Origin: Xanthomonas sp. NCPPB 1128
GTDB taxonomy: Bacteria; Pseudomonadota; Gammaproteobacteria; Xanthomonadales; Xanthomonadaceae
DNA length: 46,272 nt
NCBI RefSeq assembly: GCF_001043115.1
Contig: NZ_LFME01000036.1
Span: 1 to 46,272 of the forward strand
Direction: 5' to 3'
Below are positions 1 through 46,272 of the stretch, one piece after another; the stretch's first letter is position 1; every line of letters begins with the position of its first letter. The notes below the pieces were generated by a model, which saw nothing but the letters and a program-made list of their open reading frames with translations, was not told the DNA's origin and did no database searches. Both the position numbers and the translations under genes were made by a program.

Positions 1-108
1 GCCGGCAAGCAAATCGTGTGTGCTGCCATGCGTAAGCTCCTGCACCTCGCCTACGGCGTCCTCAAATCGGGCACCGCGTTCGACCCGAAAAGGGCCCTTG
101 CCTGCTAG
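1..108 (+). pseudogene. 3' end of an IS110-like transposase (cut by window edge)
   Basis: The first 36 codons read in frame from base 1 to a TAG at 106-108. The peptide contains MRKLLHLAYGVLKSG followed by an FDP motif, which resembles the C-terminus of IS110/IS1111-family DEDD transposases (the segment after the Tnp-20 serine domain). Only the end of the gene is inside the window, so whether the element is intact cannot be judged. The bases after the stop would be the right end of the element; I see no clear terminal inverted repeat, as expected for IS110. Its position beside the N-glycan cluster marks a plausible rearrangement boundary. Confidence 0.7.
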
Positions 109-267
109 GGGGTAAGACGGTATCTACGGGACACTTCCCTTGCTCTCAGCCGCACCCTGTAGCCACGCTCGCGGCAGCGCGGCATGCGCTCTAGATAAAA
201 GCCTGCGCCATGCACTAAGCACGCACGCCGCAGGAAGCGGCCTGTGTCGGCGAGGCCGCCCAGCGGC

Positions 268-1290
268 TCAGTAGCGCTGCTGCAGGAACCAGTTGGCCGC
301 GCCGATCACGCCGAGCTGGCCATGTTCGACCAGTTTCACCGGGATCTGCTCCAGCGCCGGACGCATCGCGCCCTTGTTCAAGTAGCGCTCGACGAAGCTG
401 CTGGCGGACAGGAACGCGCCGATCTGCGGCAGGAAGCCGCCAGCCAGGTAGATGCCGCCCTGCACGCCATACAGCAGCGCCATGTCGCCGACCACGCTGC
501 CAAGCAGGCCGCAGAACGCGGACAGCGCTTCGTGCGCCAGCGGATCGCCACCGGCCAAGGCAGCCGCGGTGACGTCACCCGGCGCGGCATGCGCGGGCGT
601 GGCGCCACGCAGTTCGCACAGCGCGCGATACAGATTGAGCAGGCCCGGACCGGACAGGAAATGTTCGGCCGGCACGTAAGGACGATCGCGCAACAGGCGC
701 TGCGCCAGCATCAGTTCCAGGTCGTTGCCGACCGGCAGCGCGGCATGGCCGGCTTCGGTGGCCAGCACCACGGCGCCGCCATGGGTCGGAATCCACACCG
801 CTGCGCCGAGGCCGGTGCCCGGACCGATCACCAACGCCGGCCCGCGCTGCGCCTTGCGCGGCCCGGTCAGATGCAGCACTTCGCTGGCGTCCATCGACGC
901 CGCCGCATACGCCACCGCCTCGAAATCGTTGACCAGATGCAGCGCCTTCAGGCCCAGACGTTCGCGAATCTCCGGCGGCGACAGCGTCCACGGCAGATTG
1001 GTGGTGATGACGCGTCCATCTTCGAGCGCGTAACCGGCGCTGGCGATCACCCCGCGGGTCGGCTTCGGCCCCTGCACCTGGCCCAGGAACTCGCCGATGA
1101 TCTCGGCCAGGCCGGGATAGTCGGCGCAGCGGTACTTGCGATAGTCGAGTACATCGACAGACGGCGCCGGGCCGGCACCGGCAGCAGGCGCGACCAGGCC
1201 GATCCGGACATGGGTTCCGCCGACATCGGCAGCAATGAAGGGCTCGGCGCGCGGCACGGCCGCTGCCACGGATGAACTGCTTGCGGACAC
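268..1290 (-). CDS. glk: Glucokinase (Glk-type hexokinase family)
   Basis: 340-residue cytoplasmic ATP-dependent glucokinase of the bacterial Glk family, phosphorylating glucose or a related hexose released by the neighbouring glycosidases. Visible motifs are the N-terminal phosphate loop FIAADVGGTHVRIGL, the LVNDFEAVAY catalytic segment, the VIGPGTGLGAAVW adenosine-binding stretch and TEAGHAALPVGND. A GTG start at 1290 is chosen because GGGAGAAG lies just upstream on the minus strand and no ATG is nearby; the frame is open further upstream but that part has no family resemblance. It is divergent from the TonB-dependent transporter, and a palindromic LacI-type operator at 1361-1376 sits about 70 bases before its start, so it is probably co-induced with the N-glycan genes. 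The exact hexose is not evident. Confidence 0.9.
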   Translation of the reverse strand: MSASSSSVAAAVPRAEPFIAADVGGTHVRIGLVAPAAGAGPAPSVDVLDYRKYRCADYPGLAEIIGEFLGQVQGPKPTRGVIASAGYALEDGRVITTNLPWTLSPPEIRERLGLKALHLVNDFEAVAYAAASMDASEVLHLTGPRKAQRGPALVIGPGTGLGAAVWIPTHGGAVVLATEAGHAALPVGNDLELMLAQRLLRDRPYVPAEHFLSGPGLLNLYRALCELRGATPAHAAPGDVTAAALAGGDPLAHEALSAFCGLLGSVVGDMALLYGVQGGIYLAGGFLPQIGAFLSASSFVERYLNKGAMRPALEQIPVKLVEHGQLGVIGAANWFLQQRY

Positions 1291-1360
1291 GTCTTCTCCC
1301 GTTGCGCCAGAGCAGGCGCACGCCGATTCGGCAGATTGATCGATCGAGTGTCCGACCACC

Positions 1361-1376
1361 TTGACAACGTTGTCAA
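1361..1376. promoter_or_regulatory. NagR/LacI-type operator palindrome 1
   Basis: Perfect 16-bp palindrome TTGACAACGTTGTCAA. Its core fits TGACARCGYTGTCA, the consensus I recall for the Xanthomonas NagR box of GlcNAc-regulated genes, and the central CG is typical of LacI-family sites. It lies 71 bases upstream of the glucokinase start. The regulator itself is not in this window. Confidence 0.7.
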
Positions 1377-1716
1377 GATGAATTTCACCAGCGGGTCGTT
1401 TTGTCTTCATCGCGTCGACTTGATGGGATGGATCGACTTGGCATGCGGGAGGCCGCCGTCGCTGCGCGTTGCATGGGTGAACATCCGTCGCAAAATTTCG
1501 CCGCATCGCACAAATTTTTGCCGCGCAGCCTGCAAGCCGGCAGGCCTTGCTGCAGCTGGGGCGACTGGTCGATACACCCCTGTCGCCACCATCGTCGGCC
1601 ATGTTTTCTTTTGTAGACAAGGACCTAGGCCGGGCCGCGGACGCCTTGCCAAAGCCGCAGGAAAGATGCCGCGGCAAGCCTTGCTTGCAATCGTCAAAAC
1701 CGCGTGAAACGGGTGT

Positions 1717-1730
1717 TGACAACGCTGTCA
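1717..1730. promoter_or_regulatory. NagR/LacI-type operator palindrome 2
   Basis: TGACAACGCTGTCA, one G/T mismatch from a perfect palindrome and again fitting TGACARCGYTGTCA. It is the TBDT-proximal copy, about 430 bases before the TBDT start. A TTGACA at 1716-1721 overlaps it and could be a -35 element, but no good -10 is visible. Confidence 0.65.
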
Positions 1731-2163
1731 GCGCTACGACAGACTCGGCTCACACAAGTTTTACAACTTCAAGACATGCCACGTTCAGGGGATTCAGAAA
1801 CAGCGACGCATCGCCGCTCCTCCCGCGCCAAGTGGCAGGACCCGCGCTGACGCTGCGACCGGCATCCCCCGAACCGACGAAACCACGCCCGATGCCGGGC
1901 ACGGACGCAGCGCGCCCGGACCAGGCAGCAGGTGCACTGCTTTATTGCTGGACTTGGTTGTTACCTGCAGGAACACAGGAAGAACCGGCGCCCTCGATGC
2001 CGCCGGTTGGCTACTTCCGCGTCAGCGACCGGACGACGCGCATCGAGATGCGATCCGCGCAGCGCCACCAGGCGCGGCGCCATCCACAAGGCCGGGCAGC
2101 GGCCAGCACGCCGGAACATCGGTTGGCACCTCATGCCCAAGTACTCACCCAGAGGTTTAGCCA

Positions 2164-4824
2164 ATGAATAGCCGCACCACTACCTTAGCCCTCAGCATCA
2201 TGGCCGCGCTGTACCTGTCCGGTAACGCCGCCGCGCAGGAAGCGCCCGCTTCCGCCAACGCGGATTCCAAGAACGTCCAGCAGCTGGATGCCATCACTGT
2301 CACCGGCTACCGCGCCTCGCTGGAGAAGAGCCAGTCGGTGAAGCGCTCGGCCAACTCCATCGTCGACGCGATCAGCGCCGAGGACATCGGCAAGTTCCCG
2401 GACACCAATGCCGCCGAGTCGCTGGCGCACCTGCCGGGCATCAGCGTGGACCGCCAGTTCGGCGAGGGCGAGAAGGTCAGCATCAACGGCACCGATCCGG
2501 CGCTGAACCGCGTGCTGCTCAATGGCCAGACCATCGCCTCGGGCGACTGGGGCGGCAACCCGACCGACACCAGCGGCCGCACCTTCAACTACACCCTGCT
2601 GTCGCCGGAAATCATCGGCCTGATGGAGGTCTACAAGACCCCGGAAGCCCGCATCGACGAAGGCTCGATCGGCGGCACCGTGATCGTGCACACCCGCAAG
2701 CCGCTGGACCTGCCGAAGAACACCATCCGCGGCTCGGTCGGCTACAACTACAACGACCGTTCGGAAGAAGGCAATCCGCGCGGCTCGGCGCTGTGGAGCT
2801 GGAAGAACGACGACGAGACCTTTGGTGCGTTGATCTCGGCCACCCACGACAAGCAGGACCTGTCGCGCGCCGGCATCGAGTTCTTCGGCTACAACACCGG
2901 CGCCGGCATCCCGCCGACCGCGCGCATCTCCGGCGACGGTGGTAACGTCGCGACCGCCAAGATCCCGGTGGGCATCAACAGCGCCTTCTTCCAGCAGACC
3001 CGCGAGCGCAACGGCCTGCAGGGCGCGCTGCAGTGGAAGCCGAACGATCAGAACGAGTTCAACCTGACCGGCATCTACATCAAGGGCAAGTACAACAACT
3101 TCAGCGAATCGCGCTACGTCTGCCCGGGCTGCGGCGACCAGGACAAGATCACCAGCGCGACCGTGCAGAACGGCTACGTCACCCAGGCCACGGTCACCGA
3201 TGGCGCCGGCAACGGCAAGCAGCCGTACGCGCAGTTGGACACCAACTACCGCGAAAGCACCGTCACCACCAAGAGCCTGAACCTGCGCCACGACTTCTAC
3301 GGCGACAAGTGGGTGTTCACCTCGCAGGTCGGCACCACCGAGGCCACCGGCGGCAAGAACCCCGAGTACCTGATGAAGTTCCTGCTGAAGGACGGCGGCT
3401 ACAACTTCGGTTACGACGGCAGCCACACCGACGTCAACTACGACAACGCCAGCGCCGCCAACTGGGGGCTGGTCGGCTCGCCGGCCGGTCTGCCCGCCGG
3501 CTCCACCGCCGCCTCGGCGATGCAGGCCGGCGGCATCTACTACGCCAAGAGCACGGACAAGGAGAAGTACTTCCAGTTCGATGCCGCCCGCGATCTGGAT
3601 TGGGGCCCGCTGAACAAGCTGCAGCTCGGCTACAAGTACATCAACCACGACAATGGCGTCGATGCCCGCGGCAACCGCATCAACACCACCAATGCGATTT
3701 CGCTGACCGACTTCAGCCCCGGCACCACCCCGAGCGGCCTGTACGACGGCCTGGGCGCCAGCGGCGACCTGACCAACTGGCCGACCGCCAACCTCAACTC
3801 GGTGATCAACTACCTGCGCGGCCAGCCGCAGGGTCCGTACAACCGGGACTACGGCTCTTCGTTCGACGTCAAGGAAATCACCAGCGACCTCTACGCGCAG
3901 CTGAACTTCGAGTCCGGCGCGTGGCGCGGCAACCTCGGCGTGCGCTACGTGGACACCAAGGACAAGTCGCTGTACTGGCAGAGCGCCGATGGCGGCGCCA
4001 CCTACAACCAGACGCAGGTGAGCAAGCAGTACTACAAGCCGCTGCCGAGCTTCAACCTGGCCTACGATCTGGACACCGACAAGGTGCTGCGCTTCTCCGT
4101 GGCCAAGGTGATGGCACGTCCCCGCTACGGCGACCTGGCCGGCTCGTTCACCATCAACAGCAGCAACGGCAATTTGACCGCCAGCGGCGGCAACCCGGAC
4201 CTGAAGCCCTACGAGTCGACCAACTACGATCTGGCCGCCGAGTGGTACTTCGCCCCGTCCAGCATGCTGTCGGCGGAACTGTTCTATCGCGACATCAGCT
4301 CGTACATCGTCACCACCACCTCGCAGCAGCAGCTGACCGATGCGGTGAGCGGCGTAAGCGGCCTGTTCACGGTGACTTCGCCGATCAACGCTTCCGACGC
4401 CAAGGTCAAGGGCGCCTCGCTGAACTACCAGCAGGCGTTCGGCTACGGCTTCGGTCTGCAGGCGAACTACACCTACGCCACCGCCGACGCCAGCACCGGC
4501 CTGAACCTGCCGTACCTGTCGAAGAACACCTACAACGTGATCCCCTACTGGGAAAACGGTCCGTGGATGGTGCGCCTGAACTACAGCTACCGCTCCAAGT
4601 ACTTCACCCAGGTCGGCCGCCTGAACTCGCAGGTGTTCACCGACGAGTACAAGCAGCTGGATCTGACCGCCTCGTACGAGATCAACGACTGGATGAGCGT
4701 GAGCTTCAGCGCGACCAACCTGCTCGACTCGACGTACTACTGGTACAACGAGGTCAAGTACGCGCCGATCGGCATGTACAAGAACGGCCGCGGCTACCAG
4801 GCGCAGCTGAACTTCAAGTTCTGA
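2164..4824 (+). CDS. TonB-dependent outer-membrane transporter, N-glycan cluster
   Basis: 886-residue TBDT, the likely energy-coupled importer of N-glycan-derived oligosaccharides or glycopeptides across the outer membrane. It has a signal peptide (residues 1-24, ending AAAQ), a TonB-box-like DAITVTGYR at about 41-49, a plug domain (EDIGKFPDTNAAESLAHLPGI) and a long beta-barrel ending in the aromatic terminus QLNFKF. The size is normal for the large Xanthomonas sugar TBDTs. The ATG follows AGAGGTTTAGCC. It heads the glycosidase series and is followed by a strong terminator hairpin, so its own transcript level probably exceeds that of the enzymes. Substrate is inferred from neighbours only. 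Confidence 0.92.
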   Translation: MNSRTTTLALSIMAALYLSGNAAAQEAPASANADSKNVQQLDAITVTGYRASLEKSQSVKRSANSIVDAISAEDIGKFPDTNAAESLAHLPGISVDRQFGEGEKVSINGTDPALNRVLLNGQTIASGDWGGNPTDTSGRTFNYTLLSPEIIGLMEVYKTPEARIDEGSIGGTVIVHTRKPLDLPKNTIRGSVGYNYNDRSEEGNPRGSALWSWKNDDETFGALISATHDKQDLSRAGIEFFGYNTGAGIPPTARISGDGGNVATAKIPVGINSAFFQQTRERNGLQGALQWKPNDQNEFNLTGIYIKGKYNNFSESRYVCPGCGDQDKITSATVQNGYVTQATVTDGAGNGKQPYAQLDTNYRESTVTTKSLNLRHDFYGDKWVFTSQVGTTEATGGKNPEYLMKFLLKDGGYNFGYDGSHTDVNYDNASAANWGLVGSPAGLPAGSTAASAMQAGGIYYAKSTDKEKYFQFDAARDLDWGPLNKLQLGYKYINHDNGVDARGNRINTTNAISLTDFSPGTTPSGLYDGLGASGDLTNWPTANLNSVINYLRGQPQGPYNRDYGSSFDVKEITSDLYAQLNFESGAWRGNLGVRYVDTKDKSLYWQSADGGATYNQTQVSKQYYKPLPSFNLAYDLDTDKVLRFSVAKVMARPRYGDLAGSFTINSSNGNLTASGGNPDLKPYESTNYDLAAEWYFAPSSMLSAELFYRDISSYIVTTTSQQQLTDAVSGVSGLFTVTSPINASDAKVKGASLNYQQAFGYGFGLQANYTYATADASTGLNLPYLSKNTYNVIPYWENGPWMVRLNYSYRSKYFTQVGRLNSQVFTDEYKQLDLTASYEINDWMSVSFSATNLLDSTYYWYNEVKYAPIGMYKNGRGYQAQLNFKF

Positions 4825-4834
4825 TGTAGCACCG

Positions 4835-4869
4835 GCGCGCCACCGTCCCTCCACGGTGGCGCGCTTTTT
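4835..4869 (+). terminator. Intrinsic terminator or attenuator after TBDT
   Basis: Twelve-base-pair GC-rich stem (4835-4846 pairing with 4853-4864) around a CCCTCC loop, followed directly by TTTTT. It lies 10 bases after the TBDT stop and 56 bases before the GH29 start, so it should end most transcripts before the enzyme genes. Confidence 0.85.
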
Positions 4870-4924
4870 CGTGTCCGGCGCGGCGGCGCCGGCATCGTTC
4901 CCTGCAACAAAGGAGTGCCGCTCC

Positions 4925-6619
4925 ATGACGACCGAGACCCGCCCCCGTGCGGACCGATCCCGCCACGCCGGAGCCGCACGCCAGACCCTGGCCAGCGCGC
5001 TGGCCCTCATTCTTGCGCTGACGGCGCTGCCCGCCGGCGCCGCGGACGCGCCGTCGCCGACGGCGCCCACCGCCACCACCCTCAGTCCGGAACAGATCGA
5101 CCAGCAGTGGCTGCAGGCCACCGCCAAGTACGCGCCCGAACGCGCGCGCCTGGTGCGCGAGGCCAACGCTGGCGCGCGCGGCGGACCGTTCCGGCCCGAC
5201 TGGACCTCGCTCAAGCAGTACCGCTCGCCGTCCTGGTACGACAACGCCAAGTTCGGCATCTTCATCCACTGGGGCGTGTTCTCGGTGCCGGCCTTCGGCA
5301 ACGAGTGGTACTCGCGCAACATGTATCAGCAGGGCAGCAAGGACTACCTGCACCATCGCGAGACCTACGGTCCGCAGTCGCGCTTCGGCTACAAGGACCT
5401 GATCCCGCTGTTCACCGCGCCCAAGTTCGATCCGCAGGCCTGGGCCACGCTGTTCCGCGACGCCGGCGCCCGCTACGTGGTGCCGGTGGCCGAACACCAC
5501 GACGGCTTCGCGATGTACGACTCGCAGCTGTCGGACTGGACCGCGGTGAAGATGGGCCCCAAGCGCGACGTGATCGGCGAGCTGTCCAAGGCGATCCGCG
5601 CGCAGGGCCTGCATTTCGGCCTGTCCTCGCACCGCGCCGAGCACGACTGGTTCTTCGACGGCGGCCGCCAGTTCGACTCCGACGTCAACGACCCGCGCTA
5701 CGCCGGCCTGTACGGCCCGGCGCAGGTCCGCCTGCCGGGCAAGGACGACGCCGACGTCACCAACGACTGGACCCCGGTGTCGCAGGCCTGGCTGGACGAC
5801 TGGCTGGCCCGCACCACCGAGCTGATCGATCGCTACGATCCGGATCTGATCTATTTCGACTGGTGGATCGCGCACCCGACCTTCCGCGGCACGCTGCCGA
5901 CCATGCTGTCGTACTACTACAACCACGGCGCGGCCAAGGGCGGGGTGGTGGTGAACTACAAGCTCGGCGCCTTCCCCGAAGGCGCCGGCACCCTGGACAT
6001 CGAGCGCGGCCAGCTCACCGGCATCCATCCCACGCACTGGCAGACCGACACCTCGGTCAGCAACGCCTCGTGGGGCTATGTCGAGAACGACACCTACAAG
6101 ACGCCGACCTTCATCATCCACATGCTGGTTGACGTGGTCAGCAAGAACGGCAACCTGATGCTCAACATCGGCCCGCGCGCCGACGGCTCGATCCCGGAGA
6201 CCGAGCGCGCGATCCTGCTGTCGATCGGCAAGTGGCTGAAGACCAACGGCGAGGCGATCTACGACAGCACGCCGTGGCGCACCTACGGCGAAGGCCCGAC
6301 CGAGGTGGTCGGCGGCACCTTCCAGGACACCAAGACCAAGCCATACACGCCCGAGGATTTCCGCTTCACCACCGGCCACGGCGCGCTGTACGCGATCGAG
6401 CTGGGCTGGCCGGCCGACGGCAAGGCCGTGATCCGCTCGCTGACGCCGGCCGACGGCGTGCGCGGCGTCACCCTGCTCGCCAGCGGCAAGCCGGTGCCGT
6501 TCGAGCAGCGCGCCGACGGCCTGCACCTGCGCCTGCCGGCCAAGCCGGTGGGCGAACACGCCTACGTGTTCCGCATCGACCTGACCTCCCCCACCCCGCC
6601 AACGGATCCCTCCCGATGA
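4925..6619 (+). CDS. nixE: GH29 alpha-L-fucosidase, exported
   Basis: 564-residue GH29 retaining fucosidase, expected to remove core alpha-1,3-fucose of plant N-glycans in the periplasm. Family motifs: FGIFIHWGVFSVPAF, EHHDGFAMYDS and DLIYFDWW, whose Asp312 fits the catalytic nucleophile. A signal peptide spans about residues 1-38 (hydrophobic LASALALILALTALPAG). The frame opens at 4856, but the ATG at 4925 is preferred because AAGGAG lies about 10 bases upstream and it gives a normal signal sequence. The stop overlaps the GH18 start as ATGA. The nix symbol follows the X. campestris cluster order, remembered with good but not complete certainty; fucose linkage specificity is inferred. Confidence 0.88.
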   Translation: MTTETRPRADRSRHAGAARQTLASALALILALTALPAGAADAPSPTAPTATTLSPEQIDQQWLQATAKYAPERARLVREANAGARGGPFRPDWTSLKQYRSPSWYDNAKFGIFIHWGVFSVPAFGNEWYSRNMYQQGSKDYLHHRETYGPQSRFGYKDLIPLFTAPKFDPQAWATLFRDAGARYVVPVAEHHDGFAMYDSQLSDWTAVKMGPKRDVIGELSKAIRAQGLHFGLSSHRAEHDWFFDGGRQFDSDVNDPRYAGLYGPAQVRLPGKDDADVTNDWTPVSQAWLDDWLARTTELIDRYDPDLIYFDWWIAHPTFRGTLPTMLSYYYNHGAAKGGVVVNYKLGAFPEGAGTLDIERGQLTGIHPTHWQTDTSVSNASWGYVENDTYKTPTFIIHMLVDVVSKNGNLMLNIGPRADGSIPETERAILLSIGKWLKTNGEAIYDSTPWRTYGEGPTEVVGGTFQDTKTKPYTPEDFRFTTGHGALYAIELGWPADGKAVIRSLTPADGVRGVTLLASGKPVPFEQRADGLHLRLPAKPVGEHAYVFRIDLTSPTPPTDPSR

Positions 6620-7671
6620 TGAAGCGTTTCGCAGGGCTGCTGTTCGCCCTCGCCCTGGTCTGCGCCCCAGCCATGGCCAAGAACCCGACCGCGCTGTTCT
6701 ATCTGATGAACACGCAGAAATCGACCAATTCGTTCCTGGCGCACCTCGACAAGATCGACGTGGTGGTGCCGACCTGGTACGGCGTGGACCAGAGCGGCCT
6801 GGTCAACGGCACCCCGAACCTGTACCTGTACGAGATCGCCAAGCAGCACAAGCTGCGGGTGATGCCGATCCTGTCGATGACCGCCGGACGCGACGGCTTC
6901 CACAAGCTGCTGCACGACGAGGACGCCAAGCAGCGCATGATCGCGGCGCTGTTGATCCACGGCCGCAAGCACGGCTACTACGGCTTCCAGTTCGATTTCG
7001 AGAGCATCGCCTGGACCGACCGCGACGCCTACTCGCTGATGGTCAAGCAGACCGCCGAGGCGCTGCACAAGGCCGGCTTCAAGCTGTCGGTGGCGGTGGT
7101 GCCGAACGCGCCCGGCTATGCCGAAGGCGGCGCGTTCGCCAAGTGGATGTGGGAGTACTGGCGCGGCGCCTACGACCTCAAGGCGCTGAGCGCCTCGGCC
7201 GACCTGATCAGCCTGATGACCTACGACCAGCACACCCGCTGGACCACGCCCGGCCCGGTGGACGGCATGGTGTGGATGAAGAAGCACCTGGACTATGCAC
7301 TGACCCAGGTGCCGAAGGACAAGCTGTCGCTGGGCATCGCCACCTACGGCTACCGCTGGTACACCGGCAACCCGGTCAAGCCCGACGGCACCGAGGCCTC
7401 GAACATCACCGCCGACTACATCGACGCCGACGAGTCGTTCCCGCTGGCGGAAGAGCAGCACGCCACCGTGCAATGGGACCCCGTGGAGCAGGAGTCGTGG
7501 TTCTATTTCTACCGCGACGACATGCGCGAGTGGGTGTTCCGCCCGGACGCGCGCAGCTTCCGCGCGCGCTATGAATTGACCAAGCAATACGGCCTGGAAG
7601 GCTTCAGCTGCTGGGTGCTGGGCGCCGAAGACCCCAAGGTCTGGGACGAACTGCCGACCGCAACGCGCTGA
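6616..7671 (+). CDS. nixF: GH18 glycosidase, endo-beta-N-acetylglucosaminidase-like
   Basis: 351-residue GH18 enzyme with signal peptide MMKRFAGLLFALALVCAPAMA. The catalytic region reads GFQFDFESIAW, the D-x-E ending of the GH18 motif DxxDxDxE, with its terminal Glu as acid. The fold resembles YaaH/spore-germination or endo-N-acetylglucosaminidase type enzymes rather than large chitinases, which fits cleavage within the GlcNAc-GlcNAc core of N-glycans. It is translationally coupled to GH29: the ATG at 6616 overlaps the GH29 stop by four bases. A GC hairpin without a T-run follows at 7705-7729, perhaps tuning expression relative to GH20. Exact bond specificity cannot be read from sequence. Confidence 0.85.
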   Translation: MMKRFAGLLFALALVCAPAMAKNPTALFYLMNTQKSTNSFLAHLDKIDVVVPTWYGVDQSGLVNGTPNLYLYEIAKQHKLRVMPILSMTAGRDGFHKLLHDEDAKQRMIAALLIHGRKHGYYGFQFDFESIAWTDRDAYSLMVKQTAEALHKAGFKLSVAVVPNAPGYAEGGAFAKWMWEYWRGAYDLKALSASADLISLMTYDQHTRWTTPGPVDGMVWMKKHLDYALTQVPKDKLSLGIATYGYRWYTGNPVKPDGTEASNITADYIDADESFPLAEEQHATVQWDPVEQESWFYFYRDDMREWVFRPDARSFRARYELTKQYGLEGFSCWVLGAEDPKVWDELPTATR

Positions 7672-7704
7672 GCGGCCGCCACGATCGACATGCGACGGGA
7701 TGCA

Positions 7705-7729
7705 CGCGGCGCGCAGCGAACGCGCCGCG
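7705..7729. other. GC-rich hairpin between GH18 and GH20
   Basis: Nine-base-pair perfect stem CGCGGCGCG / CGCGCCGCG with a seven-base loop. There is no T-run, so it is more likely an mRNA-stability element than an intrinsic terminator. Confidence 0.55.
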
Positions 7730-7789
7730 CTCACCCCAGGCTACCCCACAGCCTCTACGATACGCATCTCGATCGCTTGAGGTAGACCG

Positions 7790-10282
7790 ATGACTGCAGT
7801 GGGTGCACACCCCCGATTGCCGCACCGCCCGATGCCCGCCGCCGCGCGCATCGCGGCGGCCTCCCGCAACGCCTGGCTGGGGTTGTCCCTGCTCGCCTGT
7901 GGCAGCCTGCTCGGCGGCTGCGACCGCGCTCCGCCGCCGGCACCGACACCGGCGGCCAAGCCCGCCGCGGCGCCGCCGCCGGCCCCGAAACACGATGACG
8001 ACGACGACAAGACCCCGCTGCCGCTGATCCCGGCGCCGGCCAAGGCCGAGCGCGACGGCGGCACCCTGACCATCGGCACCGGCGCCGTGCTGTCGGTACC
8101 TCTCGACGACCCCGGCGCACAGCGCGTGGCCGAGCAACTGTCGCAGTTGCTGGAAAAGACCCGCGGCCTGGCGCTGCAGGTGCGTGCGGAGACCATCCCC
8201 GCCGACGGCAGCATCCGCCTGCAGCTCAATCCCAATACCGAGGTCGCGCAGGCCGAGGGCTACACGCTGGACGTGGACCCGCGCACCATGCTGATCCAGG
8301 CGCGCGAGGAACGCGGCCTGTTCTACGGCGCGATCAGCGCCTGGCAGCTGATGACGCCCGACGCCGGCAAGGGCGAGGTGGACGTGCCGCAGGTGCACAT
8401 CCGCGACTGGCCGCGCTTCGGCTGGCGCGGCGTGCTGCTCGACGTGGCGCGGCACTTCCACGGCCCGGATACGGTCAAGCGCCTGCTCGACGCGATGGCC
8501 CAGCACAAGCTCAACGTGCTGCACCTGCATCTGACCGACGACCAGGGCTGGCGCATCGAGATCAAGCGCTATCCCAAGCTCACCGAGATCGGCGCCTGGC
8601 GCACCCCGCCCGGCGCCGGAACCCACGGCCTGCCCGATCGCTACGGCGGCTTCTACACCCAGGACCAGATCCGCGACCTGGTGGCCTACGCCGCCGAACG
8701 CCACATCACCATCGTGCCGGAGCTGGACATGCCCGGCCATGCCCAGTCGGCGGTGGCGTCCTACCCGGAACTGGTCGGGGTGACCCGGCAACGGCCCAAG
8801 GTGTCGGTGGACTGGGGCGTCAATCCGTACCTGTTCAACACCAACGACAAGAGCATGACCTTCATCCGGGGCGTGCTCGACGAAGTGCTGCAACTGTTCC
8901 CCTCGCCGTACATCCACATCGGCGGCGACGAGGCGGTCAAGGATCAGTGGGAACGCTCGCCGGCGGTGCGCGCGCAGATGCGCAAGCTCGGCATCAAGGA
9001 TGCGCATGCGCTGCAGGGCTGGTTCAACCAGCAGCTGGCCGACTACCTGACCCAGCACCAGCGGCGCCTGATCGGCTGGGACGAGATCCTGGAAGGCGGG
9101 CTGCCGGCCAGCGCGTCGGTGATGTCCTGGCGCGGCGTCGACGGCGCGGTCGCCGCCGCCAAGCAGGGCCACGACGTGGTGCTGGCGCCGGCCGGCTGGA
9201 TGTACCTGGACAACCTGCAGAGCGCGCGCAACGACGAACCCAATGGCCGCCTGGCGACGCTGCCGCTGCAGAAGGTCTATGGCTTCGACCCGGTGCCGGC
9301 CGCGCTCAGCGCCGAGGAGAGCAAGCACGTGCTCGGCGTGCAGGCGGCGCTGTGGAGCGAATACATCCCCTCCGCCTGGCATATCGACCATGCGCTGTTC
9401 CCGCGGCTGAGCGCGGTGGCCGAGGCCGGCTGGTCGCCGATGGCCGCGCGCGACTGGAACGGCTTCCTGCAGCGCCTGCCGGCGCAGCTGGATCGCTACC
9501 GCAGCCAGGGCATCGCCTACGGCGACGGCGCCTTCGCCGCGGACATCGCCATACAGGGCGGCGACAATGCCGCGCTGGACAGCGGCCAGGCCACCGTGGT
9601 GCTGGGCAACCAGGCCACCTTCGGCAGCTTCCGCTACACCACCGACGGCAGCGAACCCAAGGCCGACTCGCCGCGCTACACGGCGCCGTTCGCGGTGACC
9701 CTGCCGGTCACCGTGCGCGCGGCCACCTTCGCCGACGAAGGCCGCCTGCTGGCCGCCCCGCGCAGCCGCATCCTCGACCGCGCCAACCTGCTCAGCCGCG
9801 ACACCCAGGGCCTGGCCTCGTGCGAAGGCGGCGAGTTGGGCCTGCGTGTGCCGCTGCTGCCGGACCTGGCCGACCAGGACACCCCGGTGTTCAACATCGA
9901 CCTGTTCACCAGTTGCTGGCGCTACGCCGACGCGCGCCTGGACGGCATCGACCGCATCCGCATCGACGCCGCACGCCTGGCGCGCAACTACGGGCTGGCG
10001 CACGACCAGGCCAAGGTCAAGCGCTACCCGGCGCACAGCCCGCGTGGCGAGTTCGAAGTGCGGCTGGGCGATTGCAAGGGCAAGCTGCTGGCGCGGCTGC
10101 CGCTGCCGGCCGGCAAGACCCTGGGCGACCAGTTCGCACTGGAAGCGCGGCTACCCAAGCAGCGCGGCGTGCACGACCTGTGCCTGCGCTCCACCGCGCC
10201 CATCGCCGGCCCGTACTACGCCATCGGCGCCGTCCATCTGATCGACACCGCGGCGCAGGCGCCCCCCGCCGCCGCGCACTGA
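7790..10282 (+). CDS. nixG: GH20 beta-N-acetylhexosaminidase, lipoprotein
   Basis: 830-residue family 20 hexosaminidase expected to remove terminal beta-GlcNAc from N-glycan antennae or chitobiose. After a charged leader comes a hydrophobic stretch ending in the lipobox LLGGC, so it should be lipid-anchored, followed by a Pro/Ala linker and an acidic DDDDDK patch. A GH20b N-domain precedes the catalytic barrel, whose HIGGDEAV motif supplies the Asp380-Glu381 catalytic pair. After about residue 585 lies a chitobiase C-terminal-like beta domain (FRYTTDGSEP). The ATG is preceded by GAGGTAG. The N-terminus has about 40 residues before the lipobox, longer than usual, so an internal ATG (MPAAARI) is possible. 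Confidence 0.9.
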   Translation: MTAVGAHPRLPHRPMPAAARIAAASRNAWLGLSLLACGSLLGGCDRAPPPAPTPAAKPAAAPPPAPKHDDDDDKTPLPLIPAPAKAERDGGTLTIGTGAVLSVPLDDPGAQRVAEQLSQLLEKTRGLALQVRAETIPADGSIRLQLNPNTEVAQAEGYTLDVDPRTMLIQAREERGLFYGAISAWQLMTPDAGKGEVDVPQVHIRDWPRFGWRGVLLDVARHFHGPDTVKRLLDAMAQHKLNVLHLHLTDDQGWRIEIKRYPKLTEIGAWRTPPGAGTHGLPDRYGGFYTQDQIRDLVAYAAERHITIVPELDMPGHAQSAVASYPELVGVTRQRPKVSVDWGVNPYLFNTNDKSMTFIRGVLDEVLQLFPSPYIHIGGDEAVKDQWERSPAVRAQMRKLGIKDAHALQGWFNQQLADYLTQHQRRLIGWDEILEGGLPASASVMSWRGVDGAVAAAKQGHDVVLAPAGWMYLDNLQSARNDEPNGRLATLPLQKVYGFDPVPAALSAEESKHVLGVQAALWSEYIPSAWHIDHALFPRLSAVAEAGWSPMAARDWNGFLQRLPAQLDRYRSQGIAYGDGAFAADIAIQGGDNAALDSGQATVVLGNQATFGSFRYTTDGSEPKADSPRYTAPFAVTLPVTVRAATFADEGRLLAAPRSRILDRANLLSRDTQGLASCEGGELGLRVPLLPDLADQDTPVFNIDLFTSCWRYADARLDGIDRIRIDAARLARNYGLAHDQAKVKRYPAHSPRGEFEVRLGDCKGKLLARLPLPAGKTLGDQFALEARLPKQRGVHDLCLRSTAPIAGPYYAIGAVHLIDTAAQAPPAAAH

Positions 10283-10298
10283 CCACGGAGACCCTCGC

Positions 10299-12998
10299 AT
10301 GATCCAGCCGCCCCGCCGCCCCCGTTCCGCGTCGCACACGCGCCTTCCTGCCCGCCTCGGGCTGCTGCTGGCGCTGGCCTTGCCGGCGTTGGGACAGGCG
10401 GCGGCGCCGGCGACGCTGTCGCTGCAACAGGGCTGGCAGGTGCGGCTGGCGCCGGGCGATGCCAACGCCAAGGCGCATCCGAAGGCGGCGCAGTGGCTGC
10501 CGGCGCAGGTGCCGGGCACGGTGCAGACCGACCTGATCGCCGCAGGCGTGGTGCCGGATCCGTTCTATCGCGACAACGAAGCGCAGATCCAGTGGGCCGG
10601 GCTCAGCGACTGGCAGTACCAGACCCATTTCCAGGTCGACGCGGCCTTGCTGGCGCGCCCGCACCTGGAACTGGTGTTCGACGGCCTGGACACCTTTGCC
10701 GAGGTCTACCTCAACGGCAAGAAACTGCTGGCCGCCGACAACATGTTCCGGCAGTGGCGCATCGACGCCAAACCGCTGCTCAAGCGCGGCGACAACCTGC
10801 TGGAAGTACGCATCGCCTCGCCGATCAAGAAGATCCAGCCGTGGCTGTCCAAGCAGCCGTATGCCCTGCCCGGCGCCTACGATTCGGCATTCGGCGACGA
10901 GCCGGTGGCGCGGCACAGTTCCACCTATGTGCGCAAGGCGCCGTACAACTTCGGCTGGGACTGGGGCCCGCGCATCGTCACCGCCGGCATCTGGCAGGGC
11001 GTGCGCCTGGAAGCCTGGGACGCGCTGCGCGTGGACGGCCTGCGCATCGCCCAGCAGCGCGTCGACGCCGACGCAGCGCAACTGCTGGCGCAACTGCAGG
11101 TGCAGGCCGGCCGCAGCGGCGAAGTGCAGTTGGATCTGGAGGTGCTCGGCCCCGACGGCCAACGCGTCGGCCAGTTCAGCCAGCGCGCGGTGGTCGATCC
11201 GGGCGCCAACACCCTGACCGTGCCGGTGCGCATCGCCAAGCCGCAGCGCTGGTTCCCGGCCGGCTACGGCCGCCAGGACCTGTACACGTTCAAGGCGCAA
11301 CTGCGCGATGCGGCGGGCGAACGGTTGGACGTGCAGCGCGTCACCGGCCTGCGCAGCGTCGAACTGCGCCGCGAGAAGGACCAGTGGGGCAAGAGCTTCG
11401 CCCTGGTGGTCAACGGCATCCCGGTGTTCGCCAAGGGCGCCAACCTGATCCCGTTCGACAGCTTCCCCACCCGCGTCGACGCCGCGCGCATGCGCGGCTT
11501 CCTGCAGTCCGCGCGCGACGCCAACATGAACATGCTGCGCATGTGGGGCGGCGGTCATTACCAGCCGGACAGCTTCTACGAGGACGCCGACCGCCTGGGC
11601 ATCATGATCTGGCAGGACTTCATGTTCGGCGGCGCCATCCCGCCGTACGACGTCGCGTTCCGCGAGAACACCCGTGCCGAGGCCGAGGAGCAGGTCCGGC
11701 GCCTGGGCGATCACCCCAGCATCGTCATCTGGTGCGGCAACAACGAAGTGCAGACCGGATGGGAGAACTGGGGCGACCGGGTCAAGTTCAAGCAGTCGAT
11801 CGACCCGGAAGAGCGCGAGCGCATCGTCCGCGGCATGACCACGCTGTTCGGCACGGTGCTGCGCGAAGCGGTGCAGAAGTACGACAGCGACACCCCGTAC
11901 TGGGCGACCTCGCCGGGCACCGATTTCGACGGCGCCGCCGACCAGCCCGACGACGGCGACATGCACTACTGGAAGGTCTGGGGCGGCCCGGCGCTGCCGG
12001 TCACCGAGTACCTCAACGTGACCCCGCGCTTCATGTCCGAATACGGGCTGCAGTCGTTCCCGGAGATGCGCACCATCCGCGCCTTCGCCGAACCCGGCGA
12101 CCTGCAGCCGGAATCGGCGGTGATGCGCGCGCACCAGAAGTTCGACAAGGGCAACGGCAACCAGCGCCTGCTGCTGTACATCCGCCGTGCGTTCGGCGAG
12201 CCCAAGGATTTCGCCAGCTTCGTCTACCTGAGCCAGATCATGCAGGCCGAGGGCATCACCCTGGCCGCCGAGCACCTGCGCGCCTCGCGGCCGCAATCGA
12301 TGGGCTCGCTGTACTGGCAGCTCAACGACGTGTGGCCCGGCGCGTCGTGGTCGAGCCTGGACTACTTCGGCCGCTGGAAGGCGCTGCAGTACCACGCGCG
12401 CCGCTTCTACGCGCCGGAACTGATCGCCGCACTGCGCAACGACAAGGGCCAGACCGAGGTGTCGCTGGTCTCCGACCGCACTACCCCGCTGGCCGCGCGC
12501 TGGCGCATGCGGGTCATGGACCTGTCCGGCAAGGTGCTGAGCAAGACCGAGAAGCCGGTGACGCTGGCGCCGCTGTCCAGCGTGCGCGTGGGCAGCTTCA
12601 GCGATGCGCAGCTGCTGCGCCGCGCCGATCCGCGCCGTAGCGTGGCGGTGTTCGAGCTGCTCGACGGCGAGCGCGTGCTGTCGCGCAACCTGGTGTACTT
12701 CGACGCGGCCAAGCGCCTGCAGTGGCCGCAGGCCGACATCCGCAGCGAGCTGCACGCAGACGGCGACGGCTACGCGCTGACCCTGAGCAGCGCCACCCTC
12801 GCCGCGCAGGTGTGGCTGAGCTTCGGCGACCTCGACGTGACCCTGTCCGACAACGCCTTCGACCTGCTGCCGGGCGAGCCGCTGACCGTGCGCGTGCACA
12901 GCAGCGCCACCCTGGAGCAGCTGCGCGCGGCGCTGCAGGTGCGTGACCTCGGCGGGACCATGGCGGGCGCCCCGGCCGAGCCGGCGGAGGTGAAGTGA
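10299..12998 (+). CDS. nixH: GH2 beta-mannosidase, exported
   Basis: 899-residue GH2 enzyme of the beta-mannosidase branch, expected to cleave the Man-beta-1,4-GlcNAc core linkage after the other mannoses are gone. A signal peptide (about residues 1-35) precedes a GH2 sugar-binding domain (WLPAQVPGTVQTDL), the immunoglobulin-like domain and the TIM barrel. The acid/base is Glu483 in CGNNE and the nucleophile Glu581 in MSEYGLQSFP; GNNE rather than GNE is usual for mannosidases. It starts 16 bases after GH20, with GGAG upstream, and its TGA overlaps the following ATG by one base (TGATG). Confidence 0.9.
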   Translation: MIQPPRRPRSASHTRLPARLGLLLALALPALGQAAAPATLSLQQGWQVRLAPGDANAKAHPKAAQWLPAQVPGTVQTDLIAAGVVPDPFYRDNEAQIQWAGLSDWQYQTHFQVDAALLARPHLELVFDGLDTFAEVYLNGKKLLAADNMFRQWRIDAKPLLKRGDNLLEVRIASPIKKIQPWLSKQPYALPGAYDSAFGDEPVARHSSTYVRKAPYNFGWDWGPRIVTAGIWQGVRLEAWDALRVDGLRIAQQRVDADAAQLLAQLQVQAGRSGEVQLDLEVLGPDGQRVGQFSQRAVVDPGANTLTVPVRIAKPQRWFPAGYGRQDLYTFKAQLRDAAGERLDVQRVTGLRSVELRREKDQWGKSFALVVNGIPVFAKGANLIPFDSFPTRVDAARMRGFLQSARDANMNMLRMWGGGHYQPDSFYEDADRLGIMIWQDFMFGGAIPPYDVAFRENTRAEAEEQVRRLGDHPSIVIWCGNNEVQTGWENWGDRVKFKQSIDPEERERIVRGMTTLFGTVLREAVQKYDSDTPYWATSPGTDFDGAADQPDDGDMHYWKVWGGPALPVTEYLNVTPRFMSEYGLQSFPEMRTIRAFAEPGDLQPESAVMRAHQKFDKGNGNQRLLLYIRRAFGEPKDFASFVYLSQIMQAEGITLAAEHLRASRPQSMGSLYWQLNDVWPGASWSSLDYFGRWKALQYHARRFYAPELIAALRNDKGQTEVSLVSDRTTPLAARWRMRVMDLSGKVLSKTEKPVTLAPLSSVRVGSFSDAQLLRRADPRRSVAVFELLDGERVLSRNLVYFDAAKRLQWPQADIRSELHADGDGYALTLSSATLAAQVWLSFGDLDVTLSDNAFDLLPGEPLTVRVHSSATLEQLRAALQVRDLGGTMAGAPAEPAEVK

Positions 12999-15727
12999 TG
13001 CGCGGGGAGATGTGCGATTCGAAGGGAACAGTGTGGGAGGGACTTCAGTCCCGACGTGGCGTTACCGGTAAAGCGTCGGGACTGAAGTCCCTCCCACAAA
13101 GGCGCATCTCCCTGGCGCTGTGCGCACTCGGCCTGCTCGCCGCCCCGCTCGCCCACGCCGACGAGGCCGAGGACCGCGCCGCCGCGCTGGTGGCGAAGAT
13201 GACCCGCGCCGAGAAGATCGCGCAGGCGATGAACGCTGCGCCGGCGATCCCGCGCCTGGGCGTGCCGGCCTACGAGTGGTGGAGCGAGGGCCTGCACGGC
13301 ATCGCCCGCAACGGCGAGGCCACGGTATTCCCGCAGGCGATCGGCCTGGCCGCGACCTGGAATCCCGACCTGCTGCACGACGTCGGCACCGTCACCTCCA
13401 CCGAGGCGCGGGCCAAGTTCAACCTCGCCGGCGGCCCCGGCAAGGACCATCCGCGCTACGCCGGGCTGACCATCTGGTCGCCCAACATCAACATCTTCCG
13501 CGACCCGCGCTGGGGCCGCGGCATGGAGACCTACGGCGAGGATCCCTACCTCACCGGGCGGCTCGCGGTCGGCTTCATCCACGGCCTGCAGGGCGACGAT
13601 CCGGCGCACCCGCGCACCATCGCCACGCCCAAGCACCTGGCCGTGCACAGCGGGCCGGAACCGGGCCGCCACGGCTTCGACGTGGACGTGTCGCCGCACG
13701 ATTTCGAGGCCACCTACTCGCCGGCGTTCCGCGCCGCCATCGTCGACGGCCAGGCCGGCTCGGTGATGTGCGCGTACAACTCCCTGCACGGCACGCCCGC
13801 CTGCGCCGCCGACTGGCTGATCGACGGCCGCGTGCGCGGCGACTGGGGCTTCAAGGGCTTCGTCGTGTCCGATTGCGATGCGATCGACGACATGACCCAG
13901 TTCCACTACTACCGCGCCGACAATGCAGGCTCTTCCGCCGCGGCGCTCAAGGCCGGGCACGACCTGAATTGCGGCTACGCCTACCGCGACCTCGGCATCG
14001 CCTTCGACCGTGGCGAGGCAGACGAGGCGCTGCTCGACCGCTCGCTGGTGCGCCTGTTCGCCGCGCGCTACCGGCTTGGCGAGCTGCAGCCGTCGCGCCG
14101 CGATCCGTATGCACGGCTGGGCACCAAGGACATCGACAGTGCCGCGCACCGCGCGCTGGCGCTGCAGGCCGCACAGCAATCGCTGGTGCTGCTGAAGAAC
14201 GCCAACGCCACCCTGCCGCTGCGCCCGGGCCTGCGCCTGGCCGTGCTCGGCCCCAATGCCGATGCGCTGGCCGCGCTGGAAGCCAACTACCAGGGCACTT
14301 CGGTGCAGCCGGTGACGCCGCTGCAAGGGCTGCGCACGCGCTTCGGCGCCACCCAGATCACCTATGCACAGGGCGCGCCGCTGGCCGCCGGCGTGCCCGG
14401 CATGATCCCCGAGACCGCGCTGCGCAGCGACGGCAAGCCCGGGCTGCGCGGCGAGTACTTCGACAACCTGGACCTGGCCGGTACGCCGCGCGCGCAGCGC
14501 CAGGACCGCGTGGTCGGCTTCAACTGGGACCACGTGGCCCCGGCCAAGGGCGTGGACAAGGACCGCTATTCGGTGCGCTGGAGCGGCGAACTGCTGCCGC
14601 CCGGCCCCGGCGACTACACCCTGGCGGTGCGGGTGGCGCGCTGCTTCGATTGCGCCGGCCACGACCCGGTGCGCCTGTACATCGACGACCAGTTGGTGAT
14701 CGCCGGCAACGCCGAGGACAAGCACCTGCCGGCCGGCATGCACAACGCCGACGGCCGCAACGTCGAGGCAGTGCTGCATTTCGACGACGCGACACCGCGG
14801 CGCATCCGCCTGGAGCTGGAACACCGCGGCCAGGACCAGGGCCTGCGCCTGGAGTGGCTGGCGCCGCCGGCGCTGCAACTGGCCGAGGCCGAACGCGCAG
14901 TGGCGCAGGCCGACGCGGTGGTGGCCTTCGTCGGCCTGTCGCCGGACGTGGAAGGCGAGGAACTGCGCATCGACGTGCCGGGCTTCGACGGCGGCGACCG
15001 CAACGACCTGGCCCTGCCGGCGGCGCAGCAGGCGCTGCTGGAACGGGCCAAGGCCAGCGGCAAACCACTGGTCGTGGTGCTGATGAGCGGCAGCGCGGTG
15101 GCGTTGAACTGGGCCAAGCAACACGCCGACGCGATCATCGCCGCGTGGTATCCGGGCCAGTCCGGCGGCACCGCCATCGCCCAGGCACTGGCCGGCGACA
15201 TCAACCCCGGCGGCCGCCTGCCGGTGACCTTCTACCGCTCGACCAAGGACCTGCCGCCCTACGTCAGCTACGACATGAAGGGCCGCACCTACCGCTACTT
15301 CAAGGGCGAGCCGCTGTTCCCGTTCGGCTACGGCCTCAGCTACACCCAATTCGCCTATGACGCACCGCAGCTGTCGGCCGCGACCCTGCAGGACGGCCAG
15401 CCGCTGCAGGTGAGCACCACGGTGCGCAACACCGGCGCACGCGCCGGCGACGAGGTGGTGCAGGTGTACCTGCAATACCCGCAGCGCGCGCAGTCGCCGC
15501 TGCGCAGCCTGGTCGGCTTCCAGCGCGTGCACCTGCAACCGGGCGAGGCGCGCACGCTGCGCTTCGCGCTGGATGCGCGCCAGCTCAGCGACGTCGATCG
15601 TAGCGGCCAGCGCGCGGTGGAGGCCGGCGACTATCGCGTGTTCGTCGGCGGCGGCCAGCCCGGCACCGGCGCGCCCGGCGAGGACGCGGCGTTCTCGATC
15701 AGTGGCCGGGTGGCCCTGCCGAAGTGA
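12998..15727 (+). CDS. nixI: GH3 beta-glycosidase with PA14 insert, beta-xylosidase-like
   Basis: 909-residue GH3 enzyme; in X. campestris the GH3 member of this cluster is the beta-1,2-xylosidase of plant N-glycans. Domains: GH3 N-terminal barrel with the nucleophile Asp292 in VVSDCDA, a C-terminal alpha/beta domain interrupted by a PA14 domain (about 481-624, beginning RGEYFDNLDLAG), and a fibronectin III-like end (from about 794). The ATG overlaps the GH2 stop. A REP palindrome (13032-13098) lies between this start and the hydrophobic core LALCALGLLAAPLAHA of the signal peptide, so the leader is about 50 residues and partly repeat-encoded. The GTG at 13031 or a missed start are alternatives. 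Confidence 0.88.
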   Translation: MRGEMCDSKGTVWEGLQSRRGVTGKASGLKSLPQRRISLALCALGLLAAPLAHADEAEDRAAALVAKMTRAEKIAQAMNAAPAIPRLGVPAYEWWSEGLHGIARNGEATVFPQAIGLAATWNPDLLHDVGTVTSTEARAKFNLAGGPGKDHPRYAGLTIWSPNINIFRDPRWGRGMETYGEDPYLTGRLAVGFIHGLQGDDPAHPRTIATPKHLAVHSGPEPGRHGFDVDVSPHDFEATYSPAFRAAIVDGQAGSVMCAYNSLHGTPACAADWLIDGRVRGDWGFKGFVVSDCDAIDDMTQFHYYRADNAGSSAAALKAGHDLNCGYAYRDLGIAFDRGEADEALLDRSLVRLFAARYRLGELQPSRRDPYARLGTKDIDSAAHRALALQAAQQSLVLLKNANATLPLRPGLRLAVLGPNADALAALEANYQGTSVQPVTPLQGLRTRFGATQITYAQGAPLAAGVPGMIPETALRSDGKPGLRGEYFDNLDLAGTPRAQRQDRVVGFNWDHVAPAKGVDKDRYSVRWSGELLPPGPGDYTLAVRVARCFDCAGHDPVRLYIDDQLVIAGNAEDKHLPAGMHNADGRNVEAVLHFDDATPRRIRLELEHRGQDQGLRLEWLAPPALQLAEAERAVAQADAVVAFVGLSPDVEGEELRIDVPGFDGGDRNDLALPAAQQALLERAKASGKPLVVVLMSGSAVALNWAKQHADAIIAAWYPGQSGGTAIAQALAGDINPGGRLPVTFYRSTKDLPPYVSYDMKGRTYRYFKGEPLFPFGYGLSYTQFAYDAPQLSAATLQDGQPLQVSTTVRNTGARAGDEVVQVYLQYPQRAQSPLRSLVGFQRVHLQPGEARTLRFALDARQLSDVDRSGQRAVEAGDYRVFVGGGQPGTGAPGEDAAFSISGRVALPK
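13032..13098. repeat. REP-type inverted pair (type A) inside the GH3 leader
   Basis: Left arm 13032-13056 (begins TGTGGGAGGGACTTCAG) and right arm 13074-13098 are exact inverted copies over 25 bases, with a 17-base centre. This is the same type A palindrome found at 19381, 19552, 19702 and 27442. Here it falls within the translated frame of the GH3 gene. Confidence 0.85.
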
Positions 15728-15866
15728 GCGAGGGGCCGCCGACGGCCCCTGTCTACGAAATGCGCCAGCGCATGCGGCGGTGCAGCGTAACTGTCCGCCG
15801 CGCTCCCGCCGCCGGGCGCCATCACCCCATGTTTCAGCGTCCTGCTAATTTATTTTTCACGACCTA

Positions 15867-15899
15867 TTGACAGTTCTCCGGGACAGAGGTATCGATAAC
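15867..15899 (+). promoter_or_regulatory. Candidate promoter/operator of second TBDT
   Basis: TTGACA at 15867-15872, a 17-base spacer, then TATCGA (15890-15895) as a possible -10. The -10 lies within the near-palindrome GGTATCGATAAC (15888-15899), which has the central CG of a LacI-family operator. An AT-rich stretch precedes it. Position and spacing are supportive; this is a visual match only. Confidence 0.45.
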
Positions 15900-15936
15900 A
15901 CGTCGGTGCCACGCGCCGACGATGCCAGACGCGCCG

Positions 15937-15961
15937 AACGCCGCAGCACCTGCGGCGTTTT
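15937..15961 (+). terminator. Terminator-like hairpin in the TBDT leader
   Basis: Ten-base-pair perfect stem AACGCCGCAG / CTGCGGCGTT with a CAC loop, followed by TT and then CC. It lies about 40 bases downstream of the candidate -10 and almost 400 bases before the TBDT start, as an attenuator would. The T-run is short. Confidence 0.45.
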
Positions 15962-16358
15962 CCAGGGCAGTTCCAGGGGTGATGTGCCATGTCATGCAGT
16001 CGTCGCAGCCAGGATCGATGCCTCGCCGGAGTTCCGGCGCCCTGCCTGTCGTCCGCGCCCCGCGCGGGCGCGCACGGGAGCCGCTGCGCATGACCCGTCG
16101 CTACAAGCTGAGCGCGCTGCGTTCGCGCTCCAAGTGCATCGCCGGCTACTCGCCGCCACGCCACTGATCGCCGTTTAACGGTCCGCCCAGCCGGCAGACG
16201 CCTCGCGTCGGTCGCCGTTCGCTTTGTCCTGCTTGCACGCCGCCCGGCGTGCGGTCCGAGCGCGCGCGCCTTCCGCCCACCGTGTCTGCCATCCAGGAAC
16301 GCAGCGGCGCGTCGCCTTCGGCGCGTGCCCGCACCGATCACGATCAGCGAGGTGTCAC

Positions 16359-19331
16359 GTGGCAACCCATCCCTATTGCAAGCGCAAGGCGCTGTGCGCC
16401 GCCATTCTGGCCATCACCGGCCTCGCCGCCACCGCACCCGCGCTGGCCGGCACCGTACAGGGCGAACTCAAGGAGCGCAGCAGCGGCAAGCCCGCCGCGC
16501 ACGCCAAGGTCGCCATCGCCGGCACCGCGCTCAGCGCCGCCACCGACGCACAAGGCCGCTTCGCCATCGCCGACGTGCCGGCCGGGCAGTACGCGCTGCA
16601 ACTGGACTACCCCGGCTTCAGCGCGCCGGAAACCACCGTGCAGGTCGCCGACAGCGGCGCCGCCACGGTGTCCATCGCGCTGGACGAGGCCAAGCAGTTG
16701 CAGACCATCAGCGTGGCGGCCAATCGCTACGACGCCAGCACGCTGAAGATGAATTCCTCGAACACGGTGGACGTACTCTCGGCCAACGATCTTGAGCACA
16801 CCGCCGTGCACAACGTCGCCGAGGCGCTGGGCCTGATCGCCGGCATCAACATCACCTACAGCGGCTCGGGCTACTTCGGCGGCGTCGACGGCGCCGCGCG
16901 CGGCGAAGGCATGTTCGCCTCGGTGCGCGGCCTGCCCTCCGAATACAACGTCAACCTGATCGACGGCGTCACCGTCGCCCAGGGCATGCCGTACAGCCGC
17001 AGCGTGCAGTTGAGCCTGCTGCCGCCCTCGGGCCTGCAGACCATCGTCGCCAACAAGACCTCCACCGCCGACATGGACGGCGATGCGATCGGCGGCACCC
17101 TGGATTTCCGCACACCCACCGCCTACGACTACAAGGACGCCACCAGCGGCAGCGTCACCGTCAGCGGCCGCGTGGAGAGCCGCGCGCGCGACTACGGCGG
17201 CGACGGCCTCGGCGGCGGCCTGGCCGGCGAGTTCCAGCACAAGTTTGGCGACGAGCAGCAGTTCGGCTTCTACGCCAGTGCCTACTACGACTACCGCACC
17301 TCCACCAACAGCGAGGTGGCTGCGGCCACCAGCGCGCTCAACGACGGTTCCTGGAAATTCCTGCACGCCAACGCCGACGGCAGCAACGCCGCCGGCTACG
17401 CGCCGCAGGACAACCTGACCAGCACCGGCATGAACGTCGGCGTGGTCGCCGGCTGGGAGCGCCGCTACGGCGGCAACGCGGCCTTCGACTGGAACGTGGA
17501 CGAGACCCTGTCGGTGTACGCGCGCGCCACCTACGCCTACGCCAAGACCGACCAAGGCACCACCTTCGTGCAGTTGCTGCCGCAGGACGTCAGCTTCGTG
17601 CCGACCGCCACGCCCGGTGTGTATTCGCCCAACATCAACCGCATCGCCGCGCGCTTCTGGTACGAGACCAACCCGGAAATCGCCGACCTGGCCACGTTCC
17701 AGGTGGGCGCGCGCAAGACCGCCGGCAACTGGACGCTGTCGCCGAACCTGTTCTACAGCTTCGGCGACAACGACCGCCCCGACCACATCGAGATCGACGG
17801 GCGCGAGGACAAGTTCAGCCAGGCCAACTTCGCCTACTCCGGCAGCAGCCTGATGCGCTACGGCAGCGGCGCGTTCCCCTACCCGCAGCTGACCCCGGCG
17901 CTGCTGGCGCAGGTCAACAACATCCCCTCGCTGTACGCCAGCAGCTACGGCGAATCGACCAAGATCTACTCCGGGCAGAAGAAGGGCGGCGCCAAGTTCG
18001 ACGCGCGCTACGACTTCAGCGACGGCGCGCTGACCGCGTTGCAGTTCGGCGTGAAGTACAGCAAGAGCAGCCGCCACTACAGCAACCGGGACTGGTGGAC
18101 CGGCCCGGTGCCCGATGCCAGCACGCTGGGCGATCTGGGCATCTTCAACGGCGGCTACGCGGCGATTTTCCCCGGCAAGTACCACTGGGCCACGCCGCGG
18201 GTCAGCGAAGGCGCGGTGGCGCAGGTCATCGCCAACCACCTCACCGACGACGACCTGGACACCTGCGGCAGCGCGTTCTACGTCAACAACTACAACTGCA
18301 ACACGATGCGCGGCACCGAGGCGGTCAGCGCCGCCTACGCGATGGCCACCTTCAACGTCGGCAGCCTGGAAGTGGTGCCCGGCGTGCGCTTCGAGCACAC
18401 CAGCATCCACAACACCTTCTGGACCACGCCCACCGACAACAACGGCAACCAGCAGGTCGGCTACTTCGCCGCCAACAGCACGCACTACGACCAGCCGCTG
18501 CCGAGCGTGTTCCTGACCTGGCGTCCGGATAGCGCCAGCACCTACCGCGCGGCACTGTGGACCAGCTATACGCGGCCGGCGTTCGTGCAATTGGGCGGCG
18601 GCACCCAGATCAACATCTCCAACGGCATCACCACCATCACCCAGGGCAACCCGGACCTGAAGGCGATCACCTCGACCAACCTGGACCTGTCCGGCGAATG
18701 GGCGACCGACCATGGCGGATTCTTCTCGGTGGCCGGCTTCTACAAGCGCCTGCACCACTACATCTACGACGCCGGTTCCGGCCAGGCCAACTCGGGCACC
18801 AGCGGCAGCGGCACGGTGTTCTACCAGATGCCGACCAACGGCGGCGACGGCCGCGTGTACGGTGTGGAGGTCAGCGCGCGGCAGCGCTTCCAGGACCTGC
18901 CGGCGCCGTTCGACGGGCTGGGCGTCAGCGCCAATGCCACGCGCCAGCATGCGCATGCCGATCTGGGCATGGCCGGTTTCGAAGACGAGCAGATGCAGTC
19001 GGCGCCGAATGCGATGGCCAACCTGGAGCTGTTCTACGAGCGCTCGAAGTTCTCGGTGAACCTGAGCTACCACTTCAGCAGTTCCTATCTGCTGAACTAC
19101 GACTTCCTGCACCAGAACGCGCCGTGGGACGACCTGTGGGCGCGGCCGACGCGGCGGGTGGATCTACATGCGGGGTATCGGTTCGACAATGGAGTGAATG
19201 TGGATCTGTCGATCTCCAATCTCACCAAGGAATACAGTTACTGGGGCCATGTGGGCCGGCACAATCTGGCGGTGTCGGACATCGTGGATGCCGGCATGAT
19301 GACGCTGTTGACCGTCAAGTACGCGTTCTAG
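16359..19331 (+). CDS. TonB-dependent transporter with carboxypeptidase-regulatory-like N-domain
   Basis: 990-residue outer-membrane transporter. The signal peptide (about 1-28, hydrophobic ALCAAILAITGLAATAPALA) is followed by a carboxypeptidase-regulatory-like beta domain (about 30-110, with TDAQGRFAIADVPAGQYAL), then a plug (VLSANDLEHTAVHNVAEAL) and a barrel ending LLTVKYAF. This architecture differs from the first TBDT in the window, so they are not recent duplicates. The GTG at 16359 is chosen because GAGG lies 6 bases upstream and it gives a normal signal peptide; the frame opens at 16224. It heads the inserted GH35-permease-kinase-GH4 module, across an 0.84 kb repeat-rich gap, and probably imports that module's glycan. 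The substrate is unknown. Confidence 0.88.
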   Translation: MATHPYCKRKALCAAILAITGLAATAPALAGTVQGELKERSSGKPAAHAKVAIAGTALSAATDAQGRFAIADVPAGQYALQLDYPGFSAPETTVQVADSGAATVSIALDEAKQLQTISVAANRYDASTLKMNSSNTVDVLSANDLEHTAVHNVAEALGLIAGINITYSGSGYFGGVDGAARGEGMFASVRGLPSEYNVNLIDGVTVAQGMPYSRSVQLSLLPPSGLQTIVANKTSTADMDGDAIGGTLDFRTPTAYDYKDATSGSVTVSGRVESRARDYGGDGLGGGLAGEFQHKFGDEQQFGFYASAYYDYRTSTNSEVAAATSALNDGSWKFLHANADGSNAAGYAPQDNLTSTGMNVGVVAGWERRYGGNAAFDWNVDETLSVYARATYAYAKTDQGTTFVQLLPQDVSFVPTATPGVYSPNINRIAARFWYETNPEIADLATFQVGARKTAGNWTLSPNLFYSFGDNDRPDHIEIDGREDKFSQANFAYSGSSLMRYGSGAFPYPQLTPALLAQVNNIPSLYASSYGESTKIYSGQKKGGAKFDARYDFSDGALTALQFGVKYSKSSRHYSNRDWWTGPVPDASTLGDLGIFNGGYAAIFPGKYHWATPRVSEGAVAQVIANHLTDDDLDTCGSAFYVNNYNCNTMRGTEAVSAAYAMATFNVGSLEVVPGVRFEHTSIHNTFWTTPTDNNGNQQVGYFAANSTHYDQPLPSVFLTWRPDSASTYRAALWTSYTRPAFVQLGGGTQINISNGITTITQGNPDLKAITSTNLDLSGEWATDHGGFFSVAGFYKRLHHYIYDAGSGQANSGTSGSGTVFYQMPTNGGDGRVYGVEVSARQRFQDLPAPFDGLGVSANATRQHAHADLGMAGFEDEQMQSAPNAMANLELFYERSKFSVNLSYHFSSSYLLNYDFLHQNAPWDDLWARPTRRVDLHAGYRFDNGVNVDLSISNLTKEYSYWGHVGRHNLAVSDIVDAGMMTLLTVKYAF

Positions 19332-19380
19332 GGCGCGGCGTGCGCACGGGGATGCCATCGCGGAGCGTTGCCACGCTTCT

Positions 19381-19726
19381 TGTGGGAGGGACATCAGTCC
19401 CGACGGGCGTTGCCGATGCGGCCTGGATCAGGTTGCATCGGGAGCCCACTCAAGCAGCGCGCGCCTGGGTTGTCGTGGCACACGCCGTCACTCTTGTAGG
19501 AGCGGCTTCAGCCGCGACAGGCCTTACCGACTTCGCCTGGATCAGGCCTTTTGTGGGAGGGACTTCAGTCCCGACGGGCTTTCCCGGTCCGGCCCGGATC
19601 AGGCTGCATCAGCAGCTCGCTCGAGCAGCACGCGCCTCGGCTGTCGTAGGAGCGGCTTCAGCCGCGACAGGCTCTACCGACTCGACTGGAACAACGCCTT
19701 TTGTGGGAGGGACTTCAGTCCCGACG
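19381..19726 (+). repeat. Array of five alternating REP-like elements
   Basis: Type A copies (TGTGGGAGGGACTTCAG, then TCCCGACG) at 19381-19405, 19552-19576 and 19702-19726 alternate with type B copies (GTAGGAGCGGCTTCAG, then CCGCGACAG) at 19496-19520 and 19646-19670. The last two B-A pairs are exactly 150 bases apart, showing a tandem duplication of a B-A unit. Flanking bases are also partly shared. All copies point the same way, unlike the inverted pairs elsewhere. Confidence 0.85.
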
Positions 19727-19738
19727 GGCTTTACTGAG

Positions 19739-20037
19739 GATGCTGGAAAGCGAAGGCAAAAGCTTTCGCCTGACGGCGAGTCACTTTTCTTTGCTTGTGC
19801 AAAGAAAAGTAACCAAAAGAAAGCACACCCCGCCTTCGCGCCCGCTACGCGGGTTCGCTCCGCCGACGGGATTTTCGGACGGGGCATCCTGCCCCGACCG
19901 AAAACGGCGCACATCCCTGTGCGCCGCCCCCCTGCGGGGGGTTTTGCCCGCCAGCTCCGCCGCTGCGGAGGGGACCCGGGAAGAGCAAAAGCTGAAGAGC
20001 AACAGCAACAGCGGCAGCGGCAGCGGCAGCGGCAATA
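19739..20037 (+). repeat. Dispersed intergenic repeat ending in GGCAGC hexamers
   Basis: A run of nested palindromic blocks: the CTTTTC/GAAAAG pair around the text 'tttgcttgtgcaaa', the inverted pair GACGGGATTTTCGGACGGGG / CCCCGACCGAAAAC, GGCGCACATCCCTGTGCGCC, and CCCCCCTGCGGGGGG. It ends with several CAGCAA and GGCAGC units (about 20002-20032). From memory very similar blocks occur many times in Xanthomonas and relatives and are often mis-annotated as small proteins. Copy number cannot be seen in this window, where it occurs once. Confidence 0.6.
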
Positions 20038-20175
20038 CGAAGTTACTTCGTGGATCGACACCATCGATGCAGTTGGTGCCACTACGCCCCGCCTTGTTTC
20101 CTGCATCCAATACCCCTCCCCTTCTTTCGGGATTTCGGCCACAGCTGAGGTGCGCCGATCTTCCTGGAGCCTGCA

Positions 20176-22095
20176 ATGAAACGCCGCGCCTTCTGCCGAT
20201 TTGGGTTGCTGGCGCCGTTGGGATTGGCGGCGATGCCGATGCTGCGCGCGGCGGTGCCGGCATCAGCGCCGGTGCCGGACGGACGGCCACACACGTTTGG
20301 CTTCGCGCAAGGAAGCTTCACCTTGGACGGGCAGCCGTGGCAGATCCGCAGTGGCGAACTGCATCCGCTGCGGATCGCGAAGGCGGATTGGTTGCATCGG
20401 ATTCGCATGGCCAAGGCGATGGGGTTGAACACCATCGCGCTGTACCTGATGTGGAATGCGCTGGAAACGGCGCCTGGGCAGTTCGATCTGGACAGCGGCG
20501 AGCGCGACTTCGTCGGGTTCATCCGCCTGTGCCAGCAGGAGGGGCTGTGGGTGTACCTGCGACCGGGGCCGTATGTCTGCGCGGAGTGGACGCTGGGCGG
20601 GTTGCCACCGTATCTGCTGCGCGACGCGAACATCCGCCTGCGCGATCGCCACGATGCGCGCTACATGGCGGCGGTGGAACGCTACATCGGGGCGATCGCG
20701 CCGCGCATCGCGCCGTTGATGGCCAGTGCCGGCGGGCCGGTGCTGATGCTGCAGATCGAGAACGAGTATTCAATGCACGGCAGCGACGTCGGCTACCTGC
20801 AGGCGCTGGCCGCACTGTGGCGTGCGCATGGCGTCGAGGGGCCGTTCTCGCTGGCCGAAGGGCTCAAGGATCTGCGTCGGCGCCAGGCCATGCTGCCCGG
20901 TGCCGCGCTGGGACTGGATGGTCCCGACCTGCACGATCTGCGGGCGGCCACGGCCTTCGCCGGGCAGGCGCCGGTGTGGGTGTCCGAGGGCTACCCCGGC
21001 TGGCTCACGCACTGGGGCGAGCCGCAGTTCGCGCGCCGCGACTATGCGCCGCTGCTGCGCCGCATCGCCGCCGCCGGCTATTCGTTCAATCTGTACGTGG
21101 TGCACGGTGGCACCAACTTCGGCCTCAGCGCCGGAGCCAATGCCGAGGACGACGGCTCGCAGTTCCAGCCGGCGCTCACCAGCTACGACTACGGCGCGCC
21201 GATCGACGAAGCCGGCCGCGCCACGCCGGCGTACTTTGCGTTACGCCAGATCATCACTGCGCAGGCCGACACGCCGGCGCCGCCGGTACCGGCCGCACCG
21301 CGCCGCGCGCACTTCGAAGCGGTGCAGGCCACGCCCGTGGCCGCGCTATGGGACAACCTCGGCCCCGCGCTGCAGACCGACACCCCCATCGACAACCAGC
21401 GCCTGCTCGGCCAGGACCAGGGGCTGGTGCTGTATCGGCGGCGGATCGGCCCCGGCCAGGCGCTGCACCTGGGACAGGTGCACGACTACGCGGTGGCGCA
21501 TGTGGACGGGCGCGAGCTGGACCACGTGTCGCGGGTGCGGCATCCGCGCCTGCACAGCGCACTGCAGCTGCGCTTGCCCGATGCAGCAAAGGACACGCGC
21601 GATCTGGAGGTGCTGGTCGACAGCTTCGGCCACATCAACTTCGGCCCGGCGCTGGGCGATCGCAAGGGCCTGCTCGGTCCGGTACGGCTCGATGGACAGG
21701 AGCTGCATGGTTGGGAGGTACGCGGGCTGGCGCTGGACGCGGACCCGATGCCATCGCTGCGCCCGCTACAGGCGCCGCCGCAGCGCCCAGGCCTGTTCTT
21801 CGCCACCGAGTTCACCCTCGACCAGCCGGGCGACGTGCACCTGGACATGCGCGACTGGCGCAAGGGCTATCTGTGGGTCAACGGGCGCCTGCTCGGCCGC
21901 TACTGGGACATCGGCCCGCAGCAATGCCTCTATTGCCCCGGTGCCTGGCTGCGCGCCGGCGCCAACCAAGTGTTGATCCTCGATCTGCACCGCCTGCAGC
22001 CGGGCCAGGTGCACTGCGCCGATGGCCTGGTGCCCGCGCAGCCAACGCAGGCCATCGCTCCCCTCTCCTCCCCGCAGGATCGCGCATGCACATGA
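20176..22095 (+). CDS. GH35 beta-galactosidase-like enzyme of inserted module
   Basis: 639-residue GH35 enzyme, probably a beta-galactosidase (or beta-glucosaminidase-like member) in the periplasm. The leader MKRRAFCRFGLLAPLGL has a twin-arginine character. The barrel shows NTIALYLMWNALE, YLRPGPYVCAEW, the acid/base Glu197 in IENEY and the nucleophile Glu271 in WVSEGYPGW; C-terminal jelly-roll domains end near KGYLWVNGRLLGRYW. It is clearly different from the nixL GH35 at 30013, so the window has two GH35 enzymes. The ATG follows CTGGAGCCTGCA. Its end overlaps the permease gene by 10 bases, making it the first gene of a coupled operon. Confidence 0.88.
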   Translation: MKRRAFCRFGLLAPLGLAAMPMLRAAVPASAPVPDGRPHTFGFAQGSFTLDGQPWQIRSGELHPLRIAKADWLHRIRMAKAMGLNTIALYLMWNALETAPGQFDLDSGERDFVGFIRLCQQEGLWVYLRPGPYVCAEWTLGGLPPYLLRDANIRLRDRHDARYMAAVERYIGAIAPRIAPLMASAGGPVLMLQIENEYSMHGSDVGYLQALAALWRAHGVEGPFSLAEGLKDLRRRQAMLPGAALGLDGPDLHDLRAATAFAGQAPVWVSEGYPGWLTHWGEPQFARRDYAPLLRRIAAAGYSFNLYVVHGGTNFGLSAGANAEDDGSQFQPALTSYDYGAPIDEAGRATPAYFALRQIITAQADTPAPPVPAAPRRAHFEAVQATPVAALWDNLGPALQTDTPIDNQRLLGQDQGLVLYRRRIGPGQALHLGQVHDYAVAHVDGRELDHVSRVRHPRLHSALQLRLPDAAKDTRDLEVLVDSFGHINFGPALGDRKGLLGPVRLDGQELHGWEVRGLALDADPMPSLRPLQAPPQRPGLFFATEFTLDQPGDVHLDMRDWRKGYLWVNGRLLGRYWDIGPQQCLYCPGAWLRAGANQVLILDLHRLQPGQVHCADGLVPAQPTQAIAPLSSPQDRACT

Positions 22096-23462
22096 CGTCG
22101 CTCGCCGCCCCCGTCGCGTCCTCCGCCGAGGATCAGGGCGCGCCACCACGCACACTGGGATTCTGGAGCGCGCTGTCGGCCAACCTGCTCAACATGATCG
22201 GGATCGGCCCGTTCATCACCATTCCGCTGGCGCTGTCGGCGCTGGCCGGGCCGGCAGTCTTGCTGGGCTGGGTGGTCGGCGCGCTGCTGTGCCTGTGCGA
22301 CGGCCTGGTGTGGGCCGAACTGGGCTCGGCGATCCCGCGCTCGGGCGGGCCGTACCACTACCTGCGCGAGGCCTATGGCCGCGACCGCGCCGGGCGCCTG
22401 TTCGGTTTCCTGTACCTGTGGCAGACGCTGCTGACCGCGCCGCTGTCGGTGGCCGCGGCCGCGGTCGGCTGCGCACAGTACCTGGCCTACCTGATGCCCG
22501 GGCTGAGCCACGCCGCGCTCACCGGCATCGCCATGGCGCTATGCCTGTTCAACACCGCGCTGCTGTACCGGCAGGTGCGCTCGGTGCAGGTGCTGTCGCT
22601 GCTGGTCAGCGCGGTAGTGATCGCCGCGTGCGTGTGGATCGTGCTCAGCGGCGCGCTGCATTTCGACATGGCGCTGGCGCGCGAGTTCCTGCAGGCGCGG
22701 CCCGCTTCGCCGCACGGCTTCTGGCTGGGCTTCGGCGCGGTGGCGCTGATCGCGGTGTACGACTACGGCGGCTACAACAACGTGTGCATGCTCGGCGGCG
22801 AGATCCGCAAGCCGCGCCGCACGATTCCGCGCGCGGTGCTGTGGTCGATCCCGATCGTGGCGGTGCTATACCTGGGCTTGAACGTGACCCTGCTCGGCGT
22901 GCTGCCGTGGCAGCAGGCGGCGCAGTCCAAGGCGGTGGTCGCCGATTTCATGCAGGCCATCTATGGCCCGGTGGGCAGCACCGTGGCGGTGGCGCTGATC
23001 GTGCTCGCCAGTTGGGGCTCGGCGTTGGTGGTGCTGCTGGGCTATTCGCGGGTGCCGTATGCGGCGGCGGCATCCGGCCAGTTCTTCGGCGTGTTCGCGC
23101 GGCTGCATCCGCGCGGGCGCTTTCCCACCGTGTCGCTGCTGTTCGTCGGCATTACATCGGCGCTGGCCTGTCCGCTGTCGCTGGACGACCTGATCGCCAC
23201 GCTGATGATCATCCAGATCCTGTTCCAGTTCCTGGCGCAATGCCTGGCGGTGGTGCTGCTGCGGCGGCAGCCGCGGCGCCGCGCCCGCTTCGCCATGCCG
23301 CTGTATCCGTGGCCGCTGCTGATCAGCGTCTGCGGCTGGCTGGCGCTGCTGGCCACCAGTCCGCTGCCGCGGTTGCTGGCGGCGATGCTGGCGCTGTGCG
23401 CGGGCACCGCGCTCTATCTCATCCAGGCCAAACGCGAGGCAGCATGGCCCTTCCAGCAATGA
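22086..23462 (+). CDS. APC-superfamily permease, probably sugar or glyco-amino acid
   Basis: 458-residue inner-membrane transporter with about 12 hydrophobic segments. The first helix carries NMIGIGPFITIPLAL, the unwound-helix motif of the amino acid-polyamine-organocation (LeuT-fold) superfamily, and GSAIPRSGGPYHYLREAYG is the conserved APC loop after helix 2. Family members usually carry amino acids, but the operon encodes a glycosidase, a sugar kinase and a phospho-glycosidase, so a sugar or glycosylated amino acid is a better guess here. AGGA lies 6 bases before the ATG at 22086; the ATG at 22092 would make an ATGA overlap with GH35. The stop overlaps the kinase start by four bases. Confidence 0.85.
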   Translation: MHMTSLAAPVASSAEDQGAPPRTLGFWSALSANLLNMIGIGPFITIPLALSALAGPAVLLGWVVGALLCLCDGLVWAELGSAIPRSGGPYHYLREAYGRDRAGRLFGFLYLWQTLLTAPLSVAAAAVGCAQYLAYLMPGLSHAALTGIAMALCLFNTALLYRQVRSVQVLSLLVSAVVIAACVWIVLSGALHFDMALAREFLQARPASPHGFWLGFGAVALIAVYDYGGYNNVCMLGGEIRKPRRTIPRAVLWSIPIVAVLYLGLNVTLLGVLPWQQAAQSKAVVADFMQAIYGPVGSTVAVALIVLASWGSALVVLLGYSRVPYAAAASGQFFGVFARLHPRGRFPTVSLLFVGITSALACPLSLDDLIATLMIIQILFQFLAQCLAVVLLRRQPRRRARFAMPLYPWPLLISVCGWLALLATSPLPRLLAAMLALCAGTALYLIQAKREAAWPFQQ

Positions 23463-24394
23463 AAACCCACGACGTCGCGGTGGTCGGCGAGGTCTATCTC
23501 GACCACATCTTCAGCGGCTTCAGCACCTGGCCCGGGCCGGGCGAGGAAGCGATGGCGCGGCACTACCACCTCGATCTCGGCGGCGGCACCGTCAACACCG
23601 CCTGCGGGCTGGCGCGGCTCGGACGCACGGTCACGCTGATCGGCGCGATCGGCGCCGGCGACCGTGACTGGTTCGCGCAGCGCCTGGGCGAATTTGGCGT
23701 CGGCACCGAGGGCCTGATCGACCACCCCGCCGGTACCGGCGTCACCGCCAGCGTGTCGCTGCAAGACGATCGTTCGTTCTTCACCTACCCCGGCGCCAAT
23801 GCCGAGTTGGAACCACTGCTGGGCAGCGCCGCCGCGCTGGAGGCGATGTGCGCCGCGCGCCATGTGCACTTCGCCCTGCCGCTGCCGGCGACGCTGGCGC
23901 GCACGCTGCTGCCGGCGTTGCGCGCGGCCGGCTGCAGCACCTCGCTGGACGTGGGCTTCAACCCGGCTTGGCTGGCCGATCCGGACAACCACGCCACCTG
24001 CCGCGCGGTCGATCACTTCCTGCCCAACCAGAAGGAGGCGGCACTGGCCGGTTGCGCCGGCGACGACACTGCGTCCTGCGGCGCCTGGGCGCAGGCGCTG
24101 GGCCTGGCGCAGGTGACGATCAAGCTCGGCGGTGCCGGCGCCTGCGTGGTCGATGCGGCCGGCGCGCGGCGAGTCGCCGCCCCCGTGGTTGCAGTGCAGG
24201 ACACCACCGGCGCTGGCGACGCCTTCGATGCCGGCTTCATCGACGCGCTGCTGGACCACCTTTCCCTCGATGCCTGCGCGCAGCGCGGCTGCCTGTGCGG
24301 CGCCGCCTGCTGCACCGCGCTCGGCGCGCTCGACGGCCTTCCCGATCCCCCACGTCTCAGGAGTCTCCATGAGCAGTTCCTTTCCCAACCGTAA
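23459..24394 (+). CDS. PfkB-family sugar kinase
   Basis: 311-residue cytoplasmic ribokinase/PfkB kinase. It shows the N-terminal substrate signature LGGGTVNTACGLARLG, the beta-clasp region and the C-terminal signature DTTGAGDAFDAGFIDAL, whose Asp in GAGD is the catalytic base of the family; N-x-x-E is represented by NQKEAAL. Substrates in the family include fructose, ribose, 2-keto-gluconate and nucleosides, so sequence alone does not decide. Between a permease and a GH4 enzyme it could phosphorylate the imported saccharide or the released monosaccharide. The start forms an ATGA overlap with the permease, and the end overlaps GH4 by 26 bases. Confidence 0.88.
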   Translation: MKTHDVAVVGEVYLDHIFSGFSTWPGPGEEAMARHYHLDLGGGTVNTACGLARLGRTVTLIGAIGAGDRDWFAQRLGEFGVGTEGLIDHPAGTGVTASVSLQDDRSFFTYPGANAELEPLLGSAAALEAMCAARHVHFALPLPATLARTLLPALRAAGCSTSLDVGFNPAWLADPDNHATCRAVDHFLPNQKEAALAGCAGDDTASCGAWAQALGLAQVTIKLGGAGACVVDAAGARRVAAPVVAVQDTTGAGDAFDAGFIDALLDHLSLDACAQRGCLCGAACCTALGALDGLPDPPRLRSLHEQFLSQP

Positions 24395-25811
24395 ACTCGC
24401 CCTGATCGGCGGCGGTGGCGTGCGTGCGCCGCTGGTGGTGTACGGCGTCAACGATGCCGCCGAAGCGCTCGGTGCGCGCGAGATCGTGCTCTACGATCCG
24501 GACCAGGAGCGGCTGGCGCTGATGGTCGCGCTGGGCCGCGCGGTGGTCGCCGAGTTCGGTGGCGAGCTGCAGGTCAACGCGGCCAGTTCGGCGGAAGCGG
24601 CGATCGACGGCGCGCACTTCGTGCTCAACAGCATCCGCATCGGCGGCATCCACCAGCGCGCCACCGACGAGCACACCATCATCCGCCATGGCTACGCCGG
24701 GCAGGAGACCACCGGCCCCGGCGGCGTCGCCAAGGCGCTGCGCACGGTGCCGGTGGCGATCGAGCAGGCGCGCATGGTGGAGCGGCTCAGCCCCGACGCC
24801 TGGCTGGTCAGCTTCACCAACCCGGCCGGGCTGATTACCCAGGCCATCAGCCGCCACACCCGCGCGCGCGTGGTCGGCATCTGCGACACGCCGGTGGAGC
24901 TGTTCCACAACATCGCCCGCGCGCTCGGCGAGCCGCCGGCGGACGTGGACTGCGAGTACGTCGGCCTCAACCACCTGGGCTGGATCCGCGCGGTGCGCGT
25001 GCGCGGCGAGGATGTGCTCGACCGCATCCTCGCCGACGACGCGATCCTGCGCCAGCTGTACCTGGCACCGTTGTTCGACTTCGACATGCTGCGCACGCTG
25101 CGGCTGATCCCCACCGAATACCTGTACTTCTACTACGAGCGCAGCCGCGCCCTGGAGAACCAGCGCGCCAGCGGCGCCAGCCGCGCCAGCGAGATCGAAC
25201 GGCTCAACCACACCCTGATCGCCGACCTGCGCAGCCGCCTCAACGCCGGCGACGGCAGCGGCGCGGTGCAGACCTACGCCGCCTACCTGCAGCAGCGCTC
25301 CGGCTCGTACATGCGGCTGGAGGCCGAGGCCGGCTCGGCCTTCGCCGACGATCTCGCGCCGCAGCCGGATCCGTTCCGCGCCAGTACCGGCTACCACCGC
25401 ATCGCCGTGGACGTGATGAGCGCACTGACCGGCGCGCTCCCCGGGCGGCACGTGGTCAACGTGCGCAACCAGGGCTGCATGCCGGAACTGGCCGACGACG
25501 ACATCGTGGAGATCTCCTCCACCATCGAGCGCGACCGCATCACCCCGCTGCCGGCACGGCCGCTACCCGAGGCGATCCAGGGCCTGGTGCGCACGGTCAA
25601 GGCCTACGAGCACGCCGCCATCGACGCCGCACTCAGCGGCAGCCACCTGGAAGCGTGCAAGGCGATGCTGATCCACCCGGCCATCGGCGAATGGAGCCCG
25701 TCGCGGCGGCTGCTGGAAGCCTTGTTCGGCCATGCCGGCAACGGCGACGACGACGGCGAGTGCGTGTGCTCCGGACCGATGCACTGGCATGGCGCGCATC
25801 ACCCCCACTGA
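24369..25811 (+). CDS. GH4 NAD-dependent 6-phospho-beta-glycosidase-like enzyme
   Basis: 480-residue GH4 enzyme. GH4 hydrolyses glycosides by transient oxidation with bound NAD and a divalent metal. Visible features: Rossmann glycine motif LIGGGGVRAPL, VLYDPDQERL, LVSFTNPAGLITQA, the metal-site cysteine segment GICDTPVEL, GLNHLGWI as in the 6-phospho-beta-glucosidase branch, and NVRNQGCMPELADDDIVEIS. There is no signal peptide, so it is cytoplasmic. The ATG has AGGAG 8 bases upstream, inside the kinase gene. No PTS component is encoded nearby, which is unusual for this family; the neighbouring PfkB kinase might supply the phosphate, or the enzyme may accept unphosphorylated substrate. The C-terminus is His-rich (MHWHGAHHPH). 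Confidence 0.87.
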   Translation: MSSSFPNRKLALIGGGGVRAPLVVYGVNDAAEALGAREIVLYDPDQERLALMVALGRAVVAEFGGELQVNAASSAEAAIDGAHFVLNSIRIGGIHQRATDEHTIIRHGYAGQETTGPGGVAKALRTVPVAIEQARMVERLSPDAWLVSFTNPAGLITQAISRHTRARVVGICDTPVELFHNIARALGEPPADVDCEYVGLNHLGWIRAVRVRGEDVLDRILADDAILRQLYLAPLFDFDMLRTLRLIPTEYLYFYYERSRALENQRASGASRASEIERLNHTLIADLRSRLNAGDGSGAVQTYAAYLQQRSGSYMRLEAEAGSAFADDLAPQPDPFRASTGYHRIAVDVMSALTGALPGRHVVNVRNQGCMPELADDDIVEISSTIERDRITPLPARPLPEAIQGLVRTVKAYEHAAIDAALSGSHLEACKAMLIHPAIGEWSPSRRLLEALFGHAGNGDDDGECVCSGPMHWHGAHHPH

Positions 25812-25983
25812 GCCGGCCGGTTGTGCGGTCGCAGGATGCATCGGACGGCCACACGTTGTAAGGTCGTCGCAAATTGGTCCGTTATAGGTACCATCAACCT
25901 GCTCTCCCGGCCGCGGCCGGCGCCTTCCCCCGGTGCCGGCCCGCGCTGGGAGCGTTCGTCGATTCCACGGAGCGTTCCAGGCC
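25812..25983 (+). promoter_or_regulatory. Intergenic region, possible promoter for the nixJKL part
   Basis: 172 bases between GH4 and GH125. An AT-rich patch (about 25856-25905) contains ATTGGTCCGTTATAGGTACC, which has the repeated GGT..CC look of a GntR-type site, but I cannot match it firmly to a known box. A palindromic CCGGCCGCGGCCGG follows. It is the only gap in the last part of the cluster long enough to restart transcription after the inserted module. Confidence 0.35.
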
Positions 25984-27426
25984 ATGCCCACCCGCCGCGA
26001 CATCCTCCACTTCCTCGGCGCCAGCGCCGGCGCCGCGCTGCTGAGCGGGGCGCTGCCGGCCGCCGCCGCGGCATCGGCCTCCGCCGCCCTGCCCAGCAAG
26101 CGGCCGCCGCCGGGCAAGCGCCGCTTCGTCAGCGCCGCGGTCGAGCGTCAGTTGCGCACGGTCAAGGCCGGCATCGGCGATCCGCGCCTGGCCTGGCTGT
26201 TCGAGAACTGCTACCCCAACACCCTCGACACCACGGTCGAGACCGGTACCCGCAACGGCAAGCCGGACACCTTCGTCATCACCGGCGACATCGAGGCGAT
26301 GTGGCTGCGCGATTCTTCCGCGCAGGTGCATCCCTACGTGCCGCTGGCCAAGCGCGACCCGGCGCTGCGGCGCATGTTCCATGGGTTGATCCAGCGCCAG
26401 GCCGCCTGCATCCGCCTGGATCCCTACGCCAACGCGTTCCTGCCCGACGGCACCAGCCAGCGCCTGAAGTGGTCGGTGGCCGACATCACCGAGATGAAGC
26501 CCGGCGTCGGCGAGCGCAAATGGGAAGTGGACTCGCTGTGCTACCCGATCCGCCTGGCGCACGAGTACTGGCGCGCCAGCGGCGATGCCGCGCCGTTCGA
26601 CGACGACTGGCGCGAGGCGATGCACGTGGTGGTGCGTACCTTCCGCGAACAGCAGCGTCTGCACGGCCGCGGCCCGTACAGTTTCCAGCGGCCCTCGCCG
26701 CTGGCCACCGAGACCCTGGTGCTGGACGGCTACGGGCAGCCGACCCGGCCCAACGGCATGATCCACTCGATGTTCCGCCCGTCCGACGACGCCTGCCTGT
26801 ATCCGCTGTTCGTCCCCGCCAACCTGTTCGCGGTGACCTCGCTGCGGCAACTGGCGGCGATGAGCGAGGCGCTGCACCACGACACCGCCTTCGCCGGCGA
26901 GTGCCGCGCCCTGGCCGACGAGGTCGAGACGGCCACCCGAACGTTCGGGCAGATGCGCGACGCCGACGGCCAGCCGTTCTGGGCCTACGAGGTGGACGGC
27001 TACGGCAACCAGTTGTTCATCGACGACGCCAACGCCCCCGGCCTGCTGAGCCTGGCCTACCTGGGCTGCTGCGACCGCCGCGATCCGGTGTTCCTGCGCA
27101 CCCGGCAACTGGCCTGGAGCGAGCGCAACCCGTACTTCTCCCGCGGCCGCGCCGCCGAAGGCGTGGGCAGCCCGCACAGCGGCCTGGGCACGATCTGGCC
27201 GATGTCGCTGATGCAGTACGCCCTGGCCAGCGACGACGACGCGCAGATCCGCCAGTGCCTGCAGTGGCTCAAGACCACCGACGCCGGCAGCGGCTTCATG
27301 CACGAAGCCTTCGACAAAGACAACCCGAACACCTTCACCCGCGACTGGTTCGCCTGGGCCAACACCCTGTTCGGCGAACTGATCATCGACCTGCACCAGC
27401 GCAAGCCGCACCTGCTGAAGGCCTGA
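25984..27426 (+). CDS. nixJ: GH125 exo-alpha-1,6-mannosidase, Tat-exported
   Basis: 480-residue GH125 enzyme, expected to remove the alpha-1,6-mannose of the N-glycan core. The leader TRRDILHFLGASAGAALLSG has a twin-arginine motif. Family features are the (alpha/alpha)6 barrel with GDIEAMWLRDSSAQVHPYV, DPYANAFL, KWEVDSLCYP, RPSDDACLYPLFVPAN and NTFTRDWFAWANTLFGE. The ATG at 25984 follows GGAGCGTTCC; an upstream extension of the frame has no family support. A type A REP inverted pair separates it from GH92. In X. campestris this member acts after GH92 and GH3 have trimmed the glycan, per published work I recall. Confidence 0.9.
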   Translation: MPTRRDILHFLGASAGAALLSGALPAAAAASASAALPSKRPPPGKRRFVSAAVERQLRTVKAGIGDPRLAWLFENCYPNTLDTTVETGTRNGKPDTFVITGDIEAMWLRDSSAQVHPYVPLAKRDPALRRMFHGLIQRQAACIRLDPYANAFLPDGTSQRLKWSVADITEMKPGVGERKWEVDSLCYPIRLAHEYWRASGDAAPFDDDWREAMHVVVRTFREQQRLHGRGPYSFQRPSPLATETLVLDGYGQPTRPNGMIHSMFRPSDDACLYPLFVPANLFAVTSLRQLAAMSEALHHDTAFAGECRALADEVETATRTFGQMRDADGQPFWAYEVDGYGNQLFIDDANAPGLLSLAYLGCCDRRDPVFLRTRQLAWSERNPYFSRGRAAEGVGSPHSGLGTIWPMSLMQYALASDDDAQIRQCLQWLKTTDAGSGFMHEAFDKDNPNTFTRDWFAWANTLFGELIIDLHQRKPHLLKA

Positions 27427-27441
27427 CGCGATCACTGCATG

Positions 27442-27507
27442 TGTGGGAGGGACTTCAGTCCCGACGGGCCTTACAGACAAAGCGTCGGGACTGAAGTCCC
27501 TCCCGCA
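27442..27507. repeat. REP-type inverted pair (type A) between GH125 and GH92
   Basis: Arms 27442-27466 and 27483-27507 are inverted copies (one mismatch near the end) around a 16-base centre, so the transcript would fold into a long hairpin. Same family as 13032-13098. Confidence 0.85.
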
Positions 27508-27554
27508 ACAGCAAACACCCCCACCGCACCGCCGCACACCCCGAGGACAGCACC

Positions 27555-29897
27555 ATGGCCACACGACGCGGTTTCCTGCAGGGCGCCATCGCCCTGGCCC
27601 TGTTCGGCAGCAGCGGCATCGCGCGGCTGGCGCAGGCACGCGCCGGCAGCTACGCGCTGCCGGCCGATGCACGCGCCAAGGCCGAGCTCACCCGCAACGT
27701 CGACGTGTTCATCGGCACCGGCGGCCACGGCCACACCTTCCCCGGCGCCACGCTGCCGTTCGGCATGGTGCAACTGAGCCCGGACACCTACAACGCCGAT
27801 TGGGACGCCTGCTCCGGCTACCACGCCGACGACAGCTCGATCATGGGCTTCTCGCACACCCACCTGTCCGGCACCGGCGTCGGCGACATGCTCGATTTCC
27901 TGGTGGTGCCGGCCACCGGCCCGGTGAAGCTGCAGCCCGGCACGCGCGAGAACCCCGACGCCGGCTACCGCTCGCGCTACGACCACGCCGACGAAGCCGC
28001 CTCGCCCGGCTACTACCGCGTGCGCCTGAAGGACAGCGGCGTGCATGCCGAACTCACCGCCACCGCGCGCGCCGGCCTGCACCGCTACCACTTCCCCAAG
28101 GGCAAGCCGGCACACCTGCTGCTGGACCTGTGCCATGGCATGCAGGACAAGCCCGAGATCCCCACCCGCGTCGAGGACGCCAGCCTGCGCCTGGTCGACG
28201 CGCAGACCGTCACCGGCGGCCGCCGCGTCTACCAGTGGGCCAAGGGCCGCTACATCTACTTCGCCATGCGCCTGTCGCGGCCGTTCGCCAGCGCGCAACT
28301 GTATGCCGACGACCAGCCGCTGGCCGCGACTGCGCGCAGTGCCGACGGCACGCGCCTGAAACTGGCCCTGCACTATCCCGATGCCGCCGAGGCGCCGCTG
28401 CTGGTCAAGGTCGGCCTCTCCGCGGTCAGCGCCGACAACGCACTGGCCAACCTCGACGCGGAACTGCCCGACTTCGACTTCGCCCGCGTGCACGCCGCCG
28501 CCGTGGCCGAATGGGAGAAGGAACTGGGGCGGGTGCGCATCGACAGCGACGACGAGGCGCAGCGCCGCATCTTCTACACCGCGCTGTACCACAGCCTGAT
28601 CGCGCCGACCCTGTTCAGCGACACCGACGGCCGCTACCGCGGCATGGACCTGCAGGTGCACCAGGCGCCGGCCGGCTACCACAACTACAGCACCTACTCG
28701 CTGTGGGACACCTACCGCGCCCTGCATCCCTTGCTGACCCTGGTGCAGCCCGAGCGCGTGCCCGATCTGGTGCAGTGCCTGGTGCGCGGCGCCCACGAAT
28801 CGCCGCAGGGCGTCGCCATCTGGCCGCTGCAGGGCGTGGAGACCGACTGCATGATCGGCTACCACTCCGCCGTGGTGCTGGCCGAGGCGCATGCCAAGGG
28901 CTTCACCGGCATCGACTGGAAGGCCGCCTACCCGGCCTGGCGCAAGCGCGCGATGGACGACGACGTGCACGGCCTGGCGCTGTACCGGCAGATGGGCTAC
29001 ATCCCCTGCGACAAGGTCGACGAATCGGTCAGCCGCACCCTGGAATTCGCCTACGACGACTGGGCGGTGGCGCACCTGGCGCAGGCGGTCGGCGCCGACG
29101 ACGACGCCAAGCACCTGCGCGAACGCTCGCGCCAGTACCGCAACGTGTTCAACCGCGAAAGCACCTTCGTGCAGCCGCGCCTGAGCGACGGCCAGTGGGC
29201 CACCCCGTTCGATCCGCGCGCGATGGGCCACAGCGCGCAGTGGCGCGACTTCACCGAGTCCAACGCCTGGCAGGCCACCTTCCTCAACCAGCACGACCTG
29301 TACGGCTACATGGACCTGTTCGGCGGCCGCGATGCGTTCGTCGCCAAGCTCGACGAACTGTTCACCACCAGCTCCGAGCTGCCGGCGGACGCACCGCCGG
29401 ACATCGACGGCATGGTTGGCCAGTACGCGCACGGCAACGAACCCAGCCACCACGTCGCCTACCTCTACGCCTACGCCGGGCAGCCGTACAAGACCCAGGC
29501 GATGGTGCGGCGGCTGCTGCGCGAGCAGTACCACGACGCGCGCAACGGCCTGTCCGGCAACGAGGACTGCGGGCAGATGAGCGCCTGGTTCGTGCTCAGC
29601 GCGCTGGGCCTGTACGCGGTGGACCCGGTCAGCGCCAACTACGTGCTGGGCAGCCCGCTGTTCAAGCGCGCGCAACTGGACGTGGGCAACGGCCGCACCC
29701 TGCGCATCGTCGCCCACGGCAACAGCGCGACCAACGTCTATATCCAAGGTGCACGCTGGAACGGCAAGCCCTACACCCGCAGCTGGCTGCGCCATGCCGA
29801 CCTCGCCGCCGGCGGTACGCTGGAACTGGAGATGGGTCCGAAGCCCAACACCGCGTTCGGTGCGGGCAAGGACGATCTGCCACCGTCCTTTAGCTGA
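27555..29897 (+). CDS. nixK: GH92 alpha-mannosidase, Tat-exported
   Basis: 780-residue calcium-dependent GH92 exo-alpha-mannosidase. The leader ATRRGFLQGAIALALFGSSG carries a good twin-arginine motif. Family marks in order: IGTGGHGHTFPGATLPFGMV, FSHTHLSGTG, the central WDTYRALHPL, GNEPSHHVAYLYAY and GNEDCGQMSAWFVLSALGLY with the catalytic acid/base region. In the X. campestris system the GH92 removes alpha-1,3-mannose first, which opens the glycan to GH3 and GH125. GAGGA precedes the ATG. It is bracketed by REP inverted pairs on both sides (type A before, type B after), so it may be differentially protected or terminated within the operon. Confidence 0.92.
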   Translation: MATRRGFLQGAIALALFGSSGIARLAQARAGSYALPADARAKAELTRNVDVFIGTGGHGHTFPGATLPFGMVQLSPDTYNADWDACSGYHADDSSIMGFSHTHLSGTGVGDMLDFLVVPATGPVKLQPGTRENPDAGYRSRYDHADEAASPGYYRVRLKDSGVHAELTATARAGLHRYHFPKGKPAHLLLDLCHGMQDKPEIPTRVEDASLRLVDAQTVTGGRRVYQWAKGRYIYFAMRLSRPFASAQLYADDQPLAATARSADGTRLKLALHYPDAAEAPLLVKVGLSAVSADNALANLDAELPDFDFARVHAAAVAEWEKELGRVRIDSDDEAQRRIFYTALYHSLIAPTLFSDTDGRYRGMDLQVHQAPAGYHNYSTYSLWDTYRALHPLLTLVQPERVPDLVQCLVRGAHESPQGVAIWPLQGVETDCMIGYHSAVVLAEAHAKGFTGIDWKAAYPAWRKRAMDDDVHGLALYRQMGYIPCDKVDESVSRTLEFAYDDWAVAHLAQAVGADDDAKHLRERSRQYRNVFNRESTFVQPRLSDGQWATPFDPRAMGHSAQWRDFTESNAWQATFLNQHDLYGYMDLFGGRDAFVAKLDELFTTSSELPADAPPDIDGMVGQYAHGNEPSHHVAYLYAYAGQPYKTQAMVRRLLREQYHDARNGLSGNEDCGQMSAWFVLSALGLYAVDPVSANYVLGSPLFKRAQLDVGNGRTLRIVAHGNSATNVYIQGARWNGKPYTRSWLRHADLAAGGTLELEMGPKPNTAFGAGKDDLPPSFS

Positions 29898-29909
29898 TCC
29901 TCGCGTCTC

Positions 29910-29975
29910 GTAGGAGCGGCTTCAGCCGCGACCGGACCTTCCCGGGAACCCGGTCGCGGCTGAAGCCGCTCCTAC
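29910..29975. repeat. REP-type inverted pair (type B) between GH92 and GH35
   Basis: Arms 29910-29935 (begins GTAGGAGCGGCTTCAG) and 29950-29975 are exact inverted copies around a 14-base centre. Type B also occurs in the 19.4-19.7 kb array and at 44755-44819. Confidence 0.85.
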
Positions 29976-30012
29976 AGGTAAAGCCCGACCTCGCTACCGG
30001 AAGAAACCCCAC

Positions 30013-31857
30013 ATGCTGCGTCGCACCCTGTCCGCCCTTGCCCTGTCGCTCCTGCTGTCGCTCCCGGCAGCCGCGCAGCCGACACACACCACCGCCTGGC
30101 CCGCCTTCGCCACCCAGGGCGATCACTTCATCCGCGACGGCAAGCCGTACCAGGTCATCTCCGGCGCCATCCACTTCCAGCGCATCCCGCGCGCCTACTG
30201 GAAAGACCGCCTGCAGAAGGCGCGCGCGATGGGCCTGAACACGGTGGAGACCTACGTGTTCTGGAACCTGGTGGAACCGCGGCCGGGCCAGTTCGACTTC
30301 ACCGGCAACAACGACATCGCCGCCTTCGTCGACGAAGCCGCCGCGCAGGGCCTCAACGTGATCCTGCGCCCCGGCCCGTACGTGTGCGCCGAGTGGGAAG
30401 CCGGCGGCTATCCCGCGTGGCTGTTCGCCGAACCCGGCATGCGCGTGCGCAGCCAGGACCCGCGCTTCCTCGCCGCCAGCCAGGCCTACCTCGACGCCCT
30501 CGCCGCCCAGGTCAAGCCGCGGCTCAACGGCAACGGCGGCCCGATCGTCGCCGTGCAGGTGGAGAACGAATACGGCTCCTACGGCGACGACCACGCCTAT
30601 ATGCGCCGCAACCGCGCCATGTTCGTCCAGGCCGGCTTCGACAAGGCCCTGCTGTTCACCGCCGACGGCCCCGACGTGCTCGCCAACGGCACCCTGCCGG
30701 ATACGCTGGCCGTGGTGAACTTCGCCCCGGGCGACGCCAAGAACGCCTTCGAGACCCTGGCCAAGTTCCGCCCCGGGCAACCGCAGATGGTCGGCGAATA
30801 CTGGGCCGGCTGGTTCGACCAATGGGGCGAGAAGCACGCGGCCACCGATGCCGCCAAGCAGGCCAGCGAATTCGAATGGATCCTGCGCCAGGGCCACTCC
30901 GCCAACCTCTACATGTTCGTCGGCGGCACCAGCTTCGGCTTCATGAATGGCGCCAACTTCCAGAAGAACCCCAGCGACCACTACGCCCCGCAGACCACCA
31001 GCTACGACTACGACGCCGTGCTCGACGAAGCCGGCCGCCCCACCCCCAAGTTCACCCTGTTCCGCGACGCCATCCAGCGCGTCACCGGCATCGCCCCGCC
31101 GGCGCTACCCAAGCCGATCCGCTTCGCCGAGTTGCCGGCCACGCCGCTGCGCGAATCCGCCTCGCTCTGGGACAACCTGCCCGCCCCGGCCGCCACCACC
31201 GACACCCCGCAGCCGATGGAGCGCTACGGCCAGGCCTACGGCTACATCCTTTACCGCACCACCGTCACCGGCCCGCGCAAGGGCAGCCTGTACCTGGGCG
31301 AGGTGCGCGACTACGCCCGCGTCTACGTCGATCGCACCCTGGCCGGCAGCGCGGAGCGCCGCCTGCAGCAAGTGGCGGTGGACGTGGACATCCCCGCCGG
31401 CCCCCACACCCTCGACGTGCTGGTGGAGAACACCGGCCGCATCAACTACGGCGCCCACCTGCCCGACGGCCAAGCCGGCCTGGTCGACCCCGTGCTACTC
31501 GACGGCAAGCCCCTCACCGGCTGGCAGACCTTCCCCCTGCCGATGGACGACCCGAGCAAGCTCACTGGCTGGACCACCACCAAGGTCGACGGCCCCGCCT
31601 TCCACCGCGGCACGTTGAAGATCGGCACGCCTGCCGATACGTTCCTGGACATGCAGGCCTTCGGCAAAGGCTTCGCCTGGGCCAATGGCCATAACCTGGG
31701 AAGGCACTGGAATATCGGGCCGCAGCGGGCGTTGTATTTTCCAGCGCCGTGGCAGCGGAAGGGGAGGAATAGCGTGATTGTGTTTGATTTGGATGGTGTG
31801 GCGGAGGCGAGTGTGCGTGGGGTTAAGGGGCAGGTTTGGAGTACGCCCAGTAACTGA
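30013..31857 (+). CDS. nixL: GH35 beta-galactosidase, exported
   Basis: 614-residue GH35 enzyme with signal peptide MLRRTLSALALSLLLSLPAAA. The barrel contains NTVETYVFWNLVEP, ILRPGPYVCAEWEAGGYP, the acid/base Glu186 in VENEYGSYG and the nucleophile Glu262 in GEYWAGWFDQWG; C-terminal beta domains contain LDVLVENTGRINYG and KGFAWANGHNLGRHW. Expected role is removal of beta-galactose from Lewis-a-type antennae of plant N-glycans. It is the last gene of the cluster; a strong hairpin terminator follows. Codon usage becomes visibly more AT-rich in the last 40 codons, near the border with the low-GC region. Confidence 0.9.
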   Translation: MLRRTLSALALSLLLSLPAAAQPTHTTAWPAFATQGDHFIRDGKPYQVISGAIHFQRIPRAYWKDRLQKARAMGLNTVETYVFWNLVEPRPGQFDFTGNNDIAAFVDEAAAQGLNVILRPGPYVCAEWEAGGYPAWLFAEPGMRVRSQDPRFLAASQAYLDALAAQVKPRLNGNGGPIVAVQVENEYGSYGDDHAYMRRNRAMFVQAGFDKALLFTADGPDVLANGTLPDTLAVVNFAPGDAKNAFETLAKFRPGQPQMVGEYWAGWFDQWGEKHAATDAAKQASEFEWILRQGHSANLYMFVGGTSFGFMNGANFQKNPSDHYAPQTTSYDYDAVLDEAGRPTPKFTLFRDAIQRVTGIAPPALPKPIRFAELPATPLRESASLWDNLPAPAATTDTPQPMERYGQAYGYILYRTTVTGPRKGSLYLGEVRDYARVYVDRTLAGSAERRLQQVAVDVDIPAGPHTLDVLVENTGRINYGAHLPDGQAGLVDPVLLDGKPLTGWQTFPLPMDDPSKLTGWTTTKVDGPAFHRGTLKIGTPADTFLDMQAFGKGFAWANGHNLGRHWNIGPQRALYFPAPWQRKGRNSVIVFDLDGVAEASVRGVKGQVWSTPSN

Positions 31858-32172
31858 CTTCTCCGCGGAGCGTGCCGCCCGGTAAATCCGGATGGCGCGG
31901 GGTCAAACAACTTGTCTACAAATTAAGGCCGCCGGCGGTTTCGCCGAGCGGCCTTTAACTTGTGACGTTCGTCAACAAGTGATAGCGTCGACCTATACGG
32001 GAATGCACTGGGGAACGGCGGCGGGGTTGGACGCAGGGTTATGCGACGGCGGGACTGGCTAAAGATAGAATCTCGAACACATGCTGCTCAAAAGGCAGCG
32101 ATATCAGCGCCCTATGCGACTGAGTTACACGCTACTTTTTGCCGGATGGCAGTTAACTGGAAGAAGAACTAG
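31858..32172. other. Gap at the border of the low-GC segment
   Basis: 315 bases with no gene. It holds the nixL terminator hairpin, flanked by AACTTGT at 31909 and 31957, and an imperfect palindrome around 31958-31981. Base composition drops sharply along it, so it is the left edge of a probably acquired segment. Confidence 0.5.
31925..31956. terminator. Hairpin terminator after nixL
   Basis: AAGGCCGC plus CGGCG pairs across a GTTT loop with CGCCG, a bulged A, and GCGGCCTT, followed by T and AA. Thirteen paired bases with A/T flanks on both sides make it a plausible bidirectional terminator. Confidence 0.75.
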
Positions 32173-32877
32173 GTGAACCTCGTGAGAAGAGCATGGGATT
32201 GGCTTACGTCCGCTGGCACAGCCAATCGCCCCAAAAAGAATGCGATGCAAAAGCTACAAATGGGTGTGCGCGTGACGGCGAAGTGTCGCTTCAACGCTTC
32301 AGAGCGCCTTCAACGTCAAGGACGCTTTGCATTCTTCACAAATACCTTTCTATCGGTCGCCCTCATACTCATCCCGCTACTGCAGAACGCAAACATTGCA
32401 TTGAGGTTCTCAGGAACAGTGCTAAATATGATGCAGATATTTTTTGCTGTTTGCGTACTGGTATACTCGATAGTCATAGGGACCGCTCGGTACGAACTAC
32501 GAGGCGAGAATCTTACTGAGTGCGGAGATAAGCTAAAGGAACTATCCCGAGACATAGACAAAGCTCAAATGAACAACCAAGAGATCACTCAGGAGCAGTA
32601 TGATCGCTTCAATGAGAAGTACTCATTAATAATCTCCGATACGGAAAATCACACCCGAGGAGATTATGAGCTGGCGCGATTAGAGATGAGTAGTGAGTAT
32701 CATGTCAGCGGCTTCCCTCGATTCATGATTTGGCTAAGAGCTCGATCCGAGCGAATGATGCCATTCGCCATCCCAGTGCTCATGAACATTTTAGTGCTCG
32801 TATTTATCACCGATATGTTAGGCATTACTCAAGTCATCAGTCCGCACCTGAAGTCGGCCGCCCTTGCTGCCAGCTAA
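32173..32877 (+). CDS. SLATT-like two-TM membrane protein
   Basis: 234 residues. After a basic N-terminal part with RVTAKCRFNASERLQRQGRFAFF come two hydrophobic helices (about 57-73 and 81-101, the second VLNMMQIFFAVCVLVYSIVIG), then a soluble helical region containing ARYELRGENLTECGDKLKELSRDID, and a last hydrophobic segment near the C-terminus (about 197-216). The RFNASERL - two TM - YxxRxENLxxCxxxLxxL pattern is that of SLATT domains, predicted membrane effectors of nucleotide-sensing conflict or defence systems. The GTG has AAGAAGA upstream; the ATG at 32245 is an alternative. Base composition is much lower in GC than its neighbours. Function here is inferred from domain resemblance only. 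Confidence 0.7.
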   Translation: MNLVRRAWDWLTSAGTANRPKKNAMQKLQMGVRVTAKCRFNASERLQRQGRFAFFTNTFLSVALILIPLLQNANIALRFSGTVLNMMQIFFAVCVLVYSIVIGTARYELRGENLTECGDKLKELSRDIDKAQMNNQEITQEQYDRFNEKYSLIISDTENHTRGDYELARLEMSSEYHVSGFPRFMIWLRARSERMMPFAIPVLMNILVLVFITDMLGITQVISPHLKSAALAAS

Positions 32878-33196
32878 CAGTTAGTTCAGGCCAGCGCGCA
32901 ACAAGCTAAACCGAAACTGGCGAAATAGAGACCAAGGTGTACTTTATCATCTACCATACTTACCTTGAGCGACCACTCTATTCGCACTACAGAAAATAGG
33001 AGTCGGCGCTAAAATAGCGCACAGAGAATAGGAACGGGGTGAGGCAGACTTTCTAATTGAACCTGACCCGCTATACCGTCCAATCTTGAACTAAAGGCTC
33101 GCGTCTTCGCGCAAAAACGTGGATACCTCAGCCTCTGACCGCTCGCTGGTTTTGCTTGCTTGCCTTTATCTCGCTCAACTCGAAATCAGGTGAGAA
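32878..33196. other. Gap between SLATT-like and DUF6414-like genes
   Basis: 319 bases without a gene. It contains a perfect hairpin GCGCTA-AAA-TAGCGC at 33006-33020, and nearby TTGAACCTGACCC, a text often seen beside RAYT/REP-type transposon remnants. The gap makes co-transcription of the two flanking genes uncertain. Confidence 0.5.
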
Positions 33197-34240
33197 ATGA
33201 AGATTCGTGACTTTCTTTACGTTGATACAGACAAAGCCATTTCTGTATATAGCCAGCTAACTGGTGGAGTCGTAGATGTCCGAGAGCACACTAGCAGCAG
33301 GACCAGCAATTTTGACAACAAGCGTCATTACGATTTCAGGATTTTCAAGCACGACGCAGGCGGGTCGTCTACACGCGGAGACTCACAAAAAGCTATAGTA
33401 AAACCGCATCATGCTCTTCTAGCAGAGCTTGAGGACGAGCTAAGAGAAGCGGGCCATCTTCTTGATCTAACAGAGCACAAAACCACCAAGAATTTATCAG
33501 ATCCCGAGTTCAGGACTCACCTCAAGAATTCTTTTTGCATAAAGGCAACAGGACGCGCAGTCATTGAGGACTACAAGCGCATAAAGAAAATCTCTGAAAC
33601 CTTCCCTCAAATCACGGCATTCATAAATCGCTGCATAGTAGAAAACTCCGAAATAAACCACATAAAGCAGCAAATCATCGAGTCAGAAAAAAGCATCGCG
33701 TTGATTTCAGACAGAAATCTACGCGCAGCAAAAAATGCAGAAATTAGGAACCTTAAAGAGTCATTCAAGAACGCGCTGATAGCAAATCAAGTCGGGAAGG
33801 TTGATCAATGGCTTCTAGATGGAGTGAGCACCTGGATTGAAACATATCTTCCAGAAATAATTAACATTAGAATATATCCATCCCTCAATAATACAGCCGA
33901 ACATGTATTCGGAAGCCTCAAACGACATTGCGTCGAGGTTGGAGATCTTGATTACTTCCACTATGCGTACGGTTCACTGCCAACAGAGCAACTGACGATA
34001 ATGGGCATTGTAACATCTGTCCCTGACCCCAACGGGGAAACTTTTGACCCATTAGCCGAGTTTGACAAGATTGAACAAAAAGAGTCAGAGGTCTTTGAGG
34101 CCGGATTTAGGAGGTTATTCAGAGGCTTTGATGGACTGGAGGCCATGATCCGCACAGCCCATTACCCTAGAATCCTGGTCTACCCTATTGTTGTCTACCG
34201 CGAAGTTTCACCTAATAATCAGTTAAAGGAAAAGGGATAG
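33197..34240 (+). CDS. DUF6414-like protein of unknown function
   Basis: 347 residues, soluble, no signal peptide or membrane helix. The opening MKIRDFLYVDTDKAISVYSQL matches the start I associate with DUF6414-type proteins (a beta strand then an acidic 'Y(V/L)D' and 'SQL.GG'). A central stretch (about 130-200) is rich in charged helices and may form a coiled coil; the C-terminal third holds GIVTSVPDPNGETFDP and a final strand VYPIVVYREV. No catalytic motif is evident. AGGTGAG precedes the ATG. Very AT-rich codons (ATA, AAA, TTA) contrast with the rest of the window and point to horizontal acquisition, together with the SLATT-like gene upstream. Confidence 0.6.
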   Translation: MKIRDFLYVDTDKAISVYSQLTGGVVDVREHTSSRTSNFDNKRHYDFRIFKHDAGGSSTRGDSQKAIVKPHHALLAELEDELREAGHLLDLTEHKTTKNLSDPEFRTHLKNSFCIKATGRAVIEDYKRIKKISETFPQITAFINRCIVENSEINHIKQQIIESEKSIALISDRNLRAAKNAEIRNLKESFKNALIANQVGKVDQWLLDGVSTWIETYLPEIINIRIYPSLNNTAEHVFGSLKRHCVEVGDLDYFHYAYGSLPTEQLTIMGIVTSVPDPNGETFDPLAEFDKIEQKESEVFEAGFRRLFRGFDGLEAMIRTAHYPRILVYPIVVYREVSPNNQLKEKG

Positions 34241-34298
34241 GCAATTAGTGTACGACAGTTCCACGCAGCAGCCTAAAAGCTATGACACCGAAACATAG

Positions 34299-34661
34299 CA
34301 ACGTGTCCTTTGTAGCGCACCTGATTCTCAGCAGACCAAAGAGTTCGTCCAAGGCTTCTGGGCCGCGATCGGGTTTCTGGCGTTAGCGTTCTTCAACTTC
34401 AACAAGAATGCGCCCCTGAAACGTCGGATCCTCATTGTTGGCAGCATCGCGACGAACGTGATGCTACTGGTCTTCTTCTGGGTGATTGGTGCCCCGCCCC
34501 TGTTTCTCGTCGCTGCCGTCGGCGTCATGTGCTACGGACTATGGCAGACCATTCACTTGATGCGCTTCTGCCACGTCTGCAATGCGCTCAACGCGCCACA
34601 AGACCATCGACAAGCCCGAACGGAATGCAGGAATTGCGAAGCTGCACTGGCGGAACCTTGA
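34299..34661 (+). pseudogene. Two-TM zinc-ribbon protein with damaged 5' end
   Basis: The frame is open from a stop at 34296 to the TGA at 34659-34661. It encodes TKEFVQGFWAAIGFLALAFFNF, a second hydrophobic helix (GSIATNVMLLVFFWVIG, then more), and a C-terminal CHVCNAL...ECRNCEAAL, a two-CxxC zinc ribbon. No ATG, GTG or TTG occurs before 34455 although the coding resemblance begins upstream. An ATG at 34282 in the next frame begins MTPKHSNVSFVA and would join it through a one-base shift near 34318. I therefore read it as a frameshifted gene; a shorter product from the GTG/ATG at 34455-34460 remains possible. Confidence 0.5.
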
Positions 34662-34940
34662 TGAGGTAAGGCGCCAATTCAATGACGACCCTGAAAGCCG
34701 TCATCTGCTTCGCTCTATCGCCCTGATGGGCCTCTGGCAGGCGCACAAAATCCAAAGCAACTCCTCCAAGAAGGCGAGCGTGGAGATTTTCCCGGCTTTC
34801 CTCAGCAAGGTTTCTTACTTAAAACGCCCAGCCCTCAGCTTGAGCACTAGCGCAGAAAATACGGCGCTTTTCATACTCTCTGAATTGCTGTGTTTCCGCT
34901 TGGATTTCTCACCGGTGCGGCAGGCGCGATGTGATATATG

Positions 34941-34971
34941 AAAAACGGCCACCACCTGTTCAGTGGCAGCC
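34941..34971 (-). terminator. Intrinsic terminator of the minus-strand pair
   Basis: On the minus strand a nine-pair stem (GGCTGCCAC with GTGGTGGCC, two G-T wobbles) and a TGAACAG loop is followed by G and TTTTT. It lies 31 bases beyond the stop of the Gly-rich protein gene. Confidence 0.65.
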
Positions 34972-35001
34972 GCCGAGTCGAAAACGCCCCAGGTAAATCA
35001 A

Positions 35002-35457
35002 CTAATTATTCTTAATGGGAATAGAAGGTCCGACAGTCACGCTACCGCCTCCTCCTACGCTGCCACCGCCTCCGGCGCCACTACCACCCCCGCCTCCAGC
35101 GCCACCGCCCTCACCACCACCGGGACTATCTTTTAAACTGCCAGGAATGGGCTGTACACAAGGAGTACCATTTTGGCAAACAATGGTCGCCTTTTCACGA
35201 GAACCGTCACTCCAAATTACCGTAACAACGGAGCCATTAGGCAGCGACGTAATGCCTTTGGTCACACGGTACATGCCGACCAACGCCAGCATGCCAGCTT
35301 GACGCACTTCCGGAATATCACTTTCACCGACATTTTGGGCGGCTCCCACAGAGTTGTAAGGAGCATTCCTTGAATCGATTGTCACAACTGCAGCAATCGC
35401 CACGAAACTCAGCAACAATAGAAGTGCAAGAATCCAACGAGATTTCGAAGTAAGCAC
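35002..35457 (-). CDS. Signal-anchored protein with Gly-rich tail
   Basis: 151 residues. A basic start followed by WILALLLLLSFVAIAAVVTI gives a signal anchor or signal peptide. The middle (about 60-105) has SLPNGSVVTVIWSDGSREKATIVCQNGTPCVQPIPGS, with two cysteines that could pair. The last 45 residues are almost only Gly and Ser, ending TVGPSIPIKNN. The GTG start has AAGGAG six bases upstream. It starts 19 bases after the stop of the 290-residue gene, so both are one operon. I recognise no function; similar signal-anchored small proteins with this 'NGSVVTVxWxDGSxE' core occur in Xanthomonadaceae, often beside type IV pilus or secretion genes. Confidence 0.6.
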   Translation of the reverse strand: MLTSKSRWILALLLLLSFVAIAAVVTIDSRNAPYNSVGAAQNVGESDIPEVRQAGMLALVGMYRVTKGITSLPNGSVVTVIWSDGSREKATIVCQNGTPCVQPIPGSLKDSPGGGEGGGAGGGGGSGAGGGGSVGGGGSVTVGPSIPIKNN

Positions 35458-35476
35458 ACCAAGCTCCTTGTGGTTT

Positions 35477-36349
35477 CTATTTACGCCCGATCATGGAATT
35501 TATATACTCTATTTTTTTATTCAACCTCTCACCTTCTCCTTTTGGCAACAAGTTGTTCCGAACCAATTGCTCGTAATTCGAGGCGCAGGCACCATTCAAG
35601 CAGTACCCATCGACCACTGCAGATCCAGCACCGCAATCCGCACCCATCTGACACGCAACGACCCCCCAGGCATACGCGGAGGCTTCATCGCCGGCAACGG
35701 CTTCGAACGGGCCAAAATTTGCTTCAGGCGACTGAGTCGCCAGTAAATCCGTAAGTTCAAATATCGCCTCGGGATCTTTCTTATCAACAGCCGCTTTCAC
35801 CAAATCGGAAACGCTCTCCTTTGCCTCATCTGGATATCTCACTTGAAGCCTGATTTTTGCAGCCAGATTTCCTGAAGCGGCAGATGCTGCCAGCCATTCC
35901 TTTTGCGCATCAAGTGGGATCGGAGAACCGCCTTCTACCAAGGCACAGTCATCTGCAATGCGTTTGGCGGTTGCTTTCATGGCCGCCGCTGCCTCACCCG
36001 CTTGAGCAGCCATTGCATCAATACTGGATAGATATTTCTCGCGCGAGATGCTGACCGGGAAACAGCGATCATACATTCGCGACAGTTCCAACTGAGCCGC
36101 AGGATCTCCCCGCAATGCTTTATTTTTCACACCCTCGAATCTGAGTAGATATTCCGCCGACCGTGATCTAGCAGCGCTAGATTCAGCACCACCACTTCTT
36201 GCCCCTCCCTTTAATTCAACACCAGATGAAGCTAACTCCTTTTTCTCAGTCAGATCAATAAATCCCCTGCCTTTCTGGAAGGAACCAGACAACACCAGCC
36301 CCGCCATCAGGGCAGCAACGACCACAATTATAAAATAATACTTTTTCAC
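35477..36349 (-). CDS. Membrane-anchored Sel1-like hypothetical protein
   Basis: 290 residues. VKKYYFIIVVVAALMAGLVLSGS is an N-terminal anchor or signal sequence; the rest is periplasmic and helix-rich with alternating Ala-rich segments (GDPAAQLELSRMYDRC, ASGNLAAKIRLQVRYPDEA, DKKDPEAIFELTDLLATQ) resembling loose Sel1/TPR-type repeats. Seven cysteines are dispersed, including a CQMGADCG and CLNGAC pair near the C-terminus. The GTG at 36349 is chosen because GGGGAT precedes it and the hydrophobic segment follows directly; the frame continues upstream to 36412 without a better signal. Lower GC than the flanks. No known function. Confidence 0.6.
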   Translation of the reverse strand: MKKYYFIIVVVAALMAGLVLSGSFQKGRGFIDLTEKKELASSGVELKGGARSGGAESSAARSRSAEYLLRFEGVKNKALRGDPAAQLELSRMYDRCFPVSISREKYLSSIDAMAAQAGEAAAAMKATAKRIADDCALVEGGSPIPLDAQKEWLAASAASGNLAAKIRLQVRYPDEAKESVSDLVKAAVDKKDPEAIFELTDLLATQSPEANFGPFEAVAGDEASAYAWGVVACQMGADCGAGSAVVDGYCLNGACASNYEQLVRNNLLPKGEGERLNKKIEYINSMIGRK

Positions 36350-37163
36350 GTTATCCCCAGATGTAGAACAACATGACGAGAGCGGCTTAAATAAAAAAGC
36401 CAAAAATAGCACATCTTATAAAGCCCGCCACCTCACGCGAAACACTACAAATACATCGCGCGAATCACAGAATCACCAGCGCAGGACACTAGGCCACAGA
36501 CTGGATCAATGTCAATGGAAATTTTACAAGTCAGGAAGTAAATGCTCGATGGCCTGCTTTCCAGCTTGAGGAAGAAAGTCCCTGCGACGCCTACGCCTTA
36601 CGTTTTCAAGTCATTTTGGTGACAGCAGATGCTGCTCTGGGAGAAATTTCCAACGACGCCTTAAAACGCCATTGATAGAACGAAATCCCACGGAAACTCA
36701 CGCGACACAGCCGCTTTGCATCCCAACCGCAGCGATGCAGCGCATTCATCGCGGGCGGCCAGAATGAGGCCGAGCTTGGTGGCTTGGTCGAAGGCGCGTT
36801 GCCCTACGCCGCCCATCAGGGACAGACGCGTATTTCTGCTGCGAGCGGCCCCACCAGGCACCTCGAGATGCACGTTTGTGCCCGCGGTTGAAGGCGAGGT
36901 ATATGGCTATCTAGGCGCGCTGGTCGCAGGTAGCTTTCCGAACCTCTCCACCTAGGAGCGTTGACACCACTCCATTCAATGCGCCATCGCGCAGGGGGGC
37001 GTACCACGCACCGCTGTCTCAGACTGTCGCGTGACGACTGGCGGCAGCGGTACGGAAACTCAGACCACAGGCCAAGTCACCCTAGTCAGCAACCAAGGTG
37101 CGCTATCAGACAGCAACCAGGTCCGTGCGACAGCGCTGACTGCTGTCTTCTGTGGCCGCGATT
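36350..37163. other. Right border of the low-GC segment, possible decayed coding
   Basis: 814 bases. The first 250 bases are AT-rich and featureless. A minus-strand frame at 36661-36873 (70 codons, MHLEVPGGAARSRNTRLSL onward) is possible but unsupported. From 36967 to about 37160 a plus frame without a start encodes QCAIAQGGVPRTAVSDC and TETQTTGQVTLVSNQGALSD, which looks like the remnant of a real protein. GC rises toward the oxidoreductase gene. Confidence 0.35.
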
Positions 37164-38171
37164 TCAGATCGACAAGCACAGCTTCCCGAAATGCTTCCCC
37201 GCCGCCTGATGCGCAAACGCATCGGCGATGTTTTCCAGTGGGAAGGCCTGGTCGACCACCGGCTTGATGCCGGTTGCGTCAAGGGCGCGGACCATGTCGC
37301 GCTGGTGGCTGCGGCTGCCGACGATCAGCCCTTGCAGGGTTTGGTGGCGTTGCATCAGCGCCACCGTCGGCACCTGGCCGGCAATGCCGGTCAGCACGCC
37401 GATCAAGGCGATGTGGCCGCCGATGCGGCAGGCCTGGATGGATTGCCCCAGGGTGTCGGGGCCGCCCACTTCGATCACGACGTCGACGCCGCGGCCGTTG
37501 GTGTAGTCGAGCACCTTGGCTGCCCAGTCGGTGTGGCGGCGGTAGTTGATGGTGAAATCGGCGCCCAACGCCTGCGCACGCGCGAGCTTCTCGTCGGAGG
37601 ACGAGGTGGCGATCACGCTGGCGCCCATGTGCTTGGCGAACTGCAGGGCGAAGATCGACACGCCGCCGGTGCCGAGCACCAGCACGGTGTCGCCGGCCTT
37701 TAGCCGCGCGTCCACCACCAGCGCCCGCCATGCGGTGAGCCCAGCCGTCGTCAGCGTCGCCGCTTCAGCGTGGCTGTAGCCGCGCGGTGCATGCGTGAAC
37801 CAATGCGCGGGGCGCACCACGGTCTCGCGTGCGTAGCCGTCGACGCCGTCGCCGGGGACGGTGGCGAAATCGGCGATGGTCGGGCCGCCATCCAGCCAGG
37901 TCGGGAAGAAGGTGGAGACGACCGCATCGCCCACGGCGAACTCGTCCACGCCCTCGCCCACCGCCTCCACCACGCCGGCGCCGTCGGACATCGGGATGCG
38001 GCCGTCGGCGCTGGGCATGCGGCCGGTCACCACACCCAGGTCGTGGAAGTTGAGAGAGCTGGCATGCACGCGCACGCGGAGCTCGCCGGCGCCCGGCTGG
38101 CCGGGATCGGGCAGATCGACGAGGCGCAGGTTCTCGAGGCCAGCGGGCTGGCGCAAGGTGATGGCTTTCAT
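37164..38171 (-). CDS. Zinc-type (MDR) NAD(P)-dependent oxidoreductase
   Basis: 335-residue medium-chain dehydrogenase/reductase. GroES-like N-domain with VRVHASSLNFHDLGVVTGRMP and DGAGVVEAVGEGV, then a Rossmann domain with VLVLGTGGVSIFALQFAKHMGASVIATSSS. The catalytic-zinc Cys-His-Glu set of true alcohol dehydrogenases is absent from the N-domain (NFHDL in place of C-G-T-D), so it is closer to zinc-independent quinone-oxidoreductase-type members. The ATG at 38171 starts MKAITLRQPAGL. It is divergent from an HxlR-type regulator, a common arrangement in which the regulator senses quinones or electrophiles and controls the reductase. Substrate unknown. Confidence 0.88.
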   Translation of the reverse strand: MKAITLRQPAGLENLRLVDLPDPGQPGAGELRVRVHASSLNFHDLGVVTGRMPSADGRIPMSDGAGVVEAVGEGVDEFAVGDAVVSTFFPTWLDGGPTIADFATVPGDGVDGYARETVVRPAHWFTHAPRGYSHAEAATLTTAGLTAWRALVVDARLKAGDTVLVLGTGGVSIFALQFAKHMGASVIATSSSDEKLARAQALGADFTINYRRHTDWAAKVLDYTNGRGVDVVIEVGGPDTLGQSIQACRIGGHIALIGVLTGIAGQVPTVALMQRHQTLQGLIVGSRSHQRDMVRALDATGIKPVVDQAFPLENIADAFAHQAAGKHFGKLCLSI

Positions 38172-38278
38172 GGGCACGACATCCTTGGGGGAAAGGTGGC
38201 GGAGGGGCAGCGCTACATCGATTGCAGCGCGACCGTGTTGCAGGCATTGTCGGGATGCACTTCCTGCATCGCAAGAAC

Positions 38279-38315
38279 GTACAATTTTCGCAGGTACTAT
38301 CAATTTTGTAGGTAC
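38279..38315. promoter_or_regulatory. Candidate HxlR operator, direct repeats
   Basis: CAATTTTCGCAGGTAC (38282-38297) and CAATTTTGTAGGTAC (38301-38315) are near-identical direct repeats 19 bases apart; GTAC recurs at 38279, 38294 and 38312. The block lies just upstream of the HxlR start and between the divergent genes, as HxlR-family sites usually do. Confidence 0.6.
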
Positions 38316-38322
38316 AAAGACC

Positions 38323-38709
38323 ATGCGTCTGAAACGTCAGGATGGCAAGAGTGGCTGCGCGGTCGAAGTCACGCTTTCGGTGATCGGCGGGGTGTGGAAG
38401 CCGGTGATCCTGTTCCACCTGCTCTCCGGCAAGAAGCGCTTCATGGAACTGACGCGCCTGGTTCCCAATGCCACGCAGCGCATGCTGACGTTGCAGTTGC
38501 GGGAGCTCGAGGAGGACGGCGTGATCGTGCGGCACGTCTATCCGCAGGTGCCGCCCAAGGTCGAATATGCGCTGACGCCGCTTGGCCACTCCCTCGCGCC
38601 GGTGCTGATCAGCCTGCGCGAATGGGGCGAGTCGTATCGCACCAAGGAGATGTCGCGCGCGGCGCACGATGCCCCCGATTTCGTGCGTGGCGAAACAATG
38701 GCGACCTGA
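38323..38709 (+). CDS. HxlR-family winged-helix transcriptional regulator
   Basis: 128 residues. CAVEVTLSVIGGVWKPVILFHLLSGKKRFMELTRLVPNATQRMLTLQLRELEEDGVI is the HxlR winged helix-turn-helix, with the conserved early cysteine (Cys12) used by some members for redox sensing, followed by the wing VPPKVEYALTPLG and a dimerisation helix. The ATG at 38323 gives the family's usual length; the upstream extension of the frame is an antisense shadow. It probably represses itself and the divergent oxidoreductase through the repeats at 38279-38315. Confidence 0.92.
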   Translation: MRLKRQDGKSGCAVEVTLSVIGGVWKPVILFHLLSGKKRFMELTRLVPNATQRMLTLQLRELEEDGVIVRHVYPQVPPKVEYALTPLGHSLAPVLISLREWGESYRTKEMSRAAHDAPDFVRGETMAT

Positions 38710-38931
38710 TGGTCGCGCAAGCGCTCCCCCAAGGAAGGGTCGAGCACTCGTGTTTAAGCCTTTTGCATCTCGTGACCGAAAGGCACTGAAGTCGGCCACT
38801 CCATACGCGCCTTGCACCCTGCGGCTATCCAGACACTACCTGCGCGGGTCAGGACAGCATTGCGATCCCAGCAATCGCGTGCGGCGGACGATCGGCAGGC
38901 GCAAGCACGCGGCACTCCGTGCTCACGCACC

Positions 38932-39789
38932 TCATTCGGTGCGACGATCCGTCCAAGAGGGGCAGGCAGCACGCGCCAGCGTGCCCTCGCCTGGCGACGC
39001 CGACATCGCCGTAGCGCCCTGCAGATTGGCCTTGGCATACAGCGCGCCGAGGTCATGGACGCGCAACAGGTGGCGGCGACGGCTGACCAGGCCACTGCGC
39101 ACCCAGCGCTGCAGTTGCACATTGAGTTTGGAGCGGCTGGCGTTGAGCATCGCCGCCAGGATGCTCTGGTTCGGCGGGAGCGCGACCGTATCGCCGCCGC
39201 CCGCGTGCGGCGCCTGCAGTTCGAGTTGGTGCAGCACGTAGCGCGCCAGGCGCACCTCTAATCGATGCAGGCAGATGCTTTCCAGGCTGTCCAGGGTCTG
39301 TCGCAGGCGCAGACGCAACAGCGCATCGATGCGCTGCTGGAACAGCGGCACCGCCATCAGGGCAGCGAAATGGCGGCGCGTGAGTTTCAGCACGCAACTT
39401 GGGCCGAAGGCGATGGCGGTGAAGCTGCGCCCATGCTGCTCCAGCAAGGCCTGTTCGTCGACCAGCCCGCCCGGCTCGATGGTGCCGACGATCAACTCCT
39501 GCCCATCGGGACCGTACAGCACCTTGTACAGGCGCCCCTGCACCACCACCCCGACGAAGCTGCTGGGATCGTGCTTGAAGAACAGCACGCCTCCGGCGTC
39601 CAAGGCGCATTCGCTGGCGTGCGCGAGCAGGTAATCGAGCGCCGATGCCGGCATGTCCTGGAACACGGCCGAGCGCTCCAGCAACGGGCGATGGCTGGCG
39701 CCGGCCGCGCACGCGAGCGGGGCGTCGCTGGCGTCGGCCGACGGGATGCGGTCGGCGCGCTCCAAATCGGCGATTGCTGGAAGGTCCAT
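38932..39789 (-). CDS. Crp/Fnr-type regulator next to the reb genes
   Basis: 285 residues. About 45 residues of leader precede a cyclic-nucleotide-binding-like beta barrel (LLERSAVFQDMPASALDYLLAHA, FKHDPSSFVGVVVQGRLYKVLYGPDGQELIVGTIEPGGLVDEQALL), a long dimer helix and a C-terminal helix-turn-helix (LPPNQSILAAMLNASRSKLNVQLQRWVRSGLV). The GEx..RxA signature of cAMP binding is not intact and there are no clustered cysteines for an Fe-S centre, so the ligand is unknown. The ATG has GGGGAAC upstream. It lies downstream of, and in the same direction as, the two rebB genes, separated by a palindromic hairpin; Crp-type regulators have been noted near reb genes in other bacteria. Confidence 0.85.
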   Translation of the reverse strand: MDLPAIADLERADRIPSADASDAPLACAAGASHRPLLERSAVFQDMPASALDYLLAHASECALDAGGVLFFKHDPSSFVGVVVQGRLYKVLYGPDGQELIVGTIEPGGLVDEQALLEQHGRSFTAIAFGPSCVLKLTRRHFAALMAVPLFQQRIDALLRLRLRQTLDSLESICLHRLEVRLARYVLHQLELQAPHAGGGDTVALPPNQSILAAMLNASRSKLNVQLQRWVRSGLVSRRRHLLRVHDLGALYAKANLQGATAMSASPGEGTLARAACPSWTDRRTE

Positions 39790-39921
39790 AGTTCCCCTTC
39801 CCTGGACGCAGGGGCGTGGCGCCAGGGCCTCGAACGCACCCTGTCGCGGCAGGCAGCCAAGGCGCGTGCCGTTCGAGTGCAGTGGGTCATCAAAGGGCGG
39901 CAATGGCCGCGTGGTGATGGC

Positions 39922-39953
39922 ATCGCTCCGGCCCGTGTCGGGACCGGAGCGAT
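39922..39953 (-). terminator. Large palindrome at the end of the rebB pair
   Basis: ATCGCTCCGG (39922-39931) pairs perfectly with CCGGAGCGAT (39944-39953), with an inner CCC/GGG. It lies 50 bases past the rebB stop. There is no T-run, so termination may be partial. Confidence 0.5.
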
Positions 39954-40004
39954 GCGTCCAACCGGACGGCGCCACGCAGCCGTGTGCCGTCGTGCCCGGC
40001 GGGA

Positions 40005-40346
40005 TCAGCCCTTGCTGTAGGGCGAACCCTGGAACGCCTGCAGCACGGTCAGCAGGCTGGTCAGGTTGTCCGACACGCCGGTCTGGGCGATCTTCTCCGA
40101 CGCGCCCGCGGCCGCGGTGGTATCCAGGCTGTACACCTGCATGACGCCCTGGTTGTTGGCCGCCTGCGCCAGCGTGTTCTGCTGCTGCTGCGCGGCGACC
40201 GCGTTCTCGTACAGGATGCCGCTGGAGTGCGCCAGGCTCTGGTAGATCGAGCCCATCGCGAAGGCCGGCGCTTCGCCGATGACCTTGACGTTGGACTGGG
40301 TGACGGCGTCGGTGATCTGGTTGTTGACTGCGGTGGGATAGGCCAT
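40005..40346 (-). CDS. rebB: RebB-family R-body structural protein
   Basis: 113 residues of the RebB family, whose members polymerise into R-bodies: insoluble coiled protein ribbons that can unroll into long tubes. NNQITDAVTQSNVKVIGEAPAFAMGSIYQ is the family signature, followed by HSSGILYENAVAAQQQQNTLAQAA and a Ser/Ala-rich tail. It is about 80% identical by eye to the upstream copy at 40416-40742, differing mainly after residue 60 and at the C-terminus (SPYSKG). GAGG precedes the ATG. It is the last structural gene of the operon; a stable hairpin lies between the copies. The strong similarity suggests a fairly recent duplication. Confidence 0.92.
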   Translation of the reverse strand: MAYPTAVNNQITDAVTQSNVKVIGEAPAFAMGSIYQSLAHSSGILYENAVAAQQQQNTLAQAANNQGVMQVYSLDTTAAAGASEKIAQTGVSDNLTSLLTVLQAFQGSPYSKG

Positions 40347-40378
40347 GGAACGGTCCTCGTTAGGAAGAAAATTGCATG

Positions 40379-40406
40379 GCTAGCGCCGCCTCGCGGCGGC
40401 GTTAGC
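40379..40406 (-). other. Stable hairpin between the two rebB copies
   Basis: Twelve-pair stem GCTAGCGCCGCC / GGCGGCGTTAGC (one wobble) with a TCGC loop, within the 69-base spacer. It could reduce read-through or stabilise the upstream mRNA, setting the ratio of the two RebB proteins. Confidence 0.6.
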
Positions 40407-40415
40407 GCGCGTGGC

Positions 40416-40742
40416 TTACGGCTGCTTGAACGCGTTGAGCACGGCCAGCAGGCTGGTGAGGTTGTCGGACACGCCGGTCTGCGCGACCTTCTCGGTGGCG
40501 CCGGCGGCGGCGGTGGAGTCGAGGCTGTAGATCTGCATGACGCCCTGGTTGGCCGCGGCCTGCGCCAGGGTGTTCTGCTGCTGCTGCGCGGAGACGGCGT
40601 TCTCGAACAGGATGCCGGTCGAGTGCGCCATGCTCTGGTAGATCGACGCCATCGCGAAGGCCGGCGCCTCGCCGATGACCTTCACGTTGGACTGGGTGAC
40701 CGCATCGGTGATCTGGTCGTTGACCGCGGTGGGAAATGCCAT
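40416..40742 (-). CDS. rebB: RebB-family R-body structural protein
   Basis: 108 residues of the RebB family. Signature NDQITDAVTQSNVKVIGEAPAFAMASIYQSMAHSTGILFENAVSAQQQQ, then GVMQIYSLDSTAAAGATEKVAQTGVSDNLTSLL. This is the first gene of a two-gene unit; GGAG lies 8 bases before the ATG and a bipartite promoter-like motif (40787-40818) lies 45-76 bases upstream. R-body assembly in Caedibacter needs several small Reb proteins of this family, so paired near-identical subunits fit a polymer-forming role. Confidence 0.93.
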   Translation of the reverse strand: MAFPTAVNDQITDAVTQSNVKVIGEAPAFAMASIYQSMAHSTGILFENAVSAQQQQNTLAQAAANQGVMQIYSLDSTAAAGATEKVAQTGVSDNLTSLLAVLNAFKQP

Positions 40743-41236
40743 GTGTTCGCTCCTGGTTGGGGTACGGCCCACGCCGTACGATCTCTGAAAACGGGACAGT
40801 GCAGAACCTGTGAAACCGTGTGCGGCGTTTGTCTCGCCAGCCTCGCCGCGAGGTGCGCGCGACGAAGCGATATCGACCTCGCTGCGCCGCGACGTCAGCC
40901 GATGCGTGTTGCAACCACGACGGCGCAAGCCGCCTCGCGGCCCCCGTTGCCATGCAGTGCGCTCCGCCAGCACGGCACGCGAACACGGGCGATCGCTTGC
41001 GACTTGGCACCGGGATGGATCGGTGATGGCGCGCAGCCACTTTCGCTGGATGGACATGGCGCAAGGACTGGGCGCACACCGCAAGGCACACCCAACGCAT
41101 GCGAAGCGCGCCACGCACGCGAGCGGACGCGGCGACTGCGATGCCATGCCACGCACAAGCGCGTGCACCAACCACGCACACACGGCTGCACGCCTCCGCG
41201 TGGACACGCGAAGGCGCGGCCGTGCAGCGGAACGGC
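40743..41236. other. Long upstream region of the rebB pair
   Basis: 494 bases without a supported gene. Near the rebB end it has the palindrome GGTACGGCCCACGCCGTACG (40761-40780) and the promoter-like motif. The rest is a GC-rich tract full of GCGTG/CACGC words, with no protein resemblance on either strand. Confidence 0.55.
40787..40818 (-). promoter_or_regulatory. Reb promoter-like motif, copy 1
   Basis: On the minus strand CGGTTTCACA, 15 bases, CGTTTTC. The same two blocks with the same spacing occur before the other rebB unit (43117-43148). The layout (a -35-like block, 15-16 bases, CGT in the -10) is that of an ECF sigma factor promoter. Confidence 0.65.
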
Positions 41237-41809
41237 TCAGGCAGCGGGAGGCGACGCTGGCGCTTGCGGCTCCGCGGCCGGCGCAGCCGGTGGGGCCGCG
41301 ATGAGTCCCTGCGCACGCGCCGCCTCGACCACCGCCTGCATCTGTTGAGCCAGGCTGCCGAACTCGCGCTCGAAGCACGCGCGCACTTCGGCCTGCACGA
41401 GGTTGGCCAGGCGATCGGCGATCTGCGACATCACCATGTGGTTGCTGCCGCCCTCGCCGTTCTGCGGCGGACGCAACTGGCCCGGCCGCAGCTGATCGAG
41501 CGACTTGGCGGACTCGACCGCCTTGAGCACCGCCGCTTCGCTGGCCGCGGTGGCGCCGTTCAGGTCGCCGCGGGTGTTCTGCATCTTCTGCATCATCTGC
41601 TGGATCAGGCCCTGCACCCGCTGGCGCTCGGCGTCGATCAGCGACGGCGAGGCCGCGGCCACGTCGACGGTCGGGACTACCGGCGGTGCAGCCGTTTCGG
41701 AGGCGAAGCGCTGCAGTTGCTCTTCCTCGGCGCCGACCAGTGGACGGCCCAGCCACTTCTCGGCGAACTGGCGCAGCGTGGCGAAATCGGTTGTTTGCGT
41801 GTCTTGCAT
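41237..41809 (-). CDS. R-body-associated helical protein
   Basis: 190 residues, soluble and mainly helical. FATLRQFAEKWLGRPLVGAEEEQLQRF near the N-terminus, a helical middle (ERQRVQGLIQQMMQKMQNTRGDLNG), then MSQIADRLANLVQAEVRACFEREFGSLAQQMQAVVEAARAQG, and an Ala/Pro tail. The gene at 44982-45578 encodes a diverged paralogue with the same WLGR and FDxxFAQQLQAMxxxxxAQ elements. It is last in the unit rebB - RebB-domain protein - this gene, 43 bases after the previous stop, with GGGGAG before the ATG. I know no function; position and coiled-coil character suggest an assembly factor or minor component. Confidence 0.75.
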   Translation of the reverse strand: MQDTQTTDFATLRQFAEKWLGRPLVGAEEEQLQRFASETAAPPVVPTVDVAAASPSLIDAERQRVQGLIQQMMQKMQNTRGDLNGATAASEAAVLKAVESAKSLDQLRPGQLRPPQNGEGGSNHMVMSQIADRLANLVQAEVRACFEREFGSLAQQMQAVVEAARAQGLIAAPPAAPAAEPQAPASPPAA

Positions 41810-41852
41810 GGTGCTCCCCTGTGAGCGTGGTGAAATCGGTGGTGCAAACGGC

Positions 41853-42704
41853 CTACGTGGACGCGGACTTGCGGCCGCGCATCAGGTCCGCGTACTTGGC
41901 GATGCTCTGGTCGATCTTGTCGATGGCGAAGCCAGCGGATTCGGCCTCCAGCGCGCCGGCGGCCGCTGCGACCGCCGCGGCGGCACCGACCAGCACGTCG
42001 GTGGCCAGCACGCCCAGCGCGTCCTCGGCGGCCTGCTCCAGCTTGTTCTCGGCCAGGTTCTCGGTCATCTGCTTGAGCAGCACGCCCTGGCTGGCCAAGG
42101 CCATCTTGCTGACGCCGTCGAAGTACACCGCCGCCGATTGCGCGATCAGGCCCGAGGCCTGGCTGATCAGCATGTTCGAGCCGACCACGATCTGCGACGG
42201 CGCATAGGCCATGGTCTCGGCGTTGCTGAGCTGCACGGCCTGCACGATCTTGCTGTTGAGCGCGTCGCTGGCCGGCCGCGCCGCCGAGGCCTGCGCGAGC
42301 ATGTGCGTGTTGAGCGTCTTCAACATGGACGGCGGTGGTGGAGGCGGCGGCGGCGAGACCGGAGCGGCCGATGCTGCCGCGGGGGGCGATGCGCCATCGC
42401 CACCTGTCGCTGGCGAGGCGTCGGCGGCGGGCTCGGCCGCGGCGGGCGCCGCAGTGCCTGAAGCCGCGGCAGGCTCGCTGCTCGCTGGCGCCGCAGCGGC
42501 AGCGCTATCCGCTGCCGTCGGTACCGCGGCGGGGGTGTCGTTTGTCGCTGCCGATGGAGGTGCTTCCGTCGTCACGGGTGCCGTTGCCGGCGCCGACGCA
42601 GAGGCGCCCGGGGTCTGCGCCGCACCTGCGGTCGATGCCGGCACCGCTGCCGCGCCCGCCGGCGCCGCGGCTGCGGGGGTCTTCTTGCTTGCGAAAGGCC
42701 ACAT
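41853..42704 (-). CDS. RebB-domain protein with long Ala/Pro-rich N-terminus
   Basis: 283 residues. MWPFASKKTP is followed by about 110 residues of almost only Ala, Pro, Ser, Thr and Glu and a run of eight prolines (about 117-124). The rest (about 125-260) contains ALNSKIVQAVQLSNAETMAYAP and SQASGLIAQSAAVYFDGVSKMALASQ, which lines up with the RebB signature NSQITDAVTQTNVKVVAEAP and its following helix. The N-terminus is probably disordered and could coat or anchor the polymer. A diverged paralogue lies at 45612-46076. GGAGAG precedes the ATG; the stop is 44 bases before the next gene. Confidence 0.78.
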   Translation of the reverse strand: MWPFASKKTPAAAAPAGAAAVPASTAGAAQTPGASASAPATAPVTTEAPPSAATNDTPAAVPTAADSAAAAAPASSEPAAASGTAAPAAAEPAADASPATGGDGASPPAAASAAPVSPPPPPPPPSMLKTLNTHMLAQASAARPASDALNSKIVQAVQLSNAETMAYAPSQIVVGSNMLISQASGLIAQSAAVYFDGVSKMALASQGVLLKQMTENLAENKLEQAAEDALGVLATDVLVGAAAAVAAAAGALEAESAGFAIDKIDQSIAKYADLMRGRKSAST

Positions 42705-42768
42705 GCCACTCTCCTGATGGATGGATCGGTACCCGCCTCCGCCGCCGCGGCGCGGGCACGGCGCTGCA

Positions 42769-43002
42769 TCACTTCTCGCCGATCGCCATGATCAGCGCCA
42801 CCGCCTTGGACACCACGGCGTTGGAGACCTGGTTCAGCGCCTGCTGGCTGTGCACCGCGTTCTGCAACGCCAGCCCGGTGGAATGGCTGGAGACCTGATA
42901 CAGCGAGGCGATGGCCTGGGCGGGCGCCTCGGCCACCACCTTGACGTTGGTCTGGGTGACCGCATCGGTGATCTGCGAATTGACGAGCGTGTTGTCTGCC
43001 AT
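42769..43002 (-). CDS. rebB: Short RebB-family R-body protein
   Basis: 77 residues: ADNTLVNSQITDAVTQTNVKVVAEAPAQAIASLYQ, then SSHSTGLALQNAVHSQQALNQVSNAVVSKAVALIMAIGEK. It has the full RebB core but lacks the Ser/Thr/Ala tail of the two longer copies, close in length to the classical small Reb proteins. AAGGA lies about 10 bases before the ATG. It is the first gene of its unit and has the second promoter-like motif about 115 bases upstream; the sigma factor gene ends at 43164 just beyond that. Confidence 0.92.
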   Translation of the reverse strand: MADNTLVNSQITDAVTQTNVKVVAEAPAQAIASLYQVSSHSTGLALQNAVHSQQALNQVSNAVVSKAVALIMAIGEK

Positions 43003-43116
43003 GAGCCTGATTCCTTGGTAAGTCGCCTGCCGGGGAGGCGCCGCGACGGGGATGGCCTGTGCCGCGCCCCGCTGCGGCGCCCGCGATGCCGCGGCCTACG
43101 CGGCCCGGCGTGGAGG

Positions 43117-43148
43117 GAAAACGCCGCCGTGGGCGGCTTGTGAAACCG
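43117..43148 (-). promoter_or_regulatory. Reb promoter-like motif, copy 2
   Basis: Minus-strand CGGTTTCACA, 15 bases, CGTTTTC, identical in both blocks and in spacing to 40787-40818 while the spacer differs. It lies between the sigma factor stop and the short rebB gene. Confidence 0.65.
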
Positions 43149-43163
43149 CAGCAGCCCGCGCGC

Positions 43164-43730
43164 TCACTCGGCCACCAGCGCAAGCCGCAGCCGCTTGCGC
43201 AGCAACTCCACGCGCTTGCGTGCCAGTGGCTGGTTGATGCGCAGCAGGTTGGCGATGGCCGGATACGGCAACTCCTCGACGAAGCGATAGGCGAACAGGC
43301 GGCGCTGCTCCCGACTCAGCGCCGCAACCGCTGTCACCACGCGCTCCATCTGTTCCTCCAGTTCGGCACGTTGCAGGGCACTCATTGCTTGATCGGCCAC
43401 GGCGTCCACTTCCTTAGCCTCGGCAGCGCGGTCCAGCGGCTCACCACCGCTGCGGCGCCGCCGTACCAGGTCCAGGAACACGTGGCGCAGCACCACGAAC
43501 AGGAAGCCCTGTGGATCGGTCATCGCCTCCGGCGAGCGGCGCATGAACAGCAGCGCCTTCACTGCGGTATCCGACAGCAGGTCCTCGGCAGCGTCCGCAC
43601 GCCCGTTGGCCAGCCGCAGTGCGCGCCGGCGCAGATCCGGCAACGTCGCGCGCCAGGCGCGGGTAAACATCTCATCGGCCTCCACGAATCGCGCGGCGGT
43701 CACGCCTGCCTTTTCCTTTGCCATCTCCAT
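43164..43730 (-). CDS. ECF-type RNA polymerase sigma factor
   Basis: 188 residues. Region 2 is visible as TLPDLRRRALRLANGRADAAEDLLSDTAVKALLF, with GFLFVVLRHVFLDLVRRRRSG as the DNA-melting/-10 helix, and region 4 as VAALSREQRRLFAYRFVEELPYPAIANLLRINQPLARKRVELLRKRLR. The usual ECF length is about 180. The ATG at 43730 has GGAG six bases upstream; a second ATG follows two codons later. It is upstream of the rebB units in the same direction and separated from the gene before it by a strong terminator, so it has its own promoter. No anti-sigma factor gene is obvious, though the small one-TM protein upstream could be considered. Confidence 0.88.
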   Translation of the reverse strand: MEMAKEKAGVTAARFVEADEMFTRAWRATLPDLRRRALRLANGRADAAEDLLSDTAVKALLFMRRSPEAMTDPQGFLFVVLRHVFLDLVRRRRSGGEPLDRAAEAKEVDAVADQAMSALQRAELEEQMERVVTAVAALSREQRRLFAYRFVEELPYPAIANLLRINQPLARKRVELLRKRLRLALVAE

Positions 43731-43915
43731 CGCATGCTCCGAAATCCCGTTGTGCGAGGAGTCTCTGTGGGGGTCGGCGGCAATAGCTGTTCCCTGGGTG
43801 ACAACCGCGGGCGCGATGCACGCGCAGCCGCACGGCATGTGGCGTGCGCGCGCGCTTTGTCTACGCATGCATACGGCCAAAGCGGCTGCGCTGCGGTTGT
43901 GTGGGCCAGTCGCGC

Positions 43916-43950
43916 AAAAAAACGGGCCCGCTTCACGGACAGCGGGCCCG
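43916..43950 (-). terminator. Strong intrinsic terminator upstream of the sigma factor
   Basis: On the minus strand CGGGCCCGC, a ten-base loop and GCGGGCCCG form a nine-pair perfect stem followed by seven T. It ends the transcript of the 91-residue protein gene, 21 bases after its stop. Confidence 0.88.
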
Positions 43951-43970
43951 CATCGTGTCAGGAGATCGGC

Positions 43971-44246
43971 TCAGGGCAGCAGTTTGCCCAGCGCCTCGGG
44001 CGCGTTCTGATCGCGCAAAGCATGCAGCACCTGCCGGATGTCCGGCGTGCCATTCGCCACCGGCGGTACTGGTGTCTGCGCTGGCGCCGGCGGCGCGCTG
44101 CGCGCATCCCACGATGGCGCCAGGGCCACCGCAACGCAGGCCAGGGTCACGCAGATACCATGGCGCAGACGCGCCCACCGCCGCAGCCGCCGGCGCCGTT
44201 CGAACGACAGCGAGCGGAACCGGGATACACCTGCGCTGTCGGGCAT
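43971..44246 (-). CDS. Small single-TM protein in the reb region
   Basis: 91 residues. A highly basic N-terminus (RFRSLSFERRRRLRRWARLRHG) precedes one hydrophobic helix ICVTLACVAVALAPSW, then a short Pro-rich periplasmic part and TPDIRQVLHALRDQNAPEALGKLLP. It would be an N-in single-span or signal-anchored protein. It lies immediately upstream of the ECF sigma gene but is cut off by a strong terminator. It does not show the zinc-binding anti-sigma motif, so I do not call it an anti-sigma factor. The ATG at 44246 is the nearest reasonable start. Confidence 0.55.
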   Translation of the reverse strand: MPDSAGVSRFRSLSFERRRRLRRWARLRHGICVTLACVAVALAPSWDARSAPPAPAQTPVPPVANGTPDIRQVLHALRDQNAPEALGKLLP

Positions 44247-44981
44247 GGCGTTGCTCCACGATGACGGGACCACCCAGGCGACATGGCCGCAGCGCGTCGA
44301 CGACACGGCGCGCGTCGCGGATGGAGGGCGACGTCCCTCTAAACGTGGCCGCGGCGGCGCCGTGAATGCGGCGAACGCCGCATGCGTTTGCGCACGCCAC
44401 CCTGGCGTGTTCGCGCTCATGTCGACCAAGCCTCCTCGGGACCGCCGCGCCCGCAACTGCGCCAACGATGGCCGGCGATGCCAGCACGCGACGACGTTGC
44501 TCGTCTCCGGACGACAGGGACAGGCGCGTGTCGGACTAGCGCGGCGGGATCTCGGGCGTCGCGCATGGCTGCAGGCAGGCGATACCGCGTTCGGGCCTGG
44601 CACGACCCTGCTCCGCATAGCTTGCAGCAGGTGGTCGCGGTCGAGAAGCAAACGCGCGCGAAACGCGGCATGAGCATGCGGTGCGTATGCCTGCCGCGTT
44701 CGATAGCGGCATTGAGCGCGCATGGCAGCGCAGGAAGATACGCGAAGCACATCTGCAGGAGCGGCTTCAGCCGCGACGGAGCCAGCGGGATTGCCCGTCG
44801 CGGCTCGAGCCGCTCCTACCCGGTCTCCGTCGCGCCATGGCCGGCGCAGCGCTAGCGGTGTGCGTCGGTCGCGGCGACCACGACACCGCATGATCGGGCC
44901 GATCCCCACGTGCGCTCTCCCCGCACCATGCAGACGTGGCGCGGCGTCACGGCCAGCTCGGGCGGCGACTGCGAGCCGCGA
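44247..44981. other. Gap with a REP pair, no supported gene
   Basis: 735 bases between the second accessory pair and the small TM protein. Apart from the REP inverted pair at 44755-44819 I find no gene or RNA structure. Frames on both strands are Arg/Ala-rich high-GC by-products. Transcription of downstream genes must restart here or read through. Confidence 0.5.
44755..44819. repeat. REP-type inverted pair (type B) in the reb region
   Basis: Arms 44755-44779 and 44795-44819 are inverted copies with a few mismatches (GCAGG for GTAGG, CTCGAG for CTTCAG on the right arm) around a 15-base centre. It is the most diverged pair in the window. Confidence 0.8.
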
Positions 44982-45578
44982 TCAGTCGGCGCCCGTGGGT
45001 TTCGGCGGCGGCGTGGGGTCATGCGCAGCGGGAGGCTCAGATGCGGCGGCAACCTCGTCCTTGGCTTGTGCTTGAAGCGCCTGGATCATGGCCTGCAGCT
45101 GCTGCGCAAACGTGTCGAAGTGCCGATCGAACGCGTCCTGCCCTTCGCGCCTCACCACTTCGCCCAGGCGGTCGGCGTCCTGGCCTATCGGCGCATTGCG
45201 GGATGTGTTGACGCCTGGCAGCACATGCGAGCGCACCGCCTCCTGCTGCGCGGCGGCCGCCATCGCATCGCGTATCGCCTGGTCGCCCTGCTGCATGGCG
45301 TCCTCGGCGCTGCGCCTGGCCGCATCGATCCGCTGGCGCGTGCGCTCGATCTCGGCGGCGTGCGTCGGCGCTGCCGGATGGGGTGCCGGGTCTGCCGTCT
45401 GTTGCGCCCCCTCCGCCGCCGCGGCGACTGCGCGCAGTTGCGCACGCTCGGCCTCGGACAAGTCGCGTCCAAGCCACTGGCGGGTCATGTCGTACAAAGC
45501 CTGCGTCTTCGGATCCGGCGTCTCGGTCCTGCGTTGCTCTCCGCGAATGGTGGCGTGATGACTGCCGTCAGGCGGCAA
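44982..45578 (-). CDS. Paralogue of the R-body-associated helical protein
   Basis: Up to 198 residues if the TTG at 45578 is used; the first ATG is at 45488 (168 residues). It aligns with the protein of 41237-41809: TRQWLGRDLSEAERAQLRAV against AEKWLGRPLVGAEEEQLQRF, a helical middle with ERTRQRIDAARRSAEDAMQQ, then DRLGEVVRREGQDAFDRHFDTFAQQLQAMIQALQAQ. The paralogue begins 20 residues before WLGR, so the true start should lie between the two candidates, but no good start codon is there; a rare codon or local damage is possible. It lies 33 bases after the stop of the other paralogue. Confidence 0.65.
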   Translation of the reverse strand: MPPDGSHHATIRGEQRRTETPDPKTQALYDMTRQWLGRDLSEAERAQLRAVAAAAEGAQQTADPAPHPAAPTHAAEIERTRQRIDAARRSAEDAMQQGDQAIRDAMAAAAQQEAVRSHVLPGVNTSRNAPIGQDADRLGEVVRREGQDAFDRHFDTFAQQLQAMIQALQAQAKDEVAAASEPPAAHDPTPPPKPTGAD

Positions 45579-45611
45579 CGGGCGGCTGTTTGCGCAGCGT
45601 GCGCTCGGCGG

Positions 45612-46076
45612 CTACGTCGCATCGGCGTGATCGGGCAAGTCGCCGGCGTTGCCCGGCTGCTCGGCTCCCGCGCCCGGTGCAGCCATTGCCACGGCAACGA
45701 CGGCATCGGCCGGCGGGTCGATCCGCTGAAGTTGCGAAGCGTCCTCGGCTGGCGGCGCCTGCATCTGCTTGAGCACGACGGCCTGTGCCGCCAAGGCGGC
45801 CTTGCTGTCCTCGCCGTAATACCTGGCCGCTGCCGTCATGACCAAGCCCGATGCCTGTCTGATGCGCGTCTCGGCGCGCGCCCCAACCGGCACCGACGCA
45901 CTGGCTGTGACTGCGGCGGGCGCGGGCTCGGATGCTGCGCTGGGCGTGGCCTGTAATGCGCGGATCTCTGCGACGTGATCGTCGCGATGGTCGCTCGGCC
46001 CGGTAGCTACAGGGGCTTGCGAGGTGGCATGCACTGCCTCGCCCGGCGTGGTCTCGTCGTTTGTAGTCGGCAGCAT
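45612..46076 (-). CDS. Diverged, shortened RebB-domain-like protein
   Basis: 154 residues. An acidic, low-complexity N-terminus (TTNDETTPGEAVHATSQ) and Ala/Pro/Ser middle lead into RIRQASGLVMTAAARYYGEDSKAALAAQAVVLKQM, which matches ISQASGLIAQSAAVYFDGVSKMALASQGVLLKQM of the protein at 41853-42704. The first half of the RebB domain, with the Q-I/V-x-x-A-V signature, is missing, so it may not polymerise alone. GAGG lies 8 bases before the ATG. Together with the next gene it forms a second copy of the accessory pair, without a rebB of its own in the window. Confidence 0.65.
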   Translation of the reverse strand: MLPTTNDETTPGEAVHATSQAPVATGPSDHRDDHVAEIRALQATPSAASEPAPAAVTASASVPVGARAETRIRQASGLVMTAAARYYGEDSKAALAAQAVVLKQMQAPPAEDASQLQRIDPPADAVVAVAMAAPGAGAEQPGNAGDLPDHADAT

Positions 46077-46272
46077 CGTGTTGTCCTCGCATGGGCTTGG
46101 CAGGGCGATGTGGGTCGCCTCGACGCGTGCGTCGCAGCGCAGGCGAGACGCGGATGTGAGGTTGAGCGTACCGCGTCGCACGACTGCGCCATTGATCTTC
46201 GATCACGAATCGTGTGGAGCGCTGCGCTTGTGCCCTTCCGTCACCATCACCCCGCCCCCTCACCCCTGTCTC

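Follow-up and report, generated by a model that had tools for sequence, protein, structure and literature searches.

The window, i.e. the whole analysed stretch of 46,272 nucleotides from Xanthomonas sp. NCPPB 1128, encodes a module of five genes between a GH3 gene and a GH125 alpha-mannosidase gene: a TonB-dependent receptor (TBDT2), a GH35 enzyme, an APC permease, a PfkB-family kinase and a GH4 enzyme (Table 1). Gene calls and Pfam searches agreed with the original prediction on this arrangement and on the gene overlaps of 10 bases for GH35/APC (4 with the permease start at 22092), 4 for APC/PfkB and 26 for PfkB/GH4. The gap with REP-like repeats sets TBDT2 apart, so that the tight operon consists of GH35-APC-PfkB-GH4.

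Table 1. Genes and features of the module and its flanks (nucleotide positions in the window).
Feature	Position	Strand	Description
GH3	12995-15727		Upstream neighbour of the module
TBDT2, TonB-dependent receptor	16359..19331	+	GTG start, 990 aa; Pfam Plug, TonB barrel and CarboxypepD_reg
Intergenic region TBDT2/GH35	19332..20175	.	844 bp; five REP-like palindromes
GH35, exo-beta-galactosidase type by similarity	20176..22095	+	639 aa; PF01301 288.8 bits
APC permease (AA_permease_2), inner membrane	22092..23462; alternative ATG 22086	+	PF13520 154.5 bits
PfkB/ribokinase-family sugar kinase	23459..24394	+	311 aa; PF00294 146 bits
GH4, probably NAD/Mn-type phospho-glycosidase, CDTP subgroup	24369..25811	+	480 aa; PF02056 and PF11975
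GH125 alpha-mannosidase, nix cluster	25984..27426	+	Pfam; downstream of GH4
GH92 alpha-mannosidase, nix cluster	27555..29897	+	Pfam; downstream of GH125
Second GH35, 3' of GH92	30013..31857	+	PF01301 403.2 bits

TBDT2 scored above the TIGR01782 cut-off in the NCBIfam search. The module GH35 enzyme is predicted to be periplasmic from a signal peptide recognized by eye, and among solved chains the beta-galactosidases 8fa5, 3d3a, 6eon and 4mad are closest to it. No signal peptide was seen in the PfkB and GH4 proteins. The expected lack of a PTS gene was also borne out, with no PTS domain among the 15 window proteins scanned from position 268 to 31857.

Upstream of the module, Pfam identified genes for GH29, GH18, GH20, GH2 and GH3, a part of the window that matches the nix cluster. 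This N-glycan cluster was reportedly described in X. campestris by Dupoiron in 2015, and the five-gene module is not known to be part of it. The window resembles the X. campestris cluster in having GH29, GH18, GH20, GH2, GH3, GH125 and GH92 around the module, but the module is separable from these genes, as five genomes of the genus carry it elsewhere. In a review, an X. campestris GH92 is described as acting on plant N-glycans and GH125 as having alpha1,6 specificity (PMC10154615).

Distribution and conservation of the module

Among 20 genomes of the genus, the GH4 gene was found in 13 and GH125 in all 20. The module lay in the nix cluster in only eight of them (the window and L024-L030) and is thus not present wherever the cluster is; it was located elsewhere in the five genomes mentioned (L031-L035), and GH4 was absent from seven. 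Two of these five sites were inspected more closely. In L031 the module is flanked by a FadL-type gene on one side and a proline dehydrogenase gene on the other, cytochrome oxidase genes lying further out; an oxidase gene is also near the module in L033. In the other 12 genomes GH3 adjoins GH125 without the module, the neighbour being a GH3 fragment in L205. The contiguity of GH3 and GH125 that the original prediction gave for X. campestris therefore matches many of the relatives counted in the genus.

Whether the module was inserted into an N-glycan cluster, as originally proposed, became doubtful. In the wider family, matches occurred in 20 of 297 genomes, three of which had short decayed pieces only. 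Two Xanthomonas genomes (G297 and G217) have a short decayed GH4 piece between GH3 and GH125 (E 3e-6 and 2e-5), and a third (G187) has decayed pieces of TBDT2, PfkB and GH4 directly 5' of GH125 on a stretch without GH3. These remnants point to losses: some lineages in which GH3 and GH125 appear contiguous today probably once had the module at this junction, so that the arrangement in the window need not represent a recent insertion. No remnants were detected at E 1e-3 in the 12 genomes of the genus with GH3, or its fragment, beside GH125.

A scan of named genomes yielded 324 relatives, of which we analysed the best 80. These comprised 33 gammaproteobacterial loci (18 from Xanthomonas and 15 from the Rhodanobacteraceae Dyella, Luteibacter and Pinirhizobacter), 16 of alphaproteobacterial type, one of them with a gammaproteobacterial MAG label, and 31 acidobacterial or other loci. 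PfkB adjoined GH4 in 78 of these best 80 of 324 (missing in L104 and, at a contig end, in L116), and APC permease relatives were beside GH4 in 71, in Proteobacteria as well as Acidobacteria. The gene overlaps are kept among relatives in a mostly overlapping operon, and the APC, PfkB and GH4 proteins diverge in step. Within the same set GH35 was missing from 6 of the 15 Rhodanobacteraceae loci, so that the core of the module is APC-PfkB-GH4.

TBDT2 orthologues accompanied the module in 17/18 Xanthomonas and 14/15 Rhodanobacteraceae loci of the best 80 of 324, and were present with 44-68% identity in 11 of 14 tested stretches from Luteibacter, Dyella, Sphingomonas, Novosphingobium, Nitrospirillum and Asticcacaulis. 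Other receptors show ~25% identity, against 44-54% for the orthologues in Sphingomonas L078, L079 and L084, Novosphingobium L115 and L123, Nitrospirillum L211, and Asticcacaulis L091 and L103. The three tested stretches without an orthologue were L086, L080 and L210, the last being a continuation of L080, and S. parapaucimobilis L121 carries a different receptor.

The original prediction had called for a comparison of loci with and without nix genes, and would have been refuted if the module occurred only in contexts unrelated to glycan genes. The unit stays together across phyla and was found beside glycan genes, so this refutation does not apply; the nix core (GH18, GH20, GH3 and the nix GH2) was not seen near it in the examined stretches of Luteibacter, Dyella, Sphingomonas, Nitrospirillum, Asticcacaulis and Acidobacteria. 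This bears on the proposal that the cassette finishes plant N-glycans. The imported compound would then be the chitobiose core or a disaccharide that contains GlcNAc or Gal, and it would be phosphorylated and split by GH4, as the E. coli Chb system does with a PTS. The eight nix-cluster sites in the genus, and the location beside GH125/GH92 in 17 of the 18 named Xanthomonas loci (best 80 of 324), are consistent with such a role, as is the comparable handling of chitobiose by the E. coli GH4 enzyme ChbF together with a deacetylase. The five sites away from nix genes and the stretches from other genera argue against it, and we consider this role improbable but retain it as a serious rival.

Class of the GH4 enzyme and of the kinase

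Membership of the GH4 family was indicated by both Pfam domains above cut-off, the GH4 fold, and the Cys and His metal-ligand positions. In sequence and fold searches the nearest structures were 1s6y, 5c3m and 1up6. The fold is closest to phospho-glycosidases, and this ranking suggests that the enzyme may be phospho-specific, acting on 6-phospho-glycosides only.

The motif CNxP defines the 6-phospho-beta-glucosidase subgroup of GH4, with CNIP in ChbF and CNVP in T. maritima BglT. The module enzyme has CDTP instead, as do the other five of six aligned rows gathered by protein search before the wide scan. CDTP was also present in 65 of 65 relatives read from the wide scan, a universality that is partly built in because this motif was included in one of the two patterns used for scanning. 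With GlvG of the CDMP-type 6-phospho-alpha-glucosidase subgroup the module GH4 shares the Asp, with Met replaced by Thr, but overall it is closer to the beta subgroup. Its G-loop reads GGGGVRxP in 48 of the 65 relatives versus GGGSTFTP and GGGSSYTP in GlvG and ChbF. The proposal of an N-glycan add-on acting on a beta-linked disaccharide is thereby weakened further, since the motif is not CNxP and the unit occurs elsewhere without the nix core and partly beside inositol catabolism (iol) genes, which that proposal leaves unaccounted for.

The PfkB protein scored highest against ribokinase models, but none of the NCBIfam models listed reached its cut-off. The fold is of the ribokinase type, with monosaccharide and nucleoside kinases of that type as its nearest relatives. 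Assignment as a KDG kinase or an inositol-pathway kinase was rejected, as the scores fell well short of the cut-offs for KdgK and IolC. For both PfkB and GH4, fold searches confirmed the family and gave no substrate.

As the operon that joins a permease, a kinase and a phospho-type GH4 is conserved, mostly with overlapping genes, the simplest account is that APC, PfkB and GH4 probably import, phosphorylate and cleave a common substrate. TBDT2 would pass a glycan fragment across the outer membrane and the periplasmic GH35 would trim terminal beta-galactose. The APC permease would then bring in the small residual glycoside, the PfkB kinase would phosphorylate it with ATP, and GH4 would cleave the phospho-glycoside by NAD/Mn oxidation-elimination chemistry. 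The predicted chain of permease, kinase and GH4 without PTS is thus supported as a unit kept across phyla with its GH4 among the phospho-glycosidases; from these observations we infer the activities, the order of the steps and the substrate. Such a chain would supply GH4 with its substrates without a PTS and is conserved in both Proteobacteria and Acidobacteria.

The order of the last two steps might also be reversed, with GH4 splitting the unphosphorylated glycoside and PfkB then phosphorylating the freed sugar, or inositol. The ribokinase models at the top of the kinase scores, all below cut-off, the similarity of the fold to monosaccharide and nucleoside kinases, and the G-loop that departs from those of GlvG and ChbF would fit this order. 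It is nevertheless fairly unlikely, given that the model of the module GH4 most resembles phospho-specific members and that no other pair of the set holds together as tightly as PfkB-GH4 (best 80 of 324 loci).

Parts of this scheme are known from other systems. BglK of Klebsiella is a beta-glucoside kinase of the ROK family that acts ahead of a GH4 6-phospho-beta-glucosidase. As predicted for the module, an ATP-dependent kinase there feeds a GH4 phospho-glycosidase in place of a PTS, but the module kinase belongs to PfkB and not to ROK, and the module adds an APC permease and a TBDT. The Frl system combines the APC permease FrlA with the PfkB 6-kinase FrlD for a sugar-amine conjugate. The module shares this pairing, but its proteins reach only 95.2 of 800 bits for FrlA and 53.3 of 247 for FrlD, and GH4 takes the place of the deglycase. 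The PTS-based Chb system of E. coli includes the deacetylase ChbG and the GH4 enzyme ChbF. A phosphorylated amino-sugar disaccharide is deacetylated there before GH4 cleavage, and many acidobacterial relatives of the module likewise carry a protein of the PIG-L de-N-acetylase family. They differ in APC plus PfkB replacing the PTS, PIG-L replacing ChbG and CDTP replacing CNIP. BglK also appears in the literature as a reagent (PMC10628242).

Neighbouring genes and candidate substrates

Genes for inositol catabolism flanked the unit in 12 of the 16 alphaproteobacterial-type loci among the best 80 of 324 (L078, L080-L083, L085-L087, L091, L115, L122 and L123). These 12 loci are not independent and include five from Nitrospirillum, an Azospirillum-labelled one with the same layout, and two from Novosphingobium. 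Within the same 80, iol genes were near the unit in 3 of the 31 acidobacterial-type or other loci (L101, L110 and, with iolB only, L112) and in none of the 33 named Xanthomonas/Rhodanobacteraceae loci. A candidate in L124 with a 25% match was dropped as a PfkB look-alike. According to deposited annotation, plasmids of Sphingomonas parapaucimobilis and Novosphingobium capsulatum also have iol genes beside the unit. Layouts varied: iolBEDC-RpiR is divergent from iolG-APC-PfkB-GH4 in Nitrospirillum and Asticcacaulis L091; GH92-TBDT-RpiR is divergent from APC-PfkB-GH4 with iol genes beyond in Sphingomonas L078 and Novosphingobium; and L101 and L110 show PfkB-GH4-LacI-iolB-iolD-iolE-iolG.

Two groups of genomes were sampled regardless of neighbours. 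In the order of Sphingomonas G301 (396 genomes), GH4 was found in 2, one being the search centre, and IolD in 16; both GH4 carriers have IolD ~12 kb away. In the class of Terriglobus G302 (299 genomes), GH4 occurred in 23 and IolD in 45. Here IolD was present in 10 of the 23 GH4 carriers when looser matches were included and in 4 of 16 close carriers (E <= 2.6e-150), and in the 10 carriers of both, GH4 and IolD were never within 48 kb on the same contig. In one of these carriers (L193), however, iolB adjoins the unit.

Other neighbours differed between lineages. Among acidobacterial units, PIG-L homologues accompanied 14 of 30 from named genomes and, in a second set that overlaps with the first, 11 of 16 from unnamed ones, and Pfam confirmed the domain (PF02585) in the one protein tested. 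GH92 homologues from Sphingomonas, Novosphingobium, Asticcacaulis and Nitrospirillum were near the module (L044, L045, L078, L086, L091, L103, L115, L121, L123 and L211), and GH125 homologues with 63-64% identity in Nitrospirillum L211, there also by Pfam, and in the Asticcacaulis MAG L103. In the latter, GH92, GH125 and a TBDT2 orthologue surround the module; in Nitrospirillum G300 the same three genes and two alpha-fucosidase-family genes, which would also suit N-glycans, lie beside the iol block. Phospholipase C genes were near the unit in L079, L080, L081, L084 and L103, and the phospholipase C fits a phosphocholine-specific model above cut-off. The closely related loci L079 and L084 were the only two with genes for an ethanolamine permease and an M61 peptidase. 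The permease gene, the sole one above cut-off in each genome, directly follows GH4; the peptidase gene comes next, and then those for phospholipase C and a GH2 enzyme. A related GH2 from Nitrospirillum passed the GalA beta-galactosidase cut-off. Also in Nitrospirillum, a protein of 788 aa (L211:2028-4394) had no PDB sequence match (E 0.01), no NCBIfam family (1e-8) and only a GH20b match below cut-off.

These neighbours make the substrate testable. Inositol genes beside the unit suggest that the compound is a glycoside of inositol, and PIG-L that it contains an amino sugar, either acetylated or free. GH92, GH125 and beta-galactosidase are in keeping with a glycan bearing mannose and galactose, and phospholipase C with the ethanolamine permease indicates a lipid anchor. 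A glycosyl-inositol of some kind, at slightly less than even odds, would be the substrate. We thus favour a self-contained cassette working through the steps set out above, most likely on such a compound, with a probability of about 45%.

The best candidate among such compounds is glucosaminyl-alpha-inositol, the core of GPI anchors and also of mycothiol. The glucosaminyl-inositol of GPI anchors would join those from iol, PIG-L, mannosidases and beta-galactosidase, and lipase, although no single examined locus combines iol, PIG-L, mannosidases/beta-galactosidase, phospholipase C and ethanolamine permease. That this core in particular is the substrate, yielding sugar phosphate and inositol, is possible but rather unlikely. 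A bacterial pathway with the module as its core that consumes the glycan and inositol portion of GPI anchors, or of closely related structures, is slightly less likely still. In it, phospholipase C and peptidases would release the anchor glycan for import by TBDT2, beta-galactosidase and GH92/GH125 would remove galactose and mannose, APC would take up glucosaminyl-inositol, and PfkB with an alpha-specific GH4 would produce glucosamine-6-phosphate and inositol, the latter being used by iol genes where present.

The main weakness of a glycosyl-inositol is that tested Xanthomonas and most close acidobacterial carriers are without IolD. It was absent above cut-off from 8 of 8 Xanthomonas genomes tested, including G000, and from Terriglobus; in Luteibacter and Dyella, the tested genomes do encode IolD, but away from the module. 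Carriers without IolD could use the sugar phosphate only. Furthermore, ethanolamine and phospholipase C fit ordinary phospholipid too, the Nitrospirillum alpha-fucosidase-family genes fit glycoproteins, TBDT2 was not found in L086, L121 has a different receptor, and GH4 is overall nearest to beta-type enzymes.

Mannosyl-inositols occur in actinobacterial phosphatidylinositol mannosides and lipomannan and in inositol sphingolipids of fungi and plants. The same machinery might import and process mannosyl-inositol from these sources; the combination of alpha-mannosidases (GH92, GH125) with phospholipase C and iol genes would agree with this, as would the alpha-type Asp of the GH4 motif. As it has no use for PIG-L proteins or beta-galactosidases, we regard this source as very doubtful. 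Two other candidates were ranked lower: galactinol, an alpha-galactoside, as no alpha-galactosidase was noticed beside the module, and glucuronyl-inositol of plant sphingolipids, whose 6-carboxyl cannot be 6-phosphorylated and for which no alpha-glucuronidase was noticed.

Among the listed titles and the first lines of their abstracts, with few subscription journals covered and hence a weak guide, no catabolic pathway for glycosyl-inositol, for GPI or by APC/PfkB/GH4 appeared. If the substrate is a glycosyl-inositol, this would show how plant-associated and soil bacteria reuse the glycans of membrane anchors from plants, fungi or actinobacteria. It would also provide a function for a GH4 subgroup whose two plasmid members seen here bear no annotation beyond 6-phospho-beta-glucosidase or hypothetical protein.

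REP-like palindromes and the start of GH3

With up to two mismatches allowed, the window contained 12 REP-like palindromes versus 0.01 expected, and one exact REP-like form was present in 118 copies genome-wide (control: 0). Because the longest reading frame for GH3 has a pair of REP-like palindromes in its opening part, the true start of this gene is probably located further downstream than that frame gives.

Features in the window and in related Xanthomonas-family genomes (L-numbers)
Feature	Position	Context
REP-like palindromes	window 13033-13097, 19382-19724, 27443-27506, 29910-29975, 44755-44776	
SLATT_5 (2TM effector) and DUF6414 genes	window 32173-32877 and 33197-34240	adjoin glycan cluster
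Decayed module pieces	L042:9913-10044; L043:10024-10119	between GH3 and GH125
Decayed module pieces	L209:1361-2373	directly upstream of GH125

Module remnants upstream of GH125 and neighbouring genes

Decayed pieces of the module were found in three Xanthomonas-family genomes. In a further Xanthomonas locus (L205:9859-15820) the nix cluster was rearranged: it included a second GH2 copy, and GH125 was adjoined by GH3 and GH20 fragments. The SLATT_5 and DUF6414 genes possibly form a defence pair. Separately, genes annotated as Qat anti-phage genes were located near the module on a Sphingomonas plasmid (L044:24174-26284).

Additional genes in more distant operons

Many acidobacterial operons began with a second PfkB kinase gene (L100:162-1136 and relatives), followed by genes in the order TBDT-PIG-L-APC-PfkB-GH4. 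One acidobacterial genome also encoded a second PIG-L protein downstream of GH4 (L181:10969-13800). In Nitrospirillum, the gene for a 788-aa protein (L211:2028-4394) adjoined a ROK kinase gene.
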